Of a stretch of 64,000 nucleotides of DNA, positions 1 to 64,000 are shown piece after piece (the stretch's first letter is position 1; the number at the start of each line of letters is the position of its first letter). The position numbers were made by a program, and so were the translations under genes. Under the pieces are notes generated by a model. It had not been told where the DNA came from. It did no database searches and saw nothing but the letters and a program-made list of their open reading frames with translations. This DNA comes from Saururus chinensis (taxonomy: Eukaryota; Streptophyta; Magnoliopsida; Piperales; Saururaceae), in contig CP141148.1 in NCBI GenBank assembly GCA_035235625.1, forward strand, positions 16,431,057 through 16,495,056, in the 5' to 3' direction.

Positions 1-2577
1 ATAATTACATACTTATTTACTAAATTTGAAAGAATGAATCAAACGTACTAAATGACAAACCAATCAAACAATTTTTTATTAAGTTATATGTTTTTAATTG
101 ATTAAAACCGAAGTTAGTTAATAATGTACACGAATCTCTATATCATTTATAGTTTAAAGATACCTCTCATTCATTTTTTATGTTTATAATAAGGAATCAA
201 CTTAAAAAGTGATTCCACTATTTGACCGTTCTTTCTTAATTTATATGATTTCATTCTCTTAACTAGATTTAGAACAAAGCACTAAAGTTCGTCACAAATG
301 TATATTTAATTGTTTTAAATAGCTACGTACTAAATGATAGACAATTAGACCACTTTTGGCCAACTTATATCATTTTGATCGATTAAAACTGAAGTAAGTT
401 AAGAATGTGCACAAATCGTTATATCATTTAAAATTTAAAGAGACCTCTCATTCATTTGTTACGTTCGTAAGAATGAATTAAATTTACAAAGCGATTTCAC
501 AATTTGACCGGTCTATCTTAACTTATATGATTTCATTTGCTTAACTTGATTTAGAACAAATCACCAATGGTTATCATGAATGTATATTTAATTATTTAAA
601 ATAACTATGTACTCATTTGCTAAGTTCAAAAAAATGAATGAAACATATTAAACGACGAACCAATCAGTTAACTTTTGGTTAAGTCATATCGTTTTAATCA
701 ATTAAAATTAAAGTAAGTTAAAAATGTGTAAGAATCATTATATCGTTTATATAGTTTACAAAGACCTCCCATTAATTTATTAATTTCATAATAACAAATC
801 AAATTATCAACATGATTCTACAATTTGATTGTTTTACCTTAACTTATATGATTTCATTCTCTTAACTAGATTTAGAGCAAAACACCAAAGCTCGTAATGA
901 ATATAAAGTTAACTATTTTAAATAACTACATACTCATTTATTAAGTTCAAAATAATGATTTAAACGTACAAAATGATGAACTAATTAAACCACTTTTTGT
1001 CAAGTTATATCCTTTTAATCGATTAAAACCGAAGTAAGTTAAGAATGTGTGCAAATTATTATATCATTTATAGTTTAAAGAGACCTCCCATTGATTTGTT
1101 ACGTTCAAAATAACAAATCAAATTGATAAAGTGATTCCACAATTTGACTGTTCTTCCTTAACTTATATGATTTTATTCGCTTAAATAGATTTAGAACAAA
1201 GCCCCAAAGCTCCTCATGAATATATTTAATTATTTAAAATGAATGCGTACTCATTTACTAAGTTCAAAAGACTTAATTAAATGTACTAAAGAACAAACCA
1301 ATTAAACCATTTTTGCTCAAGTTATATCTATTTAATCGATTAAAACCGAAGTAAGTTAAGAATATACGCAAATCGTTATATCGTTTAAAGTTTAAAGAGA
1401 CATGTTATTCATTTTGTACCTTCGTAATAACTAAACAAATTGACAATGCGATTCCACAATTTGACCATTCTTCCTTAACTTATATGATTTTATTCACTTA
1501 ACTAGATTTAGAATAAAGCACTAAAGCTCATCACAAATGTATATTTAATTATTTTCAATAACGTACTCATTTGCTAAATTCAAAAGAATAAATCAAACAC
1601 ACTAAACGACAAACCAATCAAACCACTTATTGTCAAGTTATATCCTTTTAATTGATTAAAACCGAAGTAAGTTGAGAATGTATAGAAATCGTTATATCGT
1701 TTATAGTTTAAAGAGACCTCCCAATCATTTGGTATGTTTATAATAACAAATCAAATTAATAAAGTGATTCCACAATTTGACTGTTATTTCTTAATTTATA
1801 TGATTTTGTTCTCTTAAATAGATTTAAAATAATGCAGCAAAGCTCGTCACGAATATAATTTAATTATTTTAAATAACTACATACTCCTTTGTTAAGTTCG
1901 AAATAATGAATTAAACATACTAAACGATGAATTAATTGGACCACTTTTGGTCAAGTTATATCCTTTTGATCGATTAAACAGAAGTAAGTTAAGAATGTGC
2001 ACAAATCGTTATATCATTAAAGAGATCTCCTTAACTTATATGATTTTATTCGCTTAACTTGATTTAGAACATATCACCAAAGCTTGTCACAAATGTATAT
2101 TTAATTATTTAAAATAACTACATACTTATTTGTTAAGTTCGAAAGAATGAAACAAACATACTAAACGACAAACCAATCGGCTCGCTTTTTGTTAAGTTAT
2201 ATCCTTTTAATTGATTAAACTAAAGTTAAGAATATGCACAAATCTTTATATCATTTATAGTTTAAAGGCACCTCCCATTAATTTTTTACGTTCATAAAAA
2301 TGAATCAAATTAATAATGTGATTCCACAATTTGACCATTCTGCCTTAACTTATATGATTTTATTCCCTTAATTTTATTTAGAACAGTGCACCAAAGCTCG
2401 TCACAAATGTATATTTAATAGTTTTAAATAATAACATACTAATTTGCTAAGTTTAAAATCTTAAATTAAACATACTTAACAACGAAGCAATTGGACCACT
2501 TTTGGTCGAATTATATCCTTTTGATTGATTAGAACCAAAGTTAAGAATATGCACAAATTGTTATATCGTTTAAAGTT
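1..2577 (+). repeat. 319-bp tandem satellite, array 1 (forward)
   Basis: About eight head-to-tail degenerate monomers. The motif reading AACTAGATTT or a close variant recurs near 261, 543, 864, 1183 and 1500, giving spacings of about 317-321 bp except the first (282), where about 38 bp is deleted next to a repeated CGTAC. I call forward the strand that reads TTTTAATCGATTAAAACC. Short ORFs here are chance. The array stops abruptly at TTTAAAGTT near 2577, where pararetrovirus sequence begins. Confidence 0.95.
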
Positions 2578-2729
2578 GCAGCATCGTTCTAATCTTTGAC
2601 AACAAAGAACTGAATTATTCTCCTCCTAGAGATTAACTGCAAGATAACTAAAAGATCCTTGATAAGAGGCCTTTTTGTTGACGCCAAACTTGTGTCGTTG
2701 TGTTGGCATAGTTTCACGGAGTTCTTTAG

Positions 2730-2742
2730 TGGTATCAGAGCC
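2730..2742 (+). promoter_or_regulatory. tRNA-iMet primer-binding site of pararetrovirus A
   Basis: TGGTATCAGAGCC is complementary to the 3' end of plant initiator tRNA-Met, the usual primer for minus-strand DNA synthesis in caulimovirids and many plant LTR elements. No LTR ends upstream of it. An ATG opening the movement-protein frame starts only two bases downstream, at 2745. Confidence 0.85.
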
Positions 2743-2744
2743 CC

Positions 2745-3660
2745 ATGGTTCCTGTTAATCTACCATTACCATCAACCACTTACTATTCATCCTCTGCCTC
2801 AAGTCAAGATTTTCTGTATGAAGTTGAGTATGCCCCTTCCCGAGTCCCAGCCACCCGTTTTCCTTTTGTGAATCCTTACCAAGTTTTTGAGTTAAGTAAA
2901 GAGTCATATACCATGAAAAGCCTAAAAAAAAAATTTGGTTCTAAAACTCCTTTATGTGTTTAAAGAGTATGTTCAAGCCTCCTCTTTCTCCCAGAACCAG
3001 ATTCCAGCTGGTCCAAAGCAGTCCTTTCTCCCCATCACTTTGCCCAGCAGCCTCCATTAGCAATGGCAGACTGAAGGTTATACCCATCTCCATCTTGGAG
3101 CCTTCAAAGTTGCCCTCACCCTCCATGTCCGACCAGGGATGGAAATCGCCAGCAATCTTGCTCTCCCGTACACCCAGTTCCTCACATATAACCAGAGTGT
3201 ATGAGCCACTGTTCAAATTATGTTGAATGCTGGTATTGTTTTCCTTACATTGTATTCTAGCACAACATCTCTTTGCAAGATTCATTCTTGTTTAATTCTC
3301 TTTTTACCGAAGTTCAATTCTCTGGCCTAAATATGAGACCCGAAGCCATTGCCACCACACTCCACTACCAGCTTGCTTTCCGCCTCTAAAACCATGCTAT
3401 AAATCTTCCAGCCATAGGTCTCCACTAGTCGGTTGATGCTCTCATGCTGAAAATTGGCCCCCAAGGTGTTCATTGCACTTGTATCCCCAAGCGGCTCTCC
3501 AATGAGCGACTCTAGCAAATATTCCCAGCTAAGTGGATCACAGTAAATGAGACTTTTATGCAGACCACCAAGTCTTATGCTGATACCTCTCCTATTTTCA
3601 CCAGAAAAGCTGATGGCATTGTTGAAACTTAGTTCCCAACCAAGAATTTAGACAATGTGG
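2745..3660 (+). pseudogene. Movement-protein (30K) domain, broken
   Basis: Relic of the N-terminal movement domain of the polyprotein, which in caulimovirids makes tubules through plasmodesmata. The frame opens at ATG 2745 and stops at 2961-2963; homology then passes to another frame (about 2954-3226), showing a frameshift near 2930-2960 beside a run of A. The second piece has the hallmark pattern: a VALTLH-like strand, then an ALPYTQFL-like strand, then LNAGIVFLTLY. An in-frame stop falls within this piece's continuation, and after about 3230 matches become scattered over frames with many stops. I choose 2745 because it follows the primer site directly. The domain call rests on pattern, not on a search. 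Confidence 0.75.
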
Positions 3661-4739
3661 TCTTTTCCACACCTTTACTAGAAGTCAATGCCATTGACGA
3701 TATTGCACAACCAACACCTCACATCTGGTGGGATATTTACAATTGCAACCACTGCCTGGACTACCAGTTCAATATGCAGCATTTTGATCCCAACGAAAAC
3801 CTCCAAAGGAGAAAAAATTCCTCACATCAATAGCTAAAAAGGCGATATAAAGCAGGCGATCCTGAGGTTGATCTCGTAGGAGAACCCTCTAGTAAATTTG
3901 ACTATTATGTCTTGTACCCCAGAAGAAAGGAGCCCAATAAACTTTGTGGCTATTCCAAAGAGTTGCATGCCCTCGATGATGAAGATCCATGTCTACCCGG
4001 TGTTCGAACTCATACTACCATTGAAAATACTATCCCTCAAATTTTCTTGCTTGAACCAGAGTTCCCTTCTCTAGAAGATTATGAAGATTTAAAAAAGTAC
4101 ACCAAACATATATGGAAGATCCCAACACCGGTACGCCAAACCCTCTGACGGATGGCCTAGACAGATCTCTACCGCAGAAGCTACCCTAAACTGGTAGGCT
4201 GCAAATTCAGTCACTCAAAACAAGGCCCTTTCAAAGCTCCTCACTGAACAACAAAAGCTTACAACATTGGTCACTCTAAACTCCAGCCTTTTACATGAGC
4301 TACGAGCAAAGATCAATGACCTCCACCAAGAACTTCTTCATATTGTTTCCAAATGTCAAGATTTCTCCACTACCTCCAGACTCATTTCTTAGAAGGATGT
4401 AGAAAAAAGACACCTTGAAGTATATCTTAGAAGCCTCGAAGCCTCCCATGCCACTAAATCACTTCCCATTCCATGCTACCTAGCTTTTGCCACACTCTTT
4501 GGAAACCCCTCTTCCTACATTCCAAACTATCATCCGCAACCACTTATCCCTCCTCGCCACTCTGGCCTCTACCACAAACCTCTACTTGCCACTCCACCTC
4601 TCTCCAGCCAACCGCCTATTACTCCCCGACCTTCTAAACCCAACGTAAAGGCCCCCATCTTCTCCCCTGATAGAAGCATCCTCGCGACAGCCTTCTCATT
4701 ACTTCCCTATTGAAGAACCCAATCCCATTGCTTTATTTC
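3661..4739 (+). pseudogene. Polyprotein spacer between movement and coat domains, broken
   Basis: No recognised catalytic motif. One open piece (3912-4148, 78 codons) is acidic and Pro/Glu-rich. It is followed by a stretch (about 4200-4440) rich in Leu, Lys and Glu that could have been a coiled coil, then a Pro/Ser-rich low-complexity stretch (about 4460-4700). This order (acidic, coiled-coil-like, disordered) is common between movement and coat regions of caulimovirid polyproteins. Several stops interrupt it. Confidence 0.5.
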
Positions 4740-5533
4740 TCCAAGCATCTTGCTTACAAAACACCACTGGAGAAATCTACCTTGCATCCTCAAATGATTC
4801 CACCTCCATTGAGCTTGACTCAAGTTTTCCTGAACTCTTTGTGCAAGGTGACCCTACCATTCAGCAACCCTATGACTCTGAGCAATTTGGAGACATAAAA
4901 CATTAGCCAAATTTTGATCCTAATTTTGCTCCACCTTTTCCACAAAATACCAACAACAAGAAACTCTTTACCATTGATGATATTCTCCCCTCCAAATGGC
5001 ATGGCCATTTCATGGAAATATTTGCCTGGGGAACTGCAGAAATGGCTATTCCAAATGCCAACCTTAGAGATGTTCTTGCCAAGAACTCTTCTAGATTCAG
5101 TGGATGACTACATGAATGGTGGATAGCACTCAGCGAATAAAGACAGCTTCAGATTCTCCAGTCCAAAGAAATTTCTGAATTCATCGCCTACCTCTATAAT
5201 GAATTTCTTGGACAACTAGTGCTCCGACAAGAAACAGCACTAGAAGAATTCTTGAAAGCTAAAGTCTGTTCTTTCAACAAAAAGGACCTTAAAAAACACT
5301 ATATGCATATGTCAGCTCGTTTCCATGCTATCAATGGCATCGATGATGTCAACTTAAAGCAAGTGTTACTCCAATCCTTACCAGAGCCATCGGGCGATGA
5401 AACCAGACACATTATTGAATTCAAAGGAGATATCATAGGTAATCTCACCCTCAGACAAATTTATCAGTTAAGTCTCACTGCTGTCGATAGGCTATCAACC
5501 AGTCCAAGTTCATCAAGTGCCTCCAAAAAATAG
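4740..5533 (+). pseudogene. Coat-protein-like domain, broken
   Basis: One frame can be followed with interruptions from about 4740 to 5533. It includes an FTIDDI-type motif followed by a conserved Trp near 4970-5000 and the longest open piece, 5219-5533 (104 codons), whose KKDLKKHYMHM stretch and Leu-rich helices resemble the capsid region upstream of the zinc knuckle in caulimovirids. Stops lie near 4903 and again before 5219. It sits directly before the zinc knuckle, as expected. Assignment is by position and pattern, with moderate confidence. Confidence 0.6.
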
Positions 5534-5730
5534 GACAAAAACTTGGAAAAGCCTGCCTTCGACCAGACTTATAGATCAAAATGCAAGGGTGACAATGGTT
5601 GCACTTGTTCTACCAAAAAGAAGTTTCATTTTCACAAATCAAGATTCTCTTGGAAAAATAGATTTGTTAGACCCAAGCAGAAATGAAGATTTTTTTCAAA
5701 AAAGGACCATGACACAAAAAATTGAGCAAA

Positions 5731-5772
5731 TGCTTTCTTTGTGGAAAATCTGGACACTTTGCTTGCTAATGT
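5731..5772 (+). pseudogene. CCHC zinc knuckle of pararetrovirus A, with internal stop
   Basis: The translation reads CFLCGKSGHFAC, a stop, then C. The C-x2-C-x4-H-x4-C spacing is complete only across the TAA stop at the thirteenth codon. Zinc knuckles at the coat C-terminus bind viral RNA. Just upstream is a Lys/Phe-rich basic segment with frameshifts, also usual for the family. Confidence 0.8.
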
Positions 5773-5817
5773 CTAGCATAGAACAAGCCCTGCAAAGCTC
5801 AATTCATTCAGCAAGCA

Positions 5818-6363
5818 ATGGCGATCATCCAACGGGAGTTCCATGATCTTCAATTAGAACTCTCAATCAATGAGTATAATTCAGATATTGTTCTTCAACT
5901 AGAATATTCTAGTTTTGGAAATAGTTCTGATGACGACTCTGATGACCAATCTGAACTTTTGGAATTGATGGCTTTCCTGAATTATTTGCTACGCAACCCT
6001 CTCCTCTCCTTCCTGTTACTCTTCACCTTGGCTTCACTACCATTCCCCTCATTGCTTTTCTTGATATAGGAGCGTATCGCTCAATTCTTAAGCCTTCTTA
6101 CTCAACCATAGTTATTGGCATCCCCACAGCCAGTATTTCAAAATTGCTGATGGAAATTCCTTCCATATTGACAAGATTGGTAAGCCCTTTACCATCTCCT
6201 TATTCCCTTCTTTACAGATCACCCATCCATTTCTTAGGTCCCCTCTCACTAGAATAGATGTCATTATTGGGTTTGATATCCTCCATAAACTGCTTCAACT
6301 CAAGTGGAAGCCCTATGGATTATCCTACAAAGACGAATTTTCCCCCGGGCTACTATTAAGTTA
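5818..6363 (+). pseudogene. Aspartic protease domain of pararetrovirus A, broken and 3'-truncated
   Basis: An open piece, 5818-6069 (83 codons), starts with a Gln/Glu- and Asp/Ser-rich linker. Around 6051-6090 another frame carries FLDIGAYRS, matching the retropepsin active-site loop (D-T/S-G) but with Ile in place of Thr/Ser. Near 6260-6330 a VIIGFDIL motif matches the conserved C-terminal strand of these proteases. The match needs a frame change between the pieces. Reverse transcriptase should follow, but the sequence breaks at 6363 into reversed satellite. Confidence 0.7.
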
Positions 6364-9300
6364 AGGAAGAATAGTCAAATTGTAGAATCACTTTTGATTT
6401 GTTATTATGAATGAAACAAATGAATAGGAGGTTTTTTTTAAAATTTAAATGATACAACAATTTATGTGTGAACTTACTTCGGTTTTAATAGATCAAAAGG
6501 TTATAACTTGACCAAAAGAGGCCTAATTGGTTCGTTCTTTAGTACCTTTAATTCATTCTTTTGAACTTAGCAAATGAGTATGTATTAATTTAAAATAATT
6601 TAATATAAATTTGTGATGAGCTTTAATGCTTTGTACTAAATCTAGTTAAGCTAAAGAAATCATATAAATTAAAGAAAATTGGTCAAATTGTGGCATCACT
6701 TTGTGAATTTGTTTCGTTATTACAAACATAAGAAATAAATGGGAGGTCTCTCTAAACTTTAAACAATATAAGGATTTGTGCATATTTTTAACTTACTTCG
6801 GTTTTAATTGATCGAAAGGATATAACTTGACCAAAAAGGGTCCGATTGGTTCGTCGTTTAGTACGTTTGATTTATTCTTTTGAACTTAACAAATATATAT
6901 GTATTCTTTAAAAAAATTAAATATACATTCGTCAAGAGCTTTAGTGCTTTGTTTTAAATCTAGTTAAATGAATTAAATCATATAAGCTGAGAAAGAACTG
7001 TCAAATTGTGGAGTCAAATTGTCACTTTGATTCATTATTACAAACATAACAATTGAATGAGAGGTCTCTTTAAACTTTAAATAATATATCAATTTATGCA
7101 CATTCTTAACTTACTTCAGTTTTAATCGATTAAAAGGATATAACTTGACCAAAAGTGGTCTGATTTGTTCATCATTTTGTGCATTTAATTAATTCCTACA
7201 AACTTAGTAAATGAATATGTATTTATTCAAAAAAATTAAATAAACATTTGTGACGAATGGACTAATTATGGAATCACTTAGTTAATTTAATTTGTTATTA
7301 CAAACGTAACATATGAATGAGAATGTGCACATTCTTAACTTTGGTTTTATTCGATTAAGCTGATATAACTTAACCAAAAGTGATCCGATTCATTCGTTGT
7401 TTAATATGTTTAATTCATTATTTTACACTTAGCAAATGAGTATATAATTATTTATAATAATTAAAGATACATTCGTGACGGGCTTTGGTGCTTCTTTATA
7501 AATATATTAAAGCAAATAAAAACATATAAGTTAAGGAAAAACGGTCAAATTATGGAATCACTTTGTTGATTTGATTCGTTATTATGAATATAACAATTAA
7601 ATGGGAGGGCTTTTTAAACTTTAAACAATACAAAGATTTATGTACATTCTTAACTTACTTCGGTTTTAATAGATCAAAAGGATAGACCAAAAGGGGCCTG
7701 ATTGGTTCATCGTTTAGTACATTTAATTCATTCTTTTGAACTTAGCAAATAAGTATATATTAATTTAAAAAATTAAATATACATTTGTGACTAGCTTCTA
7801 AATTTATTTAAGCGAATAAAATAATATAAATTAAGGAAGAACGGTCAAATTATAAAATTACTTTATAACATAGATTCGATATTACAAACGTAACAATTAA
7901 ATGAGAGGTCTCTTTAAACTTTAAACGATATAACGATTTATACACATTCTTAACTTACTTTAGTTTTAATCAATTAAAAGGATATAACTTAACTAAAAGG
8001 GGTCCAATTGGTTCATCATTTAGTACGTTTGATTTATTATTTTAAACTTATTAAATAAATATATATTTATTTAAAATAATTAAATATACATTCATCATGA
8101 GCTTTGGTGCTTTGTTCTAAATCTAGTTAAGCAAATTAAATCATAGATATTAAGGAAGAATGGTAAAATTGTGGTATCGCTTTATTAATATGATTCATTA
8201 TTATGAACTTAACAAATTAATGAGAGGTCTCTTTAAACTTTAAATAATATAATGATTTATGCACATTCCTAACTCACTTTGATTTTAATCGATTAAACTG
8301 ATATAACTTGACCAAAAGTGGTCCAATTAGTTTGTTATTTTGTACGTTTAATTCATTCTTTCTAGCAAATGATCATGTATTCATCTTAAATAATTAAAAA
8401 TATATTTGTGACAATCTTTAGTATTTCATTCTAATTATAGTTAAGCAAATAAAAACATAAAAGCTAAGGAAGAATAGTCAAATTGTGGAATCACTTTGTA
8501 AATTTTATTCATTATTACAAATGTAACAAATGAATGGGAGGTCTCTTTGAACTTTAAATGATATAACATTTGTGCATATTCTTAACTTACTTCGGATTTA
8601 ATCAATCAGAAGGATATATAACTTTACCAAAAGGGGTCTAATTGGTTTTGTCATTTAGTACATTTAATTAATTCTTTTCAACTTAGCAAATGAACATGTT
8701 TTCATCTAAAATAATTAAATAAACATTCATGACAAGCTTTAGTGCTTTATTCTAAATCTAGTTAATAAAATAAAATCAAATAAGTTAAGGAAGATTGGTT
8801 AAATTGCGGAATCAGTTTGTTAAATTAATTAGTTTTTACAAATGTAACAAATGATATAATGATTGTTATAAATCTATATAAGTGAATAAAGCTTATATGA
8901 TTGGTTAAATTGCGGAATGGTTGATGTTTTTAAACTATAAACGATATAATGATTTGGGCACATTCTTAACTTAATTCAGTTTTAATCGATTAAAATGATA
9001 TAACTTGACAAAAAGTGGGACGATTGGTTCGTCATTTAGTACGTTTGATTTATTATTTCGAACGTGGCAAATGAGTATGCAGTTATTTAAAATAATTACA
9101 TATACATTCGTGATGAACTTTAATACTTTGTTATAAATCTACTTAAGCGAATAAAATCATATAAGCTAAGGAAGAATGGTAAAATTATGGAATCACTTTG
9201 TCATTTTGATTCATTATTACGAATGTAACAAATGAATGAGATGTATTTTTAAGTTTTAAATGATATAACGATTTGTGGACATTCTAAACTTACTTTGATT

Positions 9301-12300
9301 AGTCGATCAAAAGGAGGTAACTTCACCAAAAGGGGTCTGATTGGTTCGTCGATTAGTACGTTTGATTCATTATTTTGAATTTAGCAAATGAATACGTATT
9401 CATTTAAAACAATTAAAATACATTCGTCATGAGCTTTGGAGCTTTGTTTTAAATCTAGTTAAGCGAATGAAATTATTTAAATTAAAGAAGGACGGTTAAA
9501 TTGTGGTGTTACTTTTTCAATATGATTTATTATTATGAACGTAACAAATAAATAATGAGTAGTTTCTTTAACTTTAAATGATATGAAGATTTGTACACAT
9601 TTTTACTTTGGTTTTAATCAATTAAACTAATATAATTTTACCAAAAATGGTCTAATTATTCATTGTATAAGTTTAATTCATTTTTTTAAAGTTAGCAAAT
9701 GAGTGTGTATTAATTTAAAATAATTAAATATACATTCGTAACGAGCTTTAGTACTTCGTTCTAAATATAGTTCAGCAAATAAAAATATATAAACTAAATA
9801 AGAATGATCAAATTATGGAATAACTTTGTCAATTTGATTCGTTATTACGAACATAACAAATGAATGAGAGGTATTTTAAGACTTTAAACGAAATAACGAT
9901 TTGTGCACATTCTTAACTTACTTTGGTTTTAATTGATTGAAATGATATAAAATGACCAAAAGGGGTTCGATTGGTTCATCGTTTAGTACATTTAATTTAT
10001 TCTTTTCAACTTAGCAAATGAATACATATTCTTTAAAACAATTAAATATACTTTCGTCAAGAGCTTTAGTGCTTTGTCTATATCTAGTTAAGCAAATAAA
10101 ATCATATAAGCTAAGAAAGAATGGTTAAATTATAGTATCACTTTGCGCTTTTATTTTTTATTACGAATGTAACAAATGAATGTGAGGTCTCTTTAAACTT
10201 TGAATTATATAACGATTTGTACATATTCTTAACTTACTTTGGCTTAAATCGAATAAACTGATATAACTTGACCAAAGTGGTCCGATTGGTTCATTGTTTA
10301 GTATATTTAAATCATTCTTTAAAACTTTGCAAATGAGTATTTATTTATTTAAAATAATTAAATATACATTTATGACGAGCTTTAGTACTTCGTTCTAAAT
10401 ATGGTTAAGCAAATAGAAACATATAAGCTAAGGAAGAAAAGTTAAATTGTGGAATCACTTTATTAATTTATTTGTCATTGCAAATATAACAAATGAATAA
10501 GAGGTTTCTTTAAACTATAAACGATTTAACGATTTGTGCACATTCTTAACTTATTTCAGTTTTAATCGATCAAAAAGATATAACTTGACCCAAAGGGGTC
10601 TAATTGGTTCATCGTTTAGTACATTTAATTCATTATTTTGAACTTAGTAAATAAGAATTTTCTTTTAAAATAATTAAATAGACATTCATGACAAGCTTTT
10701 GTGCTTTGTTCTAAATCTATTTAATCAGATATAATCATATAAGTTAAGAAAGAATGGTCAAATTGTGAAATCACTTTGTTAAATTGATTCGTTATTACAA
10801 ACGTAACAAATGGATGAGATGTCACTTTAAAATTTAAACGATATAAGGATTTGTGTACATTTTTAACTTCGGTTTTAATCAATAAAAAGGATATAACTTT
10901 ACCAAAATGGGTCCGATTGGTTTGTCATTTATTCAGTTTAATTTTTTCTTTTGAACTTAGAAAATGAGTACGTATTAACTTAAAATAGTTAAATATACAT
11001 TCATGATGAGCTTTGGTATTGTTCTAAATCTAGTTGAGCGAATAAAATTATATAAATTAAGGAAGAATTGTCAAATTATAGAATCTCTTTAAACTATAAA
11101 CGATGTAACAATTTGTGCACATTTTTATCTTACTTCAGTTTTAATGGATTAAAAGGATATAACTTGACCAAAAGGAGTCCAATTAGTTCGTCGTTTGGTA
11201 CATTTAATTCATTCTTTTAAACTTAGAAAATAAGTACATTTTCTTTAAAATGATTAAATATGTATTCGTGACAAGCTTTGATGCTTTGTTCTAAATCTAA
11301 TTAATAGAATAAAAATATATGGTTCTTTGTTTTAAATCTAGTTAAGTAAATTAAATCATAAAACTTAAGGAAGATGGTCAAATTGTGGAATCACTTTGTT
11401 AATTTGATTCATTTTTACGAACTTAATAACTGAATGGGAGGTCTCTTTAAAGTATAAATAGTATATTAATTATTTTTGTGTACATTCTTAACTTATTCGG
11501 TTTTAATCGATTAACAGAATATATAACTTAACAAAAAATGGTCTGATTGATTCGTCATTAACATTTGATTCATTCTTTTGAAAGTAGCAAATGAGTATGT
11601 AGTTGTTTAAAATAATTAAATATAAATTCGTAACGAGCTTTGATGCTTTGTTCTAAATATAGTTAAACGAATGAAATCATATAAATTAATTGAAGAACGG
11701 TCAAATTGTGGAATCACTTTGTCAATTTGATTCATTATTATGAACGTAACAAACGAATATGAGTTCTCTTTAAACTTTAAACTATATAACAATTTGTTTA
11801 TATTCTTGACTTACTTTGGTTTTAATCGATAAAAAGGATACAACTTGACCAAAAGTGATTGGATTGGTTCGTTGTTTACTATGTTTAATTAATTCTTTTG
11901 AACATCGCAAATGAGGTCATTTTATTTTGAAACAATTAAATATTCATTCCTGACGAGCTTTAGTACTTTGTTCTAAATCTAGTTAAGTGAATAAAATCAT
12001 ATAAGTTAAGGTAGACGGTCGAATTGTAGAATCACATTGTTAATTTGATTCGTTATTGTGAACATAAAAAATGAATGAGATGTCTCTTTAAACTATAAAT
12101 GATATAACGATTTGAGCACATTCTTAACTTACTTCGGTTTTAATCGATTAAAAGGATAACTTGACTAAAAGGGGTCCAATTGGTTACTCGTTTAGTACAT
12201 TTGATTTAATATTTTGAACTTAGCAAATAAGTACATATTCATTTAAAATAATTAAATATCAATTCATGACGAGCTATGGTATTTTGTTCTCAATATATTA

Positions 12301-13032
12301 AAGCGAATAAAATCATAAAAGTTAAGGAGCAATGGTCAAATTGTGGAATCACTTTATCAATTTAATTAGTTATTACGAACATAATAAATGAATGAGAACT
12401 CTCCTTAAACTTTAAATGATATAATGATTTGTGTACATTTTTAACTTACTTCGATTTTAATCGATCAAAAGGATATGACTTGAAAAAAGGGGTCTGATTG
12501 GTTCATCTTTTTGTACATTTGTTTCATTCTTTCAAACATAAGAAATAAGTACACATTTATTTAAAAAAATTAAAGATACATTCATGACGAGCTTTTGTGC
12601 TTTTTTCTAAATGTAGTTAAGCGAATGAAATTAAATCAGTTAAGGAAAAACGGTCAAATTGTGGTATCACTTTGTCAATTTGATTTGTTCTTATGAACGT
12701 AACAAATGAATGAGAAGTCTCTTTAAACTATAAATGATATAATGATTTGTGCACATTCTTAACTTATTCTTTTTTAATCGATTAAAAGGATATGACTTAA
12801 CCAAAAGTGGTCCGATTGGTTTGTCGTTATGTTTGAATCATTATTTCGAACTTAGCAAATGAATACGTATTTATTTAAAAAAATAAATATACATTCGTAA
12901 AGAGCTTTGGGGCTTTGTTCTAAATCAAGTTAAACAAATGAAATCATATATAAGTTAAGGAAGAACGGTCAAATATTGGAATCGCTTTGTCAATTTGATT
13001 CGTTATTATGAACGTAACAAATGAATGGGAGG
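6364..13032 (-). repeat. 319-bp tandem satellite, array 2 (reversed)
   Basis: About 21 degenerate monomers of the same satellite, now reading CGGTTTTAATCGATTAAAA on the given strand. Several monomers have internal deletions (for example around 7255-7330, 8840-8940 and 11080). Both ends abut pararetrovirus A sequence: its protease at 6363 and its ORF tail at 13033. Nothing else was seen inside. Confidence 0.95.
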
Positions 13033-13859
13033 ACTCATTGGGGGCCTTGGTTGTTTGGTGGAGTGGGTAGGTGGTTCCATTACAAAGAGTTAGGTGGGGT
13101 CTACCTAAAAATAACCCTTCCCCATTCTTCACGTGCTTAATTGTTGGGCATCATGCACATGCTTCATCCAGAATTATCTATGTCATAGTCACTAGATGAA
13201 TAGTAGGGATTAGGGTCCTGGGAATCCCAGTCTCGAGTTGGCGTGAGGCAGTATATGCTGACAAAAGCATATAATCCTCGCAAATATAGGTCTCAATCAC
13301 CACTGGCAAAAGGATACGCCAAGATATGTGATGAAATGTCCGCATAGTACACTCCACTCAGACTTGCCATGTGTATCTTGAAGTGATAGAAGTCATCTGA
13401 GTACCAGTGATAATTCTGTGACAAATCAATATTTGTCCATTGGAGGATTCTGACGGGTTCTCAATGTATGGGATGAAGAAATTGGCATCGGGAGTGGTAA
13501 CAAAATCCTGTGACTGATGATTGATGGAGGCTGATCTGGACAAATGCACTATCGACCTCGTTTAGCAAGGTTTGCCATTGCTGAATAGGAAGAACCATTC
13601 CAACAGTATCTTTACTCCGAAAGGCATGCTCAGAGAGGTTCCGATGGACCTAGATCTAGAATAGATAATCTGATAGGTGTCCGACATTAAAAAAGATGGA
13701 GATACGCCATTTTTCAATGATGGCTATAATAAGAGACAAAAGACTTCCTTAGGGCAATAGTAGTAATTTCAAAAACCGAAAGGGCAGAGATAGGCATAGT
13801 TGGGGTGCAGTATTTGGAAGAAAACAAGTCTATTTAGGACTAGGAGAATTTCAAGGTAG
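13033..13859 (-). pseudogene. Pararetrovirus A, C-terminal tail, broken
   Basis: Reverse-strand continuation of the RNase H fragment at 17713-18130 after removal of the intervening LTR-type element. Short open pieces lie at 13358-13549 (63 codons) and 12944-13132, in different frames and broken by stops. I recognise no motif. It is assigned to the virus because it continues directly from RNase H across a clean 5-bp target duplication. The junction with satellite at 13032/13033 is sharp (ATGAATGGGAGG, then non-satellite). Confidence 0.6.
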
Positions 13860-13864
13860 GCAGT
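13860..13864. repeat. Target-site duplication GCAGT (left)
   Basis: GCAGT directly precedes TGTCACG. The same five bases follow the other end of the element at 17708-17712, as left by retroviral-type integration. Confidence 0.85.
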
Positions 13865-14479
13865 TGTCACGCCCCGGCGATGCCCGACCCGAGCCGAACC
13901 CGGTCCAAGGGCCGGTCAAGCGCGCGGGGGCGACGAAGGGAAAATTAGAAATGGTTTAGCGGAAGACTTAACCCTAACCACGGGCGACTTAACAGAAATA
14001 CGGAGTACGCACATTCCTTTGAGCAAGAGTAAATAAGAAGAAAAGAAAGAGAGTTGCTTAACACAAAGTAAACAACTAATCTCAAACCCACATGCTTAGT
14101 CAACTATAGCCACACTGGCTCAAAATAAGTCTTAAGCAACACAACTATAAAATGTGATAAAATCCAACAGAGAACCCTACACAAAGGTTATAAACATAAA
14201 GTATAAACCAAGGAAAATAAGTCACACAAAGATCTCCACAATCACATCCAAGTCATCTCCGACCTTTCCACAAAGAGGAGATCCTGTCCATTTGCGTGTC
14301 GCATCACGCAACCCCAAAGCAAAACACAAGAAAGAGGGGTGAGTTTAACAAACTCAGCAAAGGTTTTTAATATAACTATCATCATCGAAGATACGATAGC
14401 ATAGCAATATAATCATTCAGATCAAAGATTTGGAAGGTGCATTATTTTTTGATCACACATACACATCACCTAAACCTGC

Positions 14480-14965
14480 ATTATAGTGCATGATCCACAT
14501 AGTGTCATTCACATCATAACAATCTATATGGAATGTATCTCTAGCTTACATATCCAATCATGTATCACATCATAATAACCTGCATCAAATGTATCTCTAA
14601 CATATATATCAATCATGCTTCAACAACCATATCAATCCTGCATGAGATGTATCTCTAACATACATATTCAATCGTGCATCCATCATATCAATCTGCATAA
14701 GATGTATCTCTAACATACATATTCTATCATGCATCACATCATAACAACCTGCATGAATGTATCTCTAATATACATATTCCATCATGCATCATATCATAAC
14801 AACCTGCATGAATGTATCTCTAACATACATATTCCATCATGCATCATATTATAACAACCTGCATAAATGTATCTCTAACATACATATTCCATCATGCATC
14901 ATATCATAACAACCTGCATGAATGTATCTCTAACATACATATTAAGTCATGCATCACGTCATATA
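14480..14965. repeat. 55-bp minisatellite inside the LTR-type element
   Basis: About eight copies of a unit containing ATGTATCTCTAACATACAT and CATCATGCATCA. The motif ATCTCTAA recurs exactly at 14761, 14816 and 14871. The copies around 14761-14940 are nearly identical; those toward 14480 are more diverged. Confidence 0.9.
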
Positions 14966-15044
14966 AGGAATGCCTCCCTCAAGGAGTAAAACACAATCAT
15001 TGCCACAAGTCTGGACGTGGTCCAAATTTCCTAACTGGAAACCT

Positions 15045-15320
15045 GGGGCATTGCTCGCTCAGGACACAGTCCGAATTCCATAAGAGAAACCAAGATGTAG
15101 GGGTAGTCAGCCCCTCTGCTCGCTAAGGATAATCCACACGGGAAATCCGAATTCCCCAAAGGAAACCTAGAGCAGGTCTGCTCGCTAAGGACAATTCTGG
15201 CCAAGAACGTCCAAATTCCACGTAGGGAACCTAGAGCAGGGTGTTCGCTAAGGACATCTCTACGGTGGGGAGAGTCCAAATTCCCGCATTGGGAACCTAG
15301 AACATGTGGTAGCCAGTGCA
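15045..15320. repeat. 62-65-bp minisatellite inside the LTR-type element
   Basis: Four to five diverged units marked by GCTCGCTAAGG (15053, 15118, 15180, 15243), each with a CCAAATTCC or CCGAATTCC motif and GGAACCTAGAGCAGG. The ORFs on both strands here come from this repeat and are not genes. Related units occur at about 59285-59510. Confidence 0.85.
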
Positions 15321-16464
15321 CGAAGGCATACCACTCTGGGTGCTCAGTGTCCAGATGTGACTATTCTCAATAAATAAATCTCAACCGCAACAAGTATACG
15401 ACTCGTCCTCATATAATCTCATCTTGACTTAACTCAACCCGGGGAGTGCACATGTTCCACACAGGAACTCAAATCAAAACATGTCCTTTCAGACTAATCA
15501 AGTTTCGATTAAGCCACGACCGATTAAACCGGCACACAATTTTACCACATTGCATCCAATCGATCAAATTCGATTAACCTCGATAAAGCCTCGGAGTGTA
15601 CACGTAAAAATACTTCTATGTCGACTCTAGTCCTCGCGTCCCATACCATGAGTATTCATGACGCCATAGAAGTAAATTTAACTAAGCACTAGCGCAACGA
15701 ACCTTAGAGCTATCAATTGACATAATGCGTCCCATACCACAAGTGTCTAATGGTTTCTCCTCGGCTGTTCCACACAACCGATTAATTGGAAATACATTTT
15801 CATGATGCATGCAACATGGTACATACATGGGCAAAGCATACATGAATCCTAATTCATAATAAGTGCTCTCATCAGCTCCTAATGCATCATTTATGATCAT
15901 AATATCATGCTTCAATATCATCATTAAACCCCACATGTGTGTGCGCACATAGTAAAAGCACTTCACTCAATGTTTATCAACATGCTTGTAATTCACTCAC
16001 CATTACACTACACATGAGAATTAACATCTAATCATGAATTCTAGCGGAAATCATAGGAGAAGAATCATCAAAACCATAACTCAAATCAAAACTCAACCAC
16101 AAGGGCTAAAACACATATAAGATCATTCATTTCATCCTTAAGCCATGACATTCACCAACATCCACACACCAACTAACCACATTCTATAATGACAAATCAG
16201 TCCATTAATAGGTTGTAGTTCTACTAAAAATATGCTTAACCATAGAGAATCAACCATTCATAATTTTAAGATGACAATTCCAACATCATGCCACAAACCA
16301 TAAGTCATTCCACAAATCTCTAATTATATATCTCAACTTCATAACCTCAATAGTGTGCCTATCTAGTAGCATAATATAGTTTAAAACACTCCACATTCAT
16401 ATAAAATTGGCAAGTTAAAGTAGAATCATCGAAATAAACATCATACAAATTGAACAACATTCTA

Positions 16465-16652
16465 CTGTGTAGCCGTTCGAACGCCCAGTAGGCCGTTCGA
16501 TCAGTTAAACAGAAAATTTTCACATTCACAATTTGGCTGTTCGAACGCCCAGAAGGCCATTCGATCGGCTAAACTGGAAAAATGTCAAAACTGCAGTGTT
16601 GCCGTTCGAACTCCATGTATGGCTGTTCGAACGCCAACAAGGCAGATTCGAC
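16465..16652. repeat. TTCGAA-rich short repeat cluster
   Basis: Seven copies of a GCCGTTCGAACGCCCA-type motif or its half CCGTTCGATC, most in pairs, within 190 bp. Most copies carry the palindrome TTCGAA. It is more GC-rich than its surroundings. Function unknown. Confidence 0.75.
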
Positions 16653-17306
16653 CTTCTTCTTCCTTTCGCAATTTCAAATCGAAACTCCATTGATAATACT
16701 TCAAATCATCATCTAACAACCTAAATACCATCAAAAGTCCACCATGACTTCCAAAATGCTAAACCATATCATAACAAGATAAAACCCTATTAAATCGGGA
16801 TTAAATATTACTATTTACTAATCATGCCATTAAAGTACTAAATCAAGTAATTCCATTCAAAACAAACTACAAAATCAAGAGTTTTACCATAAGAAGACTG
16901 AAATTTCGAATGTCCATTACCTTATCTTTTGATTAGGCTTGGATTTGATAGTCACCCTTCTTGAAAACCTTACAAAGACATAGAGTTTGAATTAAACTCC
17001 ATTAAAACCAATTTAACAAAGAAAACCCTAATTAAAAACTTAGATCTAGGGCTTGTTGAATATAAAAATTGAATTTTGAGAGCTAGGGTTTGTAGTAAAA
17101 ATGCAAATTAGTAGTTTTGGTGTTTAAAAATGAATTGAAACAAAGGGGAAATGGTAGATTTAGAAAGGATTAAGAAGAAAGCTAGGATTTAGTACTTAAT
17201 TAGAATGGGCTTACCTTAAACACCTTCTAATCCGGGCCTAATTGGGGATTAGGCCTGACCTCTCCTCCTCAGCCTATTCCCAAAATGGGAATAGCTCAGG
17301 TTTGGC

Positions 17307-17315
17307 CTTTTATAG
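17307..17315 (-). promoter_or_regulatory. TATA box of the LTR-type element
   Basis: The minus strand reads TATAAAAGG, about 393 bases downstream of the TGTAAGATCC end. It is conserved in the related fragment (61606-61613) and in position in the larger element (56281-56289). Transcription would run toward lower coordinates. Confidence 0.6.
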
Positions 17316-17707
17316 TAAGGGTTGGGGTGTAAATAGAAAAGTAGGCTAAAAATGAATATTTTACAAATTTGAGCATTAATTAAGTCTAAGAAAATTCTAA
17401 ATTTTTTTGTATAAGTTGATGTCTGGGTCCATTTGACATAAAAACCAAAATTTCGACGGTGGGGCCCATAGGGGTCCCGCCAAAACCCTAATTTTTGGAA
17501 AAAATAGTAAAAATTCAGAAAAATCCCAAAAATTTATATTTGTTTCAAAATTACTTAAAACCACCAATCTTAAAGTTGATTTTGATTAAAACTATCATAA
17601 ACACCATTTATTTACGAAACCATCGAATAAATCAGAAAATGCGTTAACCTCACAATAACCGATAATTAAAAGAAAACAAAAACCGGTTTAAGATTAGGGA
17701 TCTTACA

Positions 17708-17712
17708 GCAGT
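17708..17712. repeat. Target-site duplication GCAGT (right)
   Basis: Matches 13860-13864 and directly follows the TTACA end of the LTR-type element. Confidence 0.85.
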
Positions 17713-18130
17713 GATGGAGGTGATAGTCCGCAGTGGAAAAGTGAGAGTTTCTAGTAAATTGAGAATTTCTGGAGGGAGGTTTTCTCATTCTTCAAGATGG
17801 AGTAGGTCAAGGAATAGGTTTTGCGGTGAAGAAGGTAGTGGTTGAGAAGGCTGCAGGCAGGAGAGAAAATCAGCAAGAATATTGTCCTTTCCTTTATTCT
17901 TTTTTACTTGGGAACTTCCATTGGGAAAACCAATCATGCCAGCATAAACTTGTGCACTAGGCAACTGCTTTTGCTTGAAGTGCAACATCTGAGGGAAAGC
18001 GTTCATATCCATTTCCACTAAATTTATGACCTATTAAGAAGAACTGGAATTTTGTAATGGCTATTTTTACTGCAAGGATCTCTTTGTATGTGTGTGCTCC
18101 GCATGTGTTCGTGAAGGTGCAGTCAGGTAG
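17713..18130 (-). pseudogene. RNase H domain of pararetrovirus A, broken
   Basis: On the minus strand from about 18130 the translation gives HTYKEILAVK and then KFQFFLIGH, the conserved core of caulimovirid RNase H. It ends with GKDNILADFLS, the typical closing motif of the domain; this lies in the open piece 18018-17785 (77 codons). A frame change occurs between the two. RNase H degrades the RNA template during reverse transcription. The reverse transcriptase that should precede it is absent: forward-reading pararetrovirus B begins at about 18131. The sequence continues at 13859 after the LTR-type insertion. Confidence 0.8.
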
Positions 18131-18678
18131 TGTAGGAGAAGGAGAGGACTTTCTTCCTTTCGGGGAAGGAGGGGGTTTCCCTTTCCATTTTTCCCCTTCC
18201 TCTCTTATGCTTGTTATTATGTTGCAAGGTTGTTAGATTACTTGCTTAGTTTTACTTGTTATGAGAAGGCTGAGATTTCTTCTCTCACTTGAGTCTGAAG
18301 TGATATGGTGTTTATGTTATCTTTTATGTCTTCCCAAAATAAATAGAGCCAAGGCGTTATCCCGTTTATCTGATGTTGTCTAAGGGAGTTAGTCATTCTG
18401 CCTCATTTGTTCATAGAGGGATTATGTAAGAGATGATGTTGTGCCAATTTTATTATGGAGGATAAAAGTAAAAGATGGAATGCTAGCCAATTTTATTGTA
18501 ATAAGTAAAACAAGGTATTTTTTACCTCTTTGCTTTATAAACAAATGCTTCTTTGATTTCTCTTTTGGTTAGAGTTTCTTCTTGCAAAAGAAGTGTTTCT
18601 AATCTCTTTTCCTATTTTCCCTATGATCTTGACTTTGTTTTCAGAATACATGTGAGCACTCTTAACTTATTATCATTG
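18131..18678 (+). promoter_or_regulatory. Leader/intergenic region upstream of pararetrovirus B movement protein
   Basis: No convincing gene. It begins at an abrupt junction with reversed pararetrovirus A. It contains a hairpin-prone C/G-rich start (CTTTCGGGGAAGGAGG region), several short ATG frames, and a TATA-like TTTATAAACA at 18534-18543 in a T/A-rich context. I could not find a tRNA-iMet primer site. It probably represents the viral RNA leader, with the TATA-like site a possible second promoter or a chance match. Confidence 0.5.
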
Positions 18679-19836
18679 ATGTTTTCCAGATTATTTTATA
18701 AACCAGAAAATTTTATTAAGAATTCTGAAGTTGAGGAATTTTTCAACATAGAGAATCATCTTAGAAATTGGCATCTACCTGAGGTAGAGCCTAAAAAGGT
18801 TTATAATATTGGAACCTTTGATTTAAAAACTAGTGTTTCAGTAAAGACTACTGAACAAACAATCCCCATTGATGATAGTAATAAGACTATCCAACTATTA
18901 AGGGAACAAGATCTTTCTCATTATATGGATAAATATAAATATTTGCATATTGGCCTTATCTAGGTTGCTTTAAAGCCCTTAACTTTAGAAGGTTTAAATA
19001 CTTGCTTTATTTTATGTCGACGTAATGCTAGATGCTTAAATTTTCAGCAATCTCTTATGGGTGTTATTGAATCTACCTTATCTAATGGTCCAGTCTATTT
19101 TGACTATTTTCCTAATTTATGTTTATCCTTATCTGATAATAATCTTCTAGATGCCGTTACGTTAGATTTAGAATATATGGGTTATGATTTTAAACAAGGA
19201 TCTGAGCACATAAATGTGGCTTATCGTATTTATTATAAAGTAATAAACACCTTAACCCCTAATATAAGACTTATAAGCACTAAAGGTAAAACCACCCTAA
19301 TTAAGACAAATCTTAAAAGATCCAATGTTGCGGTTAAAAAACTAATCAATTGGAATGAAATTCAATTCCCAGAAAGATGGAATTTACAAAGTGCTATTCC
19401 TCAACAACCCCTAATAAATAGGGATCTAGATCAAATTGTTCAAACTCCAGATAGAGATGTTGGAATAAGATTTTCTAATTTTAGAAGTACAAAACTTAAT
19501 TATTCTAATAGAGGAAGCACTTCTTCTAGAAATTCTATTTCTGAAAGAATTTTAATTGACAAATTATCACCTTATGAGGTTGAAGAAGTCCATACTTCCA
19601 ATCTAAATATTCCACATGGGATCTATATGAAGAATTCTTCCCCTACTATGACAGAAATGGAGTTTCAAATATCTACGGTTCAATATGAATTTCATGTTGA
19701 TAGAAACATGATCAATCAAGAATTTTATTTACCAAAAAATAAACTTTTTAGGGATTGGTATTTTCAGATTATGGAGTATAAAGAAATGTATTATAAATTC
19801 TTATATGATAATAGAATTGCTATCTATTTCAAATAA
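18679..19836 (+). pseudogene. Movement protein of pararetrovirus B, one frame with stops
   Basis: One frame runs from ATG 18679 to 19836 with a single internal stop at 18961-18963. I prefer ATG 18679 to 18553 because the upstream codons look like leader translation. The core reads LHIGLI, VALKPLT, then a DGP/NGPVYFDYFPN-like strand and LSLSDNNLLDA; these are the defining blocks of caulimovirid movement proteins, closest in style to badnavirus-type viruses. The protein would bind nucleic acid and open plasmodesmata. Double stops at 19834-19839 end this part. Composition is very A/T- and Lys/Asn/Ile-rich, unlike pararetrovirus A, so B is a different virus. Confidence 0.85.
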
Positions 19837-19872
19837 TGATTTGAAACTTATAGTTCCTATAACAACAAAAAT

Positions 19873-21210
19873 ATGATGGTTATAACTGATCATTATAAAA
19901 ATTGGACTACTAAAGAAAGAAAGAATTTAAGATCCATATATTCTCCTTCTAGTCCTCTACAAATAAATAATAATAACCAAATTTTGGAAACCACTCTTTT
20001 TTCCCAAATTACGGGAGACAATACAAATCTTTTATGCCAAACTATTATAAAACAAAATAATCATACAAATCTAAATCTACAAACCATCAATAATCAATTA
20101 ATCAGAATTGAAGACCAAATAGGAAAATTTTTCTATAACTCAATATCCCAACCTAGTTCTTCCAGTTTGACCCCAATGATAAAACCTCCCATAACAATTC
20201 CTGATTTCAAACTTGGAAAAGCTCAACCTTGTGATAATGAGTTTCTTGAACAACTCACTAGAAGATTGATAAATCTTAACATTAATAAACCTAATAGGCA
20301 GCTCCAACTAGGACTTATTACCCTCGTCCTACACCCATTGACCTTCTTTATGAAGAAGATCGAATTGTTACTGTTGCAGTCTTTGATCCTAGTAGTATTT
20401 ATGAATGGAATATAGATGGATTATCTGAATATTTAATCTCTATTATCCTTCATCAGACGTTAATGTATGCAACTGTTAGTAGAGCTACAAAAATATAGAT
20501 AAACAAGTAACTTTGTTTATAACAGCTGGATTTACAGGCCAATTAAAAGGCTGGTGGGATCATATCCATCAACAAAAAGACGAAATTCTTAATTCCAAAA
20601 GAATAATTACCTATACTACCATAGATGAAAAAGGACAAATCCTTTATATTCAAATTGAAACTGATGATTCTATATATACTTTAATTCAAAGTATATTAAA
20701 ACATTTTGTGGGAAATACTTTGTCAACCATGACAGGAATAAAGAATTACTTATGAATCTTAAATGTCCCACCTTAACTCATTTTAGGTGGTATAAAGATA
20801 TCTTTCTTTCTAAAGTTATGCATCTTGAGGCTGGTAATAGCCAATTCTGAAAAGGGAAGTTTATTTCTGGACTTCGACTAATGTTTGCTGAAAAAGTCAG
20901 AACTAGACTTAGAGATAAATTAGGATCTCAATCTATTAATTACGATAATTATACTTATGGAGAACTTATTAGTGAATGTATTACAAAAGGATTATCTCTG
21001 TGTAATGATATTAATTTAAAAAATCAGCTTAAAAAGCAAAACATTATAGGAAAACAAGAAATAGGGCAATTCTGTGAACAACTTGGTTATAATACGGGTC
21101 TTTCTTATCCACAAAGACACAATAAAAAATCATCTCATAAAAAAACTAAACAAAGGTATAAATCTAAAAGGAAAATTGAAAAAAGAAGTAAAAAAGAAAA
21201 ACCTAAAGAA
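19873..21210 (+). pseudogene. Coat/capsid region of pararetrovirus B, frameshifted
   Basis: Continues the same frame (19873-20415), shifts to another (20513-20755), then returns (20881 onward). The first piece is Asn/Gln-rich with a repetitive helix (about 20010-20130) that could be a coiled coil. The middle piece has a GQLKGWWDH motif, typical of the capsid core of badnavirus-type viruses. The last part before the zinc knuckle is a strongly basic Lys/Arg tract (about 21115-21205). At least two frameshifts near 20340-20510 and 20755-20880 prevent one open frame. Coat identity is inferred from order and the WWDH-type motif. Confidence 0.75.
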
Positions 21211-21216
21211 ATCACT

Positions 21217-21258
21217 TGTTTCAAGTGTAATAAAAAAGGTCATTATGCCAATAGATGC
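21217..21258 (+). pseudogene. CCHC zinc knuckle of pararetrovirus B (intact motif)
   Basis: The translation CFKCNKKGHYANRC has perfect C-x2-C-x4-H-x4-C spacing. It follows a Lys/Arg-rich stretch and precedes an acidic Glu/Asp-rich tail (about 21260-21450). This is the usual end of a caulimovirid coat protein. The frame continues open to a stop at 21568-21570. Confidence 0.9.
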
Positions 21259-21588
21259 AAAAATCCAAAATCCGAAGAAATTAAGGATACGATTAATAAA
21301 ATCGTAGAAGACGATGATCTGACACAAAAATTATATAATCTTTTCATAGAAGATAATGAAGAAAACAGTGCTATTTCTTCAGAAGAAGATATTCTTCAAA
21401 TTGATGATATTTCATCCACCTCATATTCTTACACAGAAAAAAATATTGAAGAGTGTTCTTGTACAAGAACACATGATTATTATTTAGCTATTTTAAACAT
21501 GAATGGTTTAAGTCTAAATGTATTAACTGCTAATCAGTCTTTTATATTAGATCTTATAGATCAAATTTAAGATCCTCCATCTAGAAGG

Positions 21589-22322
21589 ATGGCTATTGAA
21601 AAATATATGGATAATTTCTTAGATGAATCAAATAAATCTCAAATAAATTATAAATCTATAATTCCCTATATTAAATTAGAAGTCTACAATAGAATGAAAG
21701 AACCTAGAAAAGGAAATGAAATTTATAGAGGGGACTTAAAAGAAGAAAATTTTAAACTTCAAGAAGAAATAAAATTTCTAAAACTTAGAATTACAAATCT
21801 AGAAAACTCTAAAGAGATTCTTAATATAAAAGAACATGATGAAATTCATCAAGAGAACAATAAAGAAATAAATGATTACTTACAAATTATTAATAATCTT
21901 ACCTATAAAAAATGGATTATAAATATCAAACTAGTAATAAATAAGAATTTTAATATTGAAACTATTGCCCTGATAGACTTAGGAGCTGATATGAATTGCA
22001 TCAAGGAAGGACTAATTCCTATTAAATATTTTAAAAAAATAGATCAATCTTTGAATACTGTTGATGGCAGCACAATATTTATACAACATAAATTATTAAA
22101 CTCTTATATTAATAATAATGGAATATGTATTCGAGTAAACTTAGTCTTAATAAGAAACTTAACACAATATATGATATTAAGAACTCCCTTCCTAAACATG
22201 ATCCAACCCATTGAAATTGATTATGAAGGCATTAAAACCATAATAAATGAAAAAGAAATAATGTTCCCATTTGTTTCACAATCCTTGATAGGTCTTATAG
22301 ACCAAGTCAAAGAAAGTTTGAT
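21589..22322 (+). pseudogene. Coiled-coil linker and aspartic protease of pararetrovirus B
   Basis: Open from 21589 until the LTR insertion at 22323 (the ORF runs on into LTR sequence and stops at 22447-22449). An N-terminal Glu/Lys/Leu-rich stretch (about 21735-21900) looks like a coiled coil. IDLGADMNCI follows at about 21973-22002, with the catalytic Asp codon at 21976; this is the retropepsin loop with Leu in the usual Thr/Ser position. The ILRTPFLNMI stretch near 22170-22205 fits the conserved hydrophobic strand near the protease end. Reverse transcriptase would be expected next, but none follows on the far side of the insertion at 25386. Confidence 0.8.
22318..22322. repeat. Target-site duplication TTGAT (left)
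   Basis: TTGAT precedes the TGTTGTGGACG end of the LTR element; the same five bases follow it at 25386-25390. Confidence 0.9.
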
Positions 22323-22657
22323 TGTTGTGGACGATTGTCCACAATCATGGATTAGCACAGGGAAGCCGGGAAAGGGGAGGGTGGATGGCGTGGCCATCAG
22401 ACAGAAAGGGGAGAAGCACAGAAGAAAGGGAAGAAGATCAGACAATTAATCATTCACTAATAAATGAGGGCCTAGCCCTTACACTTAAATAAGCAAACTA
22501 ATGGGTTCACTAACAGATGTCTAAGGCCCGTTAACATAATTAAAGAAAATACTAATTAACCTAATTACCTAAATACCCCTATTACAATAAAACCCCAAAT
22601 TACCCTACTACTTGGCCCCAATGGCAGCCCCTAGCATCCCCTAAAATGTTCACAACA
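22323..22657 (-). repeat. 3' LTR (left copy)
   Basis: 335 bp, starting TGTTGTGAAC on the minus strand and ending in a GTCCACAACA-like end. Close to the other LTR at 25051-25385, with scattered substitutions and a small patch of difference near the end (GATTAGCACAGG against GAGTGACGCAAGG). Confidence 0.93.
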
Positions 22658-22720
22658 TTCCACCACGCTTCGCTTGCGCATCACCTCGTCCTCAAGGTGG
22701 CATCAAAACTCTAGACATCG
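22658..22720 (-). pseudogene. Remnant of gypsy pol 3' end and polypurine tract
   Basis: The minus strand reads GCCACCTTGAGGACGAGGTG, then a purine-rich GAAGCGTGGTGGAA directly before the LTR. The autonomous element has the equivalent TTGCCTTGCGGACAAGGCG and AAGCATGGTGGAG before its LTR (48738-48785). This is the C-terminal end of the polyprotein plus the polypurine tract that primes plus-strand DNA. Confidence 0.7.
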
Positions 22721-23600
22721 GGCCCACCTAAGCTCCACTGAGAACAGAGCTCCCCAAGACTGCCCACAGAGGGCCATAGTTAGCCCACAGAGAGCATCTG
22801 GTAGCATCCAGGTCGGCCCAAAGAGGGCATCAGATAGCAGTATGGGTAGATGAATACTGAAGGCAGCAATCAGTAGAGGCAGCAGCGGCACAAAAGATTT
22901 GGACATGTGTGCAGTAGTGGAAAGGCCCACCCAATGTAAGAGGCTGCAGGTAATAGATATGAGGAGAGTCTAATACACGCTAAACCCACCCAAAAGGACT
23001 GCTAATTTGTAGTATAGCCCAAGACACACACACATTGGGTAAGTTTCGAGCGGACACAATAAGGCACGTATGTCTAGTAGAGAGGGCCCAACACTGTAAA
23101 ATGCAGGCGGCTGGCGTAAAGAACCCGGACAATGTAACTGAATCCAAAGAGTTTGGCCCGTCGCAGATTTCCTATGCAACAGGTGAACGGCAGCACCAAA
23201 CCGGGAAAACAAGATCAGGAAATCCCATGGAAGCAGGGATGCAGCAGCGCCAGGTCGGAAAGAATACTCCCGATTGGCCAAAGATCGCCAAAGGCAGATC
23301 TTTCTCGTTGGCTGGTGAAGGAAAAATATCTCCAGAGCCGAAGATCGCGCCGGCGCAGCGGAAGGAGAGGCCGACTGATCAGCTGGAGGAGATGAGGGAG
23401 ACGGCGGCGGCGGTGGGCGGAGGAGGAGGCTGGTGGTCAGGCGAGTGAGCGACTGCTGGAAAGGCACCAACTTCAGAGATTTGGCCGCTGGTCCCCTGTT
23501 TTCGTTGATGAACCAGGGAGCTGATCGGGTTGTTCCGATGACGGCGACCAGGGGGCCGACGGCCGGCCGCTCCGGCGACTGGGGCACAGGTCGTTCCGAC
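22721..23600 (-). other. Internal non-retroviral filler of the non-autonomous element
   Basis: GC-rich, increasingly so toward 23600. Long frames on both strands (for example 22970-23587 minus, Pro/Ser-rich; 23035-23448 plus) reflect low stop density in GC-rich DNA. No domain recognised. It holds (GGC/GGA)n-like stretches near 23395-23440. It probably derives from further captured host sequence. Confidence 0.5.
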
Positions 23601-23605
23601 GGAAG

Positions 23606-24691
23606 CTAGGCGCGTCTCTGCAAAGCCATCTCTTTTCTCATTTGAAGGTTGTCGACGGCATCCAGTTTAGGAATCGCCCGGTGCAGAACATCCGTGAGGA
23701 GGTGCAGAAAGCACGCAACCCCAATGACGACCAGCGGCTTGTTCTGGGAGATTGCCGCCGGGCCGTTGCAGACAGCACCGACTGACTGCCTGCAGTTGCA
23801 GAACTCCACCGTGCCGTCGCTGGACCCCGGAAAGTCGAGAAGGCAGGCAACGTCGCCGGCGGCAAGATCGCCTCCCCTGTTTTCGACTGTGAAACAGGGA
23901 GTGGATTCGGTACCGAAGGGGACAAACTGATCTGAGAAGCCATGAATCTCCAGCACGTTGGCCTCCCACCGAGCTCCATCACCTGCTTCTCCATCGACGC
24001 CAACTCCACCGTCCAGAAGGCATGCAACCGCTCTGAGTTGCACGCCTGGGTCCCCGATGAGATGCTTGATGCCCGAGATGTCGCTGATCTTCTGGCCGAC
24101 TCCGGTGGCTGGGATGAGGTGGCCGTCCGTCACAAGCTCCTCCCCATTGTCCGCGGTGTTGGCCATCACCATCCCTGCGCCCGCATCCTTCACCACCACT
24201 CCCTTCTGCACCCTCGTGTGGATCCCCCTGTCGCAGAGCACGATCTTCCGGTCGACCTTTTCTGGGATCAGCGTCCCGGTCATGCAGAGGTTGCCGTTGG
24301 TGACGTTGGTGGTGTTGCTGAGGGCGCTGACAGTGGTGATCCCTGGGGCGATGCTGGAGAGGCTGAAGGAGCTAGAACCAGCGGTGCCTGCGGAGTAGGA
24401 AGCAAGGATCCCCCCCTGCATGGCTGTGAAGGCGCCTACAGCGACGCTGTCGCGGTAGAAGTCAGGTGTGCCGCTGCCGAGAGAGCGGGAGAGGAAGTCT
24501 CGAGCGATGTCTGGACCTCCATCACCTCCCCTTCGATGACCACGGCCGGCTCCTTGACACGGATCATCTGGAGGATGACGCCAGCGGCCTTGCGGGGCGC
24601 TGGCTGACCACGCCCTCGGACGTGGCGTGGAACTCCAGAAAGGAGTTGAGGCCCCGGTTGCGAGTGTGTGAGTGGGCGCTGCTGCGCGCAA
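23606..24691 (-). pseudogene. Chimeric ORF (361 codons) containing the subtilase capture
   Basis: An uninterrupted minus-strand frame inside the LTR element. Residues about 65-220 are subtilase-derived (separate entry). Residues 1-64 are Arg/Pro/Gly-rich without recognised homology. Residues about 221-361 hold three VACLLD/VACFLH-like repeats, which correspond to three DNA copies of a GCAGAARGCAYGCAACC-like motif at about 23704, 23840 and 24012, and belong to no family I know. There is no signal peptide and no catalytic Ser or His. The frame may be open by chance in GC-rich DNA, or kept as a fusion; I cannot tell which. Confidence 0.55.
24030..24500 (-). pseudogene. Captured subtilase (SBT) fragment
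   Basis: The translation shows the plant subtilase signatures DFYRDSVAVGAF, a SAG-x-AG motif, NGNLCMTGTLIPEKV, KIVLCDRG, VQKG and ANTADNGEELVTDGHLIPATGVG. These span the catalytic-Asn region and the inserted protease-associated (PA) domain of SBT1-type extracellular serine proteases. The conserved oxyanion Asn of SAGNAG is Thr here (codon 103 of the 361-codon frame). Roughly 40 residues normally found between the Asn region and the PA domain are missing. The Asp, His and Ser catalytic regions are absent, so no protease activity is possible. It is in sense with the element. The capture may predate loss of introns or be RNA-mediated; no intron is visible. Confidence 0.9.
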
Positions 24692-25020
24692 TACAGGTCA
24701 GATACCTCACCGCCGTCGAATGGTGGAGCGACGGGAAGTGAGCAAGGCTTGGACGTCCGGGTTGCAACACCTCCCTGTCCTCCGCTGCTGCCATCGAATG
24801 GTGGCTGATCAGCGTCTCGCTGGACAGCGGGTAACCACGGTGGAGGATCTGGCGGCTCTTGCATGAGGACAGCAGGAGGCAGCCTTGGTAGAGTGGCCGC
24901 TGTGCTTGCCGTCGCCTCGTCCTTTGCTGTGCTCACCATATACGTCATTAGGACTTCCAATACATCCAGGATTTTGTCGAGCTTGAGTTCGCTGGCTGTC
25001 GCAAGATCACCTCGAGTCAT
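24501..25020 (-). pseudogene. gag-like N-terminus fused to captured sequence
   Basis: From ATG 25020 (minus), 15 bases past the primer site, a frame stays open to 24436. The first 35 residues have a KLDKILDVLEVLM heptad-like helix, comparable in position and pattern to KLSEILLAVQTL near the start of the autonomous gag (53282). A Pro-rich stretch follows, then unrelated GC-rich sequence from about 24750. Only the beginning of gag is kept. Confidence 0.65.
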
Positions 25021-25033
25021 GACCGGGGATTGA

Positions 25034-25050
25034 AACTGCTCCGATACCAA
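25034..25050 (-). promoter_or_regulatory. tRNA-iMet-type primer-binding site
   Basis: The minus strand reads TTGGTATCGGAGCAG directly after the 5' LTR. The same site, TTGGTATCGGAGC, is used by the autonomous element at 53300-53312. Confidence 0.85.
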
Positions 25051-25385
25051 TGTCGTGGACGATTGTCCACAATCATGGAGTGACGCAAGGAAGCCGGGAA
25101 AGGGGAGGGTGGATGGCGTGGCCATCAGACAGAAATGGGTGAAGCATAGAAGAAAGGGGAGAAGATGAGACAATTAATCATTTACTAATAAATGAGGGCC
25201 TAACCCTTACACTTAAATAAGCAAACTAATGGGCTCACTAACAGATGCCTAAGGCCCGTTAACATAATTAAAGAAAATACTAATTAACCCAGTTACCTAA
25301 ATACCCCTATTACAATAAAACCCTAAATTACCCTACTACTTGGCCCCAATGGCAGCCCCTAGCATCCCCTAAAACATTCACAACA
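25051..25385 (-). repeat. 5' LTR (right copy)
   Basis: 335 bp, same length and ends as the left LTR; adjoins the primer site. On the minus strand it runs TGTTGTGAATG to GTCCACGACA. Confidence 0.93.
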
Positions 25386-25744
25386 TTGATATTTGATGAA
25401 AAGGGGTAAGTCTCCTCAATTTATTTATGATTTCAACAATGTTGCTGACACTTTATTTGATTTTCTTATTAGGAAAATGGACAAAGAAATGAATCAGAAA
25501 CACGCCGAAGTTTCATCTTCATCAAAAGGGGAAAATCCCTTAATAAGCCCAGAAATTGAAATCTGTCATGATTTCAAAAATACTACTCCTTCCTCTTTTG
25601 GAAAGACAACAACGCAATTTTGCGGAGTTGTCAGAAATGATGCATACAGTGTGAAAACACTATAAAAACTACGAAGACTTGGATCCTCAAGAATTCTAAG
25701 CTAGTCCTGAGTGTCCGGCTACGGGTAAAGACATATCAAATCCG
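25386..25744 (+). pseudogene. Pararetrovirus B, segment after the protease, unrecognised
   Basis: Viral sequence resumes after the TTGAT duplication. An open piece, 25393-25665 (90 codons), is Lys/Asn/Phe-rich with no recognised motif; it is not reverse transcriptase. From about 25664 another frame (with a stop before 25745) leads into the next ORF and includes a CPATGKDI stretch. It may be the end of the polyprotein or the start of the downstream ORF. Confidence 0.5.
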
Positions 25745-26822
25745 GTGATGGCTGTGGCTTTGCCGAAAAGCCAGGTTGTTTGGAAAAACAACAAAATTGT
25801 GATCATTCGTGATCCAAAAAATTATTTTAAAACAAACAATAAGTTATCTCTTTTCAATAAAGTCTTATTAGATAACTTATTAAATGATTTTAAAAATCAA
25901 TCATATGATTATTTTCTGGAACATATGCAAATGGTTTCAAACATTTTTTCAACTATTCCAAAAGAAAAACAAAATTTTGTTGCTTCAAAATTAGAGGACA
26001 TTGTTACTTCTTTCAAAATGTCTTCAAATATTTCTCGAACCATTTATCATGAATGGATTTGGGAGGCCAAATTGCCTTCAGAAATTATTGAAAAAATTCA
26101 GAATTTGGAACCTACAGGAGTGGAAGCAAACACTCTTTGATATTTGGAATGGTCTCTATATTGAGAAAATTGACTATAAAATAATCAAAGGAATTACCTC
26201 AGCAATTCCTCAGCTGATCATAGACAGACCTGAAGACAAGGACCAGGAAAAGATTATTAAACTTTTCGAATGGGGACTTATCAAGAAATTATATATCCAA
26301 AATGCTTAGAACCTTAAATATTATTCTCCCATCATACTTCAAGAAACAAAAAGATTTGTCCGTTATAATGAGGACCCCAATATTGTGATCCATATTACAA
26401 TGGCTTCACCAGAATGGGACAAGGATGGAGAATGTTATCCTCCATTTCACTTATTACAAATACACAAAGCAACTTTGGGAAACATGGAACAAGCCTTGAT
26501 ACATAGTTATTGGGGATACAATGAGGAACTTATTGTTCTAGATTTGGTAGAACAGAAAAAATGGGGACTTCTTATCATAAATGAAACAATCAGTGAAGCC
26601 AAAGCTTTTGGATTATTGGAGATTAAAAGAAAGCTAAAACATAATCAAAGAGTTTTAACCTTCACCACTACCGTCCAAACTCAAAGGACAATAATTCAAT
26701 GCAGTAATTATAACTATAGCCTTATATGTGGAATTGGTGGTAAAATTGAACAGGGAAAAATTCCTATGACAAAGCACACTAGAAATCTTTATCAAGATGC
26801 CCTGGAATACCAAGAAGATTAA
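25745..26822 (+). pseudogene. Unrecognised downstream ORF of pararetrovirus B, frameshifted
   Basis: Three overlapping open pieces (25745-26140, 26001-26309, 26385-26822) appear to be one coding region with a frameshift near 26120-26140 and a stop at 26307-26309. I do not recognise it. It has helical Lys/Glu-rich N-terminal halves and a mixed alpha/beta C-terminal part with many aromatic residues. By position it resembles the last ORF of tungroviruses, or the inclusion-body ORF of caulimoviruses, but I see no diagnostic motif of either. It sits just before the promoter region. Confidence 0.6.
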
Positions 26823-26940
26823 TGGTCTACATGATGGAATGACATCAGCCATGACAGTGACCACAGCTTTGACTCAATTGAAGAGGACAGTTTAGATAAT
26901 GCCATGGAGCCATAAAAAGATTCCTACAAGAAAAGAAGAT

Positions 26941-26961
26941 CATAAAGTAATCAACTTTATG
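26941..26961. promoter_or_regulatory. Palindrome CATAAAGT-N5-ACTTTATG, copy 1
   Basis: Eight-base arms CATAAAGT and ACTTTATG around a 5-base centre. A second copy starts exactly 60 bp downstream. Possibly a duplicated enhancer or protein-binding site; function is inferred only from position. Confidence 0.6.
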
Positions 26962-27000
26962 AATAATGAAAGGAGCATTATTGAAGATGAAGACAAAGAG

Positions 27001-27022
27001 CATAAAGTAATCTAACTTTATG
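27001..27022. promoter_or_regulatory. Palindrome CATAAAGT-N6-ACTTTATG, copy 2
   Basis: Same arms as copy 1, with one extra base in the centre. It lies about 130 bp upstream of the TATA box. Confidence 0.6.
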
Positions 27023-27152
27023 CATTATTACCGACAACTCTTAAAGAGGATGCTTTGAGGATAAGAATTCTAATCCTCCTTTTTTTTTCTTTATTATTTC
27101 TTTTGTTTGTACAATACTTTTCTTCTTTTGTTTGTATACTATCCAAAGTCTC

Positions 27153-27160
27153 TATATAAT
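27153..27160 (+). promoter_or_regulatory. TATA box of pararetrovirus B pregenomic promoter
   Basis: TATATAAT in the context TCTCTATATAATGAGACC, the only strong TATA in this intergenic region. The start site would be expected near 27185-27195. Confidence 0.7.
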
Positions 27161-27216
27161 GAGACCACTTTGTAAGAGGGAGGACAAGCCTTTCTCCGGC
27201 AAGCTCTTCCTTAAGC

Positions 27217-27236
27217 GCTCTCTCTCTCTCTCTCTT
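27217..27236. repeat. CT microsatellite in the viral leader
   Basis: About nine CT units, 60 bp downstream of the TATA box. Pyrimidine-rich leader sequences downstream of the start are known to stimulate some caulimovirid promoters; here that role is inferred. Confidence 0.7.
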
Positions 27237-27302
27237 GTAAATCTTTTTCTTTCTTTCTTTTGTAATCCTTTCTTCCATTTCTTGTAAAAATTTTCTATTG
27301 TG

Positions 27303-27308
27303 AATAAA
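27303..27308 (+). terminator. Polyadenylation signal AATAAA of pararetrovirus B
   Basis: AATAAA about 150 bp past the TATA box, followed by a T-rich tract. The position suits the single poly(A) site of a terminally redundant viral RNA. Confidence 0.6.
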
Positions 27309-30300
27309 AGTTTTTTTCTTTTACCATCCTCTCCCTCCACCATCTTCCACCTAAATTCCCTTTTATTTACAAAATCATATCCTTTTAATTGATTAAAAAA
27401 GAAGTAAGTTAAGAATGTGCACAGCAAACCAATCTGATCACTTTTGGTCAAGTTATATCTTTTTCATCGATTAAAACCGAAGTAAGTCAAGAATATACAC
27501 AAATTGTTATATCGTTTAAAGTTTAAATAGAACTCTCATTCATTTGTTACGTTCATAATAATGAATTAAATTGACAAAGTGATTCCACAATTTGACCGTC
27601 TTCCTTAAGTTTTATGATTTAATTTGCTTAACTAGATTTAGAACAAAGAACCATATGATTTTATTTGATTAACTAGATTTAGAACAAAACATCAAAGCGC
27701 GTCACGAATATATATTTAAATATTTTAAAGAAAATGTACTTATTTGCTAAGTTCAAAAAAATGAATTAAATGTACTAAACGACGAACTAATTTGACTCCT
27801 TTTGGTCAAGTTATATCCTTTTAATCAATTAAAACCGAAGTAAGATAAAAAATACACAAATTGTTATATCGTTTATAGTTTAAAGAGATTCCATAATTTG
27901 ACAATTCTTCCTTAATTTATATAATTTTATTCACTTAACTAGATTTATAACAAAGTACCAAAGCTCTTCATGAATGTATATTTAATTATTTTAAATTAAT
28001 ACGTACTCATTTCCTAAGTTCAAAAGAAAAAATTAAACTGAATAAATGACCAACCAATCGGACCCATTTTGGTAAAGTTATATCATTTTGATTGATTAAA
28101 ACCGAAGTTAAAAATGTGCACAAATCATTATATCGTTTAAATTTTAAAGTGACTTCCCATCCATTTGTTACATTTGTAATAACGAATCAATTTAGCAAAG
28201 TGATTCCATAATTTGACTATTCTTCCTTAACTTATATGATTGTATCCAATTAAATAAATTTAAAACAAAGCACAAAAGCTCGTCATGAATGTCTATTTAA
28301 TTATTTTAAAAGAAAATATTCTTATTTGCTAAGTTCAAAATAATGAATTATATGTACTAAACAACAAACCAATTAGACCCCTTTGGGTCAAGTTATATCC
28401 TTTTGATCGATTAAAACTGAAATAAGTGCACAAATCATTAAATCGTTTACAATTTAAAGAGACCTCTCATTCATTTGTTATGTTTGCAATGACAAATAAA
28501 ATTAATAAAGTGATTCCACAATTTAACTATTCTTCCTTAGCTTATATGTTTCTATTCGCTTAACCATATTTAGAATGAAGTACTAAAGCTCATCATGAAT
28601 GTATATTTAATTATTTTAAATAAATAAGTACTCATTTACAAAGTTTTAAAGAATGAATTAAACATTCTTTCTTAGCTTATATGTTTTTATTTGCTTAACT
28701 AGATTTAGACAAAGCACTAAAGCTCTTGGCAAAAGTATATTTAATTATTTTAAAGAATATGTATTCATTTGCTAAGTTGAAAAGAATGAATTAAACGTAC
28801 TAAATGATGAACTAATCGGACCCCTTTTGGTCATTTTATATCATTTTAGTCGATTAAAACCAAAGTAAGTTAAGAATGTGCACACATCGTTATTTCGTTT
28901 AAAGTTTTAAAAGACCTCCCATTCATTTGTTATGTTCGTAATAATGAATGAAATTGACAAAGTTATTCTATAATTTGATCATTCTTATTTAGTTTATATG
29001 TTTTTATTTGCTTAACTATATTTAGAACAAAGTACTAAAGCTCGTTAGGAATGTATATTTAATTATTTTAAATTAATGCACACTCATTTGGTAACTTTGA
29101 AAAAATGAATTAAACTTACTAGACAATGAACTAATCAAACCACTTTTAGTAAAGTTATATCAGTTTAATCGATTAAAACTGAAGTAAAAATGTGCACAAA
29201 TCTTTATATCATTTAAAGTTTAAAGAAACTACTCATTATTCATTTGTTACGTTTATAATAACGAATCATATTGAAAAAGTAACAACAATTTGATTGTCCT
29301 TATTTATTTTAAACAATTTTATTCGTTTAACTAGATTTAAAACAATGCACCAAAGCTCGTGACGAATGCATCTTTAATTATTTTAAATAAATACGTATTA
29401 ATTTGCTAAGTTCAAAATAATGAATCAAACTTACTAACCGACGAACCAATCAGACCCCTTTTGGTGAAGTTACTTCCTTTTGATCGACTAACCATTCATT
29501 TGTTACATTTGTAAAAACTAATGAATTTAACAAACTGATTCTGCAATTTAACCAATCTTCCTTATTTGATTTTATTCCATTAACTAGATTTAGAACAAAG
29601 CACTAAAGTTTGTCATGAATGTCTATTTAATTATTTTAGATAAAAACATACTCATTTGCTAAGTTGAAAATAATTAATTAAATGTGCTAAACGACAAAAC
29701 CAATTAGACCTCTTTTGATCGATTAAAACCGAAGTAAGTTAAGAATATGCACAAATGTTAAATCGTTTAAGGTTTAAAGAGAGCTCTCATTCATTTGTTA
29801 CATTTCTAATAATGAATAAAATTTACAAAGTGATTCCACAATTTGACCATTCTTCCTTAGCTTATATGTTTTTATTTACTTAACTATAATTAGAACGAAA
29901 TACTAAAGATCGTCACAAATATATTTTTAATTATTTAAGATAAATACATGACCATTTGCTAGAAAGATTGAATTAAAGTACAAAATAACAAACTAATCGA
30001 ACCACTTTTGGTCAAGTTATATCAGTTTAATCGATTAAAATCAAAGTGAGTTAGGAATGTGCATAAATCATTATATTATTTAAAGTTTAAAGAGACCTCT
30101 AATCCATTTGTTAAGTTCATAATAATGAATCATATTGACAAAATGATACCACAATTTTACCATTATTCCTTAATATATATGATTTCATTTGCTTAACTAG
30201 ATTTAGAACAAAGCACCAAAGCTCATAATGAATGTATATTTAATTATTTTAAATGAATACATATTTGTTTAATAAGTTCAAAATAATGAATCAAATGTGC

Positions 30301-33300
30301 TAAATGATGAACCAATTGGACCCCTTTTGGTCAAGTTAATATCTTTTTAATTGTTTAAAACTGAAGTGAGTTAAGAATGTATATAAATCGTTATATTGTT
30401 TAAAGTTTAAAAAGATCTCTCATTAAATTGTTACATTTGTAAAATCAAATCTATGTTATAAAGTAATTCCACATTTTGACCGTTCTTCCTTAATTTATAT
30501 TATTTCATTCGCTTAAATAAATTTAAAACAAAACACTAAAGCTCATCAAAAATGTATATTTAATTTTTTAAATTAATATATACTCATTTGCTAAGTTCAA
30601 AAGAATGAATTAAATGTACTAAATGACAAACCAATTAGGCCCCTTTTGGTCTATCTTTTTGATCTATTAAAACTGAAGTAGGTTAAGAATGTACATAAAT
30701 CTTTGTATAGTTTAAAGTTTAGAAAGTCCTCCCATTTAATTGTTATATTTATAATAACGAATCAAATCAACAAAGTGATTCCATAGTTTGACCGTTCTTC
30801 CTTAACTTATATGTTTTTATTCGCTTTACTATATTTAGAACAAAGCACCAAAGCCCGTCACGAATGTATCTTTAATTATTATAAATAAATATGTACTCAT
30901 TTGCTAAGTGCAAAATAATGAATTAAACATATTAAACAACGAATGAATTGGATCACTTTTGGTTAAGTTATATCAGCTTAATCGAATAAAACCAAAGTTA
31001 AGAATGTGCACAAATTATTATATCGTTTAAAATTTAAACATACCTCTCATTTATATGTTACATTCATAATAACGAATTAAATTAACTAAGTGATTCCACA
31101 ATTAGACCATTCGTCACAAATGTTTATTTAATTTTTTTAAATAAATACATATTTATTTATTAAGTTCGTAATAATTAATTAAATGCACAAAATGATAAAC
31201 AAATCGGATCAATTTTGGTCAAGTTATATCCTTTTAATTGATTAAAACTGAAGTAAGTTAAGAATGCGCATAAATTGATATATTGTTTAAAGTTTAAAGA
31301 GACCTCTCATTCAATTTTTATGTTTATAATAATGAATCAAAGTAACAATTTGACTCCACAATTTGACTGTTCTTTCTCAACTTACATGATTTAATTTATT
31401 TAACTAGATTTAGAACAAAACACTAAAGCTCTTGATGAATGCGTATTTAATTGTTTTAAAGAATACATATATATTTACTAAGTTCAAAAGAATAAATCAA
31501 ACGTACTAAACGACAAACCAAACAACCCTTTTTGGTCAAGTTATATCCTTTTAATCAATTAAAACCGAAGTAAGTTAAGAATATGCACAAATCCTTATAT
31601 TGTTTAAAGTTTAGAGATGCCTCCCATTCATTTCTTATGTTTGTAATAACGAAACAAATTCACAAAGTGATACCACAATTTAACCATTTTTCTTTAATTT
31701 ATATGATTTCTTTCGCTTAACTAGATTTAGTACAAAGCATTAAAGCTCGTCACAAATTTATATTTAATTATTTTAAATTAATACATATTTATTTGCTAAG
31801 TTCAAAAGAATGAATTAAAGGTACTAAACAACTTACCAATCAAGCCTCTTTTGGTCAAGTTATATCATTTTGATCTATTAAAACCGAAGTAAGTTAAGAA
31901 TGTACGTAAATCGTTGTATCATTTAAATTTTAAAAAAGACCTCCTATTCATTTGTTACATTCATAATAACGAATCAAATCGACAAAGTGATTCCACAGTT
32001 TGACTATTCTTCCTTAACTGATATGTTTTTATTCACTTAACTTTATTTAGAACGAAGCACTAAAGCCAATTACGAATGTATATTTAGTTATTTTAAATAA
32101 AAACGTAAAAGAATACATTAAAAGTACTAATTGATGAACTAATCGGACCACTTTTAATCAAGTGATATCAACTTAATCGATTAAAACCAAAGTAAGTTAA
32201 GAATGGGCACAAATCGTTATATCATTTAAAATTTAAATAGACCTCTCATTCATATGTTACATTGGTAATAATGAATTAAATTAACTAAGTGATTCAACAA
32301 TTTTACCATTAGCTTTAATGATTTTATTCACCTAACTAGATTTTGAAATAAGAACAAAAACTCGTCACGAATGTATATTTAATTATTTTAAAAACCGAAG
32401 TAAGTTAAGAATGTGTACAAATTGTTATACCATTTAAAGTTTAAATAGGCTTCTCATTCATTTGATATGTTAGTAATAACGAATCAAATTAACAAATGGA
32501 TTCCACAATTTGACCATTTAGCTTATATGATTTTATTTGTTTAACTAGATTTATAACTATGCACCAAAGCTTGTGACGAATGTATCCTTTTGATCGATTA
32601 AAACCGAAGTAAGTTAAGAATATGCACAAATCGTTATATCGTTTAAAGTTTAAAAAGAACTTTATTAATTTATTACGTTCATAATAACAAATCATATTAA
32701 CAAAGTGATACCACAATTTGACCATTCTTCCTTAATTTTATGATTTCTTTCACTTAACTAGATTTAGAACAAAGCACTAAAGCTTGTCACGAATATATAT
32801 TTAATTATTTTAAATAAATAAGTACTCATTTGTTAAGTTCAAAATAATGAATTAAACTTACTAAACGACGAACTAATCAGAGCCCTTTTAGTTTAAATAG
32901 GCTTCCTTATATCATTTTGATTGATTAAAATCGAAGTAAGTTAAGAATGTGAACAAATCGTTATATCGTTTAAAGCTTAAAGAGACCTCCCATTCATATG
33001 TTATGTTCGTTATATGAATCAAATTAACAAAGTGATTCCACAATTTGACCGTTCCTTACTAGCTTATATGATTTCATTCGCCTAATGAGATTTCAAAATA
33101 GGAACGAAAGCTCATCATGAATAAATTTAATTATTTTAAATGAATACACACAATTTGCTAAGTTCAAAATAATAAATCAAACTTACTAGACGATGAACTA
33201 ATTTGACCACTTTTGGTCAAGCTATATCCTATTGATCGATTAAAACCAAAGACAATTTAGAATGTGCAGAAATCATTATGTTCTTTAAAGTTTAAAGATA

Positions 33301-34949
33301 CCTCTCATTTATTTGTTACATTCACAATAACAATTCAAATTAACAAAGTGATATCACAATTTGACCGTTCTTCCTTAATTTATATGATTTTATTTGCTTA
33401 AATAGATTTAGAACAAAGCACTATAGCTCATTGTGAATGTATATTTAAATTTTTAAATAAATACATATTTATTTACTAAGTTCATAAGAATGAATTAAAT
33501 GTACAAAATGACGAACCAATCTGATTACTTTTGGTCAAGAAATATCATTTTAATCGATTAAAACTGAAGTAAGTTAAGAATGTGCATAAACAGTTGTAAT
33601 GTTTAAAGTTTAAAGAGACCTCCCATTAATTTGTTATGTTCTTAATAAAGAATCAGATTTACAAAGTGATTCCAAAATTTAATATTTTTTACTTAGCATA
33701 TATGATTTTATTCATTTAACTAGATTTATAGCAAAACACCAAAAGAAGTCACAAAAGCATATTTAATTGTTTGGAATGAATATGTACTCATTTGCTAATT
33801 TTGAAAAGATGAATTAAATATACTACCACAAACTAATCAGACCACTTTTGGTCAAGTTATATCAGTTTAATCGATTAAACAGAAATAAGTTAAGAATGTG
33901 CACTAGTTATTATATCGTTTAAAGTTTAAAGAGACTTGTCATTTATATGTTATGTTCGTAATAACGAATCAAATTAACAAAATGATTCCACAATTCAACC
34001 ATTATTCGTTAGCTTTTATTTTCTTCGTCTAACTAGATTTAGAACTAAGCACTAAAGTTCATCACGAATGTATAGTTAATTATTTTAAATGAATACGTAC
34101 TCATTTACAAAGTTCAAAAGAATAAATCAGTTGTACAAAATAATGAACCAATTGGACCACTTTTAGTCAAGTTATACCATTTTAATCGATTAAAACTGAA
34201 GTAAGTTAAAAATGTCCATAAATTATTCTATTGTTTAAAGTTTGAATAGACCTCTTATTCATTTGTTACATTCATAATTACAAATCAAATTGACAAAATG
34301 ACTCCACAATTTAATTGTTCTTCCTTAGCTTATATGATTTCATTTGCATAACTAAATTTAGAAAAAAAATGTACTAAATCATGTCCCGAATGTATAATTA
34401 ATTATTTTAATTTAATATGTACACATTTGTTAAGTTCAAAAAAATGAATCAAGCGTGCTAAATGACTAACAAATCGTACCCCTTTTGGTAAAGTTATATA
34501 ATTTTGATAGATTAAAATCGAAAAAAGTTAAGAATGTGCATAAATCATTATATAGTTTAAAGTTTAAAGAGACCTCTAATTTATTTGTTACGCTCGTAAT
34601 AACGAATTAAATTGAAAAAGTGATACCACAATTTGACCATTCTTCTTTAATTTATATAATTTTATTTGCTTAACTAGATTTAGAACAAAGCACTAAAGCT
34701 CGTCACGAATATAAATTTAATGTTTTAAAATAAATTCATATTTGTTTGCTTAGTTTGCAAGAATGAATTAAATGCACGAAATGACGAACTAATTAGACTA
34801 CTTTTAGTCAAGTAATATCCTTTTAATAAATTAAAATCGAGGTTAAGAATGTGCACAAATCATTTTATCATTTAAAGTTTAAAAAGACCTGTCATTAATT
34901 TGTTATGTTCTAAATAACAAATCAAAATTACAAAGTGATTCCACAATCT

Positions 34950-37290
34950 GACCTTTCTTCCTTAACTTATATCATTTTATTCACTTCACTAGATTTAGAA
35001 CAAATATATCCTAAGCTCATAAAGAAAGTATATTTAATTATTTTAAGAGAATACATACTCATTTTCTATGTTCGAAAGAATGAATTAAACCTACTAAATG
35101 ACGAACTAATCGGACAACTTTTGGTCAAGTTATATTAGTTAAATTAATTAAAACCGAAGTTAAGAATGTGCACAAATCGTTATATAATTTAAAGTTTAAA
35201 GAAAGCTCCTATTCATATGTTACATTTGTAATAACAAATCAAATTAACAAAATGATTTAACAACTTAACCATTCTTCCTTCCTTAGCTTATATGATTTTA
35301 TTCGCTTAACTAGATTTAGAACAATTCACCAATGCTCATGATGAATGTATATTTAATTATTTTAAATAAATACGTATTCATTTCTTAAGTTCAAAAGAAT
35401 GAATCAAACGTACAAAATGACGAATAAAACATAATTAAGTTAAGAATGTGTACAAATCGTTATGTTGTTTAAAGTTTAAAGAGACCACTCATTCATCTGT
35501 TACATTCATAATCGAATCAAATTGACAAAGTGATACCACAATTTGACCGTTGTTCTTTAATTTATATAATTTCATTAGCTTAACTTGATTTAGAACAAAG
35601 TACTAAAGCTCATCACAAATGTATATATTATTATTTTTATATGAATAAGTACTCATTTGCTAAGTTCAAAAGAATTAATCAAATGTAATAAATGATGAAC
35701 CAATCAAACCGCTTTTGGTAAAGTTATATCCTTTTAATCGATAAAAACCAAAGTAAGTTAAGAATGTGCACAAATCGTTATATCGTTTAAAAGTTTAATG
35801 AGACCTCTCATTACTTTGTTACATTTTTAATAACAAATCAAATTTACAAAGTGATCCCATAATTTGACCTTTCTTCCTTAACTTATATCATTTTATTCGC
35901 TCAACGAGATTTAGAACAAATAACTTAAGCTCATAATGAATGTATATTTAATTATTTTAAAAGAATACATACTCATTTGCTATGTTCGAAAGAATAAATT
36001 AAACGTACTAAATGATGAACCAATCAGACAACTTTTGGTCAAGTTATATTAGTTTGATTGATTAAAACCAAAGTAAGTTAAGAATGTACATAAATCATTA
36101 TAACATTTAAAGTTTAAATAGACCTCCTATTCATATGTTATGTTTGTAATAATGAATTAAATTAACAAAGTGATTCCACAAAGTAATTTCATTCCCTTAA
36201 CTAGAATTAGAAAAATGCACTAAAGTTCGTCACGAATGTATATTTAATCATTTCAATTAATACATACTCATTTTTTAAGATCAAAAGAATGAATCAAATG
36301 TGCTAAACGATGAACCAATCACACCCTTTTTGGTCAAGTTATATCCTTTTGATAGATTAAAACCAAAGAAAATTAAAAATGTGTATAAATTTTTATATCG
36401 TTAAAAGTTTAAAAAGTCCTCTCATTCATTTTTTATATTCGTAATAATGAATCAAATTAACAAAGTGATTCAACAACTTGATCGTTCTTCCTTCCTTAGC
36501 TTATATGATTTTATTCACTTAACTAGATTTAGAACAATGCACCAATGCTCATGACGAATGTATATTTAATTATTTTAAATAAATACGTATTCATTTGTTA
36601 AATTCAAAAGAATGAATCAAATGTATAAAACAATGAACAAAACATAATTAAGTTAAGAACGTGTACAAATCGTTGTCATTTAAAGTTTAAAGAGACCACC
36701 CATTAATTTTTTACATTTGTAATAATGAATCAAATTGACAAAGTGATACCATAATGTGACCGTTGTTCCTTAATTTATATGATTTATTAGCTTAACTTGA
36801 TTTAGAACAAAACACTAAAGCTTGTAACAAATGTATATTTAATTATTTTTATATGAATACGTACTCATTTGCTAAGTTCGAAAGAATGAATCAAACATAA
36901 TAAATGATGAACCAATCAAACCCTTTGGGTAAGTTATATCATTCTAATCGATAAAAACTAAAGTAAGTTAAGAATGTGTACAAATCGTTATATCGTTTAA
37001 AAGTTAACGAGACCTCCCATTACTTTGTTACGTTCTTAATAATGAATCAAACTTACAAAGTAATTCCATAATTTGACCTTTCCTCCTTAACTTATATCAT
37101 TTTATTCGCTTAACGAGATTTAGAACAAATAACCTAAGCTTGTAATAAATGTATATTTAATTATTTTAAAAGAATACATACTCATTTGCTATGTTAGAAG
37201 GAATAAATTAAATGTACTAAACGACGAACCAATCAGACAACTTTTGGTCAAGTTATATTAGTTTAATCGATTAAAACTGAAGTAAGTTAA
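34950..37290 (+). repeat. Higher-order satellite duplication, about 1,212-bp period
   Basis: Two successive four-monomer blocks share private features. CTTCCTTCCTTAGC occurs at 35274 and 36487 (spacing 1,213). The truncated-monomer junction AAAACATAATTAAGTTAAG occurs at 35426 and 36639 (spacing 1,213). The AACAAATAAC-CTAAGCT variant occurs at about 35915 and 37120. Four monomers minus the shared roughly 60-bp deletion account for the period. Confidence 0.8.
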
Positions 37291-40189
37291 CTAAATTTTG
37301 AATGAAATATTTATTAATTTGAACGAATCAAATTAACAAATGATTACACAATTTGACTGTTCTTTATTAGCTTTTATGATTTCAATAGCCTAACTAGATT
37401 TATAGCAAAGTATCAAAGCTCGTCATAAATGTATATTTAATTATTTTAAATGAATACGTACTCATTTGTTAAGTTAAAAACAATAAATCAAATGTACTAC
37501 ATGACGAACCAATTGAACCACTTTTAGTCAAGTTCTATCCTTTTAATCGATTTAAACCGAAGTGAAGAATGTCTACAAATTATTATTTCGTTTAAAGTTT
37601 AATTAAACCTCATATTCATTTGTTACATTCATAATAACGAATCAAATTGACAAAGTAATTCCACAATTTAACCTTTCTTCTTTAGCTTATATGATTTTAT
37701 TCGCTTAACTAGATTTTGATAAATGGACTAATGTTATATCCTTTTAATCGATTAAAACCAAAGTAAGTTAAGAATGTCAATAAATCGTTATTACGTTTCA
37801 AGTTTAAAGAGACCTCACATTCATATGTTGCATTTGTAATAACGAATCAAATTCACAAAGTGATACCACAATTTGACCGTTCATCCTTAGTTTATATGTT
37901 TTCATTCACTTAACTACATTTAGAACGAAGAACCAAAACTCGTCACGAATGTATATTTAATTATTTTAAATAAATACATTCTCATTTGCTATATTCAAAA
38001 GAATAAATCAAATGTATTAAACGATGAACTAATCAGACCACTTTTAGTTATGTTATATCCTTTTAATCGATTAAAACTGAAGAAAATTAAGAATGTCCAC
38101 AAATCGTTATATCATTTAAAATTTAAATTAACTACTAATTCATTTGCTACGTTCGTAATAACAAATCAAATTGACAAAATGATTCCACAATTTGACATTT
38201 CTTCCTTATCTTATATGATTTTATTCATTAACTAAATTTAAAGCAGAGCACCAAAGTTAGTGACGAATATTTATTTAATTGTTTTAAATAAATGCCTACT
38301 CATTTGTTAAGTTCAAAAGAATGAATCAAACATACTAAACGACAAACCAATCAGACTACTTTTGGTTAAGTTATATCCTTTTGATTGATTAATCGTTATA
38401 TCATCTAAAGTTCAAGGTGACCTCCCAATCATATCTTACGTTTGTAATAATGAATCAAACTGACAAAGTGATTTTACAATTTGACCGTTCTTCATTACCT
38501 TTTATGATTTCATTCGCCTAACTAGATAAACACCAATGTTTTATCATAAATGTATATTTAATTATTTTAAATAAATATGTACTTATTTGCTAAGTTCAAA
38601 AGAATAAATTAAAAGTACTAAATGATGAACTAATCGAACCACTTTTAGTCAAGTTCTATCCTTTCAATTTATTAAAACCGAAGTAAATTAAGAATGTTGT
38701 AAATCGTTATATCGTATAAAATTTAAATAGACCTCTTATTTATTTGTTACATTCATAATAACGAATTAAATTGACAAAGTGATTCCACAATTTGACCGTT
38801 CTTCCTTAGTTTATATAATTTTATTCGTTTAACTATATTTAGAACAAAGCTCCAAAGTTTATCACAAATGTAAATTTAATTTTTTTAAATGAATACACAT
38901 TTATTTGCTAAGTTTAAAATAATAAATCAAACATACTATATGATGAACCAATTGAACCCCTTTTCTTCAAGTTATATCATTTTAGTCAATTAAAACTGAA
39001 GTAAGTTAAACATATAGACAAATCGTTATATCATTTAAAATTTTCTCATTCATATGTTACATTCGTAATAACGAATCAAATTAACAAAGTGATACCATAA
39101 TTTGACCGTTCTTCTTTAATTTATATAATTTTATTTGCTTAACTAAATTTAAAACAAAGAACTAAAGCTCGTCATCAATGTTTATTTCATTATTTTAAAT
39201 GAATGCCTACTCATTTGTTCAGTTCAAAAGAAAGAATCAAGCATACTAAATGATGAACAAATTGGACCATTTTTTGTTAAGTTATATCCTTTTGATCAAT
39301 TAAAACTAAAGTAAGTTAAAAAATGTGGACAAATCGTTATATCGTTTAAAGTTCAATGAGACCTCCCATTCATATCTTATGTTCATAATAATAAATCAAA
39401 TTAATAAAGTGATTCTACAATTTGACCATTCTTTATTAGCTTTTATGATTTCAATCACCTAACTAGATTTAGAACAAAGCACTAAAGCTCGTCATGAATA
39501 TATATTTAATTATTTTAAATAAATATGCTCTCATTTACTAAGTTCAAAAGAATAAATCAAATGTACTAAACAATGAACTAATTAGACCATTTTTAGACAA
39601 GTTATATCCTTTTAATCGATTCAAACGAAAGTAAGTTAAGAATGTCCACAAATTGTTATATCATTTAAAATTTAAATTGAGCTCTTATTCATTTGTTATG
39701 TTCGTAATAACAAATCAAACTCATGAAGTTAATCCACAATTTGACCGTTCTTTATTTACTTATATGATTTTATTCACTTAACTATATTTAAAACGAAGCA
39801 CCAAAACTTGTGACGAATATATATTTAATTATTTTAAATCAATACGTATTCATTTGCTATGTTCAAAATAATAAATCAAAAGTACTAAAAGATGAATTAA
39901 TCAGACCCCTTTTTGTTAAGTTATATCATTTTGATTGATTAAAATAAAAGTAAGTTAAAAATGTTTACAAATCATTATATCATTTAAAGTTTAAAGAGAT
40001 CTTCCATTCATATGATACGTTTGTAATAATAAATCAAATTAACAAAGTTATACTACAATTTAACCATTCTTCCTTAACATATATTATTCTATTCGCTTAA
40101 CTAGATTTAAAACAAAGAACTAAAGCTCATCACAAATGTATTTTTAATTATTTAAAATAAATACGTACTCATTTGCTAGGTTGGAAAGA

Positions 40190-43100
40190 AAATATCAAAC
40201 TTACAAAATGACGAACTAATCGGACCCCTTTTTGTCAAGTTATATTCTTTTGATAGATTAAAAGTAAAGTAAGCTAAGATTGAGCGCAAATCATTTTATA
40301 ATTTAAAGAAACCTTTCTTTCATATGTTATGTTCATAATAACGAATCAAATTAACAAAGTAATTCCACAATTTAACCATTCTTCCTTAGCTTTTATGATT
40401 TCATTTACTTAACTAGATTTAAATTAACGTACTAAAGCTCATCAAGAATATATATTTAATTATTTTAAATTAACGTACAAATTTACTTAGTTTGAAACAA
40501 TGAATCAGATATCCTAAATGACGAACTAGTTGGACCACTTTTGGTTAAATATCATTTTGATCGATTAAAACCGAAGTAAGTTATGAATGTGGACAAATCG
40601 TTATATCGTTTAAAGTTTTAGGAGACCTCCCATTTGATAATTTGACTATTCTTCATTAGCTTTTATGATTTCATTTATTTGCTAGATTTAGAACAAAGCA
40701 CCAACTCATCACGAATGTATATTTAATTATTTTAAATGAATATTTTCTCATTCGCTAAGTTCTATCCTTTTAATCGATTAAAACCGAATTAAGTTAAAAA
40801 AATGTTTACAAATCATTATATCATGTAAAGTTTAAATAGACCTCTTATTTATTTGTTACGATCATAATAACGAATTAAATTGAAAAAGTGATTCCACAAT
40901 TTAGCCGTTCTTCCTTAACTTATATAATTTCTTTTGTAGATTTAGAATAAAGCACTAAAGCTCGTGATGAATATATATTTAATTATTTTAAATTAATATG
41001 TATTCATTTGCTAAGTTCAAAGTAATAAATCAAACATACTAAATGACAAACCAATCAGACCCATTTTTTTCTCGTTATATCCTTTTGATCAATTAAAACT
41101 GAAGTAAGTTAAAAATATACACAAATTATAATATTATTTAAAGTTTAAAAAGACCTCCCATTCATATGTTACTTTCGTAATAACGAATCAAATTAACAAA
41201 GTGATACTACAACTTGACCATTCTTCCTTAACTTTTATCATTTCTTTCATTTAACAAGATTTAGAACAAAGAACCAAAGCTCATCACAAATATATATATA
41301 TATATATATATATAATTATTAAAAAAATACGTACTTATTTTGCTAAGTTAGAAAGAATAAATCAAATGTACTAAACAACGAACTAATTGGACCACTTTAA
41401 TCAAGTTATATCGTTTTAATCGATTAAAATTGAAATAAGTTAAGAATATTCACAAATCGTTATATCGTTTAAAGTTTAAATATACCTCTTATTCATTTGT
41501 TACCTTTGTAATAACAAATCAAATTAACAAAGTGATATAACAATTTGACCATCCTTCCTTGGCTTATATGATTAATTCTAACTATATTTAGAAGAAAGCA
41601 TCGAAGCTCGTGATGAGTGTATATTTAATTATTTTAAATGAATACATATTCATTTGCTAAGTTCAAAATAATAAATTAAATGTATTAAACAACAAACTAA
41701 TTGAACCCCTTTTTGTCAACTTGTATCCTTTTGATCGATTAAAATCGAAATAAGTTATGAATATACACAAATTGTTGTATCGTTTAAAGTTTAAAGAGAC
41801 CTCTCATTTATATGTTATGTTCATAATAACGAATGAAATTAACAAAGTGATACCACAATTTAGCCATTCTTCCTTAACTTATATAATTTCAATCACTTAA
41901 CGAGATTTAGAACAAAGAACCAAAGTTCATCACGAATGTATTTTTAATTATTTTAAATAAGTACATACTCATTTGCTAGGTTCAAAAGAATTAACTAAAC
42001 ATACTAAATGACGAACCAATCGTTCCCCTTTTTGTCAAGTTATATCCTTTTAATAGATTATAACTGAAGTAAGTTAAAAAGGAGCACAAATCATTATATA
42101 ATTTAAAGTTTAAAAAAACCTTTCATTCATACGTTATGTTCATAATAACGAATCAAATTGACAAAGTGATTCCATAATTTAACCGCTCTTCCTTAGCTTT
42201 TATGATTTCATTGGCTTAACAAGATTTAAATTAATGTACTAAAGCTCATCATGAATGTATATTTAATTGTTTTAAATTATTGTACAAATTTGCTATGCTT
42301 AAAATAATGAATCAAATATACTAAACGACGAACTAGTTAGACCGCTTTTGGTCAAGTTGTATTCATTTAACATTTAAAATGACCTCCCATTCATATCTTA
42401 CATTCGTAATAACAAAACAAATTAACAAAGTGATACTACAATTTGACCATTATTCCTTAACTTTTATCATTTCTTTCGCTTAACAAGATTGAGAACAAAG
42501 AACCAAAGCTCATCACGAATGTATATTTAATTATTTTAAATAAATACGTACTCATTTGCTATGTTCGAAAGAATAATTCAAACCTACTAAATAATGAAGT
42601 AATCATACCACTTTTAGTTAAGTTATATCCTTTTGATCAATTATAAATGAAGTTAGTTAAGAATGTTCACAAATCGGTATATCGTTTAAAGTTTAAATAA
42701 ACCCCTTATTCATTTGTTACATTCGTAATAACAAATCAAATTAACAAAGTGATATCACAATTTGGCCATTCTTAGATTATATGTTAATTCGCTTAACTAG
42801 ATTTGTAAGAAAGCACCGAAGCACATGATGAATGTATATTTAATTATTTAAAATGAATACATATGCATCTGTAAAGTTCAAAATAATGAATCAAACATAT
42901 TAAACGTCAAATTAATCGGACCCCTTTTTGTCAAGTTGTATCCTTTTGATCGATTAAAATCAAAATAAGTTAAAAATGTGCACAAATCATTATACCATTT
43001 AAAGTTTAAAGAGACCTCCTATTCATATGTTACGTTTGTAATAACGAATTAAATTAATAAAGTGATACCACAATTTGACAATTCTTCCTTAACTTATATA

Positions 43101-43660
43101 ATTTCATTCACTTAACTAGATTTAAATTAATATACTAATTATTTTAAATTAACGTACAAATTTGCTAAGTTTGAGATAGTGAATTAAAATGTATTAAATG
43201 ATGAACTAGTCAATCTACTTTTAGTTAAGTTAAATCCTTTTGATGGATTAAAACCAAAGTAAGTTAAAAATGTGGACAAATCATTATATCGTTCAATGTT
43301 TTAGGAGACCTCCCTTTCATATTTGACGTTTGTAATAACGAACTAAATTAACAAAGTGATTCGATAATTTGACTATTATTCATTAGCTTTTATGATTTTA
43401 TTTACCTAACTAGATTTAGAACAAAACACCAAACTTATCACGAATGCATATTTAATTATTTTATATTAATACTTTTTCATTTGCTAAGTTATCCCCCTTT
43501 TAATTGATTAAAACCGAATTAAGTTAAAAATGTTCACAAATCATTATATCATTTAAAGTTTAAATAGACATTTTATTCATTTGTTATGTTCGTAATAACG
43601 AATCAAATTGATAAAGTTATTCCACAATTTCATTGTTCTTCCTTAGTTTATATGATTTTA
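40190..43660 (+). repeat. Higher-order satellite duplication, 0.9/1.8/2.7-kb spacing
   Basis: A variant reading GATTTAAATTAA-GTACTAA...GTACAAATTT occurs near 40425, 42230 and 43120. A shared deletion joining GCTAAGTT directly to the TATCC box occurs near 40760 and 43486. Spacings are close to multiples of a shortened three-monomer unit of about 900 bp. Confidence 0.65.
41289..41314. repeat. TA microsatellite
   Basis: About 12 uninterrupted TA units, grown from the TATATTTAA box of one satellite monomer. Confidence 0.95.
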
Positions 43661-45269
43661 TTCGCTTAACTAGATTTAGAACAAGGCATTGATGCTCGTG
43701 ATGAATGTATATTTAATTATTTTAAATAAATATATATTCATTTTCTCAATTTCAAATAATGAATCAAACATATTAAATGACGAACCAATCGGACCACTTT
43801 CAGTTATATGCTTTTAATAAATTAAAACTGAAGTAAGTTAAGAATGTGCTCAAATCGTTATATTATTTAAAGTTTAAAAAGACGTCTAATTTATATGTTA
43901 CGTTTGTAATAACAAATCAAATTAACAAAGTGATACCAATTTGACCGTTCTTTTTTAATTTATGTGATTCCATTCACTTAACTAGATTTAGAATAAAACA
44001 ATAAAACTCATCATGAATGTATATTTAATTATTTTAAATAAATACGTAGTCATTTGTTAAGCTAAAAAAAATGAATAAAATATACTAAACAACGAACCAA
44101 TCAGACTGTTTTAGGTCAAGTGATATCTTTTTAATTAAATAAAACAGAAGAAAGTTAAGAATGTGGACAAATCATTATATTGTTTAAAGTTTAAGGAGAC
44201 CTCATATTCATATGTTACATTTGTAATAACGAATCAAATTAACAAAGTGATTCCACAATTTGATTATTCTTCCATTGTTTATATAATTTTATTTACCTAA
44301 CTAGATTTAGAACAAAACACCAAATCTCGTCACGAATGTATATTTAATTATTTTAAATAAATACATCCGCATTTGCTAGGTTTAAAAGAATAAATTAAAC
44401 GTACTAATTGACGAACTAATCTAACCACTTTTAGTCAAATTAAGTACCTTTAATCGATTAAAACCGAAGTAATAAAAAATGTCTACAAATCATTATATCG
44501 TTTAATGTTTAAATAAACCTCTTATTCATTAATAATTTTTGTAATAACGATTCAAATATGGACAAAGTGATTCCACAATTTGACCATTCTTAATTAGCTT
44601 TTATGATTTTCATTCACCTAACTAGATTTAGAACAAAGGTACCAAAGCTTGTCACGAATGTATATTTAATTATTTTAAATGAATACGTACACATTTGCTA
44701 GGTTCGAAAGAATAAATCAAACATACTAAATGACAAACCAATTGGACCACTTTTAGTCAAGTTATATCTTTTTAATAGATTAAAACCGAAGTTAAGAATG
44801 GACACAAATCGTTATATCATTTAAAGTTTAAATAGTCGTCTGATTTATTTGTTACGTTCGTAATAACGAATCAAATTAATAAAGTGATTCCACAATTTAA
44901 CCGTTCTTCCTTAGTTTATATTATTTTATCTGCTTAACTAGATTTAGAAAAAAGCACTAAAGCTTGTGATGAGTGTATATTTAATTGTTTTAAATGAATA
45001 CGTATTCATTTGCTAAGTTCAAAATAATGAATCAAACGCATTAAACAACGAATTAATGGAACCCTTTTTTGTCAGGCTGTATCCTTTTGATCGATTAAAA
45101 TCGAAATAAGTTAAGAATATGCACATACAATTATATCATTTAAAGTTTAAAGAGACATCTTATTCATTTGTTATGTTTGTAATAACGAATCAAATTAACA
45201 AAGTGATTCATTAATTTGACCTATTCTTCCTTAACTTATATGATTTCATTTGCTTAACTATATTTAAAA

Positions 45270-47215
45270 CCAAGAACCAAAGCTCGTCATGAATGTATAT
45301 TTAATTGTTTTAAAAGAAAACGTCCTTATTTACTTAGTTCAAATGAATAAATCAAATGTACTTAATGACGAACCAATTAGACCACTTTTGGTTAAGTTAT
45401 ATCCTTTTGATCGATGAAAACCGAAGTAAGTTTAGACTATGCAAAAATCATTATATCGTTTAAAGTTTTAAGAGACCTCAAATTTATTTGTTACATTCGT
45501 AATAATGAATCAAATTGACAAAATGATTCCACAATTTGATCATTCTTCCTTAACTTATATATTTTCATTTGCTTCATTACATTTAGAAACAGAAACCAAA
45601 ACTCCTCACGAATGTATGTTTAATTATTTTAAACGAATACGTACTCATTTACTTAGTTTGAAAGAAGGAATTAAACGTACTAAATGACGAAATAATCAGA
45701 CCCATTTTGCTAAAGTTATATCTTTTTGATCGATTAAAACTAAAGTAAGTTAAGAATGTGCAAAAATCATTATATCGTTTAATATTTAAAGAGACCTTTC
45801 ATTCATTTGTTACATTTGTAATAACGAATCAAATTGACAAAGTGATTAAATAATTTTTCCATTTTTCCTTAACTTGTAACATTCACTTAACTAGATTTAG
45901 AACAAAACACCATAACTTGTAACGAATATATACTTAATTATTTTAAATAAATACGCCCTCATTTGTTAAGTTCAATAGAATAATTTAAACGTACAAAATG
46001 ATGATCCAATCGGACCCCATTTGGTCAAGTTATTTCATTTTCATCGATTAAAACTGAAGTAAGTTAAGAATGTGCATAAATAATTATATAATTTATAGTT
46101 TCAAGAGACTTTCCATTCATTTGTTACATTCATAATAACGAATCAAATTGACAAAGTGATTCCACAATTTGATCGTTTTTCTTTAACTTATATCAATTCA
46201 TTCGTTTAACTAAATTTAGAACATATCATTTAATTCGCTTAGCTACATTTAGAACCAAGAACAAAAGCTCGTCACAAATGTATATTTAATTCTTTTAAAT
46301 GAATATGTACTCATTTACTAAGTTTGAAATAATAAATCAAACGTACTAAGCGAAGAACCAGCCAAACCCCTTTTGGGTTAGTTATATCCTTTTAATCAAT
46401 GAAAACCAAAGTACGTTAAGAATTTGTACTATATGTTATATCATTTAAAGTTTAAACAGACATATTATTCATTTGTTACATTTTATTTGTTTTACTAGAT
46501 TTAGAACAAAGCACTATAGCTTGTAACAAATGTGTATTTAATTATTTTAAATTAATACATCCTCATTTGCTAAGTTCAAAAGAAAGAATCAAATGTATTA
46601 AACAACAAACCAATCGACCCTTTTGGTCAAATTATATCCTTTTAATCGATTAAACCCGAAGTAAGTTAAGAATGTGAATCGTTATATCGTTTAAAGTTTA
46701 AAGAGACCTCTCATTCATTTTTTATGTTCATAATAACGAATTTAATTGACAAAGTGATTCCAAAATTGGACCATGCTTCATTAACTTATATAATTTCATT
46801 TGGTTAACTATATTTAGAACCAAGAACCAAAGTTCATCATGAATGTATATTTAATTGTTTTAAAAGAAAACGTCCTCATTTACTTATTTCAAAATAATAA
46901 ATCAAATGAACTAAATGACGATTAGTTAAGTTATATCCTTTTGATCGATGAAAACCGAAGTTTAGAATGAGCAAAAATATTATATTGTTTAAAGTTTTAA
47001 GAGACCTCCCATTTATTTGTTACATTCGTAATAACAAATCAAATTGACAAAGTGATTCCACAATTTGACTATTCTTCCTTGACTTATATCCTTTAATTTG
47101 CTTAATTACATTTAGAACTAAGAACCAAAGCTCGTAAAGAATGTATATTTAATTATTTCAAAAGAATACGTACTCATTTACTTAGTTTGAAAGAATAAAT
47201 AAAATGTACTAAACG
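45270..47215 (+). repeat. Higher-order satellite duplication, about 1.53-1.55-kb period
   Basis: The private sequence TAAAAGAAAACGTCCT occurs at 45311 and 46861 (spacing 1,550). CGTACTCATTTACTTAGTTTG occurs about 1.53 kb apart (near 45640 and 47168). The two blocks keep monomer order, including the rare GATCGATGAAAACC variant (near 45410 and 46938). Confidence 0.7.
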
Positions 47216-48206
47216 AACCCAATCGGAAATGTTTTGGTTAAGTTATATCATTTTAATTAATTAAAACAAAATTAATTTAAGAATGTCTACAAATTGTTAT
47301 ATCATTTAAAGTTTAACGAGACCTGTTATTCAATTGTTACATTCATAGTAACAAATCAAATTAACAAAGTTATTCTACAATTTGAGCGTTCTTCTTTAGC
47401 TTATAAGATTATAATCGCTTAACTAGAATTAAAAACAAAGCACCAAAGCTAGTGATGAATATATATTTAATTGTTTTAAATAAATACGTACTTATTTACT
47501 AAGTTCAAAAGAATGAATCAAACAAACTAAACGATGAATAATTTGCTTACTTATTTCATTCTTTTAGTCAAGTTATATCCTTTTAATCGATTAAAACCGA
47601 AGTAAGTTAAGAATGTGCACAAATTGTTATATCGTTTAATATTTAAAGAAACCTCTCATTCATTTGGGACATTCCTATTAACAAATCAAATTGACAATGT
47701 GATACCACAATTTGACTGATATTCCTTTTATCTTATATTATTTCATTTGCTTACCAAATTTTAAACAAAGTACCAATGCTCATCTCGAAAGTATATTTAA
47801 TTATTTTAAATAAATATATATTGATTTATTATATTAAAAAGAATGAATCAAAAGTACTAAACTACGAATAAATCGGACAACTTTTGGTCAAGTTATTTCC
47901 TTTTAATCGATTAAAACTGAAGTAAGTTAAGAATGTACACAAATCGTAATATCGTTTAAAGTTTAAAGAGACATCATATGTATTTGTTATGCCCATAATA
48001 ATGAATTAAATTAATAATGTGATTCCACAATTTGACCGTTGTTCCTTTATTGATTTCATTTACTTAACTAGATTTAGAAAAAAAACACCCAAGCTTGTCA
48101 CGAATGTATATTTAATTATTTTAAATAAATACATACTCATTTGCTAAGTTCAAAAAAATAAATTAAAACGTAATAAATAATGAACTAATCGGACCCCTTT
48201 AGGTCA

Positions 48207-48211
48207 CGTTA
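48207..48211. repeat. Target-site duplication CGTTA (left)
   Basis: CGTTA precedes TATCACGACCC; the same bases follow the other end at 58133-58137. With the element removed, the satellite reads through in phase (TCACGTTA then TATACTTTT). Confidence 0.75.
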
Positions 48212-48406
48212 TATCACGACCCGAAATTTTAAAAAGCCTTTTTAAAATAGAATGAACGGTAGTCACCCGAATTTTTTTTAATACAAAATAAACCAATTGA
48301 TTAAATATCCAGGTCATGATAACTGGGGTTCGCAAATATGAATATCAAATCATATAATATTATTACACGTCTCAGAATTTAATAAGAACAGCTCTTCCAT
48401 CTAAGC

Positions 48407-48411
48407 ACAAG
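48407..48411. repeat. Target-site duplication ACAAG (left)
   Basis: ACAAG before the left LTR, repeated after the right LTR at 53649-53653. Confidence 0.92.
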
Positions 48412-48737
48412 TGATGTGCCCGATGCAGGCATGATCGGTACCTAGGAGAATTGTGCTGGGAAAGGGAAGAAGTATTAAAGAAAGGGGAGGAACTGGGAAT
48501 CACAATTTGCATAACTCCAAACAAAGTCAAGGCCACCCCATATAGGAGGCGACCCTCCTAGGGAACCGAACCAGCTGAACCATACTGGCCCGGTTCTTAC
48601 AATATAATCCAATTAGTGAGTCGGCTATCCCAGGCCACTAATGAACCAACAAGTACGATAATAAAATACTACAACAACAATTAAATAGTTCAATGCAATA
48701 AAGTAATAAAAAGAGAGTCTGAGCATCGTGCACAACA
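48412..48737 (-). repeat. 3' LTR of the gypsy element
   Basis: 326 bp, beginning TGTTGTGCACGATGC on the minus strand and ending GGGCACATCA. Differs from the 5' LTR at scattered positions and lacks its 10-bp duplication. Confidence 0.95.
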
Positions 48738-48808
48738 CTCCACCATGCTTCCACTAGTCGCCTTGTCCGCAAGGCAACCATGTTGGATAACGAGACAAGA
48801 AATCATTC

Positions 48809-49834
48809 TCAGACATCCACGTCGCATACAGGACCCATCAAAGGTGGAGGTGGAGCAACCACAGCCAACGTCCGGTCACCCACAAACCTGCGAAGACGGG
48901 ACACATGGAACACAAGATGGACCAAGGAGTCGGGCGGCAAGGAGAGGCGATAAGCAACCGGACCAACGCGCGCCTCCACCGGATAGGGACCATGGAACCG
49001 GGGAGCGAGCTTAGAATGCTCGGGCTGAAACAAAGAAGTCTGGTGCTGTGGTAAAACAGAGACATAAACCAAATCACCCACTTGGAACTCCCGATCAGTA
49101 CGACTGCGATCATACAATTGTTTCATCCGGTTCTGAGCTTCAGCCAAATTCATCTTCAATTGACACAAGACCTCATCGTGAGTTTGGAGAATATAATCCA
49201 CCTCAGCCACAGAAGAGCGATGAGGGACATACGACAAAATAGTAGGTGGGGGTCGGCCATACAGTACCTCAAAAGGAGTGAAGCCCGCACGCGTGTGATA
49301 TGCAGTGTTATAGGACCATTCCGCCCATGGAAGAAGCTGCAACCAACGGCGAGGCTGCACCATAGTAAAGCACCGTAGGTACTGTTCCAAACAACGATTA
49401 ACCACTTTCGTCTGCCCATCTGTCTGCGGGTGATAAGCAGTGCTCATATGAAGTGACATACCCTGTAGAGCAAAGAACTCTTGCCAAAACTGAGAGGGGA
49501 AGATACGATCACGATCAGAAACAATGGTGCGTGGCATACCGTGCAGCTTCGCCACCTCCAGGACATACAGGTCAGCCATGGTCTTAGCAGTGAAAGGATG
49601 TCCCAACGCACAAAAATGAGCATACTTAGACAGACGGTCGACCACCACCATTATCACCGACTTACCCTGCACCAATGGCAAGGCCTCAACAAAATCCATC
49701 GATATATCCTCCCAAACTTTATCCGGAATAGACAGGGGTTGGAGCAAACTGGCTGGAGAAGTGGTAGCTGCCTTGGCGTGCTGACAAATATCACAAGCGG
49801 TCACATACTCGTGCACAGCCCGACGAACCCCCAA
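48809..49834 (-). pseudogene. Integrase (catalytic Glu changed to Lys)
   Basis: An open frame of 341 codons. Residues 14-17 (CDIC) supply the two Cys of the HHCC zinc site; its two His lie upstream in another frame (near 49890-49930), so a frameshift of about 49830-49860 separates them. The catalytic core has Asp47 (SMDF) and Asp107 (VSDRD). The expected Glu, exactly 35 residues after Asp107, is Lys143 (codon at 49406-49408, in TDGQTK), so strand transfer should be abolished. RFHGPYPV near residue 270 is the GPY/F module, followed by FHVSRLR. The frame ends with a Pro-rich tail, and the last pol residues shift frame before the LTR. Confidence 0.92.
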
Positions 49835-50058
49835 CCATAAGAAACTCTGGCTGACCCGTTATAGGTGCGGAAAGTTCCCTCATGTCTAGCCACTGGAGAA
49901 TCATGGAAATGCGAGATAATGCGTCGGCGAAGATCAGCGACATCGGGAACCCACAACCGATCCTTCCCGAACAAGAGATCATCCCGCCAAGTATAAAACG
50001 GACAGGCTGCAGGATCAGTCTGAATAGCAACGATCAAAGACTGCGTCAAGGCATCACT

Positions 50059-50607
50059 CTAGTAGGCCAGCTTCAACTCCTCAATAAATGGACATGAGAG
50101 TGTGGAGAATGTCAGGCACGAACCCGGGGCAGGTATGCGAGAGAGAGCATCAACCACTGTGTTCTCTGATCCCTTCTTATAAACCACTTCATAATCATAA
50201 CCCAGAAGTTTACTGACCCACCACTGCTGAGATGGCGTGGACACCCGCTGTTCGAGGAAATACTTTAGTGGCTGATGGTCCGTACGAATCAGGAACCGAC
50301 GACCCAATAGGTAAGGCCGCCATTTGGTGACCGCATGGATGATGGCAAGCATTTCCTTCTCATAGACAGACAGGGACAAGGACCGGCCCGCCAGAGCCTT
50401 GCTGAAATAGGCGATGGGCCGCTCATCCTATAACAGAACCGCTCCCAATCCAGCGTCTGACGCATCCGTCTCTACCACAAACGGACGGCTGAAATCAGGC
50501 AGAATCAAGACTGGGGCAGAAGCCATGGCTTGCTTCAGCCCTTCAAAGGCCTCCTGTGCATCCGGAGTCCAAGCAAAAGCGCCCCATTTGAGCAGCGCTG
50601 TCAAAGG
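50059..50607 (-). pseudogene. RNase H domain of the gypsy element
   Basis: The same frame as reverse transcriptase, with a stop at 50428-50430 and another at 50059-50061. [11 protein letters not shown] near 50450-50490 holds the first catalytic Asp, YEKEMLAI the Glu and RTDHQPLKYF the next Asp, all conserved. It ends with ENTVVDALSR, the typical close of Ty3 RNase H. Both stops are TAG where a Gln codon CAG would be expected, so a single C-to-T change explains each. Confidence 0.9.
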
Positions 50608-51309
50608 TCAAGCCAATTCGCCATATTGACTAATGAATCGCCGGTAGTACCCAGTGAGGCCTAAAAAACCACGGAGCGCCCAGACACATTTGGGAATAGG
50701 CCAAGACATCATGGCGGCCACCTTGGCTGGGTTGGTGGCGACACCATTTCCCAATATAATGTGGCCTAAATTATCTACCTGCGGGCTGCCAAAAGAGCAC
50801 TTCGAACGTTTAAGAAATAAAGAATTGTCATGCAGAATAGAGAAGACCGACCTGAGGTGTGTCAAGTGCTCTGTCCAGGATCTGCTGTACACCAGAATAT
50901 CATCGAAGAAAACCAAGATATAACGGCGCAGGAAGGGACAAAAAAGGTCGTTCATGAGGCATTGAAATGTGGATGGGGCATTAGTCAATCCAAACGGCAT
51001 AACCAGGAACTCGAAGTGGCCGTTGTGAGTCCAAAAGGCTGTCTTGTGTACATCGGCGGCATTCATGCGGATCTGATGATAGCCTGAATGCAGGTCTAGC
51101 TGACTAAACACAGTAGCGCCCGTCAACTCATTGAGCAACTCCTCAATCACCGGGATTGGGTACTTGTCTTTCACAGTGACGGCATTGAGGGCGCGGTAGT
51201 CAGCACAGAAACGCCATGTACCATCCTTCTTCCTCACAAGTAACAATGGCGACGAGTAGGAACTTGTGCTGGGCCTGATGATCCCCGCCTGAAGCATATC
51301 TGTCACCAG
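50608..51309 (-). pseudogene. Reverse transcriptase of the gypsy element
   Basis: 232 open codons from 51306. Motifs in order: [18 protein letters not shown] (residues 24-41), the first catalytic Asp in [10 protein letters not shown] (70-79), [13 protein letters not shown] (103-115), and the catalytic pair in FFDD (133-136), where Phe replaces the more common Ala or Tyr. The stop upstream at 51310-51312 and the closing stop at 50608-50610 are both TGA inside what should be one polyprotein. The upstream one fits a CGA-to-TGA change at a methylatable CpG. Confidence 0.93.
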
Positions 51310-52353
51310 TCACTCGATTTCTGCCTTCTGAATATGTGGGTATCGATATGGACGCATGTTGGTTGGGGCGGTGCCAGGGGTAATAGGAATCTGATGATCA
51401 TGAGAGTAGGCAGGTGGGAGACCCTGTGGCTCAGTGAACAAGTCTTGGTGATCTGTCAACAACTCCTGGAGGTCGGTCGGCATGCTGTCCTGAGTCACCT
51501 CAAGGGCTGCATGCTGCTGCAACAGAAGCCCTTGGGGGGCGTACCAAAACAAAGTGCTCGAAGGCAGGGTGGAGAGAAGAGTGCCCAGCCTAGAGCCTTC
51601 CAACCGAACGAGCTGCCCCTGGAGCTCAAAGTCCATCCACATCTCCCGAAAGTTCCACACCACATCGCCGAGCTCCTGTAGCCACTGCACACCTAACACA
51701 ACGTTCGCCCCTTTTATAGGTAATAGGAAGAGATCAGTGACAAATGAATGGCCTTGTACAGATAAAGTGACCTGCGCACACACCCCATTGCTCCGGAGGT
51801 GCTTGCCATCTCCAATCAGTACATCAAAGGGTTTGGAATCTGACACGAAATAGCCAAGTCTGTGGGCGACTCTATCATTAATGAAATTGTGAGTAGAACC
51901 ACTGTCAATCAATATAGCTACCTGTTGGCGCTTGAGGAACCCCTGGATGTGCATCGTGCGAGGCGTGAAGGCCCCGGAAAATGCATGCACTGATATCTCC
52001 GGTAAGAGCTCTTCAATGGCGGACGAAGCAGAGCCATCGGAACCCTCTTCCCCGTCGTCAATCTCTTCCACCAGAAGGCTGCCCTTAACAGAACAGTGAT
52101 GTCCGGGCACGAATTTCTCGTCACATCGGAAGCATAACCCCTTCGAACGACGTTCCTCCATTTGAGCCAGTGTGAGGCATCTCACGATAGGACCTGCAGG
52201 AGTGGGCGGCCGGTTGTGCCGGGCGGTTGCTGAACTGATGGGTGGCGTGATCAAGGGATTGGCTAGAGAAGCAGGCCGAGGCACCGGACCAAGCCGCCCT
52301 CCTCTGCGCTGTCTGGCCAGTTTTTCCTCTTTGATGCATGCATGGCGCACCAC
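51310..52353 (-). pseudogene. gag C-terminus (zinc knuckle) and protease of the gypsy element
   Basis: 347 codons. The zinc knuckle begins at residue 74 (CFRC...GHHC). After an acidic linker (93-118), protease begins with the active-site loop IDSGSTHNF; its catalytic Asp is residue 150 (codon 51904-51906). VVLGVQWLQELG (about 215-226) is the conserved protease C-terminal strand. The frame then runs into the N-terminal connection of reverse transcriptase (Pro/Tyr-rich, about 305-345) before a TGA at 51310-51312. The true gag start is upstream, in a different frame. Confidence 0.92.
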
Positions 52354-53282
52354 ATCTCACATGTTGGCACATGGGAAATGCCGCATCTTCCAAAATTTCA
52401 GGCTTGAGGCCGCACTTGAAGGGGCATCCATCGGCTAATCTGGCAATCGGTTAGCCACCTTCATGAATTCAGTGTAGTATGTATGGACGGTGGTAGTCTG
52501 GCGCAGGGATGATAGCATCTCATTAAAATCCTGGAATTCATTAGGCCCAAACTGCACACAGAGTTTGTCGGAGAAGGTTTCCCAGGTCGGGTAGCGCACC
52601 TCCTTCTCGAAGCTTTGGAACTAGACTGAGGCGTCACCATCCAGGTGAAAGGCTGCGATGTGCAAGCGTTCAGCCTCAGAGTGCGTCCCTTGATAGGCGA
52701 AGAATTTTTCCGCTTTGTATAGCCATTCCACTGGATCGTCATCCTCATTGTAGAGGGGAAACTGTAGGCGGGGGGTTCAACGCTCCCTCGTTGTCCCCTA
52801 CCATGCCGAGGAAACTCGTCCCAATCATCTTCAGCGTCCTGGAACTGGTCGAGATGGGGCGGCCTCATAGGGGCATTTTCACGAACACCTGGCGTTTCTC
52901 GCATGTCCCAGGTATGGCGTCTTCCTCCCAACACTGGCTGGCCAGTGCCATAGCGCGCCGGGTAGGGCAGCATCCCTATGTTGACGCCGGCCGGCACTGG
53001 GGGGTCGGGAAGGATGGGCTCTGGAGGTTGCGAGGGCCCTCCCTTCTCCAGAGGGGTAGTGACTGGTACATACATAAGAGGATTGACGCGCCCTTCTAGG
53101 GCGTCCTGTAGTACCGTCATGCTGGCGAAGCCAGCAGTAAGGGTTTGCACCGCCAAGAGTATCTCTGACAGCTTGGCGTTGCTGACCATGGAATTGGCCT
53201 TCGGGCTGTTTGCTGATGATGGCGCTGGTGCCTCCTTCTCTGAAGGCGCCTCCTGCACAACAGCTTGTTTGCCACAAGCCAT
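52354..53282 (-). pseudogene. gag N-terminal and capsid region, frameshifted
   Basis: Starts at ATG 53282, about 18 bases past the primer site. The first 70 residues are Ala/Ser/Pro-rich with a KLSEILLAVQTL helix. The frame is open to about 52770, where similarity to the usual gypsy capsid core (aromatic, DGDA-type motif) moves to another frame. A TAG near 52621 and a further stop near 52436 interrupt it. The open frame continuing to 52461 past the shift is not the native one. Confidence 0.82.
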
Positions 53283-53299
53283 GGCCGGGGATCGCAAGA

Positions 53300-53312
53300 G
53301 CTCCGATACCAA
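53300..53312 (-). promoter_or_regulatory. tRNA-iMet-type primer-binding site of the gypsy element
   Basis: The minus strand reads TTGGTATCGGAGC directly after the 5' LTR end CATCA. The A-to-G difference from TGGTATCAGAGC is shared with the non-autonomous element. Confidence 0.9.
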
Positions 53313-53648
53313 TGATGTGCCCGATGCAGGCACGATCAGTACCTTGGAGAATTGCACAGGGAAAGGGAAGAAGTATTGAAGAAAGGGGAGGAACTGGGAA
53401 TCACAATTTGCATAACTCCAAACAAAGTCAAGGCCGCCCCATATAGGAGACGACCCTCCTAGGGAATTGAACCAGCTAAACCAGACCGACCCGGTTCTTA
53501 CAATATAATCCAATTAGTGGGTCGGCTATCCCAGGCCACTAATGAACCAACAAGTACGATAATAAAATACTACAATAACAATTGAATAGTTTAATGCAAT
53601 AAAGTAATAAAAAGAGAGTCTGAGCATCGTGCACAATCGTGCACAACA
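53313..53648 (-). repeat. 5' LTR of the gypsy element, with a 10-bp duplication
   Basis: 336 bp. ATCGTGCACA is repeated in tandem at the LTR edge (53627-53646), which accounts for the 10-bp excess over the other LTR. Confidence 0.94.
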
Positions 53649-56552
53649 ACAAGTTTGTCATCCATCTAAAAATAAATAACAAGTTGATTCTCATGCTAAA
53701 GATATAGCTACATACCGGAGTTGCAGAAACGAAGAACTTCATCTTGTGCTCGCCTCCTGGTCGTACTTGTCGTCGCCTAGAAAATCTGCAGCCAACCAAA
53801 CCAAACAACAACAACAATGGAACCTCTTCGCCTTTAGGAAAAGAGCTTCCAAAGGACAAAATATTTTATTTATATTTTTCGGATCAGGCCAACATCACCC
53901 GATGTTAGTTGCCTACGTACTCATCAGATAACATCTCTAATGTTTCCAACAAGATCGGATCCAAACTTAGTTCTGCCTAAAACTACACTGTACTAAGAAG
54001 CATAGCATCACACATGTAATGCTTAAATATTTTAAAGCAACCTACATTTTATGCAAGTCCTTTAATCATTCCACTTGTTTAATTAACAAGTAATATCAAA
54101 TTATATTATTAATTATCTCACAGTCCTTGTTTAATAATTAATACTAACAAATTTGTATTCACTCAGAGATAACTCACCCTTCGAGAAATCTCGAGACATA
54201 TCCATTCCAACATGCAAAACATCAATATACAGTGACACATGTAAAGTAATATACACATTACTAAATATAAAATAACTCAGAAACATGGGCTAACCTTCAA
54301 CCAATAAAGACCAACACAATGAAAAAAACTATGGACACCGTTCAGGAAGCAATGCACTAATTGTTGCCTAAAAATACAGACTCTCGCTCAAAGGAGTAAT
54401 TGTATGTTAACAGAAATCCTAACATCTCTAGGCCTAGAGATGTAGGTATCAGCTGTGCTCATGGACACACTGGCCAGAGGTAGATGAGCCTTCCATGATG
54501 CTCAAAAACCTGGCTTGCACATTTGTAGGGATCCATCGTCCCAAAGGAGCGGAGACTACAAAGGTTTAAAAGATTACCGTCATGGCTATTATCGTGAGCT
54601 TAAACTTTGACTCAGCATGTGATACAATGCATCCACATAAGGCAAAGAGATTAAAGACTATACTCACAGCATATCATGCATGCAACAAATTTACACAATC
54701 AGCAAGTTAACATGCTGATTTTAGACTAAGACATGTATGTCTATCAACAAGACTACGAATCAGAATTGATTCTCAGATAAACTGTTCAAATCCACACAAC
54801 TATGAATTTGATTGAGGTTGAAAGAAATTAATCAAATCAGCAAACTAACACAACAAATCAGGCTAAAGTAACTAGCAACATTCAACATGATAACAAATCA
54901 AATCAAGGCTTTGACTAATAATAATCAACATAAATAATCAGAACCACATAGGTCCAAGCAGATCATAATATCAATAACCAAATTCAATAATAATATTAGA
55001 TTGTTCAAGCTTTTGTGCCTAACCCTCCTTGGGTTAACTTATTAAATTTCTATGAAAACTGGTCATAATGCACCTAAGGGATTAAAGTAATTCAACAATG
55101 GATATGGTCCAATCTAATCTCGGGTAAGTTTTTAACCTCTCAAAAGGTTTCAGTATCACATTGGCACGTTAATTCAATTCACGTGAATGCAGGCCAGTCT
55201 ACACATAAGGGTATTTCTATTTTTTTATTCAGGGCTTTCCTCAACCATGATGGGTCCAAAAATAAAGCCAGGGTTATACGTTGATGTTATAAAGCTGGGG
55301 CAATTTTCTTGGCGTTTGACTGGGTCATAAACCCCTTAAACCGACCCCCGTTCAATTAAGCATCCCACCTTAACCCTAGACGTAAAACAGTCATATATCT
55401 ACTTACTTAGATTTTTACCTAGCTTATGGCTTGGTCAAAATTTAGGATACACATTAAACTATCATTGAGATTTTTCTCAATTTTTAAATCCACTCATAGG
55501 CAACTGAACCGGAACCTCAGGTAAGTGGTTTCCACACGACAATTTAACTATAAGGGATAAAAAGGTCATTTTACAATCTCTGGGATTCTACCCAGGTCTG
55601 AAACTTCATTATAATCTCCCACACTTCTTTGGGCCCTTCAGTATTTTTTAGAATTTGTTTTACATTTTTTAACCCCCTAAACCAGACCCAGTTCACTCCC
55701 TTCTTTTTTTTTAAACCCGGACCGGTTTGGTTTGGATCGACAACCTGCAACACAGGTCATCTTCCCCGCATCCGTCCAGAGCTAAATACGCCTCTGGCGG
55801 TGCCATGTCTGGCCGCCATGGTGGGGCGGTGGTTTGGGCTCGACCGGATCGCTGCCAAGTGGTGATCTTGTGGGGTTGGCCCTGCCGTCACTCGGTGGCC
55901 GGCTGGGGCCAAAGATGCACCCTTTTTTTTAAGTTGGTGCTGTTTGTGCTGCGACCAGAGTAGCTGCGACAAGAGCCAGCACACCCTCCCGGATTAGGTC
56001 CAACCCCTAGTAGTTGATGGTCGGCTGGTGATGGCTGGCAGTTAGAAAACAAACAACAGTTCAATGAAATCGCTATTCACATAATTTACAAAAATAATTT
56101 ATATTTTTATAATGAAATATATGCTAATCTCGACTTGAAATCCAACCTTTGGTTGCTGAGTTGTCATCAATCTACCACCACCAACGCTTTGCCAAAGTCT
56201 CGCCGAAAAATTACATCGTTGCCTCTTCCTCCTTCCCTTCACCGTCCAAAAAAAACTCCCTCAAACAACCCTAATCAACCCCTTTTATAATAAGGAGATT
56301 AGGGTTCCTAATCCCCAAAGAGGTTCGGGCCAACTAATCCCCTCTTATCAACTTAATTGGGTCTGTATAATTTCGAAATACTAATTGATTGGGCCAATAT
56401 AGTGACTTAAACAGATAATTTATGCATCCAACTCGGGTAAATGGGCCCCACATGATATGTTCAACTTCGAATGATTGTATCTCCCTCATCTGAACTTTGA
56501 TTCACATGTTCTTGGTATCGTTTCGAAGCTCTTTTTGTCTACTTTCAATCGG
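53649..56552 (-). other. Internal sequence of the large LTR-type element, no gene
   Basis: After the ACAAG duplication (53649-53653) comes AT-rich sequence without coding signal up to about 55680, a GC-rich stretch (55700-55990) with short random ORFs on both strands, and then a leader-like region. A minus-strand TATAAAAGG lies at 56281-56289, probably the element's own promoter. The sequence near 56470-56550 (GAACTTTGATTCACATG region) is typical U3-like DNA that stops at the plastid junction. Confidence 0.6.
56281..56289 (-). promoter_or_regulatory. TATA box of the large LTR-type element
   Basis: TATAAAAGG on the minus strand, about 370 bases from the TGTAACG end once the plastid insert is discounted. 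Transcription would run toward lower coordinates. Confidence 0.55.
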
Positions 56553-56801
56553 GTCTTCTTTTTCATCTCCGATCACTCGATAATTTCCACAAGCACAAAT
56601 TCCACTTTTAATAGGTCCAGAGATTCTTTCACAAAACAATCCATCTTTTTCCGGTTTATTCGTTTTGTAATGAAAAGTATAGGGTTTTGTCACCTCTCCA
56701 ACTATCTCGCCATTAGGTAGAAGTTTGTTGGCCCACGCACTTATTTGTTGAGGAGAAACTGATCCAATTCGAAGTTGTTGATGTTTATACCGGTCGATCA
56801 T
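56553..56801 (-). pseudogene. rpoC1: rpoC1 5' fragment (plastid origin)
   Basis: Encodes the first 80-odd residues of the plastid RNA polymerase beta' subunit, from [17 protein letters not shown] at ATG 56801 through [12 protein letters not shown], where it is cut. It includes the CACG part of the N-terminal zinc site only. One visible difference from the usual protein is CERIS where Phe is common; this is either a change after transfer or a species difference. The frame runs on into LTR sequence. It cannot encode a working subunit. Confidence 0.95.
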
Positions 56802-56827
56802 AGAACAAAAATGATGATTCATTCCGA

Positions 56828-58023
56828 TCAAGCTTCCTTCCTATGAATCTGGAAGTTCTTCTCAGATACAAGGAAATGATTCAGTTCCAAAGCCAAAGAT
56901 CGTAGTTCTCGAACGAGTAGTCGAAAAGATTCTGGAGCATCCTCAGGATTTGCTATTGTTCCTCCAATGATCGTAGTACCAAGTACTTCCTGACGAGCTC
57001 TAATATGATCGGATTTATAAGTAAGCATCTCTTGTAAAATATGAGCAACACCAAATCCCTCTAGGGCCCAAACTTCCATTTCTCCTACTCGTTGTCCCCC
57101 TTGCTTCGCCCTTCCTCTAAGGGGTTGTTGTGTAACAAGTGCATAATGCCCGCTGGAGCATCCATGGATTTTATCATCAACTTGATGAATTAACTTCAGG
57201 ATATAGGACTTTCTTATTAGAACAGGTTGTTCAAAAGGATCCCCTGTTCTTCCATCAAATATTCTGCTTTTTCCCGGATACTCGGGTTCAAATACCCATG
57301 GATTTGCTGTTTGCTTACTAGCCTCATATAATTCAGAAAACACTAGTTTTCTCGAAGCTTCTTGCTCATATCTTTCATCAAAGGGTGCTACTCTATAATG
57401 TCTGCCTAACAAGTCCCCCGCTAACCCTAGCGAGCATTCAAATATTTGTCCCACATTCATTCGCGAAGGTACTCCCAATGGGTTGAAGACCATATCCACT
57501 GGTGTTCCATCTTGCAAATAAGGCATATCTTGTCTAGGCAAATTTTTTGAAATGATACCCTTATTCCCATGTCTTCCAGCTACTTTATCACCTACTTTGA
57601 TTTCACGTTTCTGTGAAATATATACACGAATGGTTTCTGGATTATAACTGGAACCCCCCTTTTTCTGTATCCATCTCACATCAATAACTCGCCCCCTTCC
57701 CCCTATAGGTAGTTTTAGACAAGTTTCCTTTGAAGTGGATACCTGAATGCCAAGTATAGCTCGTAATAATCTATCTTCCGGGGCATACGACGATTCTTTC
57801 GCTGTCTGAGGCGTTAATTTACCTACTAAAATATCGCCTGTCTCGACCCAAGATCCCAGCATCACAATTCCATTTCTGTCTAAATTGCGGAGTAAATGAG
57901 TTTCTAAATGCGGTATTTCCTTAGTGATTCTTTCAGGACCGTGGCTTGTCACATGAGTCTGAATTTCATATTTCCGTATGTGAAAAGAAGTATAAATATC
58001 TTCATATACCAGACGTTCACTAG
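56828..58023 (-). pseudogene. rpoB: rpoB 3' fragment (plastid origin), frame intact
   Basis: Encodes about the last 400 of roughly 1,070 residues of the plastid RNA polymerase beta subunit, with no stop or frameshift, ending in the native stop at 56828-56830. Conserved stretches include [34 protein letters not shown] (active-centre region) and [17 protein letters not shown] near the C-terminus. ATG 57952 is an internal Met. The fragment opens at SERLVYED. The lack of decay beside heavily mutated neighbours implies recent transfer. There is no promoter of its own and the N-terminal two thirds are missing. Confidence 0.97.
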
Positions 58024-58132
58024 AAAATTATTCACCAATTCCAATTATTGAATAAGTTATTTCAATGTGAAGGTTAAGGGCTCCAACACCCTAATTTTAT
58101 TTCGGGAATTTAGAAAATTCCCAAACGTTACA
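58024..58132 (-). other. 5' end of the large LTR-type element
   Basis: The short terminal part of the element beyond the plastid insert. It holds the palindrome GGGAATTTAGAAAATTCCC-like arms near 58104-58122 and the TGTAACG end. Confidence 0.6.
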
Positions 58133-58724
58133 CGTTATATACTTTTCATCAATTAAATTTGAAGTAAGTTAAGAATGTGCAAAAATTGTTATATCATTTA
58201 AAGTTTAAAGAGGCCTCTAATTAATTTTTATGTTCATAATATTCAATCAAATTGACAAAGTGATTCAACAATTCAACTGCACTTCCTTAGCTTATATAAT
58301 TTCATTTACTTAACTAGATTTTTAATAAAGTACCAAAGCTCATGATAAATGTATATTTAAGTCTTTTAAATAAATTTGTACTCAGTTATTAAGTTCAAAA
58401 GAATAAATCAAACATACTAAACGACGAACTAATTGAACCCCTTTTGATCAAGTTTTATCATTTCGATTGATTAAAACTGATGTATATTAAAGATACCTCC
58501 CAACCATTTGTTAAATTCATAATAATGAATCAAATTGACAAAGTGATTCTACAATTTGACCATTATTCCTTAGCTTATATGGTTTTATTAGCTTAAATAG
58601 ATTTAGAACAAAGTACTAAAAAGCTCATGACGAATATATATTTAATTCTTTTAAATAATAATGTACTCATTTACTATGTTTGAAAAAGTTAATCAAACAT
58701 ACTAAACAACAAACCAATCAGAAA
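58133..58724 (+). repeat. 319-bp tandem satellite, array 4 (forward)
   Basis: About two monomers. They resume in exact phase from 48211 after the CGTTA duplication and end at AACCAATCAGA, where a fragment of the LTR-type element starts. Confidence 0.93.
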
Positions 58725-59949
58725 ACCTTTATCTATGTGGTTAAGTTATGGTGAATGATGATGCCTTGTCAAACTTTAAGTGTGGTATGAATATGCATAT
58801 ATAAGTTTAGCATGAAGATGCACTTGATTTGAATGGTGCTTTCTGATGGTTTTCACCCATGATTTCAGTAGGAACCAGGATTAAATGTTAATGTGCATGT
58901 GTGGGATGATTATGATGATGCATGAGGGGCTGATGAGAGCATGTATCATGAATTAGGATTCATGTTTGCCTTACCCACATATGTACCATGTTCCATGCAT
59001 CATAAAACGGATTTCTGAATGAAACTTTATCGAGATTAGCCATGATTGATTGATTGGATGTAACAATGTTAGGTTGTGTGCCTGATTAATTGATCGTTGG
59101 CTTATCAAAAATTGGTCAGTCCAAAAAGACATGATTTTGATTTGAGTTCTTGTGTGGAACATGGACACTCCCTAGGTTGAGTCGATCTAAGTATACATTG
59201 AATTGAGTTGAATGGTGACGAGTTGTGTACTCGTCATGTGGTTGAGATCTCTTGAGATAGTCATCTGGACCCTAAGAATCCAAAGTGATATGCCTTTGTG
59301 CACCGGCTACCAAGTGTTCTAAGTTCCCTATGTGGGAATTTGGACTCTTCCCACCACAGGAGATGTCCAGGGTGAATACACCTACTCTAAGTTCTTTGTG
59401 TGAGATTCAGACATCCTTGGTTAGGATTGTCCTGGGTGATCAGACTTTGGGGCTGACTACCCCAAACACTTTAGGTTTCCTTCGTAGAAATCGGACTATG
59501 TCCAGCCTATGTGGCATGATTGTATTTTTCTCTATGATGGAGGCATTCACCATTTGTTAACGATACATGTGTATGAGATAATATTATGCCCAAGTTACAC
59601 AGGTTATGTAGGGATAATCGAGATTATGTGATACATGTGAATATGACTTATTTTGCATGATTTAGTATCATGTGATTGAGACTCTTATCATGCAGGGTGA
59701 ATGATCTATTGATGAATAATATGAATATACATTATGTGATTATGGGTTGAAGACACGTGTTATGCAGGTTTATTTTTATAAAGGAGAATGACTTGTTATG
59801 CATGATTAGGGATGTGATTGTGTGAGAATCACTTATTATGCAGGATGGATGTTATGCCATAATGTGATTATGCATGCCATGATTAGTATGTTTGAGATAG
59901 TGGTATGCAGGATGATTATGTATGGATAAATAGGGGATGGTAAGAGATT
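58725..59949 (+). mobile_element. Middle fragment of the 3.84-kb LTR-type element
   Basis: Matches the reverse complement of roughly 14400-16080: GATGAGAGCA...ATGAATTAGGATTCATG, GTACCATGTT-CATGCATCAT, the 62-65-bp unit region (GTTCTAAGTTCCCTATGTGGGAATTTGGAC), and diverged TGCAGG/ATG-rich repeats of the 55-bp block. Both ends are truncated and no TSD is visible. It is clearly diverged from the copy at 13865-17707, with small deletions. The ORF at 59285-59560 arises from repeat units and is not a gene. Confidence 0.85.
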
Positions 59950-61190
59950 TGATCAAACGTACTTAATGATGAACCAATCGGACAATTTTTTGTTAAGTTA
60001 TATCCTTTTAATCGATTAAAATCGAAGTAAGTTAAGAATGTGCATAAATCATTATATTGTTTAAAGTTTAAAGAGACATCTCATTCATTTGTTATGTTTA
60101 TAATAACAAATCAAATTAACAAAGTGATTCCACAATTTAATCGTTCTTCCTTAACTTATATGATTTCATTAGCTTAATAAGATTTAGAACAAAGCACCAA
60201 AGCCATCATGAATATGTATTTAATTATTTTAAATGAAAATATACTCATTTCCTTAGTTTAAAAGAATGAATTAAATGTACTAAACTACGAAAAAATCAAA
60301 CCACTTTTTGTAAAGTTATATCCTTTTAATCGATTAAAACCGAAGTAAGTTAAGAATGTGCACAAATCGTTATATCATTTAAAGTATAAAGAGACTGTCA
60401 TTTATTTGTTATGTTTGTAATAATGAATAAAATTGACAAAGCGGCCCTTAATTTATATGATTTAATTCGCTTAACTAGATTTAGAACATTGCAATAAACC
60501 TCATCTCAAATGTATATTTAATTGTTTTAAATACCTACATACTCATTTGCTATGTTCGAAAAAATGAATCAAGCGTACTAAATGATGATCCAATCGGCCC
60601 ACTTTTATATTCTTTTAATCGATACAACCAAAGTTAAGAATGTGTACAAATCGTTATATCGTTTATAGTTTAAAGAGACCTCCTATTAATTAATTCATTA
60701 CGTTCATAATAACGAATCAAATTAACAATGTAATTCCACAATTTGATCGTTCTTCCTTTATTTATATAATTTTATTAACTCAACTTAATTTAAAACAGAG
60801 CAGTAAAGCTCTTCACAAATGTATATTAAATAGTTTTAGATGAAAATGTACTCATTTGCCAAGTTCAAAAGAATAAATTAAACATACTAAATGACGAACT
60901 AAGCGGACCATTTTTTGTTAAGTTATTTCCATTTAATCAATTAAAACTGAAGTAAGTTAAGAATGTTCACAAATGATTATATCGTTTAAAATTTAAAGAG
61001 ACCACACTTACATTCGTTACATTCGTAATAACAAATCATATTAATAAAGTGATTAGACAATTTGACCGTTCTTCATTAACTTATATAATTTCATTTACTT
61101 AACTTGTTTTAGAAAATAACACCAAAGCTCATCACGAATGTATATTTAAATATTTCAAATGAATATGTACTTATTTGCTAAGTTCAAAAT
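59950..61190 (+). repeat. 319-bp tandem satellite, array 5 (forward)
   Basis: About four monomers with internal deletions (for example near 60440 and 60605). Ends at AAGTTCAAAAT before TGTAAGATCC. Confidence 0.94.
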
Positions 61191-62023
61191 TGTAAGATCC
61201 CTGATCTTAAACCGGTTTTTGTTTCACTTTAATTATCGGTTATCGTGAGGTTAACACGTTTTCTGATTTATTCTATGGTTTCAAAGATAAATGGTGTTTA
61301 TGATGGTTTTAATCAAAATCAACTTTATAGACACTGGTTTTAAGTGATTTTGAATCAAATGTGATTTTTTTGGATTTTTTTGAATTTTTACTATTTTTCC
61401 GAAAATCAGGGTTTGGCGAGACCCCCTGTGGGCCCCACCGTTGAAATTTGGGTTTTTGGACCAAATGAACCCAGACATCAACTTAATCCTATACAAAATT
61501 TTTTAGAATTTTCTCAGATTTAATCTCAAATTTGTAAAATGCCCATTTTTAGCCTATTTTTCTATTTACACCCCACAACTTACCCATACACACCCCAAAG
61601 CTTACTATAAAAGGCTAAACCTGAGCCATTCCCATTTTGGGAATAGGCTGAGGAGGAGAGGTCAGGCCTAATCCCCAATTAGGCCCGGATTAGAAGGTGT
61701 TTAAGGTAAGCTCATTCTAATTAAGCACTAAATCCTAGCTTTCTTCTTAATCCCTTCTAAATCTACCATTTTCCCTTTGTTTCAATTCGTTTTTAAACAT
61801 CAAAACTACTGATTTGAATTTTTACTACAAACCCTAGCTCTCAAAATCCGATTTTTATGTTCAACAAGCTCTATATCTAAGTTTTTAATTAGGGTTTTCT
61901 TTGTAAATCGGTTTTAATGGAGTTTAATTCAAACTCTATGTCTTTGTAAGGTTTTTAAGAAGGGTGACCATCAAATCTAAGCTTAATCAAGGGATAAGAG
62001 GTAATGGACTTTCGAAATTTCAG
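61191..62023 (+). mobile_element. 5' fragment of the 3.84-kb LTR-type element
   Basis: Begins with the intact terminus TGTAAGATCCC and matches the reverse complement of 16896-17707 in full. It includes ACCGGTTTTTG, TATAAAAGG (61606-61613), AATCCCCAATTAGGCCCGG and GGTAATGGAC. It is broken at TTTCAG (62023), followed by reversed satellite. The GTTTAAGGTAAGC after the TATA box resembles a splice donor. The missing 3.0 kb of its 3' part is not in this window in joined form. Confidence 0.9.
61606..61613 (+). promoter_or_regulatory. TATA box of the LTR-type fragment
   Basis: TATAAAAG, 415 bases from the TGTAAGATCC terminus, conserved with 17307-17315. Confidence 0.6.
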
Positions 62024-64000
62024 TTTGTCTAATTGTTTAGTATATTTTATTCATTCCTTCGAACTTATCAAATGAGTACATAGTTATTTTAAACAATTAA
62101 ATATACATTTGTGACAAAATTTGGTGCTTTGTTTAAAAATCAAGTTATACGAATAAAATTATATAAATTAAGAAAGAACAGTCAAATTATAGAATCACTT
62201 CTTAATTTTATTCATTATTATAAACGTAACAAATGAATTAAAAGTCTCTTTAAACTATAAACGATATAACGATTTGCGTACATCATTAACTTACTTCGGT
62301 TTTAATCAATAAAAAGGATATAACCTAACCACAAATGGTCCGATTGGTTCATTATTTAGTACGTTTGATTCATTATTTAAAATTTAGCAAATGAGTAAGT
62401 AATTATTTAAAATAATTAAATATACATTCGTGACGAGCTTTAGTAATTTTTTCTAAATCAAGATAAGTTTATAAAATAATATAAATTAAGAAAAAACGGC
62501 CAAATTATGAAATTGCTTTGTCAATTTGATTTGTTATTAAGAATGTAAAAATGAATAAGATGTCTCTTTAAACTTTAAATAGTAAAATTATGGAATCACT
62601 TTGTTATTTTGATTCATTATTATGAACGTAACGAATTAATGTGCAGTCTCGTTAAACTTTAATTAATACAACAATGATTTGTGTATATATTCTTAACTTA
62701 CTTTAGTTTTAATCCATTAAAATGATATAACTTAACCAAAAATGGTTCTATTAGTTTGTCATTTAGTATGTTTAATTCATACATTTGAAAGTAGCAAATG
62801 AGTATAAATTTATTTAAAATAATTAAATATACATTCTTAACAATATAACCATTTGTACACATTCTTAACTTACTTCGGTTTTAATTAATAAAAAGCATAG
62901 AATTTAACCGAAAGTGATCCAATTGGTTTGTCGTTTAGTACGTTTGATTAATTATTTTGAACTTAAGAAATGACTACGTAGATATTTAAAATAATAGTTA
63001 TTTAAAATTATATAAATTAAGAAAGAACGGTCAAATTTGTGGAATCTCTTTGTTAATTTGATTCATTATTATAAACGGAATATTAAATGGGAGATCTCTT
63101 TAAACAATAAACAATATAATGTTTTCTATACATTCTAAACTTACTTCGGTTTTAATCAATTAAAAAGATATAACTTGACCATAAATGGTCTGATTAGTTT
63201 GTTGTTTAGTACGTTTGATTCATTCATTTGAAACAAATGAGAGTACATAGTTATTTAAAATTATTAAATATATATTTATAATAAGATTTAGTGTTTTATT
63301 CTAAATCTAGTTAAACGAATAAAATGATATAAGTTAAGGAAGAACGGTTGAATTGTGGAATCACTTTGTCAATTTTATTCATTATTACGAACATAACGAA
63401 TAAAATGGAGGTCTCCTTAAACGTTTTAAAATGATAAAATGATTTGTGTATAAAACTTACATTGGTTTTAATCTATTAAATATATATAACTTGACCAAAA
63501 GTGGTCTGCTTTGTTCATTAGCTGAGTACATTTAATTAATTCTTTTGAACTTAGCTGAGTACACATTCATTTAAAATAATTAAATATACATTCGTGATGA
63601 GCTTTGAGGCTTTTTTCTAAATCAAGTTAAGAGAATAAAATCATATAAGTTAAGGAAGAATAGTCAAATTGTGGAATCATTTTGTCAATATGATTCGTTA
63701 TTTCGAATGTAACAAACAAATGGGAGGCCTCTTTAAACTTTATACGATATAGCAAATTTTACACATCCTTAACTTTTTTGGTTTTAATTGATTAAAAAGA
63801 TATAACTTGACCAAATGTAATCCGATTGGTTTATTTTTTAGTACGCTTGATTCAATATTTTGAACTTAGCAAATGAGTATGTTATCATTTAAAATTATTA
63901 AATATACATTCATGACGAGCTTTGGTGCTTTGTTTTAAATAAAGGTAAGTAAATAAAATCATATAAGTTAAGGTAAAATGGCCAAATTGTGGAATCACGT
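62024..64000 (-). repeat. 319-bp tandem satellite, array 6 (reversed)
   Basis: About six reversed monomers to the end of the window, several with deletions (near 62570 and 62840). The switch from forward array 5 to reversed array 6 happens at the broken edge of the LTR-type fragment. Confidence 0.94.

What the first reader, a model, noticed from the sequence alone, without database searches (positions are those of the whole stretch)
2578..18130. One 11.8-kb inversion explains the satellite strand switch and the split pararetrovirus
Forward satellite meets the 5' half of pararetrovirus A (ending after protease at 6363); then come reversed satellite and reversed RNase H plus tail of a pararetrovirus (13033-18130). 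Mentally flipping 6364-18130 makes satellite arrays 1, 2 and 3 all forward and puts protease then RNase H in order. It also brings the two satellite edges to ATCGTTTAAAGTT and CCTCCCATTC, which in the monomer are only about 8 bases apart (TAAAGAGA). That phase match is unlikely by chance. Reverse transcriptase is missing at the breakpoint, so a deletion of viral sequence went with it.
Basis: partly seen in the sequence, partly recalled or inferred. Interest (0 to 1): 0.85.

Follow-up and report, generated by a model that had tools for sequence, protein, structure and literature searches.

The report
Plant virus relic split by inversion
An old plant virus copy that had landed in a satellite-DNA array seems to have been cut in two when a stretch of about 12 kb flipped over, and a second virus relic now lies at the far end of the flipped stretch; such scrambled virus relics are common in plant genomes.

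Summary
The layout is real with corrected edges: satellite + (1-2577), virus A 5' part (2578-6356), satellite - (6357-13039), reversed virus A 3' part (13040-18130), satellite + from 27377. Three quarters of 13040-18130 is not virus but a nested 3.8-kb solo LTR with a GCAGT target duplication. The reversed 3' pieces have virus A's unusual base composition. So an inversion through virus A is the best explanation (about 0.7). Against a simple version: the second edge pair is about 160 bp out of phase; a third strand switch (61.2-62.0 kb) is unexplained; other edge pairs are also near phase; the 18130 junction meets a different virus (B), either there before or captured as filler at the break. 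No reference virus, sister allele or read data could be consulted; the genome search did not complete. Rearranged pararetrovirus relics are well known. Low to moderate interest.

The parts
1..2577 (+). satellite array 1 (about 319-bp monomer), ends at monomer index 65
   Evidence: BLAST of TRF consensus, edge alignment
2578..6356 (+). virus A, 5' part: leader, primer site at 2730, decayed movement, zinc-knuckle and protease region (coat inferred from position)
   Evidence: primer site, MP Pfam E 0.025 below cut-off, motifs
6357..13039 (-). satellite array 2, reversed; satellite-sense start at 13039 = index 66, end at 6357 = index 155
13040..13864 (-). virus A, 3' tail after RNase H, contiguous with the RNase H piece before the LTR insertion
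   Evidence: composition, target duplication
13865..17707 (+). nested solo LTR, TG...CA, 3,843 bp, target duplication GCAGT at 13860-13864 and 17708-17712
   Evidence: truncated copy with the same end at 61191-62024, 87%
17708..18130 (-). virus A, RNase H piece (YKEILAVK at 18088)
   Evidence: motif, PF17919 E 0.066 below cut-off, composition
18131..22322 (+). virus B, 5' part: leader-like stretch, movement protein, zinc knuckle, protease; first ~100 bp of uncertain origin
   Evidence: PF01107 E 1.3e-10, PF00098 E 0.00017, PF00077 E 0.0013; for the first 100 bp
22323..25385 (.). LTR element inside virus B, target duplication TTGAT, LTRs 94% alike, carrying GC-rich DNA with an antisense PA-domain ORF
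25391..27376 (+). virus B, 3' part: large ORFs, TATA-like at 27153, AATAAA at 27303; RT and RNase H not found in the pieces tested
27377..48215 (+). satellite array 3, starts at monomer index 315 with a broken first monomer

Best explanation
A near unit-length caulimovirid (virus A), opened in its leader, integrated into a forward satellite array at monomer position 65/66 with almost no loss of satellite. Later the chromosome broke inside virus A (between protease and RNase H) and again downstream in or at the edge of the satellite. The segment holding the virus A 3' end plus 6.7 kb of satellite was rejoined in reverse by end joining, and the viral reverse-transcriptase region was lost at the break. 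A second virus (B) now bridges the right-hand join. It either stood at that border already or, as I think slightly more likely, was captured there as filler. Orientation, phase and gene order are shown; identity of the two A parts as one virus, order of events, end joining and B's role are inferred.
For: Satellite orientation +/-/+ with no strand switch inside any array. Outer edges 2577 and 13039 are in phase to 1 bp with 14 of 17 reference monomers and to 0-3 bp with all 17; the satellite-only empty site scores 247 against 241 +/- 34 for 300 contiguous array-3 pieces and 154 +/- 36 for 1000 random joins. Within 1 bp it is the only one of 24 edge pairs. Polarity: the head of A abuts a satellite END and its tail a satellite START, while the inner ends are post-protease and RNase H. 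Sense-strand composition of the reversed RNase H piece is within 0.029 of A5' (2 of 4308 overlapping control windows as close) and that of the tail within 0.074 (2 of 4212). Of seven trinucleotide models, the A5' sense-strand model fits both pieces best; GC is 0.42 in the three A pieces against 0.29 and 0.33 in B. The target duplication around the solo LTR shows that RNase H piece and tail were contiguous. No inverted repeat links the two breakpoints, which argues for end joining.
Against: The second edge pair (6357 END 155, 27377 START 315) is about 160 bp out of phase. A third strand switch at 61.2-62.0 kb needs another event. Other edge pairs are also near phase, 5 of 24 within 8 bp against 1.3 expected, so edges are not placed at random. 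Monomers of array 3 are 0.79-0.81 alike at every lag tested, so similarity could not show that arrays 1 and 2 were once joined. A5' pieces gave no Pfam match above cut-off, and two A pieces gave no relative in IMG/VR or the protein set, so identity of the two halves rests on composition, motifs and content.
Confidence: 0.7

Rival explanations
1. The reader's literal version, a sub-case of the inversion: virus B was already inserted between arrays 2 and 3, and the inversion (6364-18130) broke just at the satellite/B border.
For: B is bounded by virus A on one side and by satellite on the other, and keeps its leader-like start and its promoter-like end.
Against: Needs the right break to coincide with B's border, and the flanking satellite edges are about 160 bp out of phase. 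Apart from satellite, 5857-6857 shows only chance matches to the left end of B and none to the right end (at most four matches per pair shown).
Confidence: 0.3
2. Two independent partial insertions of A-like viruses, one forward and one reversed, in a satellite block whose arrays differ in orientation for other reasons.
For: A third strand switch exists, several other edge pairs are near phase, and inverted and truncated fragments are usual for such loci (passages of PMC1899175, and PMC526188).
Against: Requires complementary content, matching composition, opposite polarity and a 1-bp phase match all by coincidence.
Confidence: 0.2
3. Misassembly: one or both junctions (6356/6357, 18130/18131) are false joins in a repeat-rich region.
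For: Satellite and transposon-rich region; no reads could be checked.
Against: The restored phase of 1 bp is not expected from a random false join; nested insertions with intact target duplications suggest the neighbourhood is coherent.
Confidence: 0.08

Closest known systems
Endogenous caulimovirids / pararetroviral sequences (ERTBV of rice, LycEPRV of tomato, eBSV of banana)
   Same: Decayed, truncated, partly inverted copies, in tomato in pericentromeric heterochromatin next to retrotransposons; integration proposed to occur at double-strand breaks with viral DNA as filler (passages of PMC10377300, PMC526188, PMC1899175).
   Different: Here the phase of a satellite points to a separate later inversion that also carried 6.7 kb of satellite, rather than to scrambling of viral DNA at integration.
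End-joining inversion with breakpoint deletion and filler DNA (general knowledge)
   Same: No inverted repeats at the two breaks; sequence apparently lost at the left break; foreign DNA at the right one.
   Different: The possible filler would be a virus copy of about 6 kb.

Membership tests
Caulimovirid relic (virus A) | tRNA-Met primer binding site TGGTATCAGAGC (motif recalled) | tested here: met
   at 2730
Caulimovirid relic (virus A) | movement protein | tested here: inconclusive
   PF01107 E 0.025 on one 42-aa piece, below cut-off
Caulimovirid relic (virus A) | zinc knuckle then aspartic protease in order | tested here: inconclusive
   motifs at 5731 and 6063; three pieces over the protease gave no Pfam match; the knuckle piece was not given to Pfam
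Caulimovirid relic (virus A) | reverse transcriptase | tested here: not met
   no match in the pieces and with the patterns tried; read as a deletion, so A is called a relic by its other features
Caulimovirid relic (virus A) | RNase H | tested here: inconclusive
   YKEILAVK motif, PF17919 E 0.066 below cut-off
Caulimovirid relic (virus B) | movement protein, zinc knuckle, protease | tested here: met
   PF01107 1.3e-10 and PF00098 0.00017 above cut-off; PF00077 0.0013 slightly below
Caulimovirid relic (virus B) | reverse transcriptase and RNase H | tested here: not met
   no match in the B pieces given to Pfam or by motif; 25391-25699 was not given to Pfam
Simple inversion | orientation restored on both sides | tested here: met
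Simple inversion | phase restored at the outer pair of edges | tested here: met
   1 bp
Simple inversion | phase restored at the second pair | tested here: not met
   about 160 bp off; a deletion would explain it
Inversion by recombination between inverted repeats | inverted repeats at both breaks | tested here: not met
   best match between 5857-6857 and 17631-18631 is 12 bp, E 0.12
Simple inversion | uninverted allele in other accessions | not testable with these tools
   The genome search did not complete
Solo LTR | TG...CA ends, target duplication, second copy with the same end | tested here: met
   GCAGT on both sides; second, truncated copy ends alike at 61191
Solo LTR | no internal coding region | not tested
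   its frames were not given to Pfam; one search lists two frames of at least 100 aa there, of 100 and 109 aa

The most novel reading that the evidence does not exclude
Virus B was captured as filler DNA in the very repair that made the inversion, so that one break in an older virus relic and one in satellite were sealed with the DNA of a second virus: a recorded case of viral endogenisation as a by-product of a chromosomal inversion.
Probability: 0.3. Interest if true: 0.5.

Novelty: new member of a known kind. Interest (0 to 1): 0.3.

Why it matters
The monomer phase of a satellite acts as a ruler that can separate scrambling at viral integration from later chromosomal inversion. If virus B proves to be filler at the break, the locus would support the proposal that pararetroviruses enter plant chromosomes through break repair.

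Tried and rejected
Monomer similarity as a test of former contiguity of arrays 1 and 2: no signal, identity 0.79-0.81 at the lags tested in array 3. Relatives of two A pieces in IMG/VR (24 and 12 pattern stretches, none confirmed) and in the protein set (23 and 1 candidates, none accepted; length limits of that search hide full-length polyproteins). A pattern scan for an RNase H octapeptide in IMG/VR gave 2 contigs of 42 and 29 kb that I did not read. PDB by sequence for the RNase H piece: two phage capsid chains at E above 1. Rfam: 0 matches in the window. Recombination between inverted repeats at the breaks: rejected. Similarity between A and B: no DNA match and only weak, short piece matches. 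A print search for filler viral DNA at inversion breakpoints in plant genomes gave 0 papers for those four terms together; papers holding 'endogenous pararetrovirus', 'satellite' and 'inversion' were 2, seen as a listing only; only open-licence PMC papers are held.
Full report
Layout. The window looks like plant heterochromatin: a satellite of about 319 bp in six arrays, + 1-2577, - 6357-13039 (gap 8860-8928), + 27377-48215, + 58131-58730, + 59952-61189 and - 62036-63998, interrupted by virus relics, LTR elements and plastid-like DNA. No array switches strand within itself; the three switches in the window lie at inserted, non-satellite DNA.

Virus A. The 5' part (2578-6356) starts 152 bases before the primer site at 2730, then shows a weak movement-protein match (E 0.025), a CCHC-like motif at 5731 and a DIGA motif at 6063, and stops at the satellite at 6357. 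Its longest + strand stop-to-stop frame is 130 aa, against 290 aa wholly inside virus B, so A looks the older relic. The reversed 3' part consists of an RNase H piece (17708-18130, minus; YKEILAVK at 18088, PF17919 E 0.066) and a tail (13040-13864, minus). Between them lies a 3,843-bp solo LTR (13865-17707) with GCAGT on both sides. Its CA end is confirmed by a second, truncated copy at 61191-62024, 87% alike over 841 aligned positions. The duplication shows that RNase H piece and tail were contiguous before the LTR arrived. A simple scan found no TATAWA or AATAAA in 13040-13200 or 2578-2745 (+ strand letters only, so it says nothing about the minus-sense tail).

Same virus? No reference could be obtained, so base composition was used. 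The sense strand of the RNase H piece (17706-18130) has A .308 C .264 G .153 T .275, against A5' .295 .262 .156 .287. Only 2 of 4308 control windows elsewhere in the window, both strands, are as close; for the tail 2 of 4212. Control windows overlap, so these are not independent counts; all four close ones lie near 55.9 kb. Of seven trinucleotide models the A5' sense-strand model fits both pieces best. Virus B differs (GC 0.287 and 0.331). This supports, but does not prove, that the parts are one virus.

Phase. Array 1 ends at monomer index 65. Array 2, read in satellite sense, begins at index 66 at base 13039. The joined satellite flanks score 247; 300 contiguous array-3 pieces score 241 +/- 34, 1000 random joins of array-3 pieces 154 +/- 36, and 28 of those 1000 reach 247. 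As a control I compared all 24 END x START pairs of array edges: one within 1 bp (this one; 0.23 expected), five within 8 bp (1.3 expected), seven within 15 bp (2.3 expected). The start index of array 3 was first set by eye at 314; alignment gives 315, and skipping its broken first monomer would give 287 or 237, with 4 or 3 pairs within 8 bp and still only this pair within 1 bp. Seven of the ten edges fall in one stretch of the monomer (index 261 to 1), so edges cluster there; 65/66 lies outside it. One of the near-phase pairs (48215/58131) flanks an insert with a likely CGTTA duplication.

Against a simple inversion. The other pair that the inversion should restore, 6357 (END 155) and 27377 (START 315), is about 160 bp out. 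The third strand switch at 61.2-62.0 kb, beside a truncated copy of the same LTR family, needs another event. Monomers of array 3 are equally alike at all lags tested, so no test of former neighbourhood was possible. The two breakpoint regions share no inverted repeat (best 12 bp, E 0.12), which speaks for end joining.

Virus B. At 18131 the reversed virus A meets a different, AT-rich, better preserved virus on + with movement protein (E 1.3e-10), zinc knuckle and protease. It is interrupted at 22323-25385 by an LTR element (TTGAT duplication, LTRs 94% alike) and runs on to 27376 after a TATA-like box and AATAAA. No RT or RNase H turned up in the pieces tested. The first ~100 bp after 18131 fit neither virus clearly. 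If B stood there first, the break fell on its border by coincidence. If B was captured at the break, no coincidence is needed, and the 160-bp offset is a loss of satellite at that break. I favour the latter slightly, by inference only; insertion of B after the inversion is also possible.

Known background. A review passage states that integration is thought to use double-strand break repair with viral DNA as filler and that rearranged multicopy loci are frequent (PMC10377300, passages). Rice copies show deletions, insertions, inversions and duplications (PMC526188, passages). Tomato copies are truncated, some inverted, nearly all adjoin transposable elements, and they lie mainly in pericentromeric heterochromatin (PMC1899175, passages). 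The locus is therefore a new example of a known kind; what is unusual is that the satellite gives a base-level ruler for the event.

Noticed in passing
61189-62036: A third satellite strand switch (+ to -) lies at a truncated copy (61191-62024) of the same LTR family as the solo LTR at 13865-17707; a second event like the first may have broken inside an inserted element.
   Followed up: partly
22323-25385: LTR element with 94% identical LTRs and TTGAT duplication, filled with GC-rich DNA that encodes an antisense PA-domain ORF (PF02225 E 4e-08): possible capture of host gene sequence.
   Followed up: partly
48207-58137: Large insert in the satellite with a likely CGTTA duplication, holding Ty3/gypsy genes between two direct repeats (48412-48735 and 53313-53636, 94% alike) and rpoB/rpoC1-like DNA at 56505-58027 that looks plastid-derived (not tested further).
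   Followed up: partly
6356/18130 and 22322/25391: In both virus relics, though different, no reverse transcriptase was found after the protease; in virus B no RNase H either.
   Followed up: no
satellite edges from 27377 to 62036: Seven of ten array edges fall in one stretch of the monomer (index 261 to 1), as if it were a preferred site of insertion or breakage.
   Followed up: no
58731-59951: Diverged pieces of the same long LTR family (70-85% alike, reversed) lie between satellite arrays 4 and 5.
   Followed up: partly
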